The notes: generated from the sequence alone by a model not told the origin. A stretch of DNA of 64,000 nt from an uncultured delta proteobacterium (GCA_903875445.1 CAIQWD010000056.1:50003-114002); one strand, 5' to 3'; positions 1-64,000 are shown, counted from the stretch's first letter. Made by a program: numbers and translations.

Positions 1-974
1 ACCATCGCCCTCTCTACGATTGGGTATTAGATATCCTCAAAACCCCATGCCACCCGCGCCAGATCGAATTCGCCCGACTGAACCTGACATATACGGTCAT
101 GAGCAAGCGCAAGCTTTTGAAGATGGTGGTGGGGAAATTTGTCGATGGCTGGGACGATCCACGGATGCTGACCATTTCCGGCTTGCGTCGCCGCGGCTAT
201 ACCCCGGCCTCACTCCGCAATTTTTGCAAGACGATCGGTATCGGCAAAAGTGAAAGCCGTATCGACATGGGAGTTCTGGAAAATGAGATCCGCAATGATC
301 TTAACGTCAGCGCGCCGCGCAGAATGTGTGTTCTCGACCCGGTCAAGGTAATAATCGACAATTACCCCGCCGGTCAAGTCGAGGAAATGGTGGCAATGAA
401 TCATCCCCAAGCCCCGGAGATGGGCGAACGTAAGGTGCCTTTCAGCCGCGAACTGTATATTGAACGTGACGATTTCATGGAAGACCCGCCGAAAAAATAT
501 CACCGCCTCGGACCGGGCCGTGAAGTGCGGTTGCGTTTTGCCTATCTGGTTCGCTATGTATCCCATGTGAAAGACGCAAGCAGCGGAAAAATCACTGAAA
601 TCCACTGTACCTACGACCCGGAAACTCGGGGTGGTTCCGCCCCGGATGGCCGCAAAGTAAAGGGAACAATACACTGGGTATCGGCAAGCGAAGGGACACC
701 GGTAACCGTCCGCCTCTTCGACCGACTCTTTTTGGTTGAAGATCCCGAAGCCGACAAAGACATTGATTTTCTCGATCAAATGAACCCGCACTCCAAGGTC
801 GTGGTCAGCAATGCTATTGCCGAACCGAGCCTCATGGAACTGCAGCCCGGTGACAAAATTCAGTTCGAGCGCCTTGGGTATTTTTGCGCCGATCATGTCG
901 AGTCGCAACTTGGGCGACCGATATTTAATAGAACAGTGACCCTCAAAGACTCTTGGGAGGCTGTACGAAAATAA
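1..974 (+). CDS. glnS: Glutaminyl-tRNA synthetase, C-terminal part (5' end outside window)
   Basis: This is the 3' portion of a class I aminoacyl-tRNA synthetase that charges tRNA-Gln in the cytoplasm. The frame is open from the left edge (codons start at base 3), so the ORF-track start at 99 is internal. Residues before it (RQIEFARLNLTYTVMSKRK) match the GlnRS/GluRS catalytic-domain end, and MSKRK is the KMSKS-type ATP-binding loop. The rest is the beta-barrel anticodon-binding domain typical of GlnRS, with a region like CTYDPETRGG and KVKGTIHWVSA that is diagnostic for GlnRS rather than GluRS. About 320 residues are present of the family's roughly 550-580. The HIGH motif lies upstream of the window. 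The call is secure. Confidence 0.95.
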   Translation, partial: HRPLYDWVLDILKTPCHPRQIEFARLNLTYTVMSKRKLLKMVVGKFVDGWDDPRMLTISGLRRRGYTPASLRNFCKTIGIGKSESRIDMGVLENEIRNDLNVSAPRRMCVLDPVKVIIDNYPAGQVEEMVAMNHPQAPEMGERKVPFSRELYIERDDFMEDPPKKYHRLGPGREVRLRFAYLVRYVSHVKDASSGKITEIHCTYDPETRGGSAPDGRKVKGTIHWVSASEGTPVTVRLFDRLFLVEDPEADKDIDFLDQMNPHSKVVVSNAIAEPSLMELQPGDKIQFERLGYFCADHVESQLGRPIFNRTVTLKDSWEAVRK

Positions 975-1156
975 CACCGAGGTGAGAGGGCCATAACCGG
1001 CACAAGTACATGAATTTTAATTACATTACGGTGGAGGTGGAAGCCTCTATTTAAAAAGTTTGTTAGCTATCCCTAAAAATATTTCGGCCCATTGAAAAAC
1101 CTGTTGACTGAAGTTAATGTTTGGAGTACCTAAAGGATCACAACAGGGAGAATACC

Positions 1157-1468
1157 ATGCTGCGAAAAAGAGAAAAAAACATCGGTGGTTGTTTTACCGA
1201 TACAGTGAAACGATGTTTTACTAGAAATCACTGCAGCGATTTGGTCTCTCCACTGTCTAATAGAGGTACAACCGGGCGTATAAAAATCTGCAAGGTCACA
1301 GGTGACCGGAGGGTATGCAGTCGCATTGCGGCAATGGGAGTGTATCCCGGGGTTGAAGCCGATATCATCTGTTCCGGCAAAGGCCACAGCTGTGTATTAA
1401 AGGTAAACGGTGGCACAGTCAGCCTCGACGCTGACGTCTCCGAGAATATCTTAGTTACCAGCCTGTAG
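1157..1468 (+). CDS. feoA: FeoA-domain protein with N-terminal extension
   Basis: This is a small cytoplasmic SH3-like protein of the FeoA family, which assists the FeoB iron(II) transporter. The ORF track starts at 1121, but the ATG at 1157 has GGGAG six bases upstream and is preferred (103 residues). The FeoA fold begins near residue 40 (GRIKICKVTGDRRVCSRIAAMGVYPGVEADII) and runs to the C-terminus. The first 40 residues (Lys/Cys/Arg-rich, with CFTDTVKRCF) are not part of the family and are unexplained. It is followed by a terminator, then by the FeoB-associated peptide, the second FeoA and FeoB, so it is the first gene of the iron uptake locus. Its divergent sequence relative to the second FeoA suggests a separate role, such as a regulatory partner; that is inference. 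Confidence 0.85.
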   Translation: MLRKREKNIGGCFTDTVKRCFTRNHCSDLVSPLSNRGTTGRIKICKVTGDRRVCSRIAAMGVYPGVEADIICSGKGHSCVLKVNGGTVSLDADVSENILVTSL

Positions 1469-1479
1469 GAGAAATCTTT

Positions 1480-1507
1480 AAGTCCGATTGTTCGGGCTTA
1501 TTTTTTT
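1480..1507 (+). terminator. Rho-independent terminator or attenuator after the first feoA
   Basis: The stem AGTCCGA / TCGGGCT with a four-base TTGT-type loop is followed by a run of seven to eight T. It sits between the first FeoA gene and the rest of the feo genes, so it could set a higher dose of the first FeoA than of FeoB. Confidence 0.8.
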
Positions 1508-1553
1508 GCCCATCAAGTTAGGGGCATCTAACTAACCGTGTGGGGTCAAGACT

Positions 1554-1724
1554 ATGGTGGAGAACTTATTGATTTGGACGATTATTGGAATAAGCGCCTT
1601 TTTTACCGGTCGTAGTTTTTACCGACAATGGCGAGCAGCACTCGATAAAAAAGCGCAAATTTCCTGCGGGCAAGGTTGTTGTTCCTGCGGTGCAGCTTCA
1701 AGTTGCTCGACCAAGAGCCAATAA
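1554..1724 (+). CDS. FeoB-associated Cys-rich membrane protein
   Basis: This 56-residue ORF is too short for the ORF track. It starts with ATG at 1554, with GGGG about eight bases upstream. The protein has one N-terminal membrane segment (NLLIWTIIGISAFFTGRSF), a short basic stretch, and a cysteine cluster CGQGCCSCGAASSC near the C-terminus. This layout matches the FeoB-associated Cys-rich membrane protein family, which is found next to feoB in many anaerobes. Its biochemical role is not established; metal or redox handling at the FeoB exit is a reasonable guess. It lies between the two feoA genes, 31 bases before the second, consistent with one operon. Confidence 0.8.
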   Translation: MVENLLIWTIIGISAFFTGRSFYRQWRAALDKKAQISCGQGCCSCGAASSCSTKSQ

Positions 1725-1755
1725 AAGAGCAAAGGGATTTCTGCAAGGATAGATA

Positions 1756-1989
1756 ATGGACACTATTTGCTTACGACAAATGCACAAAAACCAGCACGGC
1801 ATTATCACGGCAATCAGTGTTGCCGGTGAACTGGGAAGGCGCTTACGCGAGATGGGGCTTGTCCCGGGCACCCGCATAAAGGTTTGCGGTCGCGCCCCGC
1901 TACGTGACCCGGTAGCAATCCGCATTCTCGATAGTACGATCACTCTGCGCAACAATGAGGCTGACCACATTCTCGTCGAGATTGAATAA
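1756..1989 (+). CDS. feoA: FeoA iron transport accessory protein
   Basis: A compact 77-residue FeoA of usual length. The SH3-like fold signature is clear (GRRLREMGLVPGTRIKVCGRAPLRDPVAIRI followed by ITLRNNEADHILVEIE). FeoA proteins bind the cytoplasmic side of FeoB and are needed for iron(II) uptake in several bacteria. The gene ends 58 bases before feoB on the same strand. It is closer to canonical FeoA than the upstream copy, so it is the likelier direct FeoB partner. Confidence 0.93.
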   Translation: MDTICLRQMHKNQHGIITAISVAGELGRRLREMGLVPGTRIKVCGRAPLRDPVAIRILDSTITLRNNEADHILVEIE

Positions 1990-2047
1990 TTTTCCAGCCA
2001 GTCCTGCTCACATCATCATTTCAAAATCATCAGCAATTTAAAGACCC

Positions 2048-4255
2048 ATGCAACTGAAAATGGCCCTGGCGGGCAACCCGAACGCAGGCAAGACGACCCT
2101 CTTCAATCAATTGACGGGAGCCAGACAGCATGTCGGCAATTATCCTGGGATAACCGTAGATCACAAGGAAGGTCACCTGCAGTATCAAGGGCAAACAATC
2201 ACCATCACCGATCTGCCGGGAACCTACTCGATGACCGCCTATTCGGCGGAAGAACTGGTGGCACGCGATTATCTGGTTTACAACCGCCCCCAGGTGGTAA
2301 TCAATATTGTCGATGCCTCAAACCTTGAGCGCAACCTCTATCTCACTTGTCAACTCCTCGAACTTGGTGCACCTCTGGTTGTGGCTCTCAATATGATCGA
2401 TGTTGCCGAGGCGCGGGGCATTGAAATTAATGCGGCTGTTCTCGCACAACATCTCCAAGTTCCGGTCGTACCGATAATCGCCCGCTCCGGATTTGGCAAA
2501 GACGCCCTCCTGAGTGCCGCCTTACAGGTAGCCTCGACAAATCAGCAATGGAATCCCTTAAGTATTTCCTACGGAGATGATCTTGATACCACTCTTTCCG
2601 AGTTAATCAAGATCATTACCGCCGCAGACCTGATGACCGAAACCTACCATGCCAGATATACGGCCATCAAATATTTAGAAAATGATGATCAGATTCAGGC
2701 CAAAGGTCGGGAGATCTCCCCACAAACCGCGCACCTACTTGAGCAACTTGTTGAAAAGACGGCAGATCATAGCCGACTGACCCTCGATGTTTATCCCGAA
2801 GCAATTATCGCCGATCACCGCTACGGCTATATCAAATCCCTCCTCCGACAGGGAGTGATCACCCGAAAATTCGACGCCGACCGTCTCTACACCTCGGACA
2901 AGATTGACAAAGTGCTGACCAATCGGTTGCTCGGACCGGTGCTGATGCTCGCCATCCTCTTCGCCCTCTACCAGTTCACTTTCAGCTGGAGCGAAATACC
3001 TGGCACCTGGCTGAAAAATGCATTCACTTGGCTGAGCGGTTTGGTTGAAACAACATTGCCGAACGGCACCCTCAAATCCTTGATCATCTCCGGAATAATC
3101 AACGGAGTCGGTGGAGTTATCGGCTTTGTACCGCTGATTATGTTCATGTTTTTCGGCATTGCCATTCTTGAGGACTCCGGCTACCTTGCCCGAGTCGCCT
3201 TCATGATGGACAGAATCTTCAGGATCTTCGGCCTGCATGGCTCCTCGGTGATGCCCTTTATCGTCTCCGGCGGTATTGCCGGCGGCTGCGCGGTTCCGGG
3301 AGTTATGGCCACAAGAACCCTCCGTTCGCCGAAGGAACGGATGGCAACTTTGCTTACCGTTCCCTTCATGAATTGCGGCGCCAAGCTTCCGGTCCTCGCT
3401 CTCCTGATAGGCACTTTCTTCGGTGAAAACAAAGCCAGATACATGTTTTTTTTCACAATGCTTGCATGGATTGTGGCTATGCTTGCCGCCAAACTCCTGC
3501 GCTCGACGGTGCTCAGGGGGGCTCCAACGCCCTTCGTCATGGAACTCCCCCCCTACCGCTTCCCAACTATTCGCGGCCTTTGCATCCATACCTGGGAGCG
3601 TACCTATCAATATGTTAAGAAAGCCGGAACTGTCATTCTCGGCATTTCCATCCTGCTCTGGGCGATGATGACCTTTCCCGGCCTGTCCGAGGAGGTTTCA
3701 ACCTCCTTTGCCATGAAACGTCAGGAAGTTATGGCTGCCGCTGCCCCGGATACCCGCGCCGAACTGCAGATAAAGAAGGAACCATTATCGGAACAGGCCC
3801 AAGCTCTGAACAAAGCCATAACCCTGATAGGCAACGAAGAAGCCGAGATGGCCCTGCGCCATTCGATAGCGGGAAAGATCGGCATCAGCCTGGAATCGGT
3901 CTCGCGGCTGGCAGGATTTGACTGGCGGACGGATATTGCCCTCATCGGCGGTTTTGCCGCCAAGGAGGTTATAGTTTCTACCCTCGGGACGGCATATTCG
4001 ATGGGGAAAGTCGATTCGAAGGATGCTCAATCCCTCAGCGACCGCCTGAAGGAAGATAGCAATTGGAACAAGGTGACTGCCGTTGCAGCCTTGGTCTTTA
4101 TCATGTTTTACTCGCCCTGTTTCATCACCTTGGTATGCATTGCCAAAGAGGCATCGTGGAAATGGGCGGCTTTTTCGATGGCCTTCAATACCATTCTTGC
4201 CTATCTCATGGCAGTTGCCGTTTTTCAGATCGGGACCTTTTTTAGCCTTGGATGA
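2048..4255 (+). CDS. feoB: Ferrous iron transporter FeoB
   Basis: Inner-membrane GTP-dependent iron(II) transporter, 735 residues. The N-terminal G domain shows the P-loop GNPNAGKT (residues 9-16), G3 DLPG (55-58) and G4 NMID (115-118). A helical GDI region follows, then two Gate-type membrane halves with several hydrophobic segments from about residue 295, including GSSVMPFIVSGGIAGGCAVPGVMATR and FMNCGAKLPVLALL with its conserved Cys. Length and domain order are standard and nothing appears missing. Together with the two FeoA proteins and the Cys-rich peptide it forms a complete iron uptake operon, as expected in an anaerobe. No Fur box could be assigned with confidence upstream. Confidence 0.97.
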   Translation: MQLKMALAGNPNAGKTTLFNQLTGARQHVGNYPGITVDHKEGHLQYQGQTITITDLPGTYSMTAYSAEELVARDYLVYNRPQVVINIVDASNLERNLYLTCQLLELGAPLVVALNMIDVAEARGIEINAAVLAQHLQVPVVPIIARSGFGKDALLSAALQVASTNQQWNPLSISYGDDLDTTLSELIKIITAADLMTETYHARYTAIKYLENDDQIQAKGREISPQTAHLLEQLVEKTADHSRLTLDVYPEAIIADHRYGYIKSLLRQGVITRKFDADRLYTSDKIDKVLTNRLLGPVLMLAILFALYQFTFSWSEIPGTWLKNAFTWLSGLVETTLPNGTLKSLIISGIINGVGGVIGFVPLIMFMFFGIAILEDSGYLARVAFMMDRIFRIFGLHGSSVMPFIVSGGIAGGCAVPGVMATRTLRSPKERMATLLTVPFMNCGAKLPVLALLIGTFFGENKARYMFFFTMLAWIVAMLAAKLLRSTVLRGAPTPFVMELPPYRFPTIRGLCIHTWERTYQYVKKAGTVILGISILLWAMMTFPGLSEEVSTSFAMKRQEVMAAAAPDTRAELQIKKEPLSEQAQALNKAITLIGNEEAEMALRHSIAGKIGISLESVSRLAGFDWRTDIALIGGFAAKEVIVSTLGTAYSMGKVDSKDAQSLSDRLKEDSNWNKVTAVAALVFIMFYSPCFITLVCIAKEASWKWAAFSMAFNTILAYLMAVAVFQIGTFFSLG

Positions 4256-4279
4256 GGAGCGTTTTTCGGGCAATTGTCC

Positions 4280-4699
4280 CTACTCGATACGAATTGAACC
4301 AATATCATCCTTTGCCGGTGGTTTTTTCTCCTCCTCCTCTTCATCAACGACAATTTCATATTCATCAATCGGCACCACTGCTGACTCTACCTTTCCGGCT
4401 TTTTTCCCACTCTTTCCGGGATCGGGCTCCAGGGTAAAATCGTCCTTTTTCGGTTGAAGTGGTACATATTGCCGCTCCGCCTCTTCTTCCGCAAAATAGG
4501 TTGTTTGCCTGCCAACTTCGAGCGGTTGTTTAAAGACGGCAATCAGGCCATCCTGGGTCTCGAGTATCGAAACCAGCTCCCATCCCGCCTTGCCATACTC
4601 GTTAAGCGATAACTCAACCTCCGATTCATCAAGAAAAGAACCACCCAGCAACCCCTCTTTTTTCAACTCGTAGTGTACTGTTTTATAACTCCAACGCAT
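4280..4699 (-). CDS. DUF4177-like protein with acidic tail
   Basis: Cytoplasmic protein of 139 residues when started at the ATG at 4699 (MRWSYKTVHYELK), which has AGGA upstream; the ORF-track start at 4744 lacks support. The first 70 residues (WSYKTVHYEL, then LNEYGKAGWELVSI) match the small DUF4177 fold, whose hallmark is GWELV. The C-terminal half is low complexity and charged (DEYEIVVDEEEEEKKPP) and probably disordered. It lies downstream of the MORN gene on the same strand, 50 bases apart, and converges with feoB. Function is unknown. Confidence 0.75.
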   Translation of the reverse strand: MRWSYKTVHYELKKEGLLGGSFLDESEVELSLNEYGKAGWELVSILETQDGLIAVFKQPLEVGRQTTYFAEEEAERQYVPLQPKKDDFTLEPDPGKSGKKAGKVESAVVPIDEYEIVVDEEEEEKKPPAKDDIGSIRIE

Positions 4700-4749
4700 A
4701 GTTACATCCTGTTTATTGTGCTTTTCCGGGCATCTTGTCGACACAGCCC

Positions 4750-6555
4750 CTATTTTTTTTGCGTAAATTTGTCATTCTCGAAAACACCTTCAAATATCCG
4801 TCCATCCGCGCGCATCAGGCGCCCCTGTCCCTCACGACGACCGAGCTTGAAGGCACCCTCATACCGACTGCCATCGGCGGAGGTCAAAACTCCCCTGCCA
4901 TGCGGCAGGTCATTGCTGAAATCGCCTTTATAAATGCTGCCATCGGAGTAGACAAGCTCCCCCTCACCACTGAAACTCCCATTTACATATTCACCTTTAT
5001 AGTGACTGCCATCGGCAAAATCATATTCCCCGTTTCCTGAATAAAGATCATTTCTAAATTCACCAACATAGCGAGTACCATCAGGGTAGGTGAAAACCCC
5101 GTTTCCATGTTTTTTGCCTTTGATAAAATCTCCGGTATATTCACGACCGTCGCTGTACCGATACGTCCCATAGCCATGAATTTGGCCATTCGCCATCTCA
5201 CCGTCGTAGCGATCACCACCGGCAAAGTCGAGCCTACCCGGTCCATGCATCAACCCTTTCAAAAACTGGCCGCGATACTCCCGCCCATCCGGAAAGAGCA
5301 CCTGCCCGGTTCCCTCCAAAAGAGGTCCTCCTTCGCCGGTATAAACAAGTCCATCTTTGACAAAATAGCCTTTGTCAGCCTTAGCTACAGGAGCCGAGAC
5401 GGTTGCAACTTCGACAATTTTTTCCGGTTGAATATTCTGGATGGGCGCTGCTGGCGTCGGTGGTGCCGATATTTTCTCGACACTCTCCTTGGCGACTACA
5501 GGGAATTTCTCTTCCTTCACAACCGGTGCTTCTTTCTTGGCCGATGCGTCGTTCGGCACCTGGGGCTGGCCATCGATAAATTTACCGGAAAAACTTTTCC
5601 CGTCACTGTAGACTATGGTTCCTTCGCCATGCATTTTATTGTCGAGGAATTCGCCTTTATAGAGCGATCCATCGGCAGAGCGCAGTTCACCGCGACCGTT
5701 CCTCATACCGACCAAAAACTTCCCGCGGTAAACCGTACCATCTGGATATTCCTGTGTGCCCTCGCCGTGGAAAAGACCTTCACGAAAATCACCCTCATAC
5801 CGCGATCCATCGCTATATTGCAGGGTACCGCGCCCATGACTTGCTCCCTCCTTGAATTCGCCTTTGTAAAGGCGGCCATCGCGATATTTTAGGGTACCCT
5901 CGCCTTGGTATTTATCATCAACAAACTTGCCTTCATAACGCTCCCCGCCAGGAGTCTCGAAGACACCCTGGCCCTGGCGATTCATCCCTTTCATCTCACC
6001 GACATAGCTTGAGCCATCGAGGTATTTTCTCGTCCCCTTGCCATCGGGTTGCCCGTCGTGAAACACCCCTTCAAACCAGGTGCCATCGGCATAGATCAGT
6101 TTCCCCTGACCATCAATAATATCATTGCGAAAATCCCCTTGGTATTCGCGCCCATCGGCAAAAAAGAGAATTCCCCTGCCCTGAAACCGTCCGAAGCTGA
6201 AATCCCCCATATACTGGGAACCGTCAGGACGAACCAGTGTTCCTTCCCCATGGATGACATTATCAAGAAACTGCCCCTGGTACCTTCGCCCATCCGGGCT
6301 TTTCAGCCGCCCCTGGCCATGGAACTTACCGTCATGAAACTCGCCGATATATTGGCTTCCTTCCGGTAAAACAAGAGTCCCGGTACCGTTGGCAAGGCCG
6401 TTTTTAAACTCCCCTTCGTAACGTCGACCATTGGCAGCAACGAACACACCTTTACCGTTACTACAGTCGCCTTGCACACATTCACCGAGACTTTGCGTCG
6501 GTATCAGGCATACTGCCAGTAAAAATAGCAATCCCTGTAAACCCGTTTTCTTCAT
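4750..6555 (-). CDS. Secreted MORN-repeat protein, about 22 repeats
   Basis: The likely start is the ATG at 6555: it has GGAGAG upstream and opens a Sec signal peptide (MKKTGLQGLLFLLAVCLIPTQSLG). The ORF-track start lies inside avtA. The mature protein of about 575 residues is almost entirely 23-residue MORN repeats (YxGxFxxGxxHGxGxxxxxDG). I count about 13 in a first block and 9 in a second. They are separated by a roughly 60-residue Pro/Ala/Lys/Glu linker (about residues 325-390) that resembles a disordered hinge. Bacterial MORN proteins are seldom characterised; some bind lipids or act as scaffolds. Export suggests a periplasmic or surface scaffold role, which is inference. The neighbours give no functional hint. 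Confidence 0.85.
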   Translation of the reverse strand: MKKTGLQGLLFLLAVCLIPTQSLGECVQGDCSNGKGVFVAANGRRYEGEFKNGLANGTGTLVLPEGSQYIGEFHDGKFHGQGRLKSPDGRRYQGQFLDNVIHGEGTLVRPDGSQYMGDFSFGRFQGRGILFFADGREYQGDFRNDIIDGQGKLIYADGTWFEGVFHDGQPDGKGTRKYLDGSSYVGEMKGMNRQGQGVFETPGGERYEGKFVDDKYQGEGTLKYRDGRLYKGEFKEGASHGRGTLQYSDGSRYEGDFREGLFHGEGTQEYPDGTVYRGKFLVGMRNGRGELRSADGSLYKGEFLDNKMHGEGTIVYSDGKSFSGKFIDGQPQVPNDASAKKEAPVVKEEKFPVVAKESVEKISAPPTPAAPIQNIQPEKIVEVATVSAPVAKADKGYFVKDGLVYTGEGGPLLEGTGQVLFPDGREYRGQFLKGLMHGPGRLDFAGGDRYDGEMANGQIHGYGTYRYSDGREYTGDFIKGKKHGNGVFTYPDGTRYVGEFRNDLYSGNGEYDFADGSHYKGEYVNGSFSGEGELVYSDGSIYKGDFSNDLPHGRGVLTSADGSRYEGAFKLGRREGQGRLMRADGRIFEGVFENDKFTQKK

Positions 6556-6604
6556 CAATGGCTCTCTCCATCTCTTATGCCGTTCCGGCATTCCTACTGC
6601 CATG

Positions 6605-7897
6605 TTATTTCTTGACAACGGCCTGCTCTTTGTTTCCACCATGTTCCGCATATGTCCGCCGCACCACTTCGGCAATAATCGCAAGCCCACGCTGTATATC
6701 GTCATCACTCTGCGAATACGTCACTCTGATACACTCATCCTTATGCTGCCACTCTTCACCAAGACCCGGGAAAAAATAATGGCCGGAAACCACCAAAACC
6801 CCATTTTCTTTCAATTGCCGATACAATTCCAGGCTGGTTATGGGCAGACCTTCGAACCAGAGCCACAAAAACATGGCTCCCTCCGGTTTATGAATGCGAC
6901 AGGGGATGCCGATAAATTTTTCACGAACCACGGCGACCGCCTTCTCCATCTTTTTCCGGTAAAAGGGTTGAATAAGTTCCCTGCTAAGAGACGTTAGCTC
7001 CTGCTTTATAACCAAATTACGGGCAAGAACCGCAGCAAAGCTGGTCGGGGTAAGCGAGATAATGGCATTCATGGCCGTAAGTGCCTCGACGATTTCCTTC
7101 TTCGCCACGACAATGCCTGTTCGCAAGGACGGCAAGCCCAATTTGGAAAGGGAAAAACAGAGGATGAGGTTATCGTTCCAGATCGGTTCCGCTCCTACGT
7201 ACACCATGCCCGGGAAGGGCAGCCCGTAGGCGCTGTCGACAATGAGGGGGATTTTCCGTTTGGCCGTCAAGTCGACAAGCCGAGCCAACTCCGCATCGGT
7301 TACCACATTGCCGGTCGGGTTGGTCGGGCGGGAAATGCAGACGGCACCGATGTCATCACCAATCTCTAATTTATTGAAATCAATATGATATTTAAAAAAA
7401 CCTCCGTCCAGGAGTTCAATCTCCGGTCTGGTCGATACAAACATATCATCGACCAGACCAAGATCGGCATAGCCGATATATTCAGGTGCCATGGGCAGGC
7501 AGATTTTCTTTTTCCGCCCATCGGCAAGAATCCCGGCAAACAGATTAAACAACATAAAAAAAGCGGTTTGACTGCCGTTGGTGAGACAGATGTTTTCCGG
7601 GCCGATATCCCAGCCCTGTTCTTTTTTCAGGAGAGCCGCCACGCCTTCGATAAAGGCCTTTTCCCCCTGAGGTGGCGCATAGCCACTGATGAGTTGCTGA
7701 AAACTCTGTCTATCCTCGCCGATCGCCAGGAACTCTCGGCGTATTATTTCCTGAAATTCAGGGACCTGTCCGGGATTGCCGCCGCCCATCATGATAAGAG
7801 GCTTGCTGCCGGGCGCAGTGGCCTTGCCGAGATCATCCATCAAGGAAAGGATCCCTGCCTTGCCGGTCATTTTCCTGCCGAATTGAGTGAATTCCAT
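6605..7897 (-). CDS. avtA: Valine--pyruvate aminotransferase
   Basis: PLP-dependent class I aminotransferase of 430 residues, close to AvtA in length and sequence (MEFTQFGRKMTGKAGILSLMDDLG at the N-terminus, which is characteristic). AvtA transfers the amino group between valine or alanine and the matching 2-oxo acids. The PLP lysine lies in CFSLSKLGLPSLRTGI. Other motifs are SRPTNPTGNV, which contacts the cofactor, and DSAYGLPFPG. ATG at 7897 with AAGAG upstream is a plausible start. It precedes the MORN gene by 49 bases on the same strand, but the functions seem unrelated. It could also serve other neutral amino acids. Confidence 0.92.
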   Translation of the reverse strand: MEFTQFGRKMTGKAGILSLMDDLGKATAPGSKPLIMMGGGNPGQVPEFQEIIRREFLAIGEDRQSFQQLISGYAPPQGEKAFIEGVAALLKKEQGWDIGPENICLTNGSQTAFFMLFNLFAGILADGRKKKICLPMAPEYIGYADLGLVDDMFVSTRPEIELLDGGFFKYHIDFNKLEIGDDIGAVCISRPTNPTGNVVTDAELARLVDLTAKRKIPLIVDSAYGLPFPGMVYVGAEPIWNDNLILCFSLSKLGLPSLRTGIVVAKKEIVEALTAMNAIISLTPTSFAAVLARNLVIKQELTSLSRELIQPFYRKKMEKAVAVVREKFIGIPCRIHKPEGAMFLWLWFEGLPITSLELYRQLKENGVLVVSGHYFFPGLGEEWQHKDECIRVTYSQSDDDIQRGLAIIAEVVRRTYAEHGGNKEQAVVKK

Positions 7898-7948
7898 GCT
7901 CTTGTTATTAAAAGATTTTCTTTGTTTTTAATGTCTTTGCGCCTTGGC

Positions 7949-8929
7949 CTATTCGTCTGCCGCCAGAAGATGCAGCCCCCTTACCAACAAATAGGTGACG
8001 ATGAGGGAGAAGACAATCCTTCCCCACAGAATCCCCCCGAATTTTCCGCCTATCGCCGCCATGATGAGGGTGTCCTCCACCAATCCATGACAGAGCCCCA
8101 TCAGCGCCATGGAGTTAAAAACCTCTTCCTTGGCCAGTTTGCCGGTACTGGTCTCCCGGATAATCAATGCCCCACCATAACCGATCCCCATAATCATACC
8201 GACAACAGTGATTGGCGCAGCACGGTGGCTCATACCGAAAAACGGCAGCACGGGAGCCAAGATTTTCTCCAGCAGCCGAAGAAAACCGATGGCCCGAAAG
8301 AGCCGCATGCAAACGACGATAAGGAAGATGACAACAACGATCATTCCCTGGTTCTGTCCCTGATCGAGTCCCCATTGCAGGAGGTCGCCGGACTTGGCAG
8401 TAGCCTTAAATAAGAGCACCGCCGGCTGCTGCCAAAGAGCAAAGGCCAGACAGATGCGATTCAGCAAAAAGCCATAGATAACCGCACCGAGCAGACGGAT
8501 AAGGGCTATCGGTAGAAGCGCTGCCCCAGCCCGTTTGCTGACGCTCAACTCAACAGGTAAGGAGTGGGCAATAAGCATAGCCGAGCAGAGCACGGTCACC
8601 TGAGCGCTGGTAAGCGCAAGCCCCGGCAGCAGGGCGGCAAAGACCGCAATGCCGCCATACATATTGGTCAGCAGGGCGGTTGCCCAGACCAGGCCAAGAG
8701 CACCCGGCAGCCCGAGAACCGCCATCACCGGCTCCAAAACGATGCTCAAGGAGGAAATAAGGCCAAGCTCTTCAAGGATCTTCGTGGCGATGGCGACCGG
8801 AATGGTTATCCGGATGAGTTCCCAACTGGTCAACCACGTTTCGCGGCCAAGCGACTGCGCAAGCTCTTTCAGCTGGTTCCATCGGTTTTTGTAGCAATCG
8901 GTAATCATTAAATAAATATGCTCGATCAA
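7949..8929 (-). CDS. Nucleoside-recognition (Gate) domain membrane protein
   Basis: Inner-membrane protein of about 326 residues with seven to nine hydrophobic segments. It has two Gate-type halves (PVAIATKILEELGLISSLSIVLEPVMAVLGLPGALGLVWATALL and APVLPFFGMSHRAAPITVVGMIMGIGYGGALI). Gate domains occur in nucleoside transporters, spore maturation proteins and FeoB. Stand-alone proteins of this size are usually annotated as nucleoside recognition domain proteins, with unknown substrate. The ORF-track start is TTG at 8929; an ATG at 8908 is an alternative, and neither has a strong ribosome binding site. It lies six bases after the small Cys protein gene, consistent with co-transcription. Confidence 0.8.
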   Translation of the reverse strand: MIEHIYLMITDCYKNRWNQLKELAQSLGRETWLTSWELIRITIPVAIATKILEELGLISSLSIVLEPVMAVLGLPGALGLVWATALLTNMYGGIAVFAALLPGLALTSAQVTVLCSAMLIAHSLPVELSVSKRAGAALLPIALIRLLGAVIYGFLLNRICLAFALWQQPAVLLFKATAKSGDLLQWGLDQGQNQGMIVVVIFLIVVCMRLFRAIGFLRLLEKILAPVLPFFGMSHRAAPITVVGMIMGIGYGGALIIRETSTGKLAKEEVFNSMALMGLCHGLVEDTLIMAAIGGKFGGILWGRIVFSLIVTYLLVRGLHLLAADE

Positions 8930-8934
8930 CTGAG

Positions 8935-9156
8935 TTAGGCCACCCTCGAAGACCCGGAATCGTCATTTTGTCGCTTCTTAGCAGAAAACAACTGACAGTG
9001 CATGCCGGAAGATTCGTACACCACCAGCGCCGGACTGATTCGACTTTTAAATCCCAAAGCCCGGCAGCCGTAAGGTTTGGTCGGGTCGTGGGTGATGAAA
9101 TAATTCATGCATTTTATACAATTTGGTAGTGATTCCATCATCGTTACTAGATCCAC
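8935..9156 (-). CDS. Small conserved Cys protein, unknown function
   Basis: A 60-70 residue protein with a four-Cys pattern: CIKC, a central YGCRALGFKS and a later GMHCQLF. The segment CIKCMNYFITHDPTKPYGCRALGFKSR resembles a family of small uncharacterised proteobacterial proteins that probably bind zinc or an iron-sulfur centre. The start is uncertain: GTG at 9156 (ORF track) or the tandem ATGs a few codons later, and none has a clear Shine-Dalgarno sequence. It is followed after six bases by the Gate-domain membrane protein gene. Confidence 0.65.
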   Translation of the reverse strand: MDLVTMMESLPNCIKCMNYFITHDPTKPYGCRALGFKSRISPALVVYESSGMHCQLFSAKKRQNDDSGSSRVA

Positions 9157-9182
9157 AGCTTCTCGCCTTGTATCACATCCAC

Positions 9183-9689
9183 CTACTTGGGCAGACCGCC
9201 ATGATCTTTGGGGAACCAGAAGAACATGAGTTTGCCGCCCCCTGCCGCCTCGGAGAATCTCTCTGTATCCGAATAATCCAGAGCAACGATACCACAGGTC
9301 GGCACATTGCCGAGAACACGACCGGAAAGATGCCCGGCAAGTTCGCTAATGGTATTGTTATGCCCCACCAGGAAAAGCACATCGACCTGTTCAAGAAGAG
9401 TGGCAATTAAACGACAATAGTAAGTGAACGAGCCCAGGTAGAGGTTCTTATCGTATTGAATAGCATCCTCGTCAAAACCGGTCCCCTCTGCCATCAATCG
9501 GGCGGTTTTCTTTGTTCTGACGGCAGGACTTGCGACAATCAATTCGGGCCGAATTCCGGCGGCAGCAAGCCTTTTAGCCATTGCCACGCCATCATTTTTG
9601 CCGCGATGGTTGAGTGGCCGGTGAAAATCATCGAGACCCGGTTCGGACCAACTAGATTTGCCATGACGAATCAAATACAACCGCTTCAT
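9183..9689 (-). CDS. sixA: SixA-type histidine phosphatase
   Basis: Cytoplasmic histidine-phosphatase superfamily protein of 168 residues. The catalytic RHG motif sits at the N-terminus (YLIRHGKSSWSEPGLDD), a conserved Arg follows (NHRGKNDGVAMAKRL), and a second catalytic His occurs in LVGHNNTISELAGHL. Length and the RHGKS form match SixA, which dephosphorylates histidine phosphotransfer domains in E. coli; other substrates are possible. Its ATG overlaps the stop of a small upstream ORF, suggesting translational coupling. A phosphohistidine phosphatase close to the histidine kinase locus at 9936-15421 is suggestive but not proof of a link. Confidence 0.85.
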   Translation of the reverse strand: MKRLYLIRHGKSSWSEPGLDDFHRPLNHRGKNDGVAMAKRLAAAGIRPELIVASPAVRTKKTARLMAEGTGFDEDAIQYDKNLYLGSFTYYCRLIATLLEQVDVLFLVGHNNTISELAGHLSGRVLGNVPTCGIVALDYSDTERFSEAAGGGKLMFFWFPKDHGGLPK

Positions 9690-9817
9690 TGCCGCTCCCC
9701 TCTATCACTGTCTTGCTCCCAAAGGCCATATTTTTCCTGGGTGTGGTTCCAGGCAAACTGCGCCACCGGCAAGAGAGTTTTACCTGTTTTTATCATATTA
9801 CCGATATATGTCACCAT
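9686..9817 (-). CDS. Possible small ORF coupled to sixA
   Basis: A 43-codon ORF (MVTYIGNMIKTGKTLLP...GLWEQDSDRGERQ) whose TGA overlaps the sixA ATG in the arrangement ATGA. The residue mix looks protein-like, and the same frame stays open upstream into a hydrophobic stretch (FVEILLIGALFSDRCKK) without an obvious start codon there, so the true protein may be longer with a non-standard start. No ribosome binding site is strong and no family was recognised. It is offered as a candidate only. Confidence 0.35.
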   Translation of the reverse strand: MVTYIGNMIKTGKTLLPVAQFAWNHTQEKYGLWEQDSDRGERQ

Positions 9818-9935
9818 TTTCTTGCACCGATCGGAAAAGAGCGCACCGATCAGAAGAATCTCGACAAATAACTGTACACAGCACCAACAGCCCGGCCAGC
9901 TGGGGATAAGAAAAAAACGCTTACCGCACCTGCTC

Positions 9936-11360
<1,425 letters not shown>

Positions 11361-11393
11361 GCTGAAATCCTTGATGAAAGGGTTAGTCGGTGT

Positions 11394-12659
11394 TCAGTCC
11401 CTGTCCTGGTGGGCGGGAAGATAGACAGTGAAGCAGGCACCCTGACCGGGCGTGCTGTCAACCTTGATATAGCCGCCGAAGCTGCGGACGATCCGGTCAA
11501 CGATGGACAGACCGAGCCCCATGCCGGAACCGGTCGCCCTGGTGGTAAAAAATGGATCAAAGATCTTCTCCTGATTGGCCTGGGAGATACCCTCGCCATT
11601 ATCGCACACGGCTATAAGGACAAAGGGTTCTTCCCGCAGGGTCGTAGGATTGATGGAGGCCTTGATGGTCGTGCTGATGGTCAAGCGCGGCTCGGCAATC
11701 TTACCCATGGAAAGAATGGCGTTCTGGATAAGATTGAAAAAGACCTGTTCGAATTTGACCTCCTGCCCCATAACCTCAATAGTCTGCTGGGTATCGAGCT
11801 GCAGATAGAGGCCAATGTCGGAGAGGGTCATCTGCGACTCGAAAAAGTTGAGGATATCGAGAATGATGACGTTGATGTTCACCGGGACCATGGTATCCCT
11901 GGCCTTGCTGGCGAAGCTCTTCAGGCTGTTGATGATGCTTGAGGCCTTGTTCACCCGATCAATGATAATACTGAGATTTTCTTCCAGCATCTTATGGTTT
12001 TTCAGAGGATCCTGCATGGCCTTCAGACCGTTTCTGGCAAGCAGGAGGATGGCATTTAACGGCTGGGTCAATTCGTGGCCGATACCGGCGGCCATTTCTC
12101 CCAGGCTGGCGAGGCGGGCCGAGTGGGTCAGCTGATCCTGAACCTCGCGCATCCTAGCCATCATCTTGTAAAAATCGCTTTTGTCCGAGGCGATAAGCAT
12201 GTGCAGCACCCGTCCCGACTCGGTAACATAGGTTGAACCCTTGAGGGTTACCGGAATCTCCCGACCGCCAACCGCCCGGAGATTGGTCTCGATGATTTGA
12301 AATTCCCCGTCAGCCAGGGCCTCGCGAATCATTGTACAATTTTCCCGATCGACCAGGTCGGATAGATTGAGAGGTTCATTCTTATTGAGGACATAGCCGA
12401 GACAGCGGGTAAATTCGTTGTTACACTGGACCACATACAGATCCTTGTCGAGGAGGAAAAACAACTCGGCCAGGCTCGTGAGAATCTTGTTGGTAAATTC
12501 CTTACCTGCCTGTAGTTCCTCATGTTTTTTCAAAACCCGGATAACCAGATCGGTCTTCTGTTTTTCGAGAAGTTTGACCAGGCTGTTTTCTATGTTTTCC
12601 GGATCTTGCCGTTTGGGCAATTCCTGTTTGCGGTCGTCCACGGATTCCTTCTTTGTCAC
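11394..12659 (-). CDS. PAS-domain sensor histidine kinase
   Basis: Soluble-looking kinase of about 421 residues with no membrane segment. I prefer the GTG at 12659, preceded by GGAG seven bases away; the ORF-track start at 12827 would add residues without support. Domains in order are an N-terminal coiled helix, a PAS fold ([22 protein letters not shown]), a HisKA with phospho-acceptor His in [17 protein letters not shown], and a HATPase with DNGEGI and [18 protein letters not shown] is typical of NtrB/DctB-like kinases that pair with sigma-54 regulators, matching the downstream gene. Being cytosolic, it likely senses an internal redox or metabolite cue. Confidence 0.92.
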
Positions 12660-12847
12660 CTTTTTTCTCCATTGCCCTGATTTTTGCTCGGGACCTGTCA
12701 CCATTTCTGCACATAGTCTATTTCTACGGGAAATACAATAGCATAACTGTTTAAGAGAGTCTTTTCCGGCACCAAAGCTATACAGCCTTGGTCGGTGGTA
12801 TTGGTTATTACGACTCCTACCTATCATATATTCATCTAATATCTATT

Positions 12848-12860
12848 TGTAATAATTACA
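12848..12860. promoter_or_regulatory. Palindrome upstream of the sigma-54 promoter
   Basis: TGTAATAATTACA is a perfect 6-1-6 inverted repeat in the AT-rich divergent region 12660-13006. It ends about 30 bases before the -24 element, so it could be an activator binding site. No factor can be assigned and the position is closer than usual for an enhancer. Confidence 0.35.
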
Positions 12861-12891
12861 TATAATAAAACATTTCCGGAGATTTTCCCTT

Positions 12892-12907
12892 TGGCCCGAA
12901 AGTTGCT
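12892..12907 (+). promoter_or_regulatory. Sigma-54 promoter
   Basis: TGGCCCGAAAGTTGCT matches the -24/-12 consensus TGGCAC-N5-TTGCW at every defined base except one, with exact GG/GC spacing. Transcription would begin near 12918, about 90 bases before the HTH protein gene at 13007. The 347-base divergent region 12660-13006 otherwise holds AT-rich sequence and the palindrome at 12848; no other gene is visible in it. Confidence 0.75.
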
Positions 12908-13006
12908 TTTAATAGTGACAAGGAACTGGTACGGGCCTCTACCGGCACACCGGAACTGTAGGCTGAGGGAAATTTCTAAAAGGTCGCTTGACGGATTCAG
13001 GTTTAA

Positions 13007-13633
13007 ATGATGACGGAAAAGATAAAAAAAGAAGAGCCGCAGGCATTGAGGATCGAACAGGTGGCTCTCCTATGCGGCGTCTCCGTAGCCCGAGTTGACA
13101 ACTGGATCGAGAAAAACGGCCTCAAATTCATTGTCTCGCTAGGAGAGTTAAAGGTACGACAGGAAGATCTCGTAGGGTTTCTCATGCACTACAATATGCC
13201 CATCCCAGGAGGTATCCTGCCTATCAACTCAAAAAAGGTTCTCTTCATCTGTCCCGGCAAAAGAGGCAGAAAGGCCGGAAATAAGTTTTTCCGACTGTTC
13301 TCCGAACAGTTCAGCCGAAAGGCCAACTGCTTCATGGACAGTGTCACATTTGGCAAGGGTGCGGAATATAAAATCCTTACCTTTCTGCCCGATCTCATCC
13401 TGGCGGACGCGGTGAATGGTGACGAAGAGGCGCTGAACGTTATCCGTTTTGTCAAAAGTATCGGCGGCATGCGGGCCGTAGCCCTGGTACGACGTAATCT
13501 GGCCGGGGCGAAAAGGGAGCGGATACTCGCTGCCGGTGCCAATGCGGTGGTGGAACGAAATACGGCCTGGGATGAACTCCTTGCCTGTTTCAACAGGGTC
13601 TTCAACTCCCTCGGCGACAACCCCTCACGGTAG
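13007..13633 (+). CDS. HTH DNA-binding protein with degenerate receiver-like domain
   Basis: Protein of 208 residues. Residues 14-65 form a MerR/excisionase-type helix-turn-helix (LRIEQVALLCGVSVARVDNWIEKNGLKFIVSLGELKVRQEDLVGFL). The remainder resembles a response-regulator receiver (KVLFICPGKRGRKAG, PDLILADAVNGDEEALNVIRFVKS, AAGANAVVERNTAWDELL). The acidic pocket is lost at the N-terminal strand (no DD pair), though an Asp persists in LILADAV. It is therefore probably a pseudo-receiver that responds to a ligand or partner rather than to phosphate. It is the first gene behind the sigma-54 promoter and precedes a sensor kinase. A regulatory role is likely; the target is unknown. Confidence 0.75.
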   Translation: MMTEKIKKEEPQALRIEQVALLCGVSVARVDNWIEKNGLKFIVSLGELKVRQEDLVGFLMHYNMPIPGGILPINSKKVLFICPGKRGRKAGNKFFRLFSEQFSRKANCFMDSVTFGKGAEYKILTFLPDLILADAVNGDEEALNVIRFVKSIGGMRAVALVRRNLAGAKRERILAAGANAVVERNTAWDELLACFNRVFNSLGDNPSR

Positions 13634-13708
13634 CTGGTCGGGTTGCGCAGTTTTTAATAACATAACAGATTTTTACAAACAGTTCCAAGCAGATAAGAGC
13701 GAAGCCGA

Positions 13709-15421
13709 ATGGAAACCACCCAATACAAAAGAGTCTGGCTGCGATTGACCGGGGTCTTTTGTCTTCTCATCACCGTGCCGGTGGCGATTCTGGTTCTGGT
13801 TACCACCAATAGCCTGAGGGATGCGGCGATCAACAAGATCGAGGTATCTCTTGGCCGGCTCATCGAACACAAAAGGGATGTGGTCAACCTTTTTTTGAAA
13901 GAAAAAGAAGATCTCCTCACCATGATGGTCGGCATGTATCCCATTACCTACCTCGGTCGCCAGGAAAATCTCGACAACCTCTTTATTGCCGTCAATAAAA
14001 CCGGCAGTATAGTCGATCTGCACGTCATTGATTCTTCCGGCAAACAATTGGCCTATGTCGGGCCTTACGCCCAAAGCCTCATCGGCAAAAATTACTATGA
14101 TGCTCAATGGTTTCAGGATGTCCTTATCAACGGTAGCCATGTCAGCGATGTTTTTCTCGGTTTTCGCAATGTCCCCCACTTCATTGTAGCGGTCGCCGAT
14201 CCTCTGAAAACCTATGTGCTGCGGGCAACTATTAACTCGGAACAATTTAATCGACTCCTCCTCAGTTCGCAGATCGGCCCGCACGGCGACTCCTTTATCG
14301 TCAATCGAGAGGGTACCCTGCAAACCCCCAGCCGGGCAGGGCTCAGCGAATTAAACAGTGAAGACAGGCTCTTGCTCGAACACCACGAAGGAACCACCAT
14401 TGTCAAAAGAGATGAAAACGTTGTTGTGCCGGGCGACGACAAGGTCGTGACCGATTTAGGCAAAACGTCGATAGTCAAAAGAGGAGAGAGTATCGTCGCC
14501 ACCAGATGGGTGAAAGACGGCCAGTGGTGCCTCATTGTCAAGGCCTTGATCGAGGATTCGCTCGGGCCATTCTATAAGGTCCGCAATAACATCATCATTG
14601 TCATTATTGTGACAAGTGCTGTCTTCCTAGCCATTGCCGTACTTTTCGCCAACTATTTTCTGCAAAGGATCGAAAAAGAGGATCGCAACAGGGCTGAACT
14701 TGGCCACCAGATGGTACAGATGGAAAAAATGGCGACAGTCGGCAGGCTTGCCACCGGCATCGCCCATGAGATCAACAATCCGCTGCAGATCATTACCAGT
14801 CAGGCCGGTTGGATCGGCGAATTGCTGCCTGAGGAAGAGCCGGACAAGGTCAAACATCTTGAGGAATATCAAAAAGCAATCGAGCAGATCAAGCACCATG
14901 TGCGCCGAGCCGGGACTATTACCCACAGGCTCCTCGGATTTTCTCGCAAGATTTCGGCGGAAAAACAGAATGTCCACCTCAACGAACTGATCGAAGAGAC
15001 CATCTCCTTTGTTGAAAAGGAAGCCGAGTACAACAACGTTTCAATCGTCAGAGAATATACCGAAAATCTCCCCGGCACCATGACCGATGGTCCACAGCTG
15101 CAGCAGGTATTTCTCAATCTCATCAATAATGCGATTGATGAAATCGGCCAGGGCGGGATTATCGAGATCCGCACGGCGATCGAGAGAAACACAAAACTGG
15201 TTGCCGAGTTCGCCGATAATGGCCACGGCATCAAGCCGGAAAACCTGAAAAGAATCTTCGATCCCTTTTTTACCACTAAGGACCCGGGCAAGGGCACCGG
15301 CCTTGGTCTCTATATCAGTTACGACATTGTCAAAAAACTTGGCGGGACAATAAGTGTCGCCAACAGAAACAGCGGGGGTGCGGTCTTTACCATCGTTCTG
15401 CCGATCATCAACGTCGACTAA
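13709..15421 (+). CDS. Cache-type membrane sensor histidine kinase
   Basis: Kinase of 570 residues. One membrane segment (residues 10-35), a periplasmic dCache-like sensor (about 36-290, with [19 protein letters not shown] and [33 protein letters not shown]) and a second membrane segment (295-320) precede the kinase core. The phospho-acceptor is H353 ([16 protein letters not shown]), and the HATPase has FADNGHGI and [10 protein letters not shown]. The sensor contains an unusual insert with Lys/Arg/Val repeats near 230-265 ([29 protein letters not shown]). It probably phosphorylates the receiver protein encoded 63 bases downstream. Cache domains usually bind small organic acids or amines; the ligand is unknown. 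Confidence 0.93.
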
Positions 15422-15484
15422 TCGGCAATCGGGACGAGGGAAGCTTTCGCAAAAAGAAATTATTAACCAAAAAGGAGAAATACC

Positions 15485-15913
15485 GTGAGAGAATTTAATG
15501 TGCTGGTAGTCGACGATGAGCAGGAGTTTCTCGATATCACCGTTAAAAGACTGGAAAAACGAGGGCTGAAGGTGCAGGGGGCCGAAAGTGGCGAAAAGGC
15601 CCTGCAGATCCTTCTGCACAGTTCCACCGACGTCGTTCTGCTCGATGTAAAAATGCCGGGCATAGACGGTATCGAAACCTTGCGTCGTATTCGCAGCATG
15701 AAACCTCTGACCGAGGTGGTGCTGCTGACCGGTCATGCCTCCGTCGACTCGGGAATTGAAGGCATGAAACTGGGCGCCTTTGATTATCTGATGAAACCCA
15801 TCGAACTTGAGCCTCTTCTCGAGAAGCTGGCTGACGCCTACGAAAAGAAACGATTGCATCAGGAAAAAATAGAACAAGCAGAAATTAAGAGGAATATGTC
15901 GAAGCCCGCTTGA
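15485..15913 (+). CDS. Single-domain response regulator
   Basis: A receiver of 142 residues with DD at 10-11, phospho-acceptor D54 (VVLLDVKMPG) and the conserved Lys in YLMKPIE. No output domain is present beyond a short charged helix, so it must act by protein-protein contact or pass phosphate on. The start is GTG with AAAGGAG upstream. It lies between the Cache kinase and the TauE-type transporter, with a hairpin downstream. A close relative, also without an output domain, ends the same operon at 20623-21015. Confidence 0.93.
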   Translation: MREFNVLVVDDEQEFLDITVKRLEKRGLKVQGAESGEKALQILLHSSTDVVLLDVKMPGIDGIETLRRIRSMKPLTEVVLLTGHASVDSGIEGMKLGAFDYLMKPIELEPLLEKLADAYEKKRLHQEKIEQAEIKRNMSKPA

Positions 15914-15930
15914 TCCGCCTTCCAGGCGGA
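15914..15930 (+). terminator. Intercistronic hairpin
   Basis: Perfect stem TCCGCCT / AGGCGGA with a three-base loop, just after the receiver gene. Only a short GTATTT follows, so it may be a leaky terminator or an RNA stability element between the signalling genes and the transporter genes. Confidence 0.45.
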
Positions 15931-15988
15931 GTATTTCGAGCTTGATTGTATTCTGTAAATATTACTTTAACTTGAAGAGGAGTGCATT

Positions 15989-17260
15989 ATGAGTTGTTTC
16001 AAAGACTTTTACAACCTGATGGTGCAGGGGTCGCAGGAATATGCCCGCTGGGACCTGGAGATGTCAACCAACATTTTGAAGAGTCGCAAGAGGAAGGGTG
16101 TTCTCCTCCTCATGCTACTGCCGATACTCATCGGTGGCATTGCTATTGCCGCTGGCGACGGGTCCGGATTACCCAGTGTTCTTGGCGGAAAGTCGGCATA
16201 CATGCCGTCCTACTACACCAACTTAATCTTTTTCGCCTCGATCTTTGTCGGGGTTTGCGCCGGTCTTATCACCGGCTGCATCGGCGCCGGTGGCGGTTTC
16301 ATCATCGCCCCCGCTCTGATGAGCGCCGGGGTCAAAGGTATTTTAGCGGTCGGCACCGATCTCTTCCATATCTTTGCCAAGGCGATCATGGGCAGTGTAC
16401 TGCATCGCAAACTCGGCAATATCTCGGTATCGCTGGCAGTGACCTTTCTTGTCGGCTCGCTGGTCGGAGCGACACTCGGCGGCATGCTCAACCGCTACCT
16501 CTATGACCTCAACCCGGTGTTGAGCGATATGTTCATCACTGCGGTGTATGTCTTCATCCTCGGTTTTTTGTCCTTTTATGCCCTCATCGACTACTTCAAG
16601 GCGAGAAGAGGTGAAGCCAAAGGCAAAAAGGTGGTGGAGGGTGAAGAAATCGCGCCGATGGGCAAAAAGGTACAATCGGTACATATCCCGCCGATGCTGA
16701 CCTTCGACGAAGGTGTCACCCCCGGTGGCCGTAAAATTTCGGCAATTTTCCTGGTGGTGGCCGGTCTCATCGTTGGCCTTGCCGCCTCGATCATGGGCGT
16801 CGGTGGTGGTTTTCTTACCTTCCCGATCTTTGTCTACGGCCTCGGCGTCTCGTCGATGACCACCGTCGGTACCGACATTTTCCAGATCGTCTTCACCGCC
16901 GGTTACAGCGCCCTCAGTCAGTACGCCCTCTACGGTTTCGTCTTCTACACCCTGGCCATGGGCATGCTGCTCGGTTCCCTCATCGGCGTACAGATCGGTT
17001 CCCTCGTTACCAAGGTTGTTCCGGGCATCATGATCCGCGGCTTTTTCGCCTTGGCGGTAACAGCCGGTTTTATCAACCGCCTCTTCGCCCTGCCGGAAAA
17101 ACTGCAGAGCCTTGGCATTATCAAGATCACCAAGGAACTTGGCGATCTTTCCAACACGGTAGGCAATGTCTTGTTTTTCATCGTTATCGGTGCCTTTGCC
17201 ATCTGGGTATTCTACGCATTTTTCAGTAATGTTTCCAAATTGAAAACGGAGGGCAACTAA
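15989..17260 (+). CDS. TauE/SafE (TSUP) family transporter
   Basis: Polytopic inner-membrane protein of 423 residues in the sulfite exporter TauE/SafE superfamily. It has the two repeat signatures CAGLITGCIGAGGGFIIAPALMSAGV and VGLAASIMGVGGGFLTFPIFVYGLGV, each followed by a VGTD motif. It is longer than typical TauE because of an N-terminal cytosolic stretch with one extra membrane segment and a central loop of about 70 residues (KARRGEAKGKKVVEGEE). TSUP members export sulfite, sulfoacetate or other organosulfur anions; the substrate cannot be read from sequence. GAGGAG precedes the ATG. The next gene starts two bases after its stop, implying coupled translation with that partner. Confidence 0.9.
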   Translation: MSCFKDFYNLMVQGSQEYARWDLEMSTNILKSRKRKGVLLLMLLPILIGGIAIAAGDGSGLPSVLGGKSAYMPSYYTNLIFFASIFVGVCAGLITGCIGAGGGFIIAPALMSAGVKGILAVGTDLFHIFAKAIMGSVLHRKLGNISVSLAVTFLVGSLVGATLGGMLNRYLYDLNPVLSDMFITAVYVFILGFLSFYALIDYFKARRGEAKGKKVVEGEEIAPMGKKVQSVHIPPMLTFDEGVTPGGRKISAIFLVVAGLIVGLAASIMGVGGGFLTFPIFVYGLGVSSMTTVGTDIFQIVFTAGYSALSQYALYGFVFYTLAMGMLLGSLIGVQIGSLVTKVVPGIMIRGFFALAVTAGFINRLFALPEKLQSLGIIKITKELGDLSNTVGNVLFFIVIGAFAIWVFYAFFSNVSKLKTEGN

Positions 17261-17261
17261 T

Positions 17262-17951
17262 ATGAGCATGCAAGCAAAACTCAAAACCCGCGGCATCATC
17301 ATGCTGCTGACCTTCTTCATCCTCCTGGCGGTCATCTTCAGCCCGGTTTTCCCTGGAAAGATCAATGGTCTTGATTTTATGGACAATCTATTCAATATGA
17401 TCTCCAAAGGTTCATCATACTTCATCCCCGAATCGATGAAGAAAAGTGAAAAGTATGCCGGTAAGACAATCGAGGTTAAACTAAAATTCGACGATGAAAA
17501 AAGGGTGGCCGAGACAGCTAAACAGCTTGCCGGCACTGGTGCACAGGTGACGGCTTCCGGCAAAGATTTGGCAATTAAAGGGGATGTGGGTCAGATTCTC
17601 AAGGCCAGTCTCATTGATTCCGACTTTATGTTCAAAAACGATGGCAAGCCGGTCGCCGAAAAATACGGTTTCTCAGAAAAACAAGCCATGGTCAATTGGC
17701 ATATCTTGTTCAAAAAAATCAGCACCGATCTGACCAAACAGGAGAAGTTTGCGGATGCTAAGCCCTTTGCTGATGTCCAGAAAAAGGCTTTGGAGCCGGC
17801 CTATAACTACTATGGTGTAAAGGCCGAAGACTGGAAGGAAAAAATAGCGATGGTGTGTTTCGCTCTAGCCTTTTATGTGTTCTATACCGTATGGTATGGT
17901 TTTGGACTCATGTACCTCTTTGAGGGACTTGGCCTGAAGATCGGTCATTAA
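17262..17951 (+). CDS. Membrane partner of the TSUP transporter, unknown family
   Basis: Protein of 229 residues with a membrane segment at each end (IIMLLTFFILLAVIFSPVFPG near residues 12-32 and CFALAFYVFYTVWYGFGLMYLF near 198-220). Between them is a soluble loop of about 165 residues (KYAGKTIEVKLKFDDEKRVAETAKQLAGTGAQVTASGKDLAIKGDVGQIL) that probably faces the periplasm. No family was recognised. Translation is likely coupled to the transporter gene two bases upstream, so a stoichiometric complex with it is a fair inference. It is followed by a hairpin and the PEP-synthase-like gene. Confidence 0.8.
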   Translation: MSMQAKLKTRGIIMLLTFFILLAVIFSPVFPGKINGLDFMDNLFNMISKGSSYFIPESMKKSEKYAGKTIEVKLKFDDEKRVAETAKQLAGTGAQVTASGKDLAIKGDVGQILKASLIDSDFMFKNDGKPVAEKYGFSEKQAMVNWHILFKKISTDLTKQEKFADAKPFADVQKKALEPAYNYYGVKAEDWKEKIAMVCFALAFYVFYTVWYGFGLMYLFEGLGLKIGH

Positions 17952-17967
17952 CACCCGGTTCGACAAC

Positions 17968-18008
17968 AGGGCGGGCCAGGTAAGGGATATTTAACCGGGA
18001 CCCGCCCT
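17968..18008 (+). other. Intercistronic inverted repeat
   Basis: AGGGCGGG pairs perfectly with CCCGCCCT across a 25-base interior. No T run follows, so it may stabilise or process the operon mRNA rather than end transcription. It lies between the transporter partner gene and the PEP-synthase-like gene. Confidence 0.5.
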
Positions 18009-18026
18009 TGCTCGAAAGGGTAATAT

Positions 18027-20654
18027 ATGAAGAAGATATTCAATTATTTAAAGTACATATTTTCATCAACTCCCCCAGAGGAGCCTCTCGACCCCGAGGA
18101 ACTCAAGGTAAGTTTCAAGCGCCGTTACGGCAATTTCCGCAGTCTTCTCACCGCCAATAACAACGCTCTGCAGGCCATGGCCGAGCTGGAGAAAATTTAC
18201 TACAGCGGCGATTCCTACCGGATGGCAACGATTCGTTCCAAGGTCACCACCATCCTCGTCAATGTCTATAAAATGGTCCGCAATCTCAGAGAGATGGCGG
18301 ATGGCAGATACCAAGACCTGGAGACGATCTTCGAGCAAATCGGTCACGATCTCGTGGCGATCTTAGAACAAAAACCGGCCCGCCATGAAGGGCCTTTCAT
18401 CCTGCCGCTCGCTGAAATCGGCAGAGGGCAGAGGAGCCAGACCGGCGAGAAGATGGCGAATCTCGGTGAGGTTGCCGCCATCCCCGGTCTTATGGTCCCG
18501 GCAGGCTTTGTCGTCACCGCCTCGGCTACCGGTCATTTTCTTACCACCACTCTGCTCGACGAAATCAATCGCCGCCTGCAGATTCTCGACCCTGACGACC
18601 TTGACCGCCTCTTCCAGACCTGTGAAGAAATAAAAAAAATAGTGAGAGAAAGCCCCCTGCCCCGCGATCTCGAAGAATTGCTGCATGTCCATTACGGTCG
18701 CCTTGAAAAACTGACCCATGCCGGAGTTAAGGTAGCCATGCGCTCAAGCGCCATCGGTGAGGATTCCGCCGGAGTCTCCTTTGCAGGGCTGTATCGCTCG
18801 GTTTTACACATCGACAAGGAGTCCCTTGCCACAGCCTATAAAGAGGTCATTGCCGGAAAATACGGCACCAAGGCCGTCGCCTACAGGCGCAAGCGGGGCT
18901 ACCGCCATGAGGATATCGAGATGTGCGTCGGTTGCATGACCATGATCGACGCCCTAGTCAGCGGAGTAACCTATTCCAGCGATCCTTCCGGCGATGAAAA
19001 CGAGACCATCCGCATCAACGCCGTGTCCGGCCTTGCCACCAGCGTGGTTGATGGCACCAGACCCACCGATCTCTATCTGGTCAGTCGAGTAAAGCCCCAT
19101 ACCCTGGTGTATAGCGAAATCCGCCAGGATCGCGACAATTCGGCAAATCCCCATGCCGCACCCTCTACCCTCACCTATGGCCAACTGAAAAAGCTGGCAG
19201 AGACGGCCATGACGCTCGAGCAGCATTTCGCTGCACCCCAGGATATCGAATGGTCTTTTGATCATCAGGGAAGGCTTTTTATCTTACAGAGCCGGTCGAT
19301 TCCTTTCCATCACCGACAAATCGCCGAGCAACCCAAGGAAATTACGGACGGTGGGGATGGTGGCGAAGAGCCCATTCTCTTCGGAGGGATTTGCGCTTCC
19401 AAAGGTATTGTCTGCGGCGAGGTAATGCGGATCGACTCGGTAACCCAATTACAAAGTTTCCCGCAAGGTGCGGTGTTGCTGGTTGAACATCCGCTGCCGG
19501 AATGGGCGCCCCTGCTTGGTCGAGCGGCGGCATTGATCGCCGGGCATGGCAGCGAGGCCGGGCATCTGGCCACCGTGGCCCGAGAATTTGCCATCCCCGC
19601 TCTCCTTAATCTGCCGGAGGCGCTGACGACCCTCGGTAACGGCCAGACCATCACCGTCAACGCCGCGGCCCGGGCAATTTACAGCGGTTGCCGGGAAGAT
19701 CTGCTGCGAGCCAGGGAGGTAAAAAAAGACATCATGGCCGGCAGCCCGGTACAGCGCCTCGTCACCGAGACCCTGCAGCATATCACGCCGCTCAATCTGA
19801 GCGACCCGGCCTCACACCAGTTTAAATCCAAGTGGTGCGAAACCCTCCACGACATCACCCGGTTTTGCCACGAGAAATCGGTGACCGAGATGTTCAATTT
19901 TGGAGAAAAACACCATTTCCACGAGGGTGCGGCCAAACGGCTGGTCGGCAAGGTGCCACTCGAATGGTGGGTGATCGATCTGGCCGACGGTTTTCAGGAA
20001 GGCGCCGACGTCAGTGGTTCGACGGTGCGGGTCGAGGAAATTGTCTCGGTGCCGATGCAGGCGATCTGGCGCGGCATTTCCGCCTTCCCCTGGGAAGGAC
20101 CACCGCGGGTGAGTATGCGGGGATTCGGGGCCATTATTTTTCAATCGGCCATGCGGCCGGACCTTGATCCGGCGGTAGCCTCGAACCTGACCACTAAAAA
20201 TTATTTTCTCATTTCAAAAAATTTCTGCAATCTCAGCGTCCGTCTGGGGTATCATTACGCGATGATCGAGGCGTATCTCAGCGACCTCCTCACCGAGAAT
20301 TATGTAACTTTTCGTTTCAAAGGAGGGGCAGCGGACATGCGACGCAAGGCGGTGCGGGCAAAACTTTTGGCCGAGATCCTGGAGTCCTTCGATTTCCGTA
20401 TCGAACTGAGGTCCGATGCGCTGCTGGCAAGGATCAAGAAGCGGCCAAGGGGTTTTCTTGAAGAGCGCCTGCAGATCCTTGGGTATCTGACCCTGCACGC
20501 TCGCCAGCTTGATATGGTCATGGACGATCCACACATGGTCGAAAGATATAAGCAAAAATTTCTGACGGACATTGCCGAAATGCTTGCCCGCCGTGATCCA
20601 TTAATCCAAGGAGAGGCTGGAAATGGCGAAGAACAACAAAGTGTTGCTGGTTGA
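18027..20654 (+). CDS. PEP synthase/PPDK-like protein without PEP barrel
   Basis: Cytoplasmic protein of 875 residues. Residues 1-130 are an unrecognised helical region. About 140-425 match the ATP-grasp-like nucleotide domain of PEP synthase/PPDK (VAMRSSAIGEDSAGVSFAGLYRSVL, and EWSFDHQGRLFILQSR at its end). About 452-560 match the swivelling phosphohistidine domain, with likely catalytic H513 in GHLATVAREFAIPAL. The last 300 residues do not resemble the PEP-binding TIM barrel (no GxxxCxxxP-type end) and contain a His/Trp-rich start (CHEKSVTEMFNFGEKHHFHEG). The protein could use ATP to phosphorylate H513 and pass phosphate to an unknown acceptor, somewhat as rifampin phosphotransferase does. 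The receiver gene overlaps its 3' end by 32 bases. Confidence 0.8.
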   Translation: MKKIFNYLKYIFSSTPPEEPLDPEELKVSFKRRYGNFRSLLTANNNALQAMAELEKIYYSGDSYRMATIRSKVTTILVNVYKMVRNLREMADGRYQDLETIFEQIGHDLVAILEQKPARHEGPFILPLAEIGRGQRSQTGEKMANLGEVAAIPGLMVPAGFVVTASATGHFLTTTLLDEINRRLQILDPDDLDRLFQTCEEIKKIVRESPLPRDLEELLHVHYGRLEKLTHAGVKVAMRSSAIGEDSAGVSFAGLYRSVLHIDKESLATAYKEVIAGKYGTKAVAYRRKRGYRHEDIEMCVGCMTMIDALVSGVTYSSDPSGDENETIRINAVSGLATSVVDGTRPTDLYLVSRVKPHTLVYSEIRQDRDNSANPHAAPSTLTYGQLKKLAETAMTLEQHFAAPQDIEWSFDHQGRLFILQSRSIPFHHRQIAEQPKEITDGGDGGEEPILFGGICASKGIVCGEVMRIDSVTQLQSFPQGAVLLVEHPLPEWAPLLGRAAALIAGHGSEAGHLATVAREFAIPALLNLPEALTTLGNGQTITVNAAARAIYSGCREDLLRAREVKKDIMAGSPVQRLVTETLQHITPLNLSDPASHQFKSKWCETLHDITRFCHEKSVTEMFNFGEKHHFHEGAAKRLVGKVPLEWWVIDLADGFQEGADVSGSTVRVEEIVSVPMQAIWRGISAFPWEGPPRVSMRGFGAIIFQSAMRPDLDPAVASNLTTKNYFLISKNFCNLSVRLGYHYAMIEAYLSDLLTENYVTFRFKGGAADMRRKAVRAKLLAEILESFDFRIELRSDALLARIKKRPRGFLEERLQILGYLTLHARQLDMVMDDPHMVERYKQKFLTDIAEMLARRDPLIQGEAGNGEEQQSVAG

Positions 20655-21015
20655 CGACGAGGCCGATTTCCGTGAAATCATGGGCTCTTTTCTCAAACGG
20701 CGGAAAATCGCCTACGAAACCGCGGGTGGATGCATGGAGGCATTAGACTGGCTGGGGCAAGACCACTTCAATGTGGTGGTTATGGACGTGGTCATGCCCG
20801 GCCTCGACGGACTCAAGTGTATGGCCGAAATGAAAAAGCTCCAACCCGAACTGGCGATCATTATCCTCACCGGCAATGCCTCGATCAACACCGGGGTCAT
20901 GAGCATGAAACAGGGGGCCTTCGACTTTTGCATGAAACCGGTCGATTTCGAAGAACTGCTGGAGAGGATCATCCTCGCAGGGGAGAAAAGTGGTTTAAGG
21001 GCAACACCACAGTGA
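20623..21015 (+). CDS. Single-domain response regulator
   Basis: Receiver of 130 residues with DD at 11-12, phospho-acceptor D55 (VVVMDVVMPG), a Thr in IILTGNAS and a Lys in FCMKPVDFEE. No output domain is present. Its ATG lies inside the 3' end of the PEP-synthase-like gene with GGAG upstream, so the two are translationally linked. It is similar in sequence to the receiver at 15485. Its gene end overlaps the 3' end of the opposite-strand stress protein gene by 21 bases. Confidence 0.93.
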   Translation: MAKNNKVLLVDDEADFREIMGSFLKRRKIAYETAGGCMEALDWLGQDHFNVVVMDVVMPGLDGLKCMAEMKKLQPELAIIILTGNASINTGVMSMKQGAFDFCMKPVDFEELLERIILAGEKSGLRATPQ

Positions 21016-21876
21016 GGCCTTATCCAATTTGACAATGAGCTTGGCTGTGGTTCCACCGGCAAGGACCGTTTGCTTTTCCCGCTCCTGCCTTTCCCCTCTC
21101 AGTCCCATGGCTACCGCAGCATAACGGCCCTTACCCAGTTCGCCAAGAATCGTTCCGGCCACCGACAAACCCCAGCTGGTTTTTCTGTTGATCCGTTCTC
21201 GACCGATGGAGTGAGCGTGAAGCAGCGCCTCGGCACGTTGAAATAAGTGGTCTGTTTTGCTGTCCATTCCGATGGCCGCATGGAACAGGGTGATTGTGTG
21301 CTGCTCCTGTCCGGCGAGAATATAGCCGACATGATCAACCGCCCGGAGTGAATTCTCCGAGTTATCGAGGCATACTAGGACGTTTTTCCTTCCCGGTTCG
21401 AGTTCAGGGCAAATCCACAACGGGGTTGTGCAACAACTGTCTTTGATAATCGCCTGGAGGGTTTCGTCGGCCGGACGTTCGAACATCCACTGCAAGGAGT
21501 AAGCCGCCCTCCTCCCGAGGACGATGGCATCATAGAGCCCCCGCGAACCTTCACCGAGAATATCCTTGACCTTGCCGTAACGCTCGGCAAAGGTCTTGGT
21601 CATCATATGCTCTATGGCCATTTTATGCTGACCGAGCATCTCCTTAGCCTTGAAGATCGCCCTCCTCGCCTGAACCGTGACCCGGCCCTCGATACCCTCG
21701 TCCGGGCCCTTCCACATCTGGTTCAAGGTTTTCGCCATTGCGCTGTCGTCGGTCCGGCAGATGTGGAACAGGGTGACCTGCTGCTCCCCGATGGTATTAA
21801 AAAATGAACAGAGGAAGCGGACCCCAAAGAGATGTTCGATATCATTACTTATAGTGACAAGAAAGTGCTTTTTCAT
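20995..21876 (-). CDS. Universal stress protein, two UspA-like domains
   Basis: Protein of 293 residues if started at MKKHFLVTIS (21876); the ORF track uses a TTG 14 codons earlier. The C-terminal half shows a UspA fold (NVLVCLDNSENSLRAVDHVGYILAGQEQHTITLFHA, ending with an ATP-loop-like sequence GLRGERQEREKQTVLAGGTTAKLIVKL). The N-terminal half is a more divergent repeat of the same fold (HFLVTISNDIEHLFGVRFL, DAIVLGRRAAYSLQWMF). Such tandem Usp proteins bind ATP or AMP and modulate stress responses. It follows the acyl-CoA synthetase/GNAT gene on the same strand. Mechanistic role here is unknown. Confidence 0.85.
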   Translation of the reverse strand: MKKHFLVTISNDIEHLFGVRFLCSFFNTIGEQQVTLFHICRTDDSAMAKTLNQMWKGPDEGIEGRVTVQARRAIFKAKEMLGQHKMAIEHMMTKTFAERYGKVKDILGEGSRGLYDAIVLGRRAAYSLQWMFERPADETLQAIIKDSCCTTPLWICPELEPGRKNVLVCLDNSENSLRAVDHVGYILAGQEQHTITLFHAAIGMDSKTDHLFQRAEALLHAHSIGRERINRKTSWGLSVAGTILGELGKGRYAAVAMGLRGERQEREKQTVLAGGTTAKLIVKLDKASLWCCP

Positions 21877-21948
21877 ACGTTCAAGTGTTGTTTGTAATTG
21901 GCAAGGAGAGGCTGCCAACCTGACAAAACCAGCGTCACGAGCCTTCTC

Positions 21949-24636
21949 TCAATCCTCCAGTTCTGCCTTGGCAAGATCAATATCGAGGTCATAGGCCCCC
22001 TCCTCGCTGTTGAACTTCATGGTAAATCCGGCTTTTTTCCCCAGTCGCTGCATCTGGGTATTCTCCCGCAGAACAGTGCCCCAGACCCTCTCCACTCCCT
22101 GCTTCTTGGCTGCCTTCAGGAGATTGACAAGCAAGGCGGCTCCCACTCCCTGCCCATGCCAGGGATCACCGACCATGATGGAAAACTCGGTATGCGACAG
22201 ATCCGGGTCGGCAATGACCCTCGCCACACCCAGCATTTTCTCTGTCGGCGAAGAAAGATCCAAGGCGACCAGAGCGAGATGCCGGTCGTAGTCAACCTGG
22301 GTGAGCATAGCCAACAACTCCGGGGTCAGTGATTTCATGTGGCGAAAGAAGCGATAATAGACACTGGTGGGCGACAGGGTTTTGAACAGCTCGGTAAAGA
22401 GTTCGGCGTCCTCAGGTTGGATGGGGCGAATAGCCAGCCGCAGCCCGCTCCTGGTGGTGGTGCATACTTCATATTGCACTGGATAGGGGCTGATCACCAG
22501 GTGCAAGGGGGACGGTTGCGGCGACGGTCGCAAGAGAATTCGGGCGTCCACCACTACCGGTATACCGTTTTTGACAATCACCGGATTCATGTCGAGTTCG
22601 GCAATTTCCGGAATATCGATCGCCAATTGCGAGAGCTGCAGCAGCATTGCCTCAAGAGCGGCCATATCGATCGGCGCACGGTTACGATAGCCGCTCAGAA
22701 GTTTGGCAACCCGGGTCTCCTCGACAAGCCGGCGAATCAGCAGTCCATTGAGCGGCGGCAGAGCGAGAGCCCGATCGCCGATGATCTCGCTATAAACACC
22801 GCCACTTCCAAACAACAGTACCGGCCCGAAAAGATCGTCCCGCTTGATCCCAAGCAACAGTTCGAAATCGGGCCGGGCAAGATACGGCTGCACGGTGACG
22901 CCCTCAATGCGGGCGTTTTCAGAAACGCGCTTTGCCCCGGCCATGATTCTGGCATAGGCTGCACGCACTTCCCCGGCATCACGCAGATCGAGGTGCACTC
23001 CGTCGGCCTCGGTCTTGTGGGTGATATCCGGTGAGAGGATCTTTAAAGCCACCGGCCAGCCGATCGCCTCTGCCACTGCCACCGCAGCCTCCGGCGAATC
23101 GGCCGTTCGCGTCGGATTGACATGGATGCCGTAGGCCAAAAGAAGCTCTTTGCTCCGCGATTCGCTTAAAAACCCGCCCTCGGCAAGATCGGTCGCCGCG
23201 ACAATCGCCTTTGCCGTCGCCCTATCAAAGAACAGCTGGCGTTGCGATCGCGCTGGAATCTCTTTCAGCATTTCGAGGTTGCGGGTATGCTGGACCAGGG
23301 TCGCAAACGCTTGCACCGCTCGTTCGGGAGTGGCGTAGGTGGCAATACCGGCATCGTTTAGGAACTGTACCGCGCCCGCCACATCCCGACCGCCCATCCA
23401 TACCGCAAAGATGGGGAAAGGCCGTCCTTTCAAATCCTGCACCAGCCGCTTGGCAACCGCCAGGGGATCGGTCAAGGCCTGGGGCAGAAAAATGACCATC
23501 AGGCCATGCAGCTCACCTTCTTTGGAGAGAATTTCCATTACCTGGCCATACCGATCGGCGCTGGCATCGCCCATGATATCCACCGGATTGCTGTGACTCC
23601 AGTGTTGCGGCAGGATCTCATTTAAGGCTTTCAGGGTAGCAGCGCCAAGGACGGCCGGTTCCAAACCATGACGGACCATGGCGTCGACCGCCATGACACC
23701 GGGTCCGCCACCATTGGTCATTACCGCCAGCCGGGGGCCGGCGGGTCGTGGTTGTTTGCCGGTCAATTCGGCACTATCGAACAACTCCTCAATGGTATCA
23801 ACCCGTATCACCCCAGCCCGCCTGAAAGCCGCGTCATAAATGGCATCCTCGCCTGCTAGGGCGCCGGTATGGGAGGAGGCCGCCTTGGCTCCGGCGGCAC
23901 TGCTGCCTGCCTTAAGGACAATGATCGGCTTGATCCGCGATACCGCACGGGCGGCGCTCATGAACCTTCTGATGTTGGAAAGCTGTTCAATGTAGAGAAG
24001 GATGCTTTTCGCCGCCGGCTCTCTGCCCAGGTAGTCGATCATATCACCGATATCAACGTCGAGCATCGAACCGATACTGACGAAATGACTGAACCCGATC
24101 CCCACCTGGAAGGACATATCAAGGATGGCCGTACAGATTCCGCCACTCTGCGAGACAAAGGCCAGATTGCCGAGATTGGGCATATCGGCGGTAAAACTGG
24201 CGTTCAGTTTCGCACAGGGTGCCATGATCCCCAGACAGTTTGGTCCGAGGATGCGGATTCCTCCCGCCAAGGCAGCCCTGCGTATCCGCTCTTCCACCTG
24301 CCGGCCGGCTTCCCCGGTCTCCTTGCCCCCGGAAGAGATGACGATAGCTGCCTTGACACTGGCGGCCGCACATTGGTCGATAATCTCGGGCACCTGGTGA
24401 ATCGGCACTGCCACGACCGCCAGATCTACCTTGGTGTCGACTTCGCCGATAGTAGGTGCGGTCGGTAATCCCATGATCTGCAGATACTTGGGATTGATCG
24501 GCAGCAATCGACCGGTAAAGCCGCCACGGATAAGATTGTGCATCAGGGCCGTACCGATTCGCCCCGGCTGCTCACTGGCACCGATTACCGCAATTGACTC
24601 CGGATGAAAGAACTTATCGAGATTCCGGATACCCAT
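21949..24636 (-). CDS. ADP-forming acyl-CoA synthetase-like / GNAT acetyltransferase fusion
   Basis: About 895 residues. Domain order is CoA-binding Rossmann (SIAVIGASEQPGRIG), succinyl-CoA ligase-like alpha domain, ATP-grasp beta domain (around GWPVALKILSPDITHKTEADGV) and a C-terminal GNAT domain (about 740-895; HLALVALDLSSPTEKMLGVARVIADPD, GDPWHGQGVGAALLVNL). This is the layout of the protein lysine acetyltransferase Pat/PatZ, which acetylates and silences acyl-CoA synthetases. The phospho-acceptor His of ADP-forming synthetases appears intact (H256 in SSHTGALAG), so synthetase activity is possible. I chose ATG 24636 with GAGAG upstream; the ORF-track GTG at 24648 overlaps the argJ stop. 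It appears to be in an operon with argJ. Confidence 0.88.
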   Translation of the reverse strand: MGIRNLDKFFHPESIAVIGASEQPGRIGTALMHNLIRGGFTGRLLPINPKYLQIMGLPTAPTIGEVDTKVDLAVVAVPIHQVPEIIDQCAAASVKAAIVISSGGKETGEAGRQVEERIRRAALAGGIRILGPNCLGIMAPCAKLNASFTADMPNLGNLAFVSQSGGICTAILDMSFQVGIGFSHFVSIGSMLDVDIGDMIDYLGREPAAKSILLYIEQLSNIRRFMSAARAVSRIKPIIVLKAGSSAAGAKAASSHTGALAGEDAIYDAAFRRAGVIRVDTIEELFDSAELTGKQPRPAGPRLAVMTNGGGPGVMAVDAMVRHGLEPAVLGAATLKALNEILPQHWSHSNPVDIMGDASADRYGQVMEILSKEGELHGLMVIFLPQALTDPLAVAKRLVQDLKGRPFPIFAVWMGGRDVAGAVQFLNDAGIATYATPERAVQAFATLVQHTRNLEMLKEIPARSQRQLFFDRATAKAIVAATDLAEGGFLSESRSKELLLAYGIHVNPTRTADSPEAAVAVAEAIGWPVALKILSPDITHKTEADGVHLDLRDAGEVRAAYARIMAGAKRVSENARIEGVTVQPYLARPDFELLLGIKRDDLFGPVLLFGSGGVYSEIIGDRALALPPLNGLLIRRLVEETRVAKLLSGYRNRAPIDMAALEAMLLQLSQLAIDIPEIAELDMNPVIVKNGIPVVVDARILLRPSPQPSPLHLVISPYPVQYEVCTTTRSGLRLAIRPIQPEDAELFTELFKTLSPTSVYYRFFRHMKSLTPELLAMLTQVDYDRHLALVALDLSSPTEKMLGVARVIADPDLSHTEFSIMVGDPWHGQGVGAALLVNLLKAAKKQGVERVWGTVLRENTQMQRLGKKAGFTMKFNSEEGAYDLDIDLAKAELED

Positions 24637-24647
24637 ACCATCTCTCA

Positions 24648-25832
24648 CTACGATCGATAATCGGCATTGATTTTCACGTAATCAAGCGAAAAATCACAGG
24701 TCAAAACCTCCGCACAGGCCTTGCCGTCATATAAATCGATAGTGACGGTAATCTCTTTTTCCTTGAGTACCTTGCTGGCCGCGGCCTCAGCATCCTTTCC
24801 GACCGCGAGGCCGTTTTTAACAATCAGCACATCGCCGAAAGCGATATCGACATGGTCGGGTGAGAATTTCACTCCCGATCGTCCCATGGCCGCGAGAATC
24901 CTGCCCCAGTTGGCGTCTTCGCCAAAAAAAGCGGTTTTAACGAGACTCGAGGTGGCCACGGTTCTGGCGATCTGTTCGGCCTGATCCTCCTCCTTGGCAC
25001 CACACACTCTGATGGTGATGGTCTTGGTTGCCCCCTCGCCATCAGCGACAATCTGCAGAGCGAGGTCTTTCAAGACGAGTTCCAGGGCATTTTGAAAAGT
25101 TTGCCGATCAGCCTCCGAATCACCATCGATCCAAGGATTTTCCGCGGCGCCGTTGGCCATGACCAGAACCATATCGTTAGTACTGGTATCGCCGTCGACG
25201 GTGATGCGGTTAAAGGTGCGCTCGACCCCTTTGACCAGTGATTTATGGAGTTCCGGATAGTTAATGCGCGCATCGGTGACGACAAAGGCCAGCATGGTCG
25301 CCATATTGGGCATGATCATCCCCGCCCCTTTGGCCATTCCCATGATTTTAATTTCCTTCTTGCCGATGGTGACTGTAGTTGAGGCGATTTTCCGAACCGT
25401 GTCGGTGGTCATGATGGCTTTGGCTACCAGTTCGAAATTGTCTGCATTAAGACTCTCGGCGAGCCCGGGAATGCCTTTTTCAAAGGCCGCCAGGTTAAGC
25501 TGTTCGCCGATCACTCCGGTCGAGGCCAGTTGAATCATGGCTTCGGGAATGTTCAGTTTGGCCGCCAGCATCGCACTGGTCAGGCGAGCCGCCTCCATAC
25601 CTTTTTCCCCAGTGCAGGCGTTGGCACAACCGCTGTTGACCAGGATGGCCTGGGCTCGGCCGGCCTTAAGCCGCTCTTTGTCGAGGACAACCGGTGCAGC
25701 CTTGACCTGATTGGTGGTGAACACCCCTGCGGTAACGCAGGGGGTATCGCTTACTATAAGTCCGAGATCCAGCCTATTGGCATAGCGAATGCCGGATTCA
25801 ATGGCGGAAAAAGAAAACCCCTTGATATTCAT
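24648..25832 (-). CDS. argJ: Bifunctional ornithine acetyltransferase/N-acetylglutamate synthase
   Basis: ArgJ of 394 residues, standard length. It recycles the acetyl group from N-acetylornithine to glutamate in arginine biosynthesis and may also make acetylglutamate from acetyl-CoA. The self-cleavage site and nucleophilic Thr lie in KGAGMIMPNMATMLAF (cleavage between Ala and Thr). The conserved VDGDTSTND and the C-terminal SLDYVKINADYRS are present. The next gene begins at or just after its stop, so the two are probably co-transcribed. Confidence 0.96.
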   Translation of the reverse strand: MNIKGFSFSAIESGIRYANRLDLGLIVSDTPCVTAGVFTTNQVKAAPVVLDKERLKAGRAQAILVNSGCANACTGEKGMEAARLTSAMLAAKLNIPEAMIQLASTGVIGEQLNLAAFEKGIPGLAESLNADNFELVAKAIMTTDTVRKIASTTVTIGKKEIKIMGMAKGAGMIMPNMATMLAFVVTDARINYPELHKSLVKGVERTFNRITVDGDTSTNDMVLVMANGAAENPWIDGDSEADRQTFQNALELVLKDLALQIVADGEGATKTITIRVCGAKEEDQAEQIARTVATSSLVKTAFFGEDANWGRILAAMGRSGVKFSPDHVDIAFGDVLIVKNGLAVGKDAEAAASKVLKEKEITVTIDLYDGKACAEVLTCDFSLDYVKINADYRS

Positions 25833-26047
25833 ACGAAATGATCCTTTGATGACAAAAAATATACGGCCAGGGCGGCAGCTTCCGGAAACCGATCCGAACG
25901 GCGAGAAAAAACCGTAAGAAAACCGTTGCCGAACCGAAACAATAAAATAAATCTACCACTTATCCGACTGATTATGCTACTTTAAAATGGAGAGATCAAG
26001 CTGAGAGATTCTCTCTTTGGCAAACGCTGCAATTTCTATGAGCTCTT

Positions 26048-26104
26048 TGTAGGGTGCACTTTGTGCACCATCCTTTTTCCATGGTGCACAAAGTGCATCC
26101 TACA
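26048..26104. repeat. Long nested palindrome (24-bp arms)
   Basis: Left arm TGTAGGGTGCACTTTGTGCACCAT and right arm ATGGTGCACAAAGTGCATCC-TACA pair with one mismatch around a nine-base CCTTTTTCC loop. Each arm is itself a small inverted repeat (GGTGCAC-TTT-GTGCACC), so a cruciform is possible. It lies in the 321-base region 25833-26153 between argJ and the cardiolipin synthase gene, which shows no gene. The form resembles dispersed REP/MITE-type elements, but only one copy was noticed in this window. Transcripts from both sides could use it as a barrier, although the T run is internal. Confidence 0.85.
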
Positions 26105-26153
26105 GAACAAATACATTTTCATGAATGCAACTTAGAATAAGCAGGATTTTCAC

Positions 26154-27638
26154 TTGAATTATTCCCTTTTTTCAACGGTATTGCTCCTGGCCGATCTGGT
26201 TATCCGCATCGGATTATCATTTCGGGTAATCATGCGTAAGCGCCCCTATGGTGTATCCCTGGCATGGTTGGTGGTCATCCTCTTGATACCTTTTCTCGGC
26301 GGCTTTTTCTACCTGCTGTTCGGCGAAAATCGGATACCCGAGAGACGTACCGAGCGCGCCAGAGTGTCCTACAAATATTACCAGCGCTGGCTGAAAACCC
26401 TCCGACAACGCGCTCCGGTTTCCTGGACCGGTCTCAATCCCGAATGTGCGCCTCTGCACCGCCAGGCGGAAACCCTGGTCGGTTTGCCGGCCATGGCAGG
26501 CAACAAACTCACCCTCATTACCAACCCGGAAGAGATCACCCGTTCGATCATCGTCGAAATTGAAGGGGCCGTTTCGACCTGTCATTTGCAATTTTATATC
26601 TGGCAGGAGGGTGGCTTGATAGACAGGGTCATAGATGTTTTAATCGCCGCCGCCGCCCGGGGCGTTACCTGTCGCCTACTCCTCGACGCCATCGGCAGCC
26701 GTGACTTTCTCGGCAGCACAACGGCTGCAAGGATGCAGGAGGCCGGTATAAAGGTTCGAGAATCGTTGCCGGCGGGGCTGATCAAGGCCCTCTTTTCCCG
26801 CATTGATATCCGCAACCATCGAAAGATAGTGGTAATCGACGGGAAGATAGCTTTTACCGGCAGCCAAAATATGGTCGACCCGGAGGTTTTTAAAAAAGAT
26901 GCCGGGGTGGGAAACTGGATCGATGTGATGGTCAAGGCGGAGGGACCGGTCGTCGAGAGCCTTGCCGGCACCTTCATCAGTGATTGGTATCTTGACTCCG
27001 AGGAAGACGAGTACCAAAGCGAATCGCTGCAGAAGGATATCGAAACAGTTCGGCAAAAGGGCGATATCCACCCCCTGCCCAGCGCCGGCCAATGCCCGGT
27101 CCAACTTGTTCCTTCCGGTCCGGGATTTGCTCCGGAAACCATTCACAGCCTGTTGCTCACCACCATCTACGCGGCGCGCAAAGAACTGATCATGACCACC
27201 CCTTACTTCATTCCCGACGAGCCCCTGCTTATTGCCTTGAAGGCAGCCGCCCAGCGAGGGGTTCAGGTAACCATCATCGTACCGCAAAGAAATGACTCCA
27301 GGCTGGTCCACTATGCCAGCCAGGCCCGCTTCGAGGAACTTGCCGAATCGGGGGTGAGAATCCAGCTTTTCCATGGCGGACTGCTGCACTCGAAGACCAT
27401 AACCGTTGATCGGAACTTTGCCCTTTTCGGTTCCGTCAACCTCGATATGCGCAGTTTCTGGCTGAATTTTGAAGCCACTCTGTTCATTTACTGCGAAGAT
27501 TTCACTAACCGGCTTTTGGCCGTGCAGAAGAGCTACCTCGATCAATCGCTGGCCCTCGACTTGACAACTTTTTGCCGCCGAGGAAACCTCACAAAATTCA
27601 AGGAAAATGCATGCTTACTGGTGTCACCACTCCTCTGA
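26154..27638 (+). CDS. cls: Cardiolipin synthase
   Basis: Inner-membrane phospholipase D-family enzyme of 494 residues that joins two phosphatidylglycerols to make cardiolipin and glycerol. Two N-terminal membrane segments (LFSTVLLLADLVIRIGLSF and SLAWLVVILLIPFLGGFFYLLFG) precede two PLD domains with HKD motifs: NHRKIVVIDGKIAFTGSQN and LHSKTITVDRNFALFGSVNLDMRSF. The start is TTG at 26154 with GCAGGA seven bases upstream. Length and motif layout match ClsA. Its 3' end overlaps the next gene by 28 bases. Confidence 0.95.
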   Translation: MNYSLFSTVLLLADLVIRIGLSFRVIMRKRPYGVSLAWLVVILLIPFLGGFFYLLFGENRIPERRTERARVSYKYYQRWLKTLRQRAPVSWTGLNPECAPLHRQAETLVGLPAMAGNKLTLITNPEEITRSIIVEIEGAVSTCHLQFYIWQEGGLIDRVIDVLIAAAARGVTCRLLLDAIGSRDFLGSTTAARMQEAGIKVRESLPAGLIKALFSRIDIRNHRKIVVIDGKIAFTGSQNMVDPEVFKKDAGVGNWIDVMVKAEGPVVESLAGTFISDWYLDSEEDEYQSESLQKDIETVRQKGDIHPLPSAGQCPVQLVPSGPGFAPETIHSLLLTTIYAARKELIMTTPYFIPDEPLLIALKAAAQRGVQVTIIVPQRNDSRLVHYASQARFEELAESGVRIQLFHGGLLHSKTITVDRNFALFGSVNLDMRSFWLNFEATLFIYCEDFTNRLLAVQKSYLDQSLALDLTTFCRRGNLTKFKENACLLVSPLL

Positions 27639-28375
27639 TACCGACCCGGATACTGCTGCTCTCCGACATTCACGGCAATTATCCGGCACTGGCAGCCATC
27701 GATCAAGAATTGGACGCCGCGACTTTTGACTCTATCGTCAACTGTGGCGATTCCCTCGTTTACGCCCCTTTCCCCAATGAAACACTGGGCTGGCTGCTCC
27801 GCCATAAGGTCATTTCCATCCTTGGCAATACCGACAAGAAGGTCATCGACATTCTCAAAGGTCAACCGTTCAAAAAACCAAAAAATCCGGAAAAACGCAT
27901 CATGTATTCTTCCACCGCCAAGGCCCTTGACGAGGCAGGACGCCGCGCCCTTTTAACTTTCGGTGAATCGGAATCCCTTGTCCTGCACGATTCATCAAAA
28001 AAACAGCATCGCCTGGGTGTTTTCCATGGCAGCCCCACCGACCCCGAGGAATTCTTATTTGCCGATACCCCGGACGACCGGTTCCATGAACTTGCCGCAA
28101 CTGTCGATTGCCGGATTGTCGTCACCGGTCACTCGCACAGTCCGTATCATAAGTTCCTCTCCGGCGTCCATTTCATCAATCCGGGATCGGCGGGAAGGAT
28201 GTTCGATGGCGATCCGCGGGCAAGTTGTGCAATTCTCGAAATAGCGGAGGAGCGCGTCGAAGTCCACCACCTCAGGATAGGATATGACATAGCCGAAGTC
28301 GTTGCCGCCATACGCCGCCAGCAACTTCCGGAAATCTATGCGACAATGTATTTACAGGGTAGAAAACTGAATTGA
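27611..28375 (+). CDS. YfcE/MJ0936-type metallophosphoesterase
   Basis: Cytoplasmic metal-dependent phosphoesterase of 254 residues. Metal-binding motifs are ILLLSDIHGNYPAL (DxH), NCGDSLVYAP (GD), ILGNTDKK (GN[TD]), HGSP and TGHSHSPYH (GHSH). I use ATG 27611 with AAGGA upstream, inside the end of the cardiolipin synthase gene; the ORF-track start at 27572 is 13 codons earlier. The family hydrolyses phosphodiesters or nucleotides and the natural substrate is unknown. Confidence 0.9.
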   Translation: MLTGVTTPLIPTRILLLSDIHGNYPALAAIDQELDAATFDSIVNCGDSLVYAPFPNETLGWLLRHKVISILGNTDKKVIDILKGQPFKKPKNPEKRIMYSSTAKALDEAGRRALLTFGESESLVLHDSSKKQHRLGVFHGSPTDPEEFLFADTPDDRFHELAATVDCRIVVTGHSHSPYHKFLSGVHFINPGSAGRMFDGDPRASCAILEIAEERVEVHHLRIGYDIAEVVAAIRRQQLPEIYATMYLQGRKLN

Positions 28376-28412
28376 TCAATTTTTTCAACCTCTACAAACA
28401 AGGGCAATCAAT

Positions 28413-29321
28413 ATGAGTAAAAAGAAGAGCGACAACAAGGGAAAACATGCCATAGAGGATTTCAGACTCGCCGAGGGAACCGCCGCTGACAACATTCTCA
28501 CCCAGAATAGCGACGAAACAACAGCTATCAACATTAAAAATTCCCAGCTGCAGTACGAAATAGAGTTAAAAAAACTGCAGATAGAGCTGATGAAACTGCA
28601 AAACTCGATGAAGGTCAACGGTCAGCGAGTTCTGGCGATCTTTGAAGGACGAGATGCCGCCGGCAAGGGTGGCACCATAAAGAGGATTACCGCCAATCTC
28701 AATCCCCGCAGCGCCCGCGTCGTCGCTCTGATGAAACCGAATGAGACGGAGATGACCCAATGGTATTTCCAACGCTACGTCACCCATCTCCCCTCGGCCG
28801 GCGAAATTGTCATTTTCGACCGCAGCTGGTACAATCGGGCCATGGTCGAGCCGATTATGGGCTTCTGCACCGATGAGCAAAACAAACGGTTTCTGAAAGA
28901 CGTGCCCTTGTTTGAAGAAATGCTGGTCAAGGATGGCATCAAGCTTTTCAAGTTTTATTTTTCCGTCTCAAAAGAGATGCAGAAGGGACGCTTCGATTCG
29001 CGCAAAGAAGATCCCTTAAAACAATACAAACTCTCTCCGGTCGACAATCTGGCACAAGAATACTGGAATCAGTACTCCGTCCGCAAGTTCCAGATGCTCT
29101 CCGAAACCAACCGGACCATTGCTCCCTGGACAATTATCCGTTCAGACGATAAAAAGAAGGCCCGCCTCAACTGTATGAAACATATTCTCAGCCACTTGGG
29201 GTATGAAGACAAGCTGCCACTGGAAAAATTGGAGACCGATCCGAAAGTGGTAATCTCAGGCATCGATGAATTGAAACACATGGAAGACAATTTGATGCGG
29301 CCGGAGCAATTGCACGGATAG
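28413..29321 (+). CDS. ppk2: Polyphosphate kinase 2 family protein
   Basis: One-domain PPK2 of 302 residues that moves phosphate between polyphosphate and nucleotides. Walker A is EGRDAAGKGGTIKR (from about residue 78), Walker B VIFDRSWYNRA, and the lid region contains RFDSRKEDPLKQYKLSP. A 60-residue N-terminal extension is charged and probably flexible. PPK2 enzymes may act on GDP, ADP or AMP and the class cannot be fixed by eye. It is the last gene of the plus-strand group and converges on secA. Confidence 0.93.
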   Translation: MSKKKSDNKGKHAIEDFRLAEGTAADNILTQNSDETTAINIKNSQLQYEIELKKLQIELMKLQNSMKVNGQRVLAIFEGRDAAGKGGTIKRITANLNPRSARVVALMKPNETEMTQWYFQRYVTHLPSAGEIVIFDRSWYNRAMVEPIMGFCTDEQNKRFLKDVPLFEEMLVKDGIKLFKFYFSVSKEMQKGRFDSRKEDPLKQYKLSPVDNLAQEYWNQYSVRKFQMLSETNRTIAPWTIIRSDDKKKARLNCMKHILSHLGYEDKLPLEKLETDPKVVISGIDELKHMEDNLMRPEQLHG

Positions 29322-29343
29322 CACTTCACCCCCCCTCAAAACG

Positions 29344-29376
29344 AAAAAAGGGGCTGGCACACATGGCGCCAGCCCC
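29344..29376 (-). terminator. Rho-independent terminator downstream of secA
   Basis: On the minus strand GGGGCTGGC pairs with GCCAGCCCC and is followed by a run of six T (the A run at 29344-29349 here). It would stop transcripts coming from secA and lies just after ppk2. Confidence 0.85.
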
Positions 29377-29451
29377 CACCAACCTGAAGAGCTTTCGACT
29401 TCTAAGCCGTCGTACAACAATAATTAATCCGTTTCCATGTCATGAACGACA

Positions 29452-29508
29452 TAAGGGGCCGTAAAGAAATGGTCAAAATTGTAACAGTTATTTCTTAACG
29501 GCCCCTAA
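29452..29508. repeat. Inverted repeat overlapping the secA stop codon
   Basis: TAAGGGGCCGTAAAGAAAT pairs with ATTTCTTAACGGCCCCT across a loop of about 19 bases, with one internal mismatch. It includes the secA stop codon, so the hairpin forms at the end of the secA coding region. It is a candidate mRNA stability element in addition to the terminator at 29344. Confidence 0.6.
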
Positions 29509-32057
29509 GCTTCCTTGCCGCAACACCTCTTGTATTTCTTGCCGGAACCACAGGTACACAGGGCGTTTCTGCCGATCTTATCGACTTCACGCCGCACCGG
29601 TTTAGGTGGCTGAGGAGCCTCCCCAGCCGCGCCTCTGTTCAGGCGTAACTGTTCCTGCTCCTGCTTACGGCGACGCTCTTCTTCCATACGCTCGACATCA
29701 TCCTCACGGACAATACGGACACGCATCAAACTGGATATGGTTTGGGCCTTCACCGTTTCGATCATACTTTGAAACATTTCAAATCCTTCACGTTTATATT
29801 CGTTGAGAGGATTTTTCTGACCGTAACCGCGTAGGCCAATGCCTTCCTTTAAATGATCCATAGACAGGAGGTGGTCTTTCCAGTGGCTGTCGACCACCTG
29901 GAGGAGTATCAGTTTTTCGATCTGGCGCTGGGTTTCCGGTCCGTTGTTGATATCCTGGGCAGCATAAGCCTGTTTCACAAAATCGAGGGTTTTCTCTCGG
30001 AAAGAATCGTGGTTCAGACCTGTTACTTCCTCCTCCGACCACTCCGGAAGAGTATGAAATACCTCCCCCATCCGGGCTTTAAATTCCGGCCATTGCCATT
30101 CCTGCGAGTCAAGCCGTTCCTGATAGAATTCGCCGGTCACACCATCAACCAGATCCTCAATCATATCCTGGACTACCTGCACTACATCTTCTCCGACCAA
30201 GACATCGCGCCGCTGCCGGTAAATGATCTCCCGCTGCTTGTTCATAACATCGTCATATTCAAGCAGATGTTTGCGGATATCGAAGTTATGACCTTCGACC
30301 TTGCGTTGAGCATTCTCGATGGCTCGGGAGATCATGCCATGCTCGATCGGCTCATCCTCTTCCATCCCAAGTTTGTTCATGATGCCGCTGATCCGGTCGG
30401 AGCCGAAGATACGCAACAGATCATCCTCAAGAGAGAGATAAAACCTGGAAGACCCCGGATCTCCCTGGCGTCCGGCCCGCCCACGCAGCTGGTTGTCGAT
30501 CCGCCGCGATTCATGGCGGGAAGTCCCAAGGATATGCAGGCCGCCGACCTCGACAACGCCTGGTCCAAGCTTGATATCCGTGCCGCGTCCGGCCATATTG
30601 GTGGCAATAGTTACCTTACCCAGTTGCCCGGCACCGGCGATGATCTCCGCCTCTCGTTCATGATGCTTGGCATTGAGGACCTCATGCTCGACCTTGATCT
30701 TTTTCAGCATGGTGGAAATCTTCTCGCTGACGTCGATGGAGATGGTTCCCACCAGAACCGGTTGGCCTTTGGTGTGCAGCTCGCCGATTTCCTTGATCAC
30801 CGCCCGGTACTTGGCCGCTTCGTTTTTATAGATAACGTCGGCAAAATCAATCCTGACCATCGGCTGGTTGGTCGGCATGACCACGACGTCGAGATTGTAG
30901 ATCTTCTTGAACTCGGCGGCCTCGGTATCGGCGGTACCGGTCATACCCGCCAGCTTTTTATACATCCGGAAGTAGTTCTGAAAGGTGATGGAGGCAAGGG
31001 TCTGGTTTTCCTGCTCGATCTTCACTCTTTCTTTCGCTTCCAGCGCCTGATGCAGTCCATCGCTGTATCGCCGCCCCTCCATGGTCCGACCGGTAAATTC
31101 ATCGACAATAATAACCTGATTGTCGCGAACAATATAATCGACATCCTTTTTGAAGAGGATATGGGCCTTTAAAGACTGGTTGAGATGGTGGAGTTTCTCG
31201 ATGTTTATCGGGTCGTAGAGATTATCCACCTCGAGCATCTCTTCGCCGAGAGCAACACCCTCCTCGGTCATGGAAACCTGTTTGGCCTTCTCATCGACGG
31301 TGTAGTGCTCATCTATTTTAAATTTCGGGATAATCCGGTCGACGTTTTTATACAAGTCGGTGGAAAGCTCCGCCGGCCCGGAAATGATCAGAGGGGTTCT
31401 CGCCTCATCGATGAGGATAGAGTCAACCTCATCGACGATGGCGTAGTTAAAGCCGCGCTGGCAGTAATCGCTCAGCTCGAATTTCATATTATCGCGCAGA
31501 TAGTCGAAGCCGAACTCGTTATTGGTGCCGTAGGTAATATCGGCCGCATAGGCGGCGCGCCGTTCGGCATCGTTCAGACCATGGATGATTTTTCCACAGT
31601 TCATCCCGAGAAAATTGTAAATTTGGCCCATCCATTGACTGTCACGGGCTGCCAGGTAATCATTGACGGTTACCAGGTGCACCCCTTTTCCGCTCAAGCC
31701 ATTGAGATAGACGGCGAGTGTCGATGTCAGGGTTTTACCTTCACCGGTCCTCATTTCGGCAATTTTGCCCTGATGCAGTACTATTCCACCCAGCAGCTGT
31801 ACATCGAAATGGCGTTCGCCGAGAACCCGTTTGCCCGCCTCCCGGACCACCGCAAAGGCCTCCGGCAACAGATCGTCGAGAGACTCACCTTTTTCCAGCC
31901 GCTCCTTGAACAGTACCGTTTTTGCCGCGAGAGATGCATCGTCCAGGACCTGGATTTCCTCTTCCAGTCCGTTTATCCGCGCCACGAGAGGTCTGAGTTG
32001 TTTAAGGTACCTGTCGTTACTGCTGCCAAAAACCTTCGTGAGTATTTTTCCGATCAT
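29505..32057 (-). CDS. secA: Preprotein translocase ATPase SecA
   Basis: Motor ATPase of the Sec pathway, 850 residues, acting with SecYEG at the inner membrane. The DEAD-like motor has MRTGEGKT near residue 103 and the [20 protein letters not shown] segment. The second motor half has [10 protein letters not shown] and [17 protein letters not shown]. The C-terminal zinc site [15 protein letters not shown] is complete, so SecB or ribosome binding is possible. Standard length; ATG start. It lies downstream of argS and a small membrane protein gene on the same strand. Confidence 0.98.
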
Positions 32058-32183
32058 AGTATTCAGCCTGTTGTGGTATGTAAATCGTCCTCAAATAAGC
32101 ATTATCAAATGCATATCGTCTCGGAAGCAGGTCTGCTCCCCGTCCTTTGTCGTCCCGAACATTCTTTCACCCAAGGTCCCACC

Positions 32184-32429
32184 CTATTCCGTTTTCTTCA
32201 GGCTCTTCTTTTCCGCCTTGATCACTGGTGGTTCCGGGACTTTGCTTTTCTCCTCGGTGACCAAGGCCTTTTTCTCATAGGTGGGCAGGAGAAGCGATTG
32301 CCCGGCCCATACGCCAAGCAGAAACATCCACAGAAAAAGGCAAAAAACGATCACCGCAACACCGGCAATCGCACTTTTAGTCAGCTCAAACCTGATCTTT
32401 TTTGCCTGATTTTTTCTTACCGTAGCCAT
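32184..32429 (-). CDS. Small membrane protein, SPOR-protein-like N-terminus
   Basis: Protein of 81 residues from the ATG at 32429 (MATVRKNQAKKIRFELTKSA). It has one membrane segment (GVAVIVFCLFLWMFLLGVWAGQSLLLP) and a charged Lys/Glu/Pro tail. In related deltaproteobacteria a longer protein with this N-terminus and a C-terminal SPOR domain often follows argS. Here no SPOR domain follows, and the sequence up to secA shows none in any frame, so it is a short variant or a truncated relic. Topology would place the tail in the periplasm or cytoplasm depending on charge; the basic N-terminus suggests N-in. Confidence 0.65.
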   Translation of the reverse strand: MATVRKNQAKKIRFELTKSAIAGVAVIVFCLFLWMFLLGVWAGQSLLLPTYEKKALVTEEKSKVPEPPVIKAEKKSLKKTE

Positions 32430-32443
32430 CAGGACCAACCGTT

Positions 32444-34102
32444 CTACATTCTTTCCGGAGCGGACAAGCCGACCATGTTCAGACCGTTTCTCAACACCCC
32501 CTGCAGGGCTTTTATCAGACAGAGCCTGGCCCGACTGAGAGGCAGATCGTCGGTAATAACTTTGTGCTTGTTATAGTAGCTGTGCAACTGGCCGGCAAGC
32601 TCCATGAGATAAAAAATGATTTTATGCGGTGCCAACTCCAGGGCACTGTTCTCAACGGTTGCCGGGAAGGTTGACAGGGTTTTCAGCAGTTTCAGCTCTT
32701 CCGGCTCAACCAACAGGGCCGTCTCGGTTGTGGCAGGATCGACCTCGGCAAGCCCTTTTTCCGCAGCCTGACGGAGGATTGAACAGAGTCTCGCGTAGCC
32801 GTATTGCACATAGTAGACCGGATTTTCTTGGCTCTCCTTGGTTGCTAAAGCGAGATCGAACTCCATCTGGCTATCGGCTTTGCGCATCATAAAGAAGAAG
32901 CGGACCGGGTCCACTCCCACCTCGTCGATAAGTTCATCGACTGTGACGAAATTGGCCTTGCGGGTGGACATCTTCACCGTCTTGCCATCCCGGGTCAGCG
33001 TAACAAACTGATGCAAAACCACCGTCACCTTGCCCGGATCATAACCGAGAGCGCTGACCCCGGCGAGAACATCCGGTACCGTGGCAATATGGTCGGAACC
33101 GAAGATATCGATGAGCCAGTCAAAATTGCGGCGGAACTTTTCCCGGTGATAGGCAATGTCCGGCAATCGATAGGTCGGCTCCCCGGAGCTTTTGATGATG
33201 ACCCGGTCCTGTTCGTGGCCGAAGGCGGTGGTTTTGAACCACACCGCGTTATCCTTTTCGTAGACATAGCCTTTGTCGCGGAGAATGGCAACGACATCGT
33301 CGATATGGCCATTTTCATACAGGGAATGCTCGTTGTAATAGTTGTCGAAAACGATCCCCAGGCGTTCAAGGGTGGCGGAGATATCCTTAAAAATGTGTTC
33401 CTCAGCCTGCTTCTTGAACGGAGTCACATCGGCATGGTTCTTGAGAGAATCCCCATGTTCGTCGATAAGTGATTGGGCGATGTCAACGATGTATTGGCCT
33501 TGATAGCCATCCTCCGGAAACTCACTCTTTTCTCCCAGCAGCTCCAGATATCTGGCCCGGGTCGACTCGCCGAGAACGCGCATCTGCCGACCGGCATCGT
33601 TGAAGTAGTATTCGCGGAAAACATCGTGGCCGGTAGCCGTTAGCAGCCTGGCGATGGAATCGCCAAGAATCGCCTGCCTGCCGTGACCGACGCTCAGCGG
33701 TCCAGTAGGATTGGCGCTGACAAATTCGACCATGACCCGGCGCTTGCCGCCGATCGTACTTTTGCCGAAGTTTTCGCCGGCCGCGAAAATTGTCGGAATG
33801 AGCCGACGCCACACCTCGGGATTGATGAAGATATTAATAAATCCGGGACCGGCAATATCGACGCGGGCAATAAGGTCGCTATCCTTCGCCAGTTTTTCGA
33901 CTATGATTTTCGCGAAGTCCCGTGGGTTTTTCTTCTCGGCACCGGCCACAACCAAGGCCATATTGGTGGAGAAATCGCCCATCCCCTCATGCTTGGGAAG
34001 TTCGACGGTAAATTTAGCGGCGGCGCCATTTGTCCACAGGCCCTCGGCAACGCCCTGGTCAAAACACCCATCAAGCGCATCTTTCAATCGTGCTCGGATC
34101 AT
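32444..34102 (-). CDS. argS: Arginyl-tRNA synthetase
   Basis: Class I aminoacyl-tRNA synthetase of 552 residues. It has the N-terminal Arg-tRNA additional domain, a HIGH-like motif in SANPTGPLSVGHGRQAILGDS, a KMSKS-equivalent KMSTRKANF and a C-terminal DALR anticodon-binding domain ending in LSAPERM. Length and domains are normal. The alanine racemase gene ends five bases upstream, so the two are likely co-transcribed. Confidence 0.97.
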   Translation of the reverse strand: MIRARLKDALDGCFDQGVAEGLWTNGAAAKFTVELPKHEGMGDFSTNMALVVAGAEKKNPRDFAKIIVEKLAKDSDLIARVDIAGPGFINIFINPEVWRRLIPTIFAAGENFGKSTIGGKRRVMVEFVSANPTGPLSVGHGRQAILGDSIARLLTATGHDVFREYYFNDAGRQMRVLGESTRARYLELLGEKSEFPEDGYQGQYIVDIAQSLIDEHGDSLKNHADVTPFKKQAEEHIFKDISATLERLGIVFDNYYNEHSLYENGHIDDVVAILRDKGYVYEKDNAVWFKTTAFGHEQDRVIIKSSGEPTYRLPDIAYHREKFRRNFDWLIDIFGSDHIATVPDVLAGVSALGYDPGKVTVVLHQFVTLTRDGKTVKMSTRKANFVTVDELIDEVGVDPVRFFFMMRKADSQMEFDLALATKESQENPVYYVQYGYARLCSILRQAAEKGLAEVDPATTETALLVEPEELKLLKTLSTFPATVENSALELAPHKIIFYLMELAGQLHSYYNKHKVITDDLPLSRARLCLIKALQGVLRNGLNMVGLSAPERM

Positions 34103-34107
34103 TGCTG

Positions 34108-35277
34108 TTACTCGATATATTCTCGTTGATTATTATTGCCAAGCAGACAAAGCACTTCATAGCTGATGCTTGTCATTCCTTCCGCCAGGTCCTCGGCACT
34201 GATGACCTCGCTACCCTGACGACCCATCACAACGACCTCGTCACCGGCCCGGACATCTTCTATTCCGGTTACATCTACCATGCACATATTCATGCAGACC
34301 CGGCCGAGCACCGGTACTCGCCGCCCGTGGATCAACACCTGGCCGCGATTGGAGAATAACCGGGAAAATCCGTCCTCATAGCCGACGGGCAAAACCGCCA
34401 GGGTAATCGGCCCCTCGGCGCGGTAGGTATGGCCGTAACTGACTCCGCTTCCGGCGGGAAGGGTCTTCACCTGCATGATTCTGGTGACAAAAGACATCGC
34501 GGGTATCAAGTTTGCCGCATTTTTATCATCCCCCACACTGCGTCCCGCGGGATGGTATCCGTACAGAGCAATGCCACTGCGCACTATGTCACAGTAGCTG
34601 GCGGGGAAATTAAGCACTGCGCCGGAATTAGCAATGTGGCAGATACCGCCGAACCGGCTTTTTATCTCCCGGCAAACCTCGGAAAAGATTTGGTAGCCTC
34701 GGGCGGTGCTCGCCGAGCCGGAGATGTCGGCCTCGGGGAAATGGCTCATCATACCGGCTATCCTGATGCCCGGCAAGGTGGCAATCCCGGCAACAAACCC
34801 TGGCAATTCGTCCGGCAACCAGCCTAATCGGCTCATCCCCGAATCAATTTTGATATGGACGCCGATTTCCTGCCCCAAGGCCGTCGCCTTATCCGCCAGA
34901 AGGCGGGCTGTTTCATAGGTGTATATGACCGGAATGAGGTCATAACGAAAGAGCAGCTCGATATCCTCGGGGAGAAAACCAAGGGTGACATAGATTGCTC
35001 CTTTGATGCCCGCCTCTCGGAGGATGACCGCTTCACGTAGTTCGGCAACCCCGAAGGTGCCACAGCCGGCGCGGGCAAAGGCGCGGGCGGCCATAACCAT
35101 GCCGTGTCCGTAGGCATCCGCCTTGACCATCGCCATCACCGGCACATCCGTCCCGGCGAGGTTCTTGATAACAGTGTAATTGTGTTGCAAGGCCGAGCTG
35201 CTTACTCGTATGCAATTAAAGGATTTTTCATTCATGCCGGTAACAACGGGGGTGGGGGAAATTACCGCTTCAGCCAT
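34108..35277 (-). CDS. alr: Alanine racemase
   Basis: PLP enzyme of 389 residues that makes D-alanine for peptidoglycan. The PLP lysine is K52 in MVKADAYGHG, and the catalytic Tyr lies in GSGVSYGHTYRAE. The N-terminal TIM barrel and C-terminal beta domain (VLPVGYEDGFSRLFSNRGQVLIHGRRVPVLGRVCMNMCMVDVTG) are both intact. I chose ATG 35277 (GGAAAG just upstream) rather than the ORF-track start, because the earlier region overlaps the coding frame of the neighbouring membrane protein. That membrane gene ends inside this start region. Confidence 0.96.
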   Translation of the reverse strand: MAEAVISPTPVVTGMNEKSFNCIRVSSSALQHNYTVIKNLAGTDVPVMAMVKADAYGHGMVMAARAFARAGCGTFGVAELREAVILREAGIKGAIYVTLGFLPEDIELLFRYDLIPVIYTYETARLLADKATALGQEIGVHIKIDSGMSRLGWLPDELPGFVAGIATLPGIRIAGMMSHFPEADISGSASTARGYQIFSEVCREIKSRFGGICHIANSGAVLNFPASYCDIVRSGIALYGYHPAGRSVGDDKNAANLIPAMSFVTRIMQVKTLPAGSGVSYGHTYRAEGPITLAVLPVGYEDGFSRLFSNRGQVLIHGRRVPVLGRVCMNMCMVDVTGIEDVRAGDEVVVMGRQGSEVISAEDLAEGMTSISYEVLCLLGNNNQREYIE

Positions 35278-35693
35278 TCTTTCCAGGCGAGCCTGCTGGA
35301 TAAAAGCAGCGCCCAACCAATGGTGAAATAAAAAAAGCAGAGCAGCTGAACGGGAAAAGAAGAGTTCCGCAAAATAACACCCAAACTCATCATGCACAAT
35401 ACCAATAACCATGTTTTGCTTGAGTAAACCGCGCCGAGGCAGGTACCATCGGCAAAATTGAGAATACGATCGATCCCGCGTCGGGCAGATTTATCGAGTA
35501 TCCAAAACGACTTAATACTGCCTGCAAGAATTCCCGCGGCAATGATGAGGGGATGAGAGTCGGGAAGTTGATACCAACGATAGCCTCCTTTTACCAGTAA
35601 AAGCAGGCCAATGACCGTCCATAGACAGGCGGAGGATAAGAGCAGGGTATTCCTTCGCACCGCCGGTTTGAACCGAGCTATCCCTTTCAGCAT
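35262..35693 (-). CDS. Small inner-membrane protein, unknown function
   Basis: About 143 residues from ATG 35693 (MLKGIARFKPAVRR). The ORF-track start at 35726 falls inside a terminator stem and is rejected. There are four hydrophobic segments (LLLSSACLWTVIGLLLLV, HPLIIAAGILAGSIKSFWIL, TWLLVLCMMSLGVIL and LCFFYFTIGWALLLSSRLAW). No family was recognised with confidence. Its end overlaps the alr start by 16 bases, consistent with translational coupling. Confidence 0.7.
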   Translation of the reverse strand: MLKGIARFKPAVRRNTLLLSSACLWTVIGLLLLVKGGYRWYQLPDSHPLIIAAGILAGSIKSFWILDKSARRGIDRILNFADGTCLGAVYSSKTWLLVLCMMSLGVILRNSSFPVQLLCFFYFTIGWALLLSSRLAWKEWLKR

Positions 35694-35718
35694 CTCCACC
35701 CCATCAACACCAATAAGA

Positions 35719-35750
35719 AAGCCCATCCCCCTTGTTCAGGAGATGGGCTT
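35719..35750 (-). terminator. Terminator downstream of the ferredoxin gene
   Basis: On the minus strand AAGCCCATC pairs with GATGGGCTT across a 14-base loop, followed by a short TCTTATT. It ends the ferredoxin transcript and separates it from the membrane-protein/alr/argS genes. Confidence 0.65.
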
Positions 35751-35778
35751 GTCCATTTCGGATGAGACGTAATCGAAC

Positions 35779-35964
35779 TTAAATTTCGTTTACGGTGATA
35801 GCACCCTCGGGGCAGACTTCAACACAGGTCTCACAACCGAGACACTCATCGGCCTCGGCAGGCTCGGCTTTGCCGTCTTCCATTACAAACACCTGAGCCG
35901 GGCAAGCAGCTACACATTCCTCGTCGCCGATGCACTTATCTTTGTCAACTATTACCTCAAACAT
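35779..35964 (-). CDS. Two-cluster ferredoxin, one cluster with Asp in a Cys position
   Basis: Electron carrier of 61 residues. The second motif is a complete [4Fe-4S] site, C41-x2-C44-x2-C47-x3-C51-P. The first motif reads C11-I-G-D14-E-E-C17-x3-C21-P: the second ligand is Asp14 instead of Cys. Asp at this place is known from Pyrococcus furiosus ferredoxin, where the cluster can convert between three- and four-iron forms. The gene stands alone between terminator and promoter regions, so it is likely monocistronic. Confidence 0.93.
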
Positions 35965-36212
35965 AATTCACCTCCAGAAGTGAGATTTAAAAAAAAGTAT
36001 TCATGATACTTAATCGTCAGTTCGAACACAGTCCCGAACCCGTCGTCAATATTCGATGTATGCTGTAATTCACGGCCAGATTTTTGTCAAGCAAAAACGG
36101 CTTCCGATTGCAAACCGGTTTAAGTCTGTAAACAATATGATTTATAATGTGTTTTCCAAATGTTACACAACAAACAACAGTATTTCAGTGATGGTTGAGT
36201 CGTACATATCTC

Positions 36213-36242
36213 TTGACCGGTCAGTATTTTTTTAGCTATAGT
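36213..36242 (+). promoter_or_regulatory. Sigma-70 promoter with palindromic operator
   Basis: TTGACC at 36213 and TATAGT at 36237 are separated by 18 bases, a good -35/-10 pair. The -35 overlaps the perfect palindrome TGACCGGTCA, the style of a TetR-type or similar repressor site. It lies in the 376-base AT-rich gap 35965-36340, where I see nothing else, and would start transcription near 36249. Confidence 0.55.
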
Positions 36243-36340
36243 AAGGGTTCTTTTGCGCAACGGTGCGACAATCAGTCGGGCCAGGCAACATACCCGAAAT
36301 TACCAATTCAACCACCTATAATTATTATAATTTAAACAAA

Positions 36341-36682
36341 ATGAAAGAGAACAAAGGTAAAAAAGTCCTTCTGGCGGAAAAACGCGAGCAGGCAATGATT
36401 GAAGGTATTCTCGAGGGCAGCCCGGATGGCATCGGTGTCGTAGTGGTTCGATTGGACTGTGGTTGCCGAAAGATGGCCGCCGTCTCCAAGGAAGGGGATC
36501 CGGCCTCAAAAATCATCATGTATCGGGATCAGGCGGAGACTATTTGCGCCAAGTGCAAAGAGGATAACGGCAGCTTCGTGCGCGTCACCGAGTCATTTAT
36601 TCATTGGGTAGAACCCGCCCCCAGCGAAAAACTCCAGCAGGAGATTAGTCTTAAGGTGCTCGGCTCCAATACCGCCAACTGA
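36341..36682 (+). CDS. Small protein with two Cys pairs, unknown function
   Basis: About 113 residues from ATG 36341 (MKENKGKKVLLAEKREQAM); the ORF track uses a GTG at 36263. Neither start has a strong ribosome binding site. The core shows VVVVRLDCGCRKMAAV and, 30 residues later, TICAKCKED, a four-Cys arrangement like a small zinc ribbon. It is transcribed from the promoter at 36213 and converges with the cobyrinate amidase gene. No family is recognised. Confidence 0.65.
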   Translation: MKENKGKKVLLAEKREQAMIEGILEGSPDGIGVVVVRLDCGCRKMAAVSKEGDPASKIIMYRDQAETICAKCKEDNGSFVRVTESFIHWVEPAPSEKLQQEISLKVLGSNTAN

Positions 36683-36689
36683 CCCTTCT

Positions 36690-38069
36690 TTATTTCCATC
36701 CTTTTTCCGGTCGGCGGCAACGTTGCACAAATTTTCCGGCCCATTCCGGTGTGCCATCGGCATGCACATGGGTATATAAGGCCAGGACATTGTTGTAGAC
36801 CAAGCCATCGCGACCATTGATAAAGCCGGTCCCTCTCTCCATCTTCAAAACCAATTGTTCCTCTGTTCCCCGCCACTCAAGAATTTTTGAATAGCGAAAT
36901 TCATGCCCTTTCACTTTCTCGCCCACACTATAAAAGGCATTCTCCCTCTCCACCCGAAAAGCCGTGTAGCCGTGCGCCTGCGGCTTTTTTGCCATGGCGA
37001 AACGCACGGGAAAGACGCCTGCCAAAGGGAATTCCTCGCCTTCCATCATAATTGAGGTACCGAGGTAGATCAGTCCGCCGCATTCGGCATAGATGGGCAT
37101 CCCCTGGTCCGCAGCCTTTTTAATCGATAGACGAAACCCGGTGTTGGCCGCCAGCTCCCTGGCCCCGGTCTCCGGAAAACCGCCGCCGATATACAAACCA
37201 TCAATGGCCGGAAGACCTTCATCCTGCATGGCATTGATGTATATAAGCTCGGCACCCGCCCGTTCCAAGGCCTCGAGGTTTTCCGAATAATAAAACTGGA
37301 AGGCCGCATCCTGGAGAACACCGATTCGCACCAAAGACTGCGGTGCCGGACCTTGACCTGCATCGGTCGCTGCCGTATCCGCCAGCGGAGCCATAAGTTC
37401 CGTAAATCGGCTAAGGTCGATATTGGTTGTGACCAGATGGGCGAGATAGGTCAGGGCCTCCCCACTGTTCCCGTATTCCTGATGAGGGATCATACCCAGA
37501 TGGCGCATGGGAAAGATATCCCTTTTCAATCGCGGCACCGACCCAAGTACCGGAATGCCGGTGTATTTTTCCACCGCCTCGGTGATCAGCAAACGCTGGC
37601 GCTCGGTGGCAATCTGATTGAGGATAACGCCCCGGATATCCAACCGCTCATCAAACTTCTGACAGCCGAGGACCAAGGCGGCGACCGTCCGGGTGGTCTT
37701 GGTGCAATCGACCACCAGAATGACCGGCAGCCCCAGAGTCAAGGCCAGATCGGCTGTGGAATAGCCGCCGGCGGCATTCACCCCGTCAAACAAGCCTCGG
37801 TTGCCTTCGACAATGACCCTCTCGGCCGCAGCCGACCGACGAGCGAAGGAATCGATAACGGCAGCTTGCGACATCAGATAAGGATCAAGATTATAGCACT
37901 TCCGCCCGGCGGCCAGCTGCAGCCAGCCGGCATCTATATAGTCCGGCCCCTTTTTAAAAGGTACGACCGTATAGCCCTGACGCGCCAATGCGGCGGTGAT
38001 TCCCACGGCAACAACACTCTTTCCCGATCCCCCGGCAAGGCCGGCGATTACCACTCCTCTTTTCTGCAT
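36690..38069 (-). CDS. cbiA: Cobyrinate a,c-diamide synthase-type amidase
   Basis: Amidotransferase of 459 residues. The N-terminal P-loop domain has AGLAGGSGKSVVAVGI and FKKGPDYIDAGW. The C-terminal class I glutaminase domain has IGGGFPETGARELA, the catalytic Cys in YAECGGLIYLG, and the family's conserved GHEFRYSKI. CbiA amidates the a and c side chains of cobyrinate in B12 synthesis. In sulfate reducers a paralogue, DsrN, amidates siroheme for dissimilatory sulfite reductase, and by sequence alone I cannot separate the two. No other cobalamin or dsr gene lies nearby. It sits downstream of a promoter-like gap and converges with 36341-36682. Confidence 0.88.
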   Translation of the reverse strand: MQKRGVVIAGLAGGSGKSVVAVGITAALARQGYTVVPFKKGPDYIDAGWLQLAAGRKCYNLDPYLMSQAAVIDSFARRSAAAERVIVEGNRGLFDGVNAAGGYSTADLALTLGLPVILVVDCTKTTRTVAALVLGCQKFDERLDIRGVILNQIATERQRLLITEAVEKYTGIPVLGSVPRLKRDIFPMRHLGMIPHQEYGNSGEALTYLAHLVTTNIDLSRFTELMAPLADTAATDAGQGPAPQSLVRIGVLQDAAFQFYYSENLEALERAGAELIYINAMQDEGLPAIDGLYIGGGFPETGARELAANTGFRLSIKKAADQGMPIYAECGGLIYLGTSIMMEGEEFPLAGVFPVRFAMAKKPQAHGYTAFRVERENAFYSVGEKVKGHEFRYSKILEWRGTEEQLVLKMERGTGFINGRDGLVYNNVLALYTHVHADGTPEWAGKFVQRCRRPEKGWK

Positions 38070-38142
38070 TACCAGCTATATCCTTTTTTAATCTCAAGCC
38101 AGTGGACAACCCGGCGCAACACCGGGCAGCCCCCCATTTTTC

Positions 38143-38814
38143 TCAATGCCCGGCCTTATTATATTGCCCCCAAGCCTCGGCGTAAAGCGCGTTCAGCCGT
38201 TGTTCAAGAAGCAGCCGGTATTCCTCGATACCGTCCGCCTTGAGGTCGGCCGGGACAAAAATCGCTTCCCCATAATAATATTCGATCCGGGAGAACGGTT
38301 TGGGAATAACCGTCTTATCCCAGGAATGCACAGTGAAATACCGTTCGGCCGACCACACCATGGGCAACACCGGGGCCCCGCTCCGGGAGGCGAGAAGAAT
38401 CGCCCCCGGCTGGGCGATTCTCGGTGGCCCCTGGGAACCGTCGGCGACCAAAGCGCAGTTGTCGCCACTGCGGATTGCCCGGAACAGGGCCTTCAGCCCC
38501 TCGGTCCCTTTGTTATTCCGTGAACCGCGCGCTGCCGTATAGCCGAATTGCTTCGCCAGCCTGGCAATATATTCCCCGTCCCTGCTGGCACTGACCATCG
38601 CGGTAACCCGATAGTCGCGAACAAAATAGAAAAAATAGATAATCGAATAGTGCCAGAAAGAGGCAATAACCGGCTTCCCGGTTTTCTTCGGATCGGGAAA
38701 ATCATGGGGGATATGGACCCGCACCCGGCAGGTAGAAAACCATAGCCGCATGATGAGGGCAAGAGTGACGGGCACCACCCGCAGCAGTATACTGTTCAAC
38801 ACCCCTTCGGTCAT
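38143..38814 (-). CDS. DUF374 lysophospholipid acyltransferase family protein
   Basis: Protein of 223 residues. The N-terminal hydrophobic segment ([18 protein letters not shown]) anchors it to the inner membrane. The family fingerprint includes [19 protein letters not shown] (the HX4D-like region with His), [15 protein letters not shown], and [28 protein letters not shown], which is characteristic of DUF374 (LpxL/PlsC-like acyltransferases). It may add acyl groups to lipid A or phospholipid precursors. Its start overlaps the stop of uvrB by four bases (ATGA), so it is co-translated with uvrB. Confidence 0.85.
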
Positions 38815-40829
38815 CCGAGTTCAATCTCCATAAGACGAATTTTCTTGATACGGTCGCGCAATGCGGCCGCCTGTTCAAAGGCCAATTCCTTGGCGGCGGT
38901 ACGCATTTCTACTTCCAGTTTGCGAATCTCTTTCTCCAGATCTTTGATGGAAGAGAAAAAAGGAACGTCCTCTGCCGTAGCAAGCAAGTGTTGCTGGTAA
39001 TCTTCAACAAGATACCCAGAATTTTTGAGGTGTTGCTGCATGGAATCCTTGACCGAGGAGATAATGGTCTTGGGCTCGATGCCGTGTTGCCGGTTGTAGG
39101 CTTCCTGGATTTTTCGTCGCCGCTCGGTCTCCTCAATGGTGTACCGCATGGAGCCGGTAACGACATCGGCGTACATGATCACCATGCCCTCGGAGTTGCG
39201 CGCCGCTCGGCCACAGGTCTGGATAAGCGAGCGCTCGGAACGAAGAAAACCTTCCTTGTCGGCGTCGAGAATGGCCACCAGCGACACCTCCGGAATATCC
39301 AAGCCTTCCCGCAGCAGGTTGATGCCGATAAGGACGTCGAATTCTCCTTTGCGCAGATCGCGAATAAGTTCGACCCGCTCAAGGGTTTTAATATCTGAGT
39401 GCAGGTAACGGACCCGAATGCCCAGTTTTTCATAATAGTCAGTGAGATCCTCGGCCATGCGCTTGGTCAGGGTCGTCACCAGCACCGCCTCGCCGCGATC
39501 GGCGCGGAGGCGAATTTCTTCAAGCAGATCATCGACCTGACTGGTGGCCGGTCGGACTTCAATGCGCGGATCGAGGAGCCCGGTCGGGCGGATCACCTGT
39601 TCGACAACCCGGCCCTGCGCCTGCTCCAGTTCATAGCTGCCGGGGGTTGCGGAAACGTATACCACCTGGTTGATGCGCCCGACAAATTCATCAAAGCGTA
39701 AGGGCCGGTTATCGAGGGCGGACGGCAGGCGAAAACCGTAATCCACCAAGGTCTGTTTCCGCGACCGATCACCGTTGTACATGCCGTTCAGTTGGCCAAT
39801 GGCTATGTGGCTTTCATCGATAAAAATGAGGTAATCCTCGGGAAAATAGTCGAGAAGGTTGGGGGGCGGGGCACCCGGTTTCTTGCCGGTCAGATGCCGA
39901 CTGTAGTTTTCGATGCCGTTGCAATAGCCCAGCTCGTGGATCATTTCCAGATCGAACATGGTTCGCTGTTCGAGCCGTTGCGCCTCGACCAGTCGATTGC
40001 CCTGATGAAAATCCTCAAGCCGCAGCCGCAGTTCGTCCTTGATCGTCGCACAGGCTGTTTGCAAACGATCCTTTGAGGTGACGAAGTGACTGCCGGGAAA
40101 GACCGAATATTCCTGGAGCCGCTCAACAACTACCCCGCGCAGGGGATCGAGAATCGCCAAGGCCTCGATTGTGTCGCCGAAAAACTCGACACGAATCGAC
40201 CGGTCTTCTTCATGCACCGGAAAAATATCGAGTACGTCACCACGCACCCGGAAGGTGCCGCGGTGAAACGACATGTCATTGCGCTCATATTGCATGAAGA
40301 CCAGGCGGCGTTGCACCTCCTCGACCGGATACTCATCTCCGACCCGCAGGAAAAGGTGCATATTCTTATATTCGTCCGGCGAACCGAGGCCATAGATGCA
40401 GGACACCGAGGCGACAATCAGGACATCCTTGCGGGTCAAGAGAGACCGGGTTGCCGAGTGGCGCATCTTATCGATGGCCTCATTTATCGACGAATCCTTT
40501 TCGATATAGCTGTCGGATTGGGGGATATAGGCCTCCGGCTGGTAATAGTCGTAGTAGGAGACAAAATACTCAACCGCATTGTGGGGAAAGAGTTCCTTGA
40601 ATTCACTGAAGAGTTGCGCGGCCAGGGTCTTGTTGGGGGCAATCACCAGGGATGGTCGCTGCACCTTGGCGATGACGTTGGCGATGGTAAAGGTCTTGCC
40701 GGAGCCGGTAACCCCGAGAAGCACCTGGCCGGGAAGTCCGGCCCTGATGCCGTCGGCCAGCATTTCAATGGCAGCGGGCTGGTCGCCGGCCGGCTTGAAT
40801 TCTGTTATAAGTTGAAAGGGAACGTCCAT
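38811..40829 (-). CDS. uvrB: Excinuclease ABC subunit B
   Basis: DNA repair helicase-like subunit of 672 residues, working with UvrA and UvrC in nucleotide excision repair. Walker A is GVTGSGKT (about residues 40-47). The beta-hairpin region ([25 protein letters not shown]) and the C-terminal UVR motif ([16 protein letters not shown] region) are present. Standard length. The acyltransferase gene follows with an ATGA overlap. Confidence 0.98.
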
Positions 40830-41002
40830 AAAATTCTCTCGTGGTTGAACCTCTGCGCCGCGCCCATACTAACAAAAGGTCACGGGTAAATCCACATCTC
40901 TGCACATCGCCCAAGAAAGAAGAATAATCATGGCTCGGGAAAACTTAGGGTGGAAAAGTATTTTAACAGAAACAAATCAGGAAAATGGCCAGTGCGGTAT
41001 AA

Positions 41003-42835
41003 TCATCTTGCCGCGGGCGGGTCAAGGGTTGCTGCCCGGCTGATTGGGATATGGATAGTGAAAACAGTGCCTTTGCCTTCTTCGCTCACAAAGGTGAGTG
41101 TTCCACCCAGTCCCATTATGCTCCCGTAGGCCACCGATAAGCCAAGCCCTTTGCCTTCCACTTCCGGCTTGGTTGAGAAAAACGGCTCAAAAATGAAGTC
41201 CTGATGCTCTTTTTTGATACCTCCTCCAGTGTCACTTATCAAGACCCGGAGGAAATCCCCTTCCAGGGCGGTGGAGATGTGCAGGATTCCGCCGCTTTTT
41301 GCCATGCTCTCGGCAGCATTAATCACTATATTTCGCAGTACCACGGACAACTTGCCTTTATTACCGACAATTCCCCGGGTATTTTCTGGAAACTCACAGA
41401 AGGTATTTATTTTGTGAGTAGCAAATAAGGGCTCGACATCTTCCAAAACAGCCGTAATGATCTGCGTAACTTCGACAATTTCTTCCCTGGCCGGGGTCTG
41501 CCGGTCCAGTCGCTGAATCTCCCTGACCATACTTCGCATCCTCTCGCATTCGCCGTGGGCAAGCTCCAGCAGATATTTATCATTTTCAGAAAAAGTAATG
41601 CGGTCACAAATATCCCGTAACACTGAGCGCACGCCAAAAAGAGGGTTGCCGAATTCATGGGCAAAGCTCGCCGATAGTCGACCGACAGCCTCCATCTTCT
41701 TGGCATTGATCATTTCGTTCTGCAGAGCGATTTCGCAGGACACTTCTCTCGATACCGAGATCAGGTTTACCACCTCTTTCCTGTCATCAAATACCGGCGA
41801 GATCACCGAAAAAAACTTCAACGGTTTCCCCCACTTCGACCTGGTTTCCAAGATGCCTTCCCACTGCTGCCCCTTACGAAGACTGTCTTTGACAGGAGCG
41901 AGGTCTGCATCACCTTCGGGAAATCTGCCATCCACCAGAAAAATCGACTGGTCGACCAATTCCTCTCGGGTAAATCCGGTTAAACGCTCGGTGCCGCTGT
42001 TGGCATAGTGAATGCGATGATCACTATCGGCTATTATGATCATCACCGGCACCTGCTCGATTGCCTGGCTCAACAGTTCCCGATCCCGACGCAATTGTCG
42101 TTTTTCGCTGTTATCATTAATGAAAAGCAAGGCTCCGGAGACCTCTCCGGCCTTGAAAACCGGATAGGCACGGATTGCCACGAAGAGATTTTTTCCGAAT
42201 GGCAAGGAGATGAAACCGTCTTCACACTGCAAAGCCAGGCCCTTGGTCATCGCCTGGCGGATGAGGTCTTGACCATCAACCTGATGCGGGTTTTTATAAT
42301 CCGAATGGTTAAAAAGGGTATGCAACTCTTTGCCGATTACCGCCTCATAATCTTTCTGCGCCAATAACTGCAGACAAGCGTCATTGGCAAAGGTACAGAT
42401 ACCATCCCGGTCGACCCCTATGATCGCCTCTTCCGTGGAATCGAAAAACAGCAACAGTCGCTGCTCGTTTCCGGCCAGGGTCTTGTAGGCCCCGCGCGCC
42501 CGCGCCAAGGTGGTGTTAAGCCCGGACACAACAGCATCAAGTTCATCATCTCCTTCGCAACTCTTGCGACTTAGGATCAGGGCAGATTCGGGGTCGGAGA
42601 AGTCGAGACGAGCAATTTGCCTTGCCAGGGATTCAAGGTGCCTGGTAACAAAAAAATAAAACAGAACAAGTGCACACCCGGCGATGAGAAATATGCTGAT
42701 TCCGTTGGCCAGTAAATCTCTCCGGAAATCGCCATACATCTGAGCTACGGTTCCGGCAATGGTCACCATGGAGCTCAGCAACACCAGCCATAAAGCCAAT
42801 TTCAGGGTTACCCCGTGGAACAATTTTTGTGTCAT
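41003..42835 (-). CDS. Membrane PAS-domain histidine kinase
   Basis: About 611 residues from ATG 42835 (MTQKLFHGVTLKLALWLVLL); the ORF-track start at 42943 is an alternative, and the ribosome binding sites are weak. Two membrane segments flank a short periplasmic piece (LWLVLLSSMVTIAG and FLIAGCALVLFYFFVT). Next come a HAMP-like linker, two PAS folds (LFFDSTEEAIIGVDRDGICTFAND and PVMIIIADSDHRIHYANSGTERLTGF), HisKA with His in SASFAHEFGNPLFGVRSVLRDI, and HATPase (ISDTGGGIKKEHQDF, GKGLGLSVAYG). No response regulator gene is adjacent, so it is an orphan kinase. GNPLFGV differs from the common NPL core, but the His is present. Confidence 0.9.
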   Translation of the reverse strand: MTQKLFHGVTLKLALWLVLLSSMVTIAGTVAQMYGDFRRDLLANGISIFLIAGCALVLFYFFVTRHLESLARQIARLDFSDPESALILSRKSCEGDDELDAVVSGLNTTLARARGAYKTLAGNEQRLLLFFDSTEEAIIGVDRDGICTFANDACLQLLAQKDYEAVIGKELHTLFNHSDYKNPHQVDGQDLIRQAMTKGLALQCEDGFISLPFGKNLFVAIRAYPVFKAGEVSGALLFINDNSEKRQLRRDRELLSQAIEQVPVMIIIADSDHRIHYANSGTERLTGFTREELVDQSIFLVDGRFPEGDADLAPVKDSLRKGQQWEGILETRSKWGKPLKFFSVISPVFDDRKEVVNLISVSREVSCEIALQNEMINAKKMEAVGRLSASFAHEFGNPLFGVRSVLRDICDRITFSENDKYLLELAHGECERMRSMVREIQRLDRQTPAREEIVEVTQIITAVLEDVEPLFATHKINTFCEFPENTRGIVGNKGKLSVVLRNIVINAAESMAKSGGILHISTALEGDFLRVLISDTGGGIKKEHQDFIFEPFFSTKPEVEGKGLGLSVAYGSIMGLGGTLTFVSEEGKGTVFTIHIPISRAATLDPPAAR

Positions 42836-43006
42836 ACCGTGAGCCAAAGCAGCCGTCGGCGAGATAAGGATGAAAATCGAAAAAAACCTGCCATAATTAT
42901 TGAAGAATTCACATGAATTACTGCTTTTCCGGAAAAAAAACAAGCTGACAGGAATACCCTCTCGGCAACTGAGTATTTTTGCCTATTGACAGCGAAGGAC
43001 AAAGGT

Positions 43007-43228
43007 CTATGCCGGCTTGCTTGTCGGATATTCACCCACCTCCCAGGAAATACAGTCTTCGGGACAATTCTTTATTGCCTCATTGACCAGATCCTCAGGA
43101 TATTCCTCCTGTTCGATCACTTCCATCATCCCGGTGGACGGATTATAACAAAACACTGTGGGGGCAATTTCGATACAGCCTTTACATTCGGTACATCTGC
43201 CAAGATCGATTGATGGAAATTTTTTCAT
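43007..43228 (-). CDS. Single-cluster [4Fe-4S] ferredoxin
   Basis: About 73 residues from ATG 43228 (MKKFPSIDLGRCTECKGC), with GGAG about 10 bases upstream. The motif is C-T-E-C-K-G-C then, later, NCPEDCI, a small one-cluster ferredoxin with cysteines at CxxCxxC and a distal Cys. It is divergent from the flavodiiron protein gene at 43363 and shares a 134-base promoter region with it, so both may serve the same redox response. Partner proteins are unknown. Confidence 0.85.
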   Translation of the reverse strand: MKKFPSIDLGRCTECKGCIEIAPTVFCYNPSTGMMEVIEQEEYPEDLVNEAIKNCPEDCISWEVGEYPTSKPA

Positions 43229-43362
43229 TAATAGGGTCTCCTCACGTCGCAGAAAATTCACAAATGGATATCCTCCTATTGTAATACGTTTTCCTGTCCA
43301 TTATCATATAGACCATGTTTTTTATTCTAAGGGACTAACAATACTCTCATGATGGAGCCACA

Positions 43363-44568
43363 ATGAGCACAAGTGAACTTGCCAAAGGAATTTACTGGGT
43401 TGGAGCTATAGACTGGGATCAACGGGATTTCCACGGATATTCAACTTACCGGGGAACCACCTACAACGCCTTTCTCATTATCGATGAAAAAGTAACCCTC
43501 TTCGATACCGTGAAAAGTTCCCATACCGATGAAATGTTACAAAACATCAGGAAGATAATTGACCCTGCTAAAATTGATTACATTGTCGTCAACCATGTCG
43601 AAATGGACCATTCCGGGGCTCTGCCGACGATGATGGACCTCGTCAAACCGGAAAAACTCATCTGTTCACCAATGGGCCAAAAAGCCATCATAGACCACTT
43701 CCACCGTGAAGACTGGCCTTTCGAGGTTGTGAAATCAGGCAGCGAAATCAGCCTCGGGAAACGGACCATACAGTTTCTCGAGACCAGGATGCTGCACTGG
43801 CCCGATTCGATGTTCAGTTTTATCAAAGAAGACGGCATTCTCTTTTCAAGCGATGCCTTCGGCCAGCATTACGCCACCAGCGAACGGTTCGATGACCAGG
43901 TGGACATGTCCGAGGTCATGCATGAAAGTGCCAAATACTACGCCAACATCCTCTACCTTTACTCCCCGCTAATTAAAAAACTGTTGGCGACGGTCAGTTC
44001 CATGAACCTTGATATCAAAATGATTGCGCCGGACCATGGGATTATTTGGCGGACGCACCTGAACAAAATCCTTGAGGCATACGACCACTGGAGTCGCAAC
44101 GAGGCAGGGAAAAAGGTTCTGGTTATCTATGACTCGATGTGGCATTCGACCGAAAGTATGGCCCACTCCGTCGAAGCCGGACTGCGAGAAACCGGTGTAA
44201 GCACCAAGCTTATTAACCTCAAGGTCCATCACCGCAGCGATGTCATGACCGAGGTGCTCGGAGCCAAGGCAGTGATTCTTGGGTCTTCAACCCTCAATAA
44301 CGGCCTGCTGCCGCGTATGGCAGGGTTCCTTATGTATATGCGAGGACTGAAACCCACCAACAAGTTCGGGGCAGCCTTCGGCTCCTATGGCTGGAGCGGA
44401 GAGGCGGTCGGTTTGATGAACGCGGCCCTGGAGGACATGCGAATCGATGTCATTGAGGAAGGGTTGCGCCTGAAATATGTGCCGAGCGACCAACAGCTGG
44501 AAGAATGTGTGGCAATGGGCCGAAGAATCGGCAAACGGGTCGTTGAGAGTCTGGCGGAACAGGAATAA
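43363..44568 (+). CDS. Flavodiiron protein (oxygen or NO reductase)
   Basis: FprA-type flavoprotein of 401 residues that reduces oxygen to water or NO to nitrous oxide, protecting anaerobes. The metallo-beta-lactamase-like domain carries the diiron ligands H78-x-E80-x-D82-H83 (HVEMDHSG), H145 (LHWPD), D164 and H225 (APDHGIIW). The flavodoxin domain begins near 252 (KKVLVIYDSMWHSTESMA). Length and ligands are complete. It begins an operon with an unknown protein six bases downstream. Confidence 0.95.
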   Translation: MSTSELAKGIYWVGAIDWDQRDFHGYSTYRGTTYNAFLIIDEKVTLFDTVKSSHTDEMLQNIRKIIDPAKIDYIVVNHVEMDHSGALPTMMDLVKPEKLICSPMGQKAIIDHFHREDWPFEVVKSGSEISLGKRTIQFLETRMLHWPDSMFSFIKEDGILFSSDAFGQHYATSERFDDQVDMSEVMHESAKYYANILYLYSPLIKKLLATVSSMNLDIKMIAPDHGIIWRTHLNKILEAYDHWSRNEAGKKVLVIYDSMWHSTESMAHSVEAGLRETGVSTKLINLKVHHRSDVMTEVLGAKAVILGSSTLNNGLLPRMAGFLMYMRGLKPTNKFGAAFGSYGWSGEAVGLMNAALEDMRIDVIEEGLRLKYVPSDQQLEECVAMGRRIGKRVVESLAEQE

Positions 44569-44574
44569 AGTATC

Positions 44575-45057
44575 ATGGAAAGGCTTTCCCAGCATAAGGT
44601 TCTCCTCGCAGGGGAGTCGTTCGAGCATTGCTGCGACCAGCTGCACAGGTTTTTCGACCTCACCTCCCTGGTGATCTATGACTGCATCGAGACCCGGAAG
44701 GAGCACTCTTTTTCCGGCCTCGATGGCACATTCTTCACCCGTATTGCGGCAGCGGAAAAACGTAACCGCAAAATGATTGCAGATCTGCTTGCCGAGCTTG
44801 AAAAAGCCGGCATCGAAAAAACAGGTGACCTGCGACACATCCCCCAGGGCTATTTGAGTAAGACCCTGCATATTCTCAGCCATTTTCTCGACGGCTTCAT
44901 CGGCATCGACTCCTATTTTTATAATATCCTCGACGACAGCCACTGGCTGCCACCCCAGACTCTCCGGGCGATTCAGGAAAATCCGGCCCACTACTGGCTG
45001 ATTCATATCGACTGCTACTCGGCTACCCCGGAAGAAGCCGGTCTCCTGCACTTTTAG
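44575..45057 (+). CDS. Conserved-looking protein linked to the flavodiiron gene, unknown function
   Basis: Soluble, mostly helical protein of 160 residues. Features include paired HCC near residue 18 (SFEHCCDQLHRFFDL), YDCIETRKEHSFSGL, and a C-terminal YWLIHIDCYSATPEE. No known domain was recognised. It starts six bases after the flavodiiron gene and has a ribosome binding site (AGGA), so co-expression is certain enough to suggest a role in oxygen or NO detoxification, or in maturation of the diiron enzyme. That role is inference. Confidence 0.75.
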   Translation: MERLSQHKVLLAGESFEHCCDQLHRFFDLTSLVIYDCIETRKEHSFSGLDGTFFTRIAAAEKRNRKMIADLLAELEKAGIEKTGDLRHIPQGYLSKTLHILSHFLDGFIGIDSYFYNILDDSHWLPPQTLRAIQENPAHYWLIHIDCYSATPEEAGLLHF

Positions 45058-45107
45058 AAATTCCATTCCTTTGAAACACGACGGCACAGGCTTTCCACTG
45101 AACGAAT

Positions 45108-45905
45108 ATGGTAACAATTTACCATGATTATCAAGACGAACCGGCTGATGTGTTCCTGCGTCTGCCGGAAGAACTTGCCGCCGGTCTCTATGCCCTTGAG
45201 ATGGAAAACTTCTCGGAAGACTGTGTCTTCTTCGACAAGGTGCTCCCCGAACACGGCGCAGTTCTGGAAATGGGTTGCGGCACCGGCCGGGTCGCCCGTT
45301 ATTTGGGGAAAATGAGCCGACCGGTCACCGGCATCGACATATCCCTGTCGATGCTCCGACTGGCGATGCAGCACCAAAGCCCCTATTGTTCTTTCGTCTG
45401 TATGGACATGCTGGCACCCGCCTTTCGCCAACCTTTTGCTGCCATCCTCATTCCCTACAATACCTTGAACCTGCTGCCGACTGAAGAGAAAATCCGCCGC
45501 TGCCTGCTTGGCTGCAAGGCTCATCTCCGCAGGGAAGGCACCCTTATCGTCCAGCTTTTCATTCCCACCGAGGATTTTCTCGGCAAGGATCGTACCACCT
45601 TCCAGTTTCAGATGTTTGATCGTCAGGGCGGCGGCCGGATCATCAAGGAGATTCTCAAAAAATATCTGCCGGATTCACAAACCGTGCAATTGGAAGAACG
45701 TTTTCGCATCCGTCCCATGCAGGCGGGGCTGCCGAACGAGGATTACCATACCATCACGGCCATCGCCGGGTTCCCCCTCGAAAAATGGCTCACCCTCTTT
45801 ACCGAAGCGAACTTCGAACCGCAACATATTTGGGGGAATTACAACAATGCGACCTATGCTGGGTCAGCATCCTCATGTTGTCTGCTTGTCCTCAAACAGC
45901 AATAA
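45108..45905 (+). CDS. Class I SAM-dependent methyltransferase
   Basis: Cytoplasmic methyltransferase of 265 residues. Motif I is AVLEMGCGTGRVARYLG, motif II GIDISLSMLRLA, motif IV LIPYNTLNLLPTEEKIRRCL, and the fold then ends in the usual beta strands. The substrate is unknown. It follows the flavodiiron-linked gene by 50 bases on the same strand and could be the third gene of that operon, or be independent. Confidence 0.88.
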   Translation: MVTIYHDYQDEPADVFLRLPEELAAGLYALEMENFSEDCVFFDKVLPEHGAVLEMGCGTGRVARYLGKMSRPVTGIDISLSMLRLAMQHQSPYCSFVCMDMLAPAFRQPFAAILIPYNTLNLLPTEEKIRRCLLGCKAHLRREGTLIVQLFIPTEDFLGKDRTTFQFQMFDRQGGGRIIKEILKKYLPDSQTVQLEERFRIRPMQAGLPNEDYHTITAIAGFPLEKWLTLFTEANFEPQHIWGNYNNATYAGSASSCCLLVLKQQ

Positions 45906-45925
45906 TTTTCAAAAATATTTTATTC

Positions 45926-45939
45926 TTGACCTACATCAA
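45926..45939 (+). promoter_or_regulatory. HcpR/FNR-like operator upstream of hcp
   Basis: TTGACCTACATCAA fits the CRP/FNR-family pattern TTGA-N6-TCAA. The longer stretch CTTGACCTACATCAAAGATC recurs almost unchanged at 47788. A -10-like TAGGGT is placed about 20 bases downstream, consistent with class II activation. HcpR regulating hcp in anaerobes is established; assignment here is by pattern. Confidence 0.75.
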
Positions 45940-46070
45940 AGATCCTGAGACACTCTTAGGGTACTCTCCCTCTTAATCCCGATAGACAAAAAGGGATCCC
46001 CCGAAACAACAGCCCGTACAACCACCGTATTCGCCCGGCGAATACCCAACCTAGTCACAGGAGAGAAAAA

Positions 46071-47705
46071 ATGTTTTGTAATCAATGCGAACAAACGGCC
46101 AAAGGAAGCGGCTGCACAAAAATCGGCGTATGTGGAAAAACCGGTGAAACTGCCGCCCTGCAGGATCTCCTCACCTATGCGATCCAGGGGCTTTCTCTGG
46201 TAGCCACCGAAGCGCGAAGACTCGGCCTGACCGATGCCGCTGTTAATCGCTTTACCGCCGAAGCGATCTTCGCCTGCCTGACCAACGTCGATTTCGACCC
46301 TCTGCGTTTCCAGGTCTGGATCAAGAAAACCGTGGAACTGCGTGAAGCGATGAAGGGTAAAGTGAAGACCGCCGGCGGCAATGTCCAGTTCGCCGCTGCA
46401 AATGCCTCCTTCACCCCCGCTCCGACCCTGGATGGCTTGATCGCTCAAGGGCAAACGCTTGACTTTATGAACACCCTCGACGCCAATGAAGATCTTCGCT
46501 CGCTCAAGCAGATTGCCGTTTACGGCATCCGCGGTCTGGCCGCCTATGCCGATCATGCAGCAATTCTCGGCAAGGAGGATGATTCCATCTATGCATATAT
46601 CCATGCCACCTTGGCGGAACTGACCCACGGGGGCCAAGATCTGGGTCAATTGGTCGGCATGGTTCTGAAGTGCGGCGAAGTCAACCTCAAGGCGATGGAG
46701 CTGCTCGATGCCGGCAATACCGGCACTTACGGTCATCCGACGCCTACACCGGTGCCGCTCGGAGTCAAAGCCGGCAAAGCCATTCTGATCACGGGACACG
46801 ATTTGCGCGATCTCGAACTGCTGCTCAAACAAACCGAAGGCAAAGGCATCAATATCTACACCCATGGGGAGATGCTGCCCTGTCACGGTTATCCGGAACT
46901 GAAAAAATACAGTCACTTCTTCGGTCATTTCGGTACCGCTTGGCAGAACCAGGCCAAAGAATTCCCGACCTTCCCCGGGGCAATTCTCTTTACCACCAAC
47001 TGCATCCAGAGACCTGCCGACAGCTACAAAGCCAATGTCTTCACAACCGGCCTGGTCGGTTGGCCGGATCTGGTGCATATCGGTGCCGACAAGGATTTCA
47101 GCCCAGTCATTAAACGTGCCCTCGAACTGCCCGGTTTTGCTGCCGATGTCGACAAGGATACGGTACTGGTCGGTTTTGCCCGCAATACCGTCCTCGGAGT
47201 CGCCGACAAGGTGATCGAGGCGGTGAAAAGCAAGGCGATTCGCCACTTCTTCCTGGTCGGCGGCTGCGACGGCGCCAAACCCGGTCGTAACTACTACACC
47301 GAGTTTGTCGAGAAGGTGCCTGCCGACTGCATGATCCTGACCCTCGCCTGCGGCAAATTCCGTTTCTTTGACAAAAAACTCGGCGATATCGGCGGCATTC
47401 CCCGTCTCCTCGATGTCGGCCAGTGCAACGATGCCTACTCGGCGATTCAGATTGCCGTTGCCCTTGCCGGCGCTTTCAACTGCGGCGTCAATGACCTGCC
47501 GCTGTCCATGGTGCTCTCCTGGTACGAGCAGAAGGCGGTGGTTATCTTACTGACCCTCTTCAGCCTTGGAATTAAAGACATACGCCTCGGACCCTCCCTG
47601 CCGGCCTTTATCACCCCCAATGTTCTCAATGTCTTGGTTGAGAATTTTGCATGTAAACCGATCGCCGCAACCCCGGAGGAAGACCTGAAGGCCATCCTCG
47701 GGTAA
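46071..47705 (+). CDS. hcp: Hybrid cluster protein (hydroxylamine/NO reductase)
   Basis: Class I Hcp of 544 residues. The N-terminal [4Fe-4S] motif is C3-x2-C6-x8-C15-x5-C21, as in anaerobe-type Hcp. Hybrid-cluster ligands are seen in THGEMLPCHGYPE, TNCIQRP, VGGCDGAKPGRNYY and LACGKFRF. Hcp reduces hydroxylamine in vitro and is thought to act as an NO reductase and in S-nitrosylation. An HcpR-like site lies about 130 bases upstream and a terminator follows. The partner ferredoxin gene has its own matching site. Confidence 0.97.
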   Translation: MFCNQCEQTAKGSGCTKIGVCGKTGETAALQDLLTYAIQGLSLVATEARRLGLTDAAVNRFTAEAIFACLTNVDFDPLRFQVWIKKTVELREAMKGKVKTAGGNVQFAAANASFTPAPTLDGLIAQGQTLDFMNTLDANEDLRSLKQIAVYGIRGLAAYADHAAILGKEDDSIYAYIHATLAELTHGGQDLGQLVGMVLKCGEVNLKAMELLDAGNTGTYGHPTPTPVPLGVKAGKAILITGHDLRDLELLLKQTEGKGINIYTHGEMLPCHGYPELKKYSHFFGHFGTAWQNQAKEFPTFPGAILFTTNCIQRPADSYKANVFTTGLVGWPDLVHIGADKDFSPVIKRALELPGFAADVDKDTVLVGFARNTVLGVADKVIEAVKSKAIRHFFLVGGCDGAKPGRNYYTEFVEKVPADCMILTLACGKFRFFDKKLGDIGGIPRLLDVGQCNDAYSAIQIAVALAGAFNCGVNDLPLSMVLSWYEQKAVVILLTLFSLGIKDIRLGPSLPAFITPNVLNVLVENFACKPIAATPEEDLKAILG

Positions 47706-47732
47706 GCATCGGTACTGTCTGTTCCAGACGCC

Positions 47733-47765
47733 AAGGCGGGGTACCTACCCCGCCTTTTTTGTTCT
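47733..47765 (+). terminator. Rho-independent terminator after hcp
   Basis: GGCGGGGTA pairs with TACCCCGCC around a two-base loop, followed by a run of six or more T. It separates hcp from the promoter of the ferredoxin-like gene. Confidence 0.92.
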
Positions 47766-47787
47766 TTTTTTTAAAAAATGATGCAAC

Positions 47788-47801
47788 TTGACCCAGATCA
47801 A
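47788..47801 (+). promoter_or_regulatory. HcpR/FNR-like operator upstream of the hcp-linked ferredoxin gene
   Basis: TTGACCCAGATCAA shares its flanks (CTTGACC and ATCAAAGATC) with the site at 45926. Its centre is about 41 bases before the start point predicted from TATTCT at 47823, matching class II activation. Confidence 0.78.
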
Positions 47802-47927
47802 AGATCTTCCGGCCCGCTGTGTTATTCTATCATCATGAACAGCGCACCTTGTGCTGCCGGCGAAGCGCTCCGATAACGGATGGCCCGCCCAACCTTGTTT
47901 CCAATCACCTGACCGGGAGAATAGAAT

Positions 47928-48704
47928 ATGAAAAATGTACGGAAAATTATCAGAATTGATGAAGAACTCTGTAACGGATGTGGCCAATGTGTGCCGGATT
48001 GTGCCGAAGGTTCCCTGAAGATCATCGACGGCAAGGCAAGACTGGTCGCCGATAAACTCTGCGACGGCCTGGGCGCCTGTCTTGGCTCCTGCCCCACCGG
48101 AGCCCTGAAGATCATCGAACGCCCGGCCGAGGAATTTGACGAAAAGGCGGTCGAGGAATATCTTGCCGAAGAGAAAAAAAAGGCCAAGAAAAGCCCGGCG
48201 AAAACCATGGATTGCGGCTGTGCCTCAAGCCATATCCAATCCTTCAGGCCCATGCCCCAGGCCGCCATATCACCCTGTCAGTCGGCCAACGCCCCAAGTC
48301 GAATCCCTATGGCCGGGGCGGGAGGTTCCGAATTGACCCACTGGCCGGTGCAGATCCGTCTCATTCCGCCGCACGCACCGTTCCTGCAAAATGCCGATGT
48401 CCTGGTGGCTGCCGATTGCACGGTGGTCGCGGTCCGCAATTTCCAGGAAAAATATCTCGCCGGAAAGACGGTGATGATGGGCTGTCCCAAATTTGACGAC
48501 GCCGACAGCTATGTCCAGAGATTCGCCGAGATTATCGGTACCTGCAACCTGAAAAGCCTCACTGTGCTGATCATGGAGGTCCCATGCTGCTCGGCTATGA
48601 ACGTCATCATCAAAAAGGCCATGGAAGTCGCGGGAAAAACCGTTCCGGTAGAGCAGATAACCATTTCCACGAGAGGCGAGGAAATAGCACGAAAAATCTG
48701 GTGA
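47928..48704 (+). CDS. Hcp-associated ferredoxin-domain protein
   Basis: Protein of 258 residues with two N-terminal iron-sulfur motifs: a complete C-N-G-C-G-Q-C-V-P-D-C and a second C-D-G-L-G-A-C-L-G-S-C-P that lacks one Cys (Leu in its place). A Pro/Ala linker with DCGCASSH leads to a C-terminal domain with MMGCPKFDD and VPCCSAMN. Proteins of this design accompany hcp in anaerobes and are thought to deliver electrons to Hcp. GGGAG precedes the ATG. It shares an operator pattern with hcp, so both belong to one regulon. Confidence 0.9.
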   Translation: MKNVRKIIRIDEELCNGCGQCVPDCAEGSLKIIDGKARLVADKLCDGLGACLGSCPTGALKIIERPAEEFDEKAVEEYLAEEKKKAKKSPAKTMDCGCASSHIQSFRPMPQAAISPCQSANAPSRIPMAGAGGSELTHWPVQIRLIPPHAPFLQNADVLVAADCTVVAVRNFQEKYLAGKTVMMGCPKFDDADSYVQRFAEIIGTCNLKSLTVLIMEVPCCSAMNVIIKKAMEVAGKTVPVEQITISTRGEEIARKIW

Positions 48705-48711
48705 TTACAAC

Positions 48712-48748
48712 AGCGCTCCAGCGTACCGAAAAAGGAGGTTGGAGCGCT
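48712..48748. terminator. Bidirectional hairpin between convergent genes
   Basis: AGCGCTCCA pairs with TGGAGCGCT across a 19-base loop between the converging ferredoxin-like and YkgJ-like genes. It overlaps the YkgJ gene stop. There is no T run, so its ability to terminate is uncertain. Confidence 0.5.
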
Positions 48749-49403
48749 ATCTCTCCCAGTGCAGTCGAATCCCCGTCGGAGATTCGGAAACCCGCACCCC
48801 GAGCGCCTGCAGCAGTTGAAAAAATGGCCGACCGAAATAGAAAAGTTCGTCACAGAGCGCTAACTGAAAATCGGCAACGGCCCGCAGGCGAAACTGCATC
48901 TCTTCGTCTGCCCTTTTTTCCAATTCTTTCTTTGTTTTTTCAGATATATCCTGTCCTGCAGTATGCAGCTGCTGCAGGTCATCGCAGGGACAAAGCGAAC
49001 CATGCTCCCGGATCATCGGGAGAAGGAAATGATCTTCCGGTAGAATATCCATACGGCTCAGAGTATCCTTTGCCACCAGGGCAAGAATCTCTTCATTGTC
49101 CCAACATTTCAACACCCGACATGCCTGCGGCCGGTGTTCGTAGATGGTACATCCCTTGCTGCCGTCATAATAACAGCAATCCCACTGCCTTCCCACTCCG
49201 GCAATTTTCACCAATTCAACAGGCACCGGCTGCACGGACCCGGTCAGCGGGTCATGCACCAATTCCCCTTTACGGATGGTGATGAGTTTGCCGATCGGGA
49301 TTTTTCTGTTCCTCAGGAGATGCAGATCCGCGTTATGCAAAGCGGGGCCACCCTCTTTGCAACACTTGCCGCACTGTTCACAGCCTTTTTCTATCGTAGT
49401 CAT
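48747..49403 (-). CDS. YkgJ family cysteine cluster protein
   Basis: Protein of 218 residues with the family's Cys pattern: CEQCGKCCKEGG at the N-terminus, DCCYYDGSKGCTIYEHRPQACRVLKCWD in the middle (a zinc/iron-binding CxxYxxRPxxC-type motif), and CPCDDL later. The family is widespread and probably binds an iron-sulfur or zinc cluster; the biochemical function is unknown. It lies eight bases before the CBS-ACT gene end on the same strand. Confidence 0.87.
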   Translation of the reverse strand: MTTIEKGCEQCGKCCKEGGPALHNADLHLLRNRKIPIGKLITIRKGELVHDPLTGSVQPVPVELVKIAGVGRQWDCCYYDGSKGCTIYEHRPQACRVLKCWDNEEILALVAKDTLSRMDILPEDHFLLPMIREHGSLCPCDDLQQLHTAGQDISEKTKKELEKRADEEMQFRLRAVADFQLALCDELFYFGRPFFQLLQALGVRVSESPTGIRLHWER

Positions 49404-49411
49404 AAATTTAC

Positions 49412-50050
49412 TTATTGCAGGAGCGTGAATCCTTGCATTTTTAAAAGCTTATAAACATCTGCCGGTCTCTGGCTGTTAATCCGCATATAGATCTTTGCGG
49501 CATCTTTACTCTCTACAAGTCGGATCAGGCGGGTAAGGACAATGTCGTTTTTCTCCAGCAACGTTACGATCTCACTCAATATATTATCACGACCATCATC
49601 TTCCACACCAATGAGCACCGAGCCTCTTTCATCCATTCCGAAGAGCCTGCGATAGGCAGCGGTTAGATCGAGGATAGAAAAAAAACCTAGTACCACACCC
49701 TCCTCGCTCAAGATGGGGATACCGCCGATTTTTTCCCGATCAAAGAGAAGCAGGGCATCGTCAAGAGAAGCCTCCGGACCGAGGGCCGCGCAGGTTGTGG
49801 TCATGATATCGGCCACCGTCGTTTGCTCAACCTGTTCGAATGCAAGGGTTTTATCATGCTTTGAGGTTACCGAGGAAGGATAGGCCGACCTCAGGTCCCG
49901 GTCGGTGACGATGCCGACCAGTTTTTTATCCCGATCGACCACCGGCAAGTGGCGGATGTGATAGGTATTGAGGATCAATCGTGCCTCCGGCAGCAACATG
50001 TCGGGCGATACGGTAATTGGGTCGGGAGTCATGTATTCTGCGATATACAT
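49412..50050 (-). CDS. CBS-domain pair protein with ACT-like C-terminus
   Basis: Protein of 212 residues with two CBS repeats (MYIAEYMTPDPITVSPDMLLPEARLILNTYHIRHLPVVDRDKKLVGIVTDRDL, then VADIMTTTCAALGPEASLDDALLLFDREKIGGIPILSEEGVVLGFFSILDL). The C-terminal 70 residues (SVLIGVEDDGRDNILSEIVTLLEKNDIVLTRLIRLVESKDAAKIYMRI) fit an ACT fold. This CBS-ACT architecture resembles AcuB-type proteins, which sense adenosine nucleotides. No catalytic domain is present. Its target is unknown. Confidence 0.9.
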   Translation of the reverse strand: MYIAEYMTPDPITVSPDMLLPEARLILNTYHIRHLPVVDRDKKLVGIVTDRDLRSAYPSSVTSKHDKTLAFEQVEQTTVADIMTTTCAALGPEASLDDALLLFDREKIGGIPILSEEGVVLGFFSILDLTAAYRRLFGMDERGSVLIGVEDDGRDNILSEIVTLLEKNDIVLTRLIRLVESKDAAKIYMRINSQRPADVYKLLKMQGFTLLQ

Positions 50051-50326
50051 ATGGCCTCCATTGCCGAGATTAGGAACCGTTGAGGTTTTCAGTTTTCGAA
50101 TCCGCCTCTAGAGTTAAGCGCAAACGACAGCCTCTCTTCCAACATTATAGCATAAGGACCGATCGAATAAGCAAACACATTTCATTCTTCCTGTGATTGC
50201 CGATCAACCCGGCTCCACCACCCTTCTTCGGCACATTCTTTTGTTGTGTGAAATGGCCGTATCCGGTACCTTTGCTTCTTCAAACCACTGCACCGCCGCC
50301 ACCTCTCCCAACAGGAAGCAACCACT

Positions 50327-50584
50327 ATGCACCTTATTTTTTACAAATCAGCTCTTTGCCCCCGCTGTTTTCTTGCAAAAAGACATCTCCTCACCCTGCG
50401 CTCCACCCATCCAGACCTGCGGATTGAAGAGGTCGAAATCCTCACAGCACCACTGCGGGCTTGGCGGGATGGCATAAAAATGGTGCCGGCACTGAAGGCC
50501 GGCAATGCTGTTCTCAGTGGCCTTTATTTAAACAAACAGGAGATAACCGACTTTGTGACACGCATCTCCACAACCGACAAGTGA
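50327..50584 (+). CDS. Thioredoxin/glutaredoxin-like protein
   Basis: Small thioredoxin-fold protein of 85 residues with an active-site CPRC (FYKSALCPRCFLAKRHL) and a cis-Pro region KMVPALKAGN. CPRC resembles glutaredoxin-type or Trx-like small proteins. The ATG has GGAAG upstream. It is followed after 130 bases by the SurA-like gene, so it may participate in envelope protein folding, but this is not shown. The 276 bases before it show no gene. Confidence 0.8.
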   Translation: MHLIFYKSALCPRCFLAKRHLLTLRSTHPDLRIEEVEILTAPLRAWRDGIKMVPALKAGNAVLSGLYLNKQEITDFVTRISTTDK

Positions 50585-50714
50585 CGCATTCCTCGTTTTC
50601 CCTTGCAATTGCTCTTTTCTTTCCGCTAGAATTATACTGAATTAAAAACGTTTTTCGGCAATGTTCTGCTGGAAAGCATGAACGTTCTTCAACAAAAATA
50701 CTAACGAACAGCTT

Positions 50715-51455
50715 ATGAAGTACCTTTATATTATTCTGGTAATCATCGGAGTGACGACAATTCTTACCGTCTTTTTTGTCTTCCCGGAGAAGAGAGCCGC
50801 GCAAAAGGATATCGCCATCTCCATCAATGGCCATGAATTTGCCAAAAACACCGTTACCGTTGAAGGCAAGAAGTACGGCTACCACGCCGATCAACAGTCT
50901 GAAGTTTTTGATACCCTGATAACCAGAGAACTGCTCATCCAAGAAGCGGAACGACAAGCAATACACAAAGAGGAAAGTTTCCGCCAATCCTTGAAAAATT
51001 ATTATGAAAATTCTTTGGTTAAAACCCTCCTTGATCGCCAGAACAGCAAGCTGCAGGTAGCTGTCACCGATGTGGATATTGATAACTACATAAGCTTTCT
51101 CGGCAAAATCGTTACCTTTACCCGACTTGAGAAAATCCCCCAGTATGTTTCAGAAGCGGCGACCAGCAAAGGTTTGAGCAATACTGCTCTGTTTTCTGAT
51201 CTGGCCACCCCGGTCCGCCTCCTCCTTTCATCGCTTCAACCCGGCCAATATGGAGTGAGATTTGATACAGGCAGTGAAAATTATGCCCTCAGGCTGGACA
51301 GCGTCCAGCCTTCTCCGGACTATGTAACAAAACCGGTCGATAGGCAAAGGATACAAGAGATGCTGGAGGAGGACCAAAAAGAGCAGCAGATGAAGCGTTG
51401 GCTTTTGGAATTACGACAAAACGCAACAATCACCATCCACAAAGAGCAAGAGTAG
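50715..51455 (+). CDS. SurA_N-like membrane-anchored chaperone
   Basis: Protein of 246 residues with one N-terminal membrane segment (LYIILVIIGVTTILTVFFVF). The periplasmic part looks like the SurA N-terminal helical chaperone fold (ITRELLIQEAERQAIHKEESFRQSLKNYYENSLVKTLLDR, and a later TDVDIDNYI segment). The region expected to hold a parvulin domain is short and lacks its usual motif, so no isomerase activity is predicted. It may act as a holdase for exported proteins. The next gene begins three bases after its stop (TAG then CC then ATG). Confidence 0.7.
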   Translation: MKYLYIILVIIGVTTILTVFFVFPEKRAAQKDIAISINGHEFAKNTVTVEGKKYGYHADQQSEVFDTLITRELLIQEAERQAIHKEESFRQSLKNYYENSLVKTLLDRQNSKLQVAVTDVDIDNYISFLGKIVTFTRLEKIPQYVSEAATSKGLSNTALFSDLATPVRLLLSSLQPGQYGVRFDTGSENYALRLDSVQPSPDYVTKPVDRQRIQEMLEEDQKEQQMKRWLLELRQNATITIHKEQE

Positions 51456-51457
51456 CC

Positions 51458-52066
51458 ATGGCGCAAAAGTACAAAAGAAGAAATTTTTTTATTAAAAAAG
51501 ATTTTCAAGGCAAGTTGATACTCGGTTACTTCCTTTTCGTAACCGGTGGCTGCCTCTTTTTCCTCTTCCTCCTTGGTCTTTTTTCGGCGGACACCCTGAC
51601 GATTTCGTACAACAATCACGATCTGCAGTTGGGCCAGACACCGATCATGCTCATCAGGGAAACCCTTGCCGCCCACTGGGTATTCATTGTCTTAGGCGGT
51701 GCCTTTCTGGTGGCGGCTGCCATGCTCCTTACCCATCGAATCGCCGGACCTCTTTTTCGACTCGAAAGAACTCTTGATAATATGCTCAAAGGCAAATTGG
51801 ATGACACAATTTATTTGCGTATCAACGACGAAGGCAAGGATCTCGCAAAAAAAATCAATGACTTCAACTCAGAATTGTCATTGGCTGTGAAAAATCTCCA
51901 GGGCAATGCCGATGCCATTGCCGGCCTTCTCGAATTGGCCCGGGAAAAAACCGAGAATCTGGGTCATGGCCAACAAGAAGAATTGCAGGGTATTTACTGG
52001 AATATCGATGAAAAGAATAAGAGAATAAAGGCAATTTGCTCATCGTACACCTTGAAGGATGTCTAG
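51458..52066 (+). CDS. HAMP-domain membrane protein, no kinase domain
   Basis: About 202 residues from ATG 51458 (MAQKYKRRNFFIKKDFQ), replacing the ORF-track start at 51398. Two membrane segments (LILGYFLFVTGGCLFFLFLLGLF and VFIVLGGAFLVAAAMLLTHRIAGPLFRLE) bracket a short periplasmic loop. A HAMP domain follows (about residues 100-160: RIAGPLFRLERTLDNMLKGKLDDTIYLRINDEGKDLAKKIN) and the C-terminus is a coiled coil. There is no kinase or methyl-accepting domain, so it likely transmits a conformational signal to a partner, perhaps its neighbours. Its 3' end overlaps the metallopeptidase gene by eight bases. Confidence 0.8.
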   Translation: MAQKYKRRNFFIKKDFQGKLILGYFLFVTGGCLFFLFLLGLFSADTLTISYNNHDLQLGQTPIMLIRETLAAHWVFIVLGGAFLVAAAMLLTHRIAGPLFRLERTLDNMLKGKLDDTIYLRINDEGKDLAKKINDFNSELSLAVKNLQGNADAIAGLLELAREKTENLGHGQQEELQGIYWNIDEKNKRIKAICSSYTLKDV

Positions 52067-52589
52067 AATACTCTTCTGCATTGCACTTTGTTCCTTTCTT
52101 TTTTTTCCGCATTTGCTCATGGCAAAGGAAGCAAAGAGCAGGTATGCCTCCCTGCAGTACAGCAGCCAAAAATTGCTCACCGATTTCAATGCGGAGATTG
52201 AACTAGGAAGAAATCTCAAAGCCTTTGTCAGAAAAACGAATATCGTTACCGTCGAAGACGAGGTCCTGGTAAAGATAGACACAATCATTGAAAAGGCGGA
52301 GACTATTTTGGAAATGTTTCCCGATCAGCTCCATATGAGGATTGTTTTGCTGGAAAATTCTGCGGATGTGGCAAGGGTGTTCAAGGAAAAGTATGGGAAG
52401 AATGTAAATTACTTGGCCTTCTACTCACTGTCTGAGGACACCATTTATATCTCTGTTGATGATGTCAAACTGGCGATACTGGCTCATGAAATAGGCCATG
52501 CGATCGTCGACCACTATTTCAAGGTCCGACCTCCCTATAATGTGCACGAACTGATGGCCCAGTTCGTAGAAAAACGCATCAGCGATTGA
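52059..52589 (+). CDS. Exported HEIGH-motif zinc metallopeptidase
   Basis: Protein of 176 residues with a signal peptide (MSRILFCIALCSFLFFPHLLMAKEA). The gluzincin-type motif LAHEIGHAIVDHYF (HExxH) lies near residue 145; the third ligand is not certain but the C-terminus (NVHELMAQFVEKR) offers His and Glu. The ATG overlaps the stop of the HAMP gene, so translation is coupled. It is probably a periplasmic protease, maybe activated by its HAMP neighbour. The trio's conjunction of chaperone-like, signalling and protease parts suggests envelope quality control, as inference. Confidence 0.8.
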   Translation: MSRILFCIALCSFLFFPHLLMAKEAKSRYASLQYSSQKLLTDFNAEIELGRNLKAFVRKTNIVTVEDEVLVKIDTIIEKAETILEMFPDQLHMRIVLLENSADVARVFKEKYGKNVNYLAFYSLSEDTIYISVDDVKLAILAHEIGHAIVDHYFKVRPPYNVHELMAQFVEKRISD

Positions 52590-52670
52590 CGATTTTTACG
52601 TTTCACTTCATTTTGTGAGTGAACTTAGCCTACTTCCTCTTCCCATGGTGTGCACGGAACATCCCCCAGG

Positions 52671-55022
52671 CTATTTCAGTTGCGGTTTTTGTAATTTCTC
52701 TACCTTTCCGCGAATCGACTCATTCAGAGGTTCAAGCAGCAGCACCTGCTGGTATTCCTCCAATGCCCGATAAATAATCCCCTCACCGGCGTAATAATCG
52801 CCCAGCCATTCATGAAAGCGGGGATAATCCGGGATTTTTTCGATACCGAGCCGGAGAATCTCTAAAGCCTTCTCACTGTCTTTCTGCTGTCTGTAATAAG
52901 TATAGAGCGGGTCAAACCATTGGGGCAGAATTTTTCTTTCGTTGCAAAGAAAATCGAGGGCATGTTGCCAAAAATAAACCGCATCTTCAAGATTGCCCGT
53001 CCTCTCCAAAAAAGAACCGCACTGCATCCAACTGTCAACACTATTCGGTAAAATAGCGGCTAGCTCTTCCCTGGTGAAAGAAAAACTTTGCAGCAAGGGT
53101 ATCACCACTTTCACCAAATCGGGCGTCACAGCGATCGACTCGCGAAGAACCTCTATCGCTTTGGTCCGTTGCCTGGTTGCCAAGAGCCATTCGACGCGAG
53201 TTAACATAAGCTGATCTTTTTTGAGCGTCCGTTGCGAGCCCATTTTCAAAAAATAGTCTGCCTCTTTATGCCTGTCTTGCGGCAGTAATAATCCGATTCG
53301 TTGGAGAAAGGCCCCATCCAGGGGATCTTTCAGACTGGCGGTGACATACGAGCTCAGGGCCTCTTCAGGGTTTTTCAAATATCTCTGCACTTCTCCCTGA
53401 AAAAATGGATACAGACCCTCAGAGGGATCGAGCCGCGCCGCACTCTGCAGGGCTGAGGAAACCTCATGAAGACGTTGCTCCGACAGTTGTCTGCTTAGGT
53501 AGATGTTCTTCACGCTGTTATATTTGTACTGAGCCAGGGTCACACCCCCCTGCCCGAACAGCACTAGGCAGAAAAGAACGCCTCCGGAAAACATGAAAAT
53601 ATTTCGCGACAACCACGGACTTCTGGGTAGAAGGGTGGCATTCATTTGATAATGAAATCTTGTGTTCCCAGCCGCAACAAGAAGCCCGCAGATAAAGAAA
53701 AAATAGAGTCCGACAGCACCGTTATGCAAATTAAAATCGCTAATACTGTGGATCAGCGTGGCGACTATACCGGTAAGTGCCCCGATGCTCAAAAGTATCG
53801 AATAGCGATCCCGCCGACGTCGCAGCATTTGCCACCCTGAACGGATAATAACGATGACAAAGCAAGAAACGAGAAAGAAACTAATTATCCCGCCGTCAGT
53901 CAACAATTCAAGATAATCGTTATGGGCATGGTCATAAATTTCACTTCCTGGAAGAGTTCTATAATTCGGGAAAATAGCTATAAAAGTGCCAAAACCGCTG
54001 CCGGTCAGCCAAAATTCTTTAACTATCTGCCAGGAATTTACCCAGATCGGAAAACGGTTAATATCCACCTCACCGGAACTATTGATTATGCTGTCAAACC
54101 GTTGCACAATCGGATCCCAGCCAAACCACGAAACCGAGAGGATCAAACAGGAAATGATACCCACATAAAAGAGGCTGGAATATCGTGCCTCCTTCCAAGC
54201 CAGTAAAACAAAAAAGAACAGAAAGGACAGGGAAAAAGCAATAATCCCCCCCCTGCTCAGACTGATAAAGGTGGACGACGCCAAGATTAAGAGTCCGAAA
54301 CCAAGCAAAATGTAAAGATTACCGCCATCCTTTGAGAAAAAAGCGGCAATTCGCATGCGCAGGGATTCCCCGGAACTGACAACAGGCCGGTAATAGAGGG
54401 ACAGCGCAAGCACCAGAGGTGCGATAAGCTCTATATAGCCGCAGTATTGAGAACGATAAATCCACGGTCCGACTACCTGTTGGGCATTGGCTGGACCTGA
54501 GCGTAACCAATAGATTTTCCCCGGCGATGAAAACATTTGCAGAATAGCAATAAATCCGATACCGATAGCCAGCCAAGAGCAGATCATTACCGTCCGTTTC
54601 AAGCGATCTCCCTGACTGAGGGTCTGCACCGTCAAGATATAGAAGAATATATACATTGTTATTCGTATACTCTCCAGGACCGTGCCCTTTACATGAACGG
54701 AAAGCGGCATCCACCTATTCCCTTCAAGCAGGTCGTAAACAGGTTTATAAATCTGATATGTTTCCGGAGATAGAAATTTTACTGCACCTACCGGTAGAGG
54801 AATGATCTGTACGACCATCCACCCGACCAGAAGAAGGAGAGGAATGAGACCAGGAACATGGAGAAGCTTCTCAGCGGATTTGGTCTTTCGCAGACAGAAA
54901 GTAAAGACTGAAGCGGCAATGAAGATCTGCAGAATCAACAGGGACCACTGTTCCGCAGTGCCAAATGCCAGAGGCGCAAAAATCAGGGTAATGATAAAGA
55001 GGACATAGGAAGTTTTTGTCAC
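52671..55022 (-). CDS. O-antigen ligase/polymerase family protein with TPR tail
   Basis: Inner-membrane protein of 783 residues. The first 475 residues hold 10 or more membrane segments with the Wzy_C/WaaL-like core (GSGFGTFIAIFPNYRTLPGSEIYDHAHNDYLELLTDGGIISFFL, the conserved large-loop motif with His). The C-terminal third contains TPR-like helical pairs (LRLGIEKIPDYPRFHEWLGDYYAGEGIIYRALEEYQQVLLLEPLNESIRG). Such proteins polymerise or ligate surface polysaccharide. It is the last gene of the EPS locus. GTG start. Confidence 0.88.
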   Translation of the reverse strand: MTKTSYVLFIITLIFAPLAFGTAEQWSLLILQIFIAASVFTFCLRKTKSAEKLLHVPGLIPLLLLVGWMVVQIIPLPVGAVKFLSPETYQIYKPVYDLLEGNRWMPLSVHVKGTVLESIRITMYIFFYILTVQTLSQGDRLKRTVMICSWLAIGIGFIAILQMFSSPGKIYWLRSGPANAQQVVGPWIYRSQYCGYIELIAPLVLALSLYYRPVVSSGESLRMRIAAFFSKDGGNLYILLGFGLLILASSTFISLSRGGIIAFSLSFLFFFVLLAWKEARYSSLFYVGIISCLILSVSWFGWDPIVQRFDSIINSSGEVDINRFPIWVNSWQIVKEFWLTGSGFGTFIAIFPNYRTLPGSEIYDHAHNDYLELLTDGGIISFFLVSCFVIVIIRSGWQMLRRRRDRYSILLSIGALTGIVATLIHSISDFNLHNGAVGLYFFFICGLLVAAGNTRFHYQMNATLLPRSPWLSRNIFMFSGGVLFCLVLFGQGGVTLAQYKYNSVKNIYLSRQLSEQRLHEVSSALQSAARLDPSEGLYPFFQGEVQRYLKNPEEALSSYVTASLKDPLDGAFLQRIGLLLPQDRHKEADYFLKMGSQRTLKKDQLMLTRVEWLLATRQRTKAIEVLRESIAVTPDLVKVVIPLLQSFSFTREELAAILPNSVDSWMQCGSFLERTGNLEDAVYFWQHALDFLCNERKILPQWFDPLYTYYRQQKDSEKALEILRLGIEKIPDYPRFHEWLGDYYAGEGIIYRALEEYQQVLLLEPLNESIRGKVEKLQKPQLK

Positions 55023-55058
55023 GACCGGGCCGAAATGTAAAATAATCCTGCAATAATT

Positions 55059-57308
55059 CTAGCCGACATTGTCCTTGGCATAATACGCTGTATATCCGGA
55101 GTAATAGGACCCAGCGCTGTGGCTTTTATTCAACCCGTTCAAGACAAACCCGAGGAAATGGCACTGCACATCCTTCAATTTTTTCAAGCCGCTCTGCATT
55201 ATATCATAGGTCGTTACCCCGGCCTTAACCACAACCACCGTACCATCGACCAGTTGCGTCAGAATCAGGCTATCGGTAACACTCTGTACCGGTGGCGAAT
55301 CGATCAGAACAAAATCGAAGTTCTCAGCCATTTTTTCAATAAGAACCTTCAGTTTTTTTGAACCTACCAGCTCGGACGGGTTGGGAGGGATAGTTCCCGA
55401 AGTAATTACAAAAATCTCTTCACCGGCAACCTTGTGAACAATATTTTCATTGAGATTGCCGGTTAGATAGTTGCTCAATCCCTTGTCATTTTGCATAGCG
55501 AACACTGAATGGACTCTCGGTCTCCGCAGGTCGCAATCGATTATTAGAACCTTTTTGTTACCCTGACTAAACACCCGGGCAATATTGATGGTCGTCGAGG
55601 TCTTCCCCTCACCCGGCCCCATGCTGGTCACCAAGATCGTTCTCGGAGGGTGCTCAGCCGATGACAGCAACAGTCCGGAGCGGATGAGTCGATAGCTTTC
55701 GGCAAGCGGCGACAGCGGTTTTTGGACAATATACGACTCAATATTCTTGCTCTTTTCCTTGAGTTTTTCCACAGCCCCAAGGACGGTCAAACCATAGCGG
55801 CTTTCCAAATCCTTTTCCGACTGAATCGTATTATCGAGATACTCTATCAGAAAAACACAGCCAATACCGGCGACCAACCCCAAAAGAAGACCGATGGCCA
55901 GGTTGCTTGTTTTATTCGGTGTTGAGGGTGCACCAGGCAAGGCAGCATTTTTTATTACCCAGACATTGACGCTCTGTGACTGCTCGGTAACTCCTTCTTT
56001 TTTAATGCTGGAGGTCAGGGATTCGTATACCACGCGATTGGCGTCGACATCCCGCTTCATTATCGAATATTGGATGAACTTCTCGTTCAGGTTGAGCAGT
56101 TCACCCTTGGTCGAAGTGAGCATTTCTTCGAGGTTTTTCTCCTGCGACTTTGCCAATTCATAAGAATTCTTGGTCGCGGCAATGACCCGATTGATCTCAG
56201 CCTGCTGTTGACTTATCAGTTCTCTGAGTTCATCATTTGCCTTGATCATCACCGGATGTTTCTCGCCATATTTTTTTGACAATTCGCTGATATTTTGCCG
56301 GGACTTAAAGATAGTCTCTCTCAGGCTTTTCAGTACTTCATTGCCGGCGAACAGCGGGATATTTTCCAGTTGAAAGACATTTTTGCCAGCTGCCTCAATC
56401 TGTTTCAATACCCCTTCCAACACTCTTCTGTCTGTCTGTGCTTTGGACAGTTGCGAACTGAACTCCGTCAACCGCTGCGGAGAAATTGCCAGTTTATTCT
56501 CAACCGTTACCAGATCGTTGGCCCGCATATAGTTCTGCATGGCCATTTCCGATGCCTCAAGCTTCTTTCTCTCATCCTGGGCCTTGCTCGTCATCCATTG
56601 CAGAGCATAACGGCTGGTGGTGAGTTTCATATCGAGAATTTCTTCCATATATGCCTTGGCTACCGCATCGGCTACCAGTTTGGCGATGGCTGGAGACTTG
56701 TCGCTAAAGGAGATACGTACTATTTTAGTGTTTTTCACAGGCTCGACCAGCAGCCTGCCTTGCACCATTGAGGCAATGGTATCCTCATCCGACAGGGGTT
56801 CAACGCTTAATCCGGACCCCTCACCATTCTGCCGTTTTTCACCTTGTACCTCACCTTTCAAGGGAATTATGATTTTCTCGACAAAGTCTTGCAGCCCGGA
56901 TTTAATGTCGCTGAAAAATGACGGGGTGTCATTTTTCCCCTCAAGGAAAAAGCTTCGGTAGGTGGTGCTCAGTTTCAGGCTGTCCACGACTCTTCTTGCT
57001 ACCTTGGCGCTTCTAATAATCGCCGACTGGGTGTCGAGAAAATCGGGGTCATAAGAGGAGTAGTATTGTCTTTCAAGACCGGATTGAGCATTGTTCCGTT
57101 CTATCAAAACATCGGTGTCCGAAGTATAAATAGGAACGGTTGAGAAGGTCTTGATAACCGTGATCAAAAAGATGACAATCAGAAAGGTGAAAACAATAAA
57201 TTTTCTTTTCCGGAGAATTATGAAATAATCTCGGATATTAATCTCCTGCTCGACATCCTCCTCGCGAAAACGTTCCTGCTCCTGATAATTCTGCATGCTG
57301 GTATTCAC
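55059..57308 (-). CDS. Wzc-type polysaccharide co-polymerase and tyrosine kinase
   Basis: Inner-membrane protein of 749 residues. Two membrane segments (IVFTFLIVIFLITVIKTF near residue 37 and SNLAIGLLLGLVAGIGCVFLIEY near 470) bracket a periplasmic coiled-coil region with Wzz and GNVR-type segments. The C-terminal BY-kinase has Walker A SMGPGEGKTSTTINIA, DCDLRRPRVHSVF (Walker A') and LIDSPPV (Walker B). A Tyr-rich tail (SYYSGYTAYYAKDNVG) is the expected autophosphorylation site. It controls polysaccharide chain length and export together with the Wza-like protein downstream. Confidence 0.93.
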   Translation of the reverse strand: MNTSMQNYQEQERFREEDVEQEINIRDYFIILRKRKFIVFTFLIVIFLITVIKTFSTVPIYTSDTDVLIERNNAQSGLERQYYSSYDPDFLDTQSAIIRSAKVARRVVDSLKLSTTYRSFFLEGKNDTPSFFSDIKSGLQDFVEKIIIPLKGEVQGEKRQNGEGSGLSVEPLSDEDTIASMVQGRLLVEPVKNTKIVRISFSDKSPAIAKLVADAVAKAYMEEILDMKLTTSRYALQWMTSKAQDERKKLEASEMAMQNYMRANDLVTVENKLAISPQRLTEFSSQLSKAQTDRRVLEGVLKQIEAAGKNVFQLENIPLFAGNEVLKSLRETIFKSRQNISELSKKYGEKHPVMIKANDELRELISQQQAEINRVIAATKNSYELAKSQEKNLEEMLTSTKGELLNLNEKFIQYSIMKRDVDANRVVYESLTSSIKKEGVTEQSQSVNVWVIKNAALPGAPSTPNKTSNLAIGLLLGLVAGIGCVFLIEYLDNTIQSEKDLESRYGLTVLGAVEKLKEKSKNIESYIVQKPLSPLAESYRLIRSGLLLSSAEHPPRTILVTSMGPGEGKTSTTINIARVFSQGNKKVLIIDCDLRRPRVHSVFAMQNDKGLSNYLTGNLNENIVHKVAGEEIFVITSGTIPPNPSELVGSKKLKVLIEKMAENFDFVLIDSPPVQSVTDSLILTQLVDGTVVVVKAGVTTYDIMQSGLKKLKDVQCHFLGFVLNGLNKSHSAGSYYSGYTAYYAKDNVG

Positions 57309-57341
57309 TTAATAGAAAAATAAGAGGGGAAAATAGACTTA

Positions 57342-58142
57342 CTAAAAGAAGCTTTCCGGAACGACAATTACATCATTTTTAAGAACGGCTGTATCAAGAT
57401 TGACATCCTTCATCACGTTCTTCTTGTCACCCTCCATGCGGATGATGGAAACGCTGGACTTTGAAGCCTTGCCGGTAAACCCTCTGGCAAGGGCCACCAA
57501 TTTGAGAACCGTGGTGCCGTCGCCACAGGGATAAGTGCCGGGAGTACCTACTTCACCGGTGACATAACACATCCCGGCCCCGGAGATATAGACGGTATCT
57601 TCGTCATTGATCTGGATGTTTTGATCCAAATCGCCACCTTTGACAAGTGAAATCAAATTAATGGGGATTACCGAATCCTTATCACCGACCTTTCTCTTGA
57701 TCGTAGCGGTATCTCCGGCATCCTTGTCTAAACCGCCTGCTTTGGAAACCAACTCAAGAAAAGTGGTCGGTCCACTCAATTCGATAATACCGGGGTTTCT
57801 GACATTGCCGAGAATAACCACCTTCCTGCTGCGGAATTCATCGACAAAGACGTTGATCTGCGGATTGACGATATAACCGTTAGCAAAAAGCCCGGTTAAT
57901 TTTTCGGTAATGGCGGAAATGGATAATTTGTTGACATTCACTGCTCCCAGCAACGGTACAACAATCGTGCCGTTGCTGGAAACTCGAACTTTGGTTTTGA
58001 GATCATCATTGTTATAAACAATGATACTGATGACATCACCGGGCCCTACCTGATACTCTCCACTGAATACCTGATTTTTTCCAAACAAAACCAGAAAGGC
58101 CAAAAAAACAGTCGGAAGTATTTTTTTAAAACGACTCGTCAT
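57342..58142 (-). CDS. Wza-type polysaccharide export protein (SLBB)
   Basis: Export protein of 266-269 residues. A signal peptide (LPTVFLAFLVLFGKNQVFSGEY) precedes a Poly_export domain (YQVGPGDVISIIVYNNDDL), followed by SLBB segments (KVVILGNVRNPGIIELSGPTTFLELVSKAGG and CYVTGEVGTPGTYPCGDGTTVLKLVALARG). There is no lipobox Cys, so it may not be a lipoprotein like E. coli Wza. The start at 58142 is chosen; the ORF-track TTG at 58151 is an alternative. It acts with the tyrosine kinase encoded 33 bases downstream. Confidence 0.9.
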   Translation of the reverse strand: MTSRFKKILPTVFLAFLVLFGKNQVFSGEYQVGPGDVISIIVYNNDDLKTKVRVSSNGTIVVPLLGAVNVNKLSISAITEKLTGLFANGYIVNPQINVFVDEFRSRKVVILGNVRNPGIIELSGPTTFLELVSKAGGLDKDAGDTATIKRKVGDKDSVIPINLISLVKGGDLDQNIQINDEDTVYISGAGMCYVTGEVGTPGTYPCGDGTTVLKLVALARGFTGKASKSSVSIIRMEGDKKNVMKDVNLDTAVLKNDVIVVPESFF

Positions 58143-58232
58143 CAGATGCAAAATAACCTGGCAAAAGGAAAAATACCTCTACGCTTCTCCGGAGATATTC
58201 AATCGATATTTACTAGTTTATCGGGGTTAGGA

Positions 58233-59666
58233 TCATAAGGCAAATTTAATATTCGCAAAAACCGTGTTCGTTTGATAGTCAAAGAGATTATCAGTCGAAT
58301 CGCGTTTTTCAAATTGATATGACACCTCACCCATCAGCCATTCACGAAAAAGATATTGGGCTGCCGGTTTTAAAGAAAAGTAGGTATCATCCCTATTCTG
58401 GGAGATAAGTTGCGAATACTTGGCATCCTCAAATTTGGCGTCAAAAGTGCCGCTGATTTTATCGGTAAATTTTTGATTATAACCAAGGGTTACACCCAGA
58501 ACAGTTTTGTCGGAAGCGACCGTACTATCGGTTTCTTCGTTTGTTCTATATGCATCCAAGGAAAATTTGGTCTTTTCGGTCATCTTGTAGACAGCCTGTA
58601 CATCAGCGGCTAGCCCAGTGAAATCACTCCGTTTAGTAGCAACGTTATCATTGTTTTGATATTCCTTATTCTGAACACCGGCTTTGGCAAACAATGCCAC
58701 TTTTTCTGTAGTATCCCACTTAAAACCACCGTAGATAAAATTCTGTCGGTTATCATTTTGCGTTGCAGTATCGTACTTGACATCGACAAATTTCCCCTCA
58801 AGAAAGACCGCGGTCTTTACACTATAGTTGAAGTACCCATACAGATCAAAAGCATTATCAACACGATCCTTAAAAGCATCGAGATCTTTATCATAAGAAA
58901 GATAAAAATTTGAATAATCTAACTTAGCACGCAATTTCTCGGTAATATTCCAATCTGCGGTTGCTACTCCGATATTAGAATCAAACTTGCTCTCAAAAAC
59001 ACTGCCGTTGGAACCGGGATTGGAGCCAACATCAAAGCGATCCGCACCGCGAGTAAATCTGTCCACAGCCATCAACGACAAGCCACCACGCATATTATAG
59101 CGGAACATCCCCTCGCCGAGGCCATTAACCGTATTTAACTCGGAATCAGTGGAATAAAGCTTAAAATCCGCCCCCCCAAGGGCATATGCTTGAAAGCGAT
59201 CAGTTCCTTCATAATCTTTGGATTGTAAGGCCAAGCCTCCCGGAGAGGTATTGTTGGTAGCCAAGGTCACCGGAATATCCTTCTTTCTTGGTAACGAGAA
59301 CCAAACAGCCGGCGACAAAGTCGTTAAGACATTGGAGGTTTTGTTTTTTTCCAAATTATAAAGATTGTCGGTATACTCTTCCTGCACCATAGCATTGATA
59401 TGGATATACCCGCCATTGCCGCCAAGGAGGTTATCTTCTTCAGACATTTTTGCGTCTTCCGGTAACAGCGAAACCTTATCTCCAGCGCTATGTCCTACCG
59501 GTATGTCCTGCACTACCCCGATTCCACCAGCGGGAGCCGGACCATTACCGGAACCGACAACCGTCAGTTGTTGAATCTGAATAGCCTGGACAGGACTATT
59601 CAGCATCAACAACCCGGAACAGGCTACAACCCCTGCGAACAAAGAAGTAACTTTTTTCGACCCCAT
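58233..59666 (-). CDS. Outer-membrane beta-barrel protein of the EPS locus
   Basis: Protein of 477 residues with a signal peptide (MGSKKVTSLFAGVVACSGLLMLNSPVQA). After a spacer rich in Gly and Asp, it consists of repeated amphipathic beta strands and ends in a Phe-containing strand (QTNTVFANIKFAL), the usual outer-membrane insertion end (it terminates FAL here). It resembles the BBP2-type barrels found with Wza/Wzc-like genes in deltaproteobacteria. Role: likely outer-membrane conduit or secretin-like partner for the polysaccharide. A GGGGGGGGAG ribosome binding site precedes the ATG. Confidence 0.82.
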   Translation of the reverse strand: MGSKKVTSLFAGVVACSGLLMLNSPVQAIQIQQLTVVGSGNGPAPAGGIGVVQDIPVGHSAGDKVSLLPEDAKMSEEDNLLGGNGGYIHINAMVQEEYTDNLYNLEKNKTSNVLTTLSPAVWFSLPRKKDIPVTLATNNTSPGGLALQSKDYEGTDRFQAYALGGADFKLYSTDSELNTVNGLGEGMFRYNMRGGLSLMAVDRFTRGADRFDVGSNPGSNGSVFESKFDSNIGVATADWNITEKLRAKLDYSNFYLSYDKDLDAFKDRVDNAFDLYGYFNYSVKTAVFLEGKFVDVKYDTATQNDNRQNFIYGGFKWDTTEKVALFAKAGVQNKEYQNNDNVATKRSDFTGLAADVQAVYKMTEKTKFSLDAYRTNEETDSTVASDKTVLGVTLGYNQKFTDKISGTFDAKFEDAKYSQLISQNRDDTYFSLKPAAQYLFREWLMGEVSYQFEKRDSTDNLFDYQTNTVFANIKFAL

Positions 59667-59689
59667 TCTCCCCCCCCTTTTTAAGCACA

Positions 59690-59733
59690 GAAAAAAGTCG
59701 TTACCAGCAGCACATTAGCTTTGATAACGACTT
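59690..59733 (-). terminator. Terminator after the small secreted EPS-locus gene
   Basis: On the minus strand AAGTCGTTA pairs with TAACGACTT across about 21 bases, and TTTTTT follows. It lies just upstream of the barrel gene, so part of the transcript from the 60188 promoter may stop here, giving more of the first protein than of the rest. Confidence 0.82.
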
Positions 59734-59759
59734 CAATTCCCCCTAACTCCCTGCCAACA

Positions 59760-60188
59760 TCAAAAAGTTGACGGACTAGCGAAAGAACCACCTCGCCCAC
59801 CACTGGGGGTCGCGAAACTCGGACCGGTGGCAACTGGTGTATATGCCTGACTGTCGGCAACCCGGTCTCCACACTCGTCGATGCTCTTTTTGTAACCGGC
59901 AACAACAATAGGTTCCGAGATTTTCCATTTTTCTGCCGCCGCCCTGATGTCCTGACCGCTGGCCCCGGCACAGTACAGCGCTCGCACTAGATTTTGCGGG
60001 TTGAGCCCTTCGATTTCAAGACCAACCTCAACAATCAAGTCTGGGTTTCTTCCATCTTTTAAAGCTTTTTCTACTGCCTTATCAATACCTTCGGTGCTAT
60101 AAGTATCACGAAAATCGACCATCCATTCCGCGCAGGCAATGGAAACGCTGAAAAGAACCATTACACAAGCAATCCCAAATTTTTTCAT
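59760..60188 (-). CDS. Small secreted protein, first gene of the EPS locus
   Basis: Protein of 142 residues with a signal peptide (MKKFGIACVMVLFSVSIACAE). The mature part has a helical core (TEGIDKAVEKALKDGRNPDLIVEVGLEIEGLNPQNLVRALYCAGASGQDIRAAAEKW) with two Cys (YCAGA and DECGDR), then a Gly/Ser/Pro tail with a repeat (GPSFATPSGGRGGSFASPS). The tail looks disordered, as in some exported matrix or lipid-associated proteins. No family was recognised. Its terminator suggests it can be made in excess over the polysaccharide export genes. Confidence 0.75.
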   Translation of the reverse strand: MKKFGIACVMVLFSVSIACAEWMVDFRDTYSTEGIDKAVEKALKDGRNPDLIVEVGLEIEGLNPQNLVRALYCAGASGQDIRAAAEKWKISEPIVVAGYKKSIDECGDRVADSQAYTPVATGPSFATPSGGRGGSFASPSTF

Positions 60189-60541
60189 AGGTACCTCCTT
60201 GAAGTAGAAACCGTGGCAATCTCATCCTTCAAATTATTATTTTAAAATCTGATCGTATATCCACATAGTAAACAACATCATTAATTCATCTACAATCTTT
60301 TTGCAATGACTATACCATTATAAAATAATTTCAAAAACATCAAAATACTGGTTAATTAACGTCGAACTCGTCTTATCCGGCCTATCCGTCACCTGATTTT
60401 TCGGATTCGCGGAAAAAACTGTTCCGTAAATACGGAAGAACATGCTCTTCGTCGTCACATAACAAAGCCAATTTTCACCAGAATCTTCAATAAACTTCGC
60501 GAATGGCGAATTGTTCCAAGATATTTAGAAAATCGCAACAA
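60189..60541. promoter_or_regulatory. EPS-locus intergenic region with palindrome
   Basis: A 353-base AT-rich gap between the WecA-like gene and the small secreted protein. It holds the near-perfect palindrome TTCCGTA-AA-TACGGAA at 60422-60437, a possible operator, and AT-rich stretches near 60316 that could serve as a -10 for the minus strand. No gene was found in it. Confidence 0.4.
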
Positions 60542-62002
60542 TCATTTCTTTTTGAATTTCACTAAAAACTTAAAAACCACCTGCTCCTGATCACCACCAA
60601 ACTCCAGGAACCTGAAACCATGGTAGTAAGTATTGCCATGCTCTGAAAACCACAGGTGTTCGGCAGGCAACTCAAGAGAGTGGAATTCCGAATCAAGGGG
60701 AAAGGTAATTTTTGCAACCACTCTGTCAAGGAGGCAATCTAATTGCGGAAGAGAGGCCATAAATCCATCATTGGAGATGTTCAAAACGCTGCCGGAAAAC
60801 ACCAAATTTCTATCGCGTTCCTGGCAGGTGAATGAAAGTTCGACATCATACCTCGGTGACTTTCTGAGAATACGGAAAAAATTCAACCTGCTCGACAGAA
60901 TTCGATGAACCCAAAAAGCTCGGCCGCCTGTTTCTTCATGTTTCTTGGTATATTTAAGACTGGCCCGCATCAAACGTATGATGAAGAAGGAAGATATGAC
61001 ATACACAATAAAATAAACGAGAAATACAGCGAAAAGGCTGGCATCCGACAATTTGTAGAGAGGCCCGAGTAGGCTGGTAAGGCTCAGCAGGGTGGTAACA
61101 CCTAGGATCACTTTGACGGCCAGGACTCTGCCCATACCTAACCTCATAAAAATATGGTGCAAGTGGTAACGGTCAGCTTTGAAGGGATTCTGGCCACGAA
61201 GTATTCTTTTCCCCATGACCGTAATGGTATCGGTTATCGGCACGGCGAGAATCAGTAGAGGGACAACGGGACTGACATGGGCGTTGCTGCCCTGAGTCAA
61301 TGCCAGCGCCATAAATGCAAGCGAAAACCCCAGGCACAAGCTCCCCGCATCACCCATGAACATCGTCGAAGGATACCAGTTGAACCGTAGAAAACCTAGG
61401 ACCGCGCCAGCCAACGCCAGATTGAGCAGCATCAGTGTCTCATCTCCCCCAATCGATGCATGGATGGCAAAAATGATAAAAGCGACAAAAGAAATCCCGC
61501 CAGCCAACCCATCAAGACCGTCGACCAGATTTATGGCATTGATGACGCCTACGACACAAAAAATGGTCACTCCCCAGATAAGCCAGGAAATGTCCGGCAA
61601 AATGATCGGCCCCAAACCGCATAAATCACCAAAGGAAACAAGACTCACCTTGCTGAAATATATCAATAAAAGGCTGGCGAGAATCTGCGCGAGAAACTTT
61701 TGCTTATGGCCCATTTCCTTAAAATCGTCGAGAAAACCGACAAAAAGCAAGATGGACAATCCGAGGAAATAACCCCGCAGGCCGGCAATGGGAATAAAGA
61801 TAAGCGAACAGAAGGTGGCCGAGATCACCATACCTATACCACCAACCAAAGGCCGAGGGATTTTATGAATCTTTCTTTTTTCGGAAGGCTTATCTAAGAG
61901 ACCGATAACCTTGGCAATCCGTGCCAATTTGGGGAGCACGAGCATTGAAGAAAACAGGGCGACCAGAAAGACCAAAAAAATTCTTATTTCAAGATTGAGC
62001 AT
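60542..62002 (-). CDS. WecA/MraY-family sugar-1-phosphate transferase fused to a PilZ domain
   Basis: Protein of 486 residues. The first 345 form the multi-pass transferase with FLDDFKE (residues 90-96), NAINLVDGLDGLAGG (155-169), MGDAGS (216-221) and HLHHIFMRLG (280-289), the conserved motifs of enzymes that put a sugar phosphate on undecaprenyl phosphate. Residues 379-480 are a cytosolic PilZ domain with both c-di-GMP motifs: RKSPR (380-384, RxxxR) and NISNDG (408-413, NxSxxG). The usual enzyme ends near residue 350, so the PilZ part is an addition. The protein likely starts the polysaccharide chain under c-di-GMP control (inference). GGAG precedes the ATG. Confidence 0.9.
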   Translation of the reverse strand: MLNLEIRIFLVFLVALFSSMLVLPKLARIAKVIGLLDKPSEKRKIHKIPRPLVGGIGMVISATFCSLIFIPIAGLRGYFLGLSILLFVGFLDDFKEMGHKQKFLAQILASLLLIYFSKVSLVSFGDLCGLGPIILPDISWLIWGVTIFCVVGVINAINLVDGLDGLAGGISFVAFIIFAIHASIGGDETLMLLNLALAGAVLGFLRFNWYPSTMFMGDAGSLCLGFSLAFMALALTQGSNAHVSPVVPLLILAVPITDTITVMGKRILRGQNPFKADRYHLHHIFMRLGMGRVLAVKVILGVTTLLSLTSLLGPLYKLSDASLFAVFLVYFIVYVISSFFIIRLMRASLKYTKKHEETGGRAFWVHRILSSRLNFFRILRKSPRYDVELSFTCQERDRNLVFSGSVLNISNDGFMASLPQLDCLLDRVVAKITFPLDSEFHSLELPAEHLWFSEHGNTYYHGFRFLEFGGDQEQVVFKFLVKFKKK

Positions 62003-62422
62003 GATTCAGCTCCGCAGCAAAATGACACATTACAAAACAGTATAAAACGGATATTCCTATTTGACGGCAACTGTTTGATTGGATTTGATTCGATTATCAA
62101 TAACCGATTGTCTCACAATGCATGTTGTCATTCATTAAAAGCGAGGAGAAACCATCGGACAGTTGTGTTGTAAGCAAACGCTCCTCGCCTGACAGTAAAA
62201 ACCCTTTATGTTAGCATACATACGAAGGAGATGACAGTCGTTTTTTCTTTACGTTGACAAAAAAGATGATGAATCCATACTATGGCATTATAAGAGCAAA
62301 TATCGTGCCGAAGGAAAATGGGATCATTATCTGGAATTCATCAGAAGTTGAAACCTGCCCCGGTTGAGCTGCTTTTGACACCCAACGCGCTCATCCGAAT
62401 GCTCGTAGAAGACGATCCCAAC
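62003..62422. other. Gene-poor region upstream of the EPS locus
   Basis: A 420-base region between the WecA-PilZ gene and the ATPase fragment. It holds a plus-strand promoter-like pair TTGACA (62254) and TACTAT (62278) with 18-base spacing and a GCGAGGAG / CTCCTCGC inverted repeat at 62141-62188. A 32-codon ORF beginning at 62269 overlaps the -10 and is not convincing. It may include remains of degraded genes next to the fragment at 62423. Confidence 0.5.
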
Positions 62423-62728
62423 CTAGCAAAACCTGCCTTTCCGCTTTCTGTCGGCATCAACCACTCCCCTGAGCACCTTGAACAAGTCCGAGTATTGTTG
62501 GGCCTCATCAATGATTACCTGATCCGTGTTCAGGCTAAAAAAGGCAACAGGATCGCCGCTGATAAGCTGGTAGTCATCCGGGCTTTCAAGGTCATAGTAT
62601 TTCCAGTCACCTCGTAATCCACGAACCAAGGTCGATTTTCCGCATTGTCTCGGCCCGATGATGGCCACTACCGGAAACATATCGAGCAGCCGCGTGATTT
62701 TCTCTTCAAGAACCCGTTTCTTATCCAT
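62423..62728 (-). pseudogene. N-terminal fragment of an AAA+ ATPase (DUF4143-type)
   Basis: A 101-codon ORF with the N-terminus of an AAA+ ATPase: Walker A IGPRQCGKSTLVRGL and Walker B VIIDEAQQ, the start expected of the DUF4143-type family, whose full length is about 400 residues. It ends at a stop after KRKGRFC, where the family normally reads on into its LLTGS sensor motif. The rest is not clearly present downstream, so this is a truncated relic. Confidence 0.75.
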
Positions 62729-62856
62729 GATACAGCCAATAATAAATAACCATTGGTCTTTTTCCGTTTAAACAAAAAGACGACCTTATAACTGATTGTA
62801 ATTCGATAAAAACTCAGGTAGTGTCAAATAAGGAAATTTTCATTCATGAGGCTTCA

Positions 62857-63258
62857 ATGAATCGGCAGGACCATATCCGATATTGGCTAGACAGCGCGGC
62901 GCATGACTGGGATACCGCAACTAGCCTTTTTATCTCAGAAAAATATGACTGGTGCCTTTTTATTGGGCATTTGGTTCTCGAAAAAATCCTCAAGGCACTT
63001 TTTGTGCAAAATAGTGCCGATCTCCTTCCGCCGAAGACCCACAATCTTGTCAAACTTGCGGAAAACGCCAAGATTCCTTTGACCGATAAGCAGAGGTTTC
63101 TTCTCGACGAGGTGAATGATTTCAATATTGAGATACGCTATCCCCAGTTTAGAGATGAGCTCTACAAAAAATGTACAAGAGAATTTTCACAACATTATTT
63201 CAAACAAATCGAGGACCTAGCGGAATGGCTCAAATCCCGGCTGACATATCTTCCATAA
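62857..63258 (+). CDS. HEPN-domain protein, toxin of a HEPN/MNT pair
   Basis: Protein of 133 residues from ATG 62857 (MNRQDHIRYWLDSAAHDW), chosen for GAGG upstream. It is all-helical with the HEPN pattern and the ribonuclease-like RX4H motif REFSQH near the C-terminus (followed by Tyr, not by the HXY found in HepT of Shewanella). The MNT partner starts inside its 3' end (34-base overlap). In HepT/MntA systems the MNT antitoxin AMPylates the HEPN toxin. This is the natural reading here, by family knowledge. Confidence 0.88.
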   Translation: MNRQDHIRYWLDSAAHDWDTATSLFISEKYDWCLFIGHLVLEKILKALFVQNSADLLPPKTHNLVKLAENAKIPLTDKQRFLLDEVNDFNIEIRYPQFRDELYKKCTREFSQHYFKQIEDLAEWLKSRLTYLP

Positions 63259-63563
63259 TTGACATCTTCCTGAAAGAACTTGAAAAAGAGAATATTTCCA
63301 TCGAAAGAGCCATTCTATTCGGTAGTTATGCCCAAGGAACGAATACACCTTGGAGCGATATCGATCTTGCCCTCTTTTCCTCAGATTTCGAAGGAGATCG
63401 TTTCAAAGACAGAAATAAAATCCGGAGGATTAAGCTGCAAATCTCAAGCAGCCTTGAACCTATCCCTTTTCCATCTCATCAATACTTCAATTCTGATCCC
63501 TTAGTGGAACAGATTAAAAAAACCGGAATAGCCGTGTTTCCTAAAAAACAGCAGTCCGTTTGA
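63225..63563 (+). CDS. MNT-type nucleotidyltransferase, antitoxin of the HEPN pair
   Basis: Protein of about 112 residues from ATG 63225 (MAQIPADISSIIDIFLKE), chosen over the ORF-track start because of GAGG upstream and the overlap with HEPN. The catalytic motif is GSYAQGTNTPWSDIDLALF, which is exactly GSX10DXD. Minimal nucleotidyltransferases of this class transfer AMP or GMP to protein targets such as the HEPN toxin. It is immediately followed by a vapC remnant. Confidence 0.9.
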   Translation: MAQIPADISSIIDIFLKELEKENISIERAILFGSYAQGTNTPWSDIDLALFSSDFEGDRFKDRNKIRRIKLQISSSLEPIPFPSHQYFNSDPLVEQIKKTGIAVFPKKQQSV

Positions 63564-63902
63564 ATCAAGTACACTTCCATCCTCCAGAAGTGCTGGAAAA
63601 ATTCAAAAAACACCGGCCACAGGGACGTTGCAATTTCTATTATCACCCTTTTCGAGCTTGAACACGGGGTTGAAAAAAGTCGACAGCAGCGTCGCGCCCA
63701 AAAAGCCCTTGAGCAATTTCTCCTCCCATTGAATATTCTTGATCTTGATCGGAGCGCCGCAACCGAAGCAGCAATAATCCGAGCTCAACTTGAATGCAAA
63801 GGAACTCCCATCGGTCCGTATGATATCCTTATTGCCGGGCAAGCCAGATCTCAAGCTATGACGCTGGTTACCAACAACACCTTCAACGCTAATCAAAATT
63901 GA
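63563..63902 (+). pseudogene. vapC: vapC (PIN toxin) remnant with frameshift
   Basis: On the plus strand, frame 63563 reads HPPEVLEKFKKHRPQ. After a single extra G near 63623 (run CAGGGAC) the neighbouring frame reads DVAISIITLFELEHGVEKSRQQRRAQKALEQFLLPLNILDLDRSAATEAAIIRAQLECKGTPIGPYDILIAGQARSQAMTLVTNN, the hallmark of VapC PIN ribonucleases (ITLxELE, IGPxDxLIA, TNN). The first 15-20 residues with the catalytic Asp are missing, and the C-terminus is cut to NTFNANQN. It is therefore a dead toxin gene. No vapB was seen. Confidence 0.8.
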
Positions 63903-64000
63903 ACCACCTCTGCTAACGAAAACTGAGCCACCTGCGCCATCTCTTTTTTTCTGAAATCCTGCATTCCCCTCCTTTTTATTTTCCCATCTGATTGCTGATC
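63897..64000 (+). mobile_element. Possible IS21-type insertion sequence end
   Basis: The vapC remnant ends at TTGAACCACCTCTGC, followed by CTGAGCCACCTGCGC about 20 bases later. Such near-repeats of GA(A/G)CCACC spaced about 20 bases apart are typical of IS21-family ends, which carry multiple transposase sites. The rest of the element would lie beyond the window, so this stays tentative. Confidence 0.4.

Follow-up and report, generated by a model that had tools for sequence, protein, structure and literature searches.

The gene cluster DVU0251–DVU0245 of Desulfovibrio, described by Korte et al. in 2014 (PMC4001038), encodes a TauE permease, a hypothetical protein, a PtxB-like protein, a kinase, a receiver, a PPDK-like protein that has no barrel and a phosphatase; its counterpart is listed as Dde_0597-0605. 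Single insertions in DVU0251, DVU0250, DVU0247 and DVU0246 confer full resistance to nitrate and no resistance to nitrite, and the strongest nitrate phenotype in DvH is that of an insertion in the permease, the first gene of the cluster (fitness 11.44). An insertion in DVU0245 does not lead to nitrate resistance. Since DVU0245 is the only gene that follows DVU0246, nitrate sensitivity seems to depend on the PPDK-like gene itself. According to unpublished data to which PMC4001038 refers, the alaskensis mutants are slightly impaired on thiosulfate, and Korte et al. suspect a leaky thiosulfate transporter.

Two further reports are relevant. In D. vulgaris, DVU2956 controls the operon DVU2957-2964/2967 (Kazakov et al. 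2015, PMC4641369), which, by its published description, is sigma-54-dependent, as the operon studied here is predicted to be, and likewise has a divergent enhancer-binding protein and includes a TSUP gene (DVU2958); DVU2956 lacks a receiver domain, unlike the activator described below. Transporters of the TSUP family (PF01925) are abundant in sulfate reducers, where their substrate is unknown (Marietou et al. 2018, PMC5840216). The permease studied here is of the same family and differs in belonging to a very conserved subfamily of ~420 aa with a membrane partner of its own.

The operon in the window (by which we mean the whole 64-kb stretch of DNA that was analysed) shares with the nitrate cluster a TauE/SafE permease, a small hypothetical protein, a histidine kinase, a stand-alone receiver and a barrel-less protein made of PPDK_N and mobile domains. 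Among these shared parts, the small proteins count as analogous only. Genes for a phosphonate-type binding protein and a phosphatase-like protein occur in the nitrate cluster alone, whereas an HTH/pseudo-receiver gene, a further receiver and the divergent pair with the sigma-54 activator are extras of the window's operon. Sequence comparison was made with locus L252, which was equated with DVU0251-0245 by gene order and size and used as its stand-in. The PPDK-like protein of L252 is 31% identical to that of the window, end to end. Its kinase is of the sCache/HAMP/PAS type, whereas that of the window is a dCache kinase; its TSUP protein is a remote relative of the window's (23% identity over part of the sequence) and its small protein is unrelated to the window's small membrane protein. 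Judged on this stand-in, the permease and small protein of the nitrate cluster are not orthologous to those of the window, and the transfer of function from one system to the other is for this reason indirect. By analogy, the permease, small protein, receiver and PPDK-like parts probably act together, on anion transport, because insertions in each of them lead to nitrate resistance in Desulfovibrio.

According to the original prediction, no described pathway combines these domains. This statement is weakened by the existence of a poorly annotated relative with a published mutant phenotype (PMC4001038). No description of an operon of the window's own type was found in the open-access literature (subscription papers were outside the scope), and the most fitting interpretation of the operon is a widespread, so far undescribed variant of a system of the nitrate-cluster kind.

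Operon layout and control region

Reading of ORFs and Pfam domains confirmed seven genes on the + strand across 13007-21015, with a kinase/sigma-54-activator pair diverging from them, all where they had been predicted. The first gene (13007-13633) encodes a DNA-binding domain, matched weakly by HTH_17, and a receiver-like domain that lacks the conserved phospho-acceptor. It is followed by a membrane dCache histidine kinase (13709-15421), the H-box of which is present in 66 of 66 homologues, and by RR1, a stand-alone receiver with intact DD/D/T/K residues (15485-15913). The TSUP permease (15989-17260) and its small membrane partner (17262-17951), reported earlier to be linked by two bases, actually lie one base apart. 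Next comes the gene for a predicted PPDK-like phosphotransferase (18027-20654), the end of which is overlapped by that for a second stand-alone receiver with DD/D/T/K intact, RR2 (20623-21015). In order, the intergenic gaps measure 75, 63, 75, 1, 75 and -32 bp, a spacing that suits a single transcript for the seven genes. No RNA element was found in the operon region, and sigma-70 promoters and terminators within the operon were no more frequent than in shuffled sequences.

The divergent pair, on the - strand, consists of an NtrC-type activator of REC-AAA+-Fis architecture (9936-11360), with the GAFTGA motif read in its translation, and its partner, a soluble PAS-HisKA-HATPase kinase (11394-12659). 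The first ATG of the kinase ORF is at 12827, but the gene probably starts, as read from the sequence, at the GTG at 12659, which has its own GGAG; the intergenic region would therefore be ~350 bp long. Orthologues of the PAS kinase are ~410-430 aa long. In about half of the family loci, an orthologue of the activator gene points away from the operon.

A pattern search placed a candidate sigma-54 (-24/-12) promoter, TGGCCCGAAAGTTGCT, at 12892-12907 on the + strand, with the GG-N10-GC signature upstream of the first gene of the operon. The exact sequence at these positions, TGGCCCGaaagTTGCT, matches TGGCNCG-N4-TTGCW, a pattern that has no other occurrence in the 64-kb window and for which 0.04 matches would be expected. 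Comparable sites precede 24 of 33 orthologous operons (frequency in shuffled sequences ≤0.035), which bears out the near-consensus promoter proposed at 12892.

Candidate enhancer sites are located upstream of this promoter, next to the gene for the GAFTGA-containing AAA+ activator. The pattern TGTYAC-N9-ACA occurs 23 times in 6.3 kb from 14 orthologous intergenic regions and once in the remaining 223 kb of DNA; the pattern was drawn from the same intergenic regions in which it was then counted, and the palindromic sites of L073 were counted on both strands. In the window, the enhancer-like site TGTCACC-ATTTC-TGCACA (TGT-N12-ACA; 12696-12713, + strand), recognised by its recurrence in orthologous intergenic DNA, is a perfect copy ~180 bp upstream of the promoter and is unique in the 4.9-Mb genome at up to two mismatches. 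A second, weaker copy (12654) extends across the start of the kinase gene. Several activators of D. vulgaris have half-sites TGT and ACA that are 9, 11 or 12 bp apart (PMC4641369). In view of this precedent and of the uniqueness of the 12696 site, the activator probably controls the window operon and little else, as far as sequence can tell. The anatomy of genes and sites thus supports the earlier view that the seven genes form one sigma-54 operon, controlled by the kinase and activator that are encoded divergently.

The permease, its partner and the PPDK-like protein

The permease (423 aa) matches PF01925 with 125 bits against a curated cut-off of 32.6, and no other protein of the operon is as well conserved; no relative of solved structure was found for it by sequence. 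The genome contains six TauE matches, and a second TSUP cluster in it is accompanied by three tandem PPDK-like genes, one of them seemingly with a degenerate ATP site. The small membrane partner has two TM helices with a soluble domain between them. It belongs to no Pfam family and gave no fold match in the PDB (best E 0.23), and is present in 98 of 395 genomes and 54 of 246 genera of the phylum. Pairwise distances among the permease, its partner and the PPDK-like protein are correlated (r 0.83-0.86, uncorrected for species kinship).

The PPDK-like protein comprises an N-terminal helical domain, an ATP-grasp domain (PPDK_N), a swivelling His domain (the PEP mobile domain of Pfam) and a conserved C-terminal domain (approximately residues 590-855). 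Residues 117-587 match PEP synthases. Across 58 sequences, the catalytic H513 is invariant, as are R239, E245, D246, E408, Q421 and R423, and a relaxed pattern for the His motif is found in 96 of 101 orthologues. Both the ATP-binding and the phospho-His swivel domains of the PEP synthase/rifampin phosphotransferase/PPDK family are therefore present, with their conserved catalytic residues. The difference lies at the two ends of the protein. Neither the N-terminal helical extension nor the part from residue ~590 onward has relatives in Pfam or the PDB by sequence, and searches of Pfam, the PDB and Foldseek did not detect the C-terminal PEP/pyruvate-binding barrel. An AlphaFold model of the protein (mean pLDDT 83.6, with low confidence in the linkers and the C-terminal tail) retrieved, as a whole, Foldseek matches to PEP synthase, rifampin phosphotransferase, PPDK and proteins of the ATP-grasp/pyruvate-kinase type, none of which could be assigned to the C-terminal domain.

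The protein had earlier been described as truncated. This description has to be rejected: the gene is of full length, and in place of the barrel there is another domain, conserved across three phyla, with ten invariant residues in the 58 sequences (H608, D609, R612, H615, G741, H743, G766, G767, R773 and R777). Because of this replacement the protein was not classified as a PEP synthase. Of 198 genomes of the phylum, 78 encode the C-terminal family, and a single genome can have as many as eleven copies.

Conservation of the gene set and its link to sulfur metabolism

The source organism belongs to the Desulfobulbales. For the window's own family, 93 genomes were searched and 33 loci were read. 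All seven genes are present in order in 15 of these, at least six in 25 and at least five in 30. Rare co-occurrence of the genes had been named as the observation that would count against the operon as a system, and the genome comparison did not reveal it. More broadly, a scan of named genomes with a TSUP alignment yielded at least 539 relatives, and among the top 80 are Desulfobacterota, two Nitrospirae and Rhodocyclaceae/Sulfuritalea; the series of TSUP, small membrane protein and PPDK-like genes spans Desulfobacterota, Nitrospirae and a few Rhodocyclaceae. At 100 loci that were found through the permease or its partner, the partner adjoins the permease in 95, a stand-alone receiver is present in 76, a PPDK-like gene follows on the same strand in 71 and a dCache kinase is present in 62.

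The association is not strict. In two loci of the window's genus (L060 and L081) the permease and partner are retained without an orthologous PPDK-like gene, and four Desulfovibrionaceae-like loci (L113-L116) have the pair with no PPDK-like gene adjacent. About 12 Desulfovibrionaceae-like loci contain the PPDK-like gene with no TSUP gene nearby, often together with a dCache kinase and a receiver, these absences being approximate as the general TSUP model included one wrong ORF (L001) among its nine sequences. From the sequences, the PPDK-like family is paired with TSUP permeases more than once, in the loci of the window, L044, L245 and L252 types.

Within the phylum, a strong match to dsrA was found in 92 of the 97 genomes carrying the small membrane protein and in 96 of the 298 non-carriers (Fisher p 3.5e-30, uncorrected for relatedness and confounded by phylogeny). 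Of the five carriers without such a match, four are incomplete genomes. The eight carriers examined outside the phylum all have the gene, and in a sample of 200 Rhodocyclaceae, 45 of which have dsrA, the two carriers both possess it. The near-universal presence of dsrA in carriers suggests a connection with sulfur-oxyanion metabolism; the link points to dissimilatory sulfur metabolism and not to one particular anion.

Possible function of the operon

We propose, with confidence evenly balanced between acceptance and doubt, that the sigma-54 operon is a regulated anion-transport system composed of the permease and its partner, the dCache kinase, the receivers and a PPDK-like protein that sets the activity of the transporter. 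The soluble PAS kinase and the NtrC-like activator, acting through the enhancer site near 12696, would fire the promoter at 12892. The permease would work together with its dedicated membrane partner, and the second, membrane-bound dCache kinase would signal to both stand-alone receivers. Conserved residues suggest that the PPDK-like protein transfers a phosphate from ATP to its swivelling histidine and then to an acceptor held by the C-terminal domain. What the receivers and the PPDK-like protein adjust would most likely be transporter activity and not transcription, and among possible substrates a sulfur oxyanion (thiosulfate, sulfite or a similar compound) is the likeliest. A functional link between transporter, receiver and PPDK-like protein, as originally predicted, is indicated by the Desulfovibrio mutants in a cluster of like construction (PMC4001038). 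In the original prediction, the Cache kinase would also sense the anion, perhaps sulfite or an organosulfonate, and phosphate would pass between the PPDK-like protein and the two receivers.

The same proteins may be connected differently. The permease could import a substrate that the PPDK-like protein phosphorylates and thereby traps, as in a PTS with a single component, the kinases and receivers having a regulatory role only. Enzyme I and PEP synthase contain homologues of the swivelling His domain, the replacement of the C-terminal acceptor domain recalls rifampin phosphotransferase, an enzyme that puts phosphate on a small molecule, and nitrate sensitivity in Desulfovibrio needs both the TSUP and the PPDK-like genes (PMC4001038). 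Yet phosphate is not readily accepted by nitrate or by simple sulfur oxyanions, and the closest PPDK-like paralogues (L238-L241) are accompanied by a kinase and a receiver without a transporter, an arrangement that suits signalling better; we therefore consider such trapping improbable. Those paralogues lead to the view that the whole is a signalling module in which the PPDK-like protein acts on the receivers, the kinase or another target, by modifying or feeding them, and the permease is a sensor or co-sensor and not a bulk transporter. Operons of the PPDK-HK-REC-PPDK type do exist without TSUP, and few neighbours are as constant as stand-alone receivers and the dCache kinase. The high conservation of the window's permease, greater than that of any other protein of the operon, and the fact that the strongest nitrate phenotype in DvH results from disruption of the first-gene permease of the nitrate cluster (PMC4001038) render this view rather unlikely.

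Another question is the nature of the anion. Near the window's operon there are genes for ADP-forming acyl-CoA synthetases, as there are at 9 of 133 loci, with L120, L121, L129, L170, L171, L176 and L191 having them on the same strand, as might be expected if an organic anion (acetate or another carboxylate, or a sulfonate) were transported in connection with energy metabolism. However, most loci lack such a gene, and dsrA is common to carriers across three phyla, so that we regard an organic substrate in place of an inorganic sulfur oxyanion as doubtful. Two-component and TSUP genes are abundant in such genomes, and ordinary genes without a joint function could in principle have come together by chance; this explanation is contradicted by the genome comparison, in which the order is conserved in tens of genera along with recurrent promoter and enhancer-like sites, and its probability is very small.

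Beyond the proposal of a regulated anion-transport system, we tentatively suggest a more specific possibility, that a phospho-His protein derived from PEP synthase and equipped with a new acceptor domain gates, with the receivers, the TSUP permease and its partner, and that this is a common means of controlling anion flux in dissimilatory sulfur bacteria; such gating would amount to a new principle in the regulation of membrane transport.

With these results, a Desulfovibrio cluster of striking phenotype and poor annotation takes its place within a large family of conserved operons, and a widespread, predicted phospho-His protein with a new acceptor domain is singled out as the protein to examine. 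Oil-field souring is treated by dosing with nitrate, and loss of such genes makes D. vulgaris resistant to nitrate (PMC4001038). The operon of the window thus bears on how sulfate reducers control the entry of anions, and makes this question testable.

Genes adjoining the operon

The end of the operon is met convergently by a gene for a Usp-family protein (window 20995-21918, - strand), an orthologue of which occupies the matching position in the compared locus L050. An ADP-forming acyl-CoA synthetase with a GNAT domain is encoded beside the operon (window 21949-24648, - strand); homologues of this enzyme were found close to the operon in 9 of the 133 loci, seven of them in the same-strand orientation.

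Other arrangements of TSUP and PPDK-like genes

The operons of L060 and L081, closely related to that of the window, are devoid of an orthologous PPDK-like gene; in its place, and oriented towards the TSUP genes, are two distant PPDK-like genes together with two kinase-receiver pairs. In the Desulfovibrionaceae-like loci L238-L241 the operon order is PPDK-dCache kinase-receiver-PPDK, without a transporter, and in L238 this operon is adjoined by a gene for a T3SS-type ATPase.

The window's own genome carries another TSUP cluster (L044, G000:C41:34000-53500, positions 2238-15998), composed of a divergent activator/kinase followed by genes for a Usp-like protein, TSUP (327 aa), a periplasmic/membrane protein, a PPDK-like protein, a receiver and two further tandem PPDK-like proteins. 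The middle PPDK-like copy seems to have lost its ATP-site motifs. Clusters of this type are also present in the Desulfovibrionaceae-like L248-L250.

Carriers in Rhodocyclaceae

The kinase-TSUP-partner-PPDK set was identified in Rhodocyclaceae/Sulfuritalea loci (L188, L197, L200, L206 and L208). Since just two of the 200 genomes sampled from the family Rhodocyclaceae carry the set, its presence there suggests transfer from Desulfobacterota to Rhodocyclaceae.
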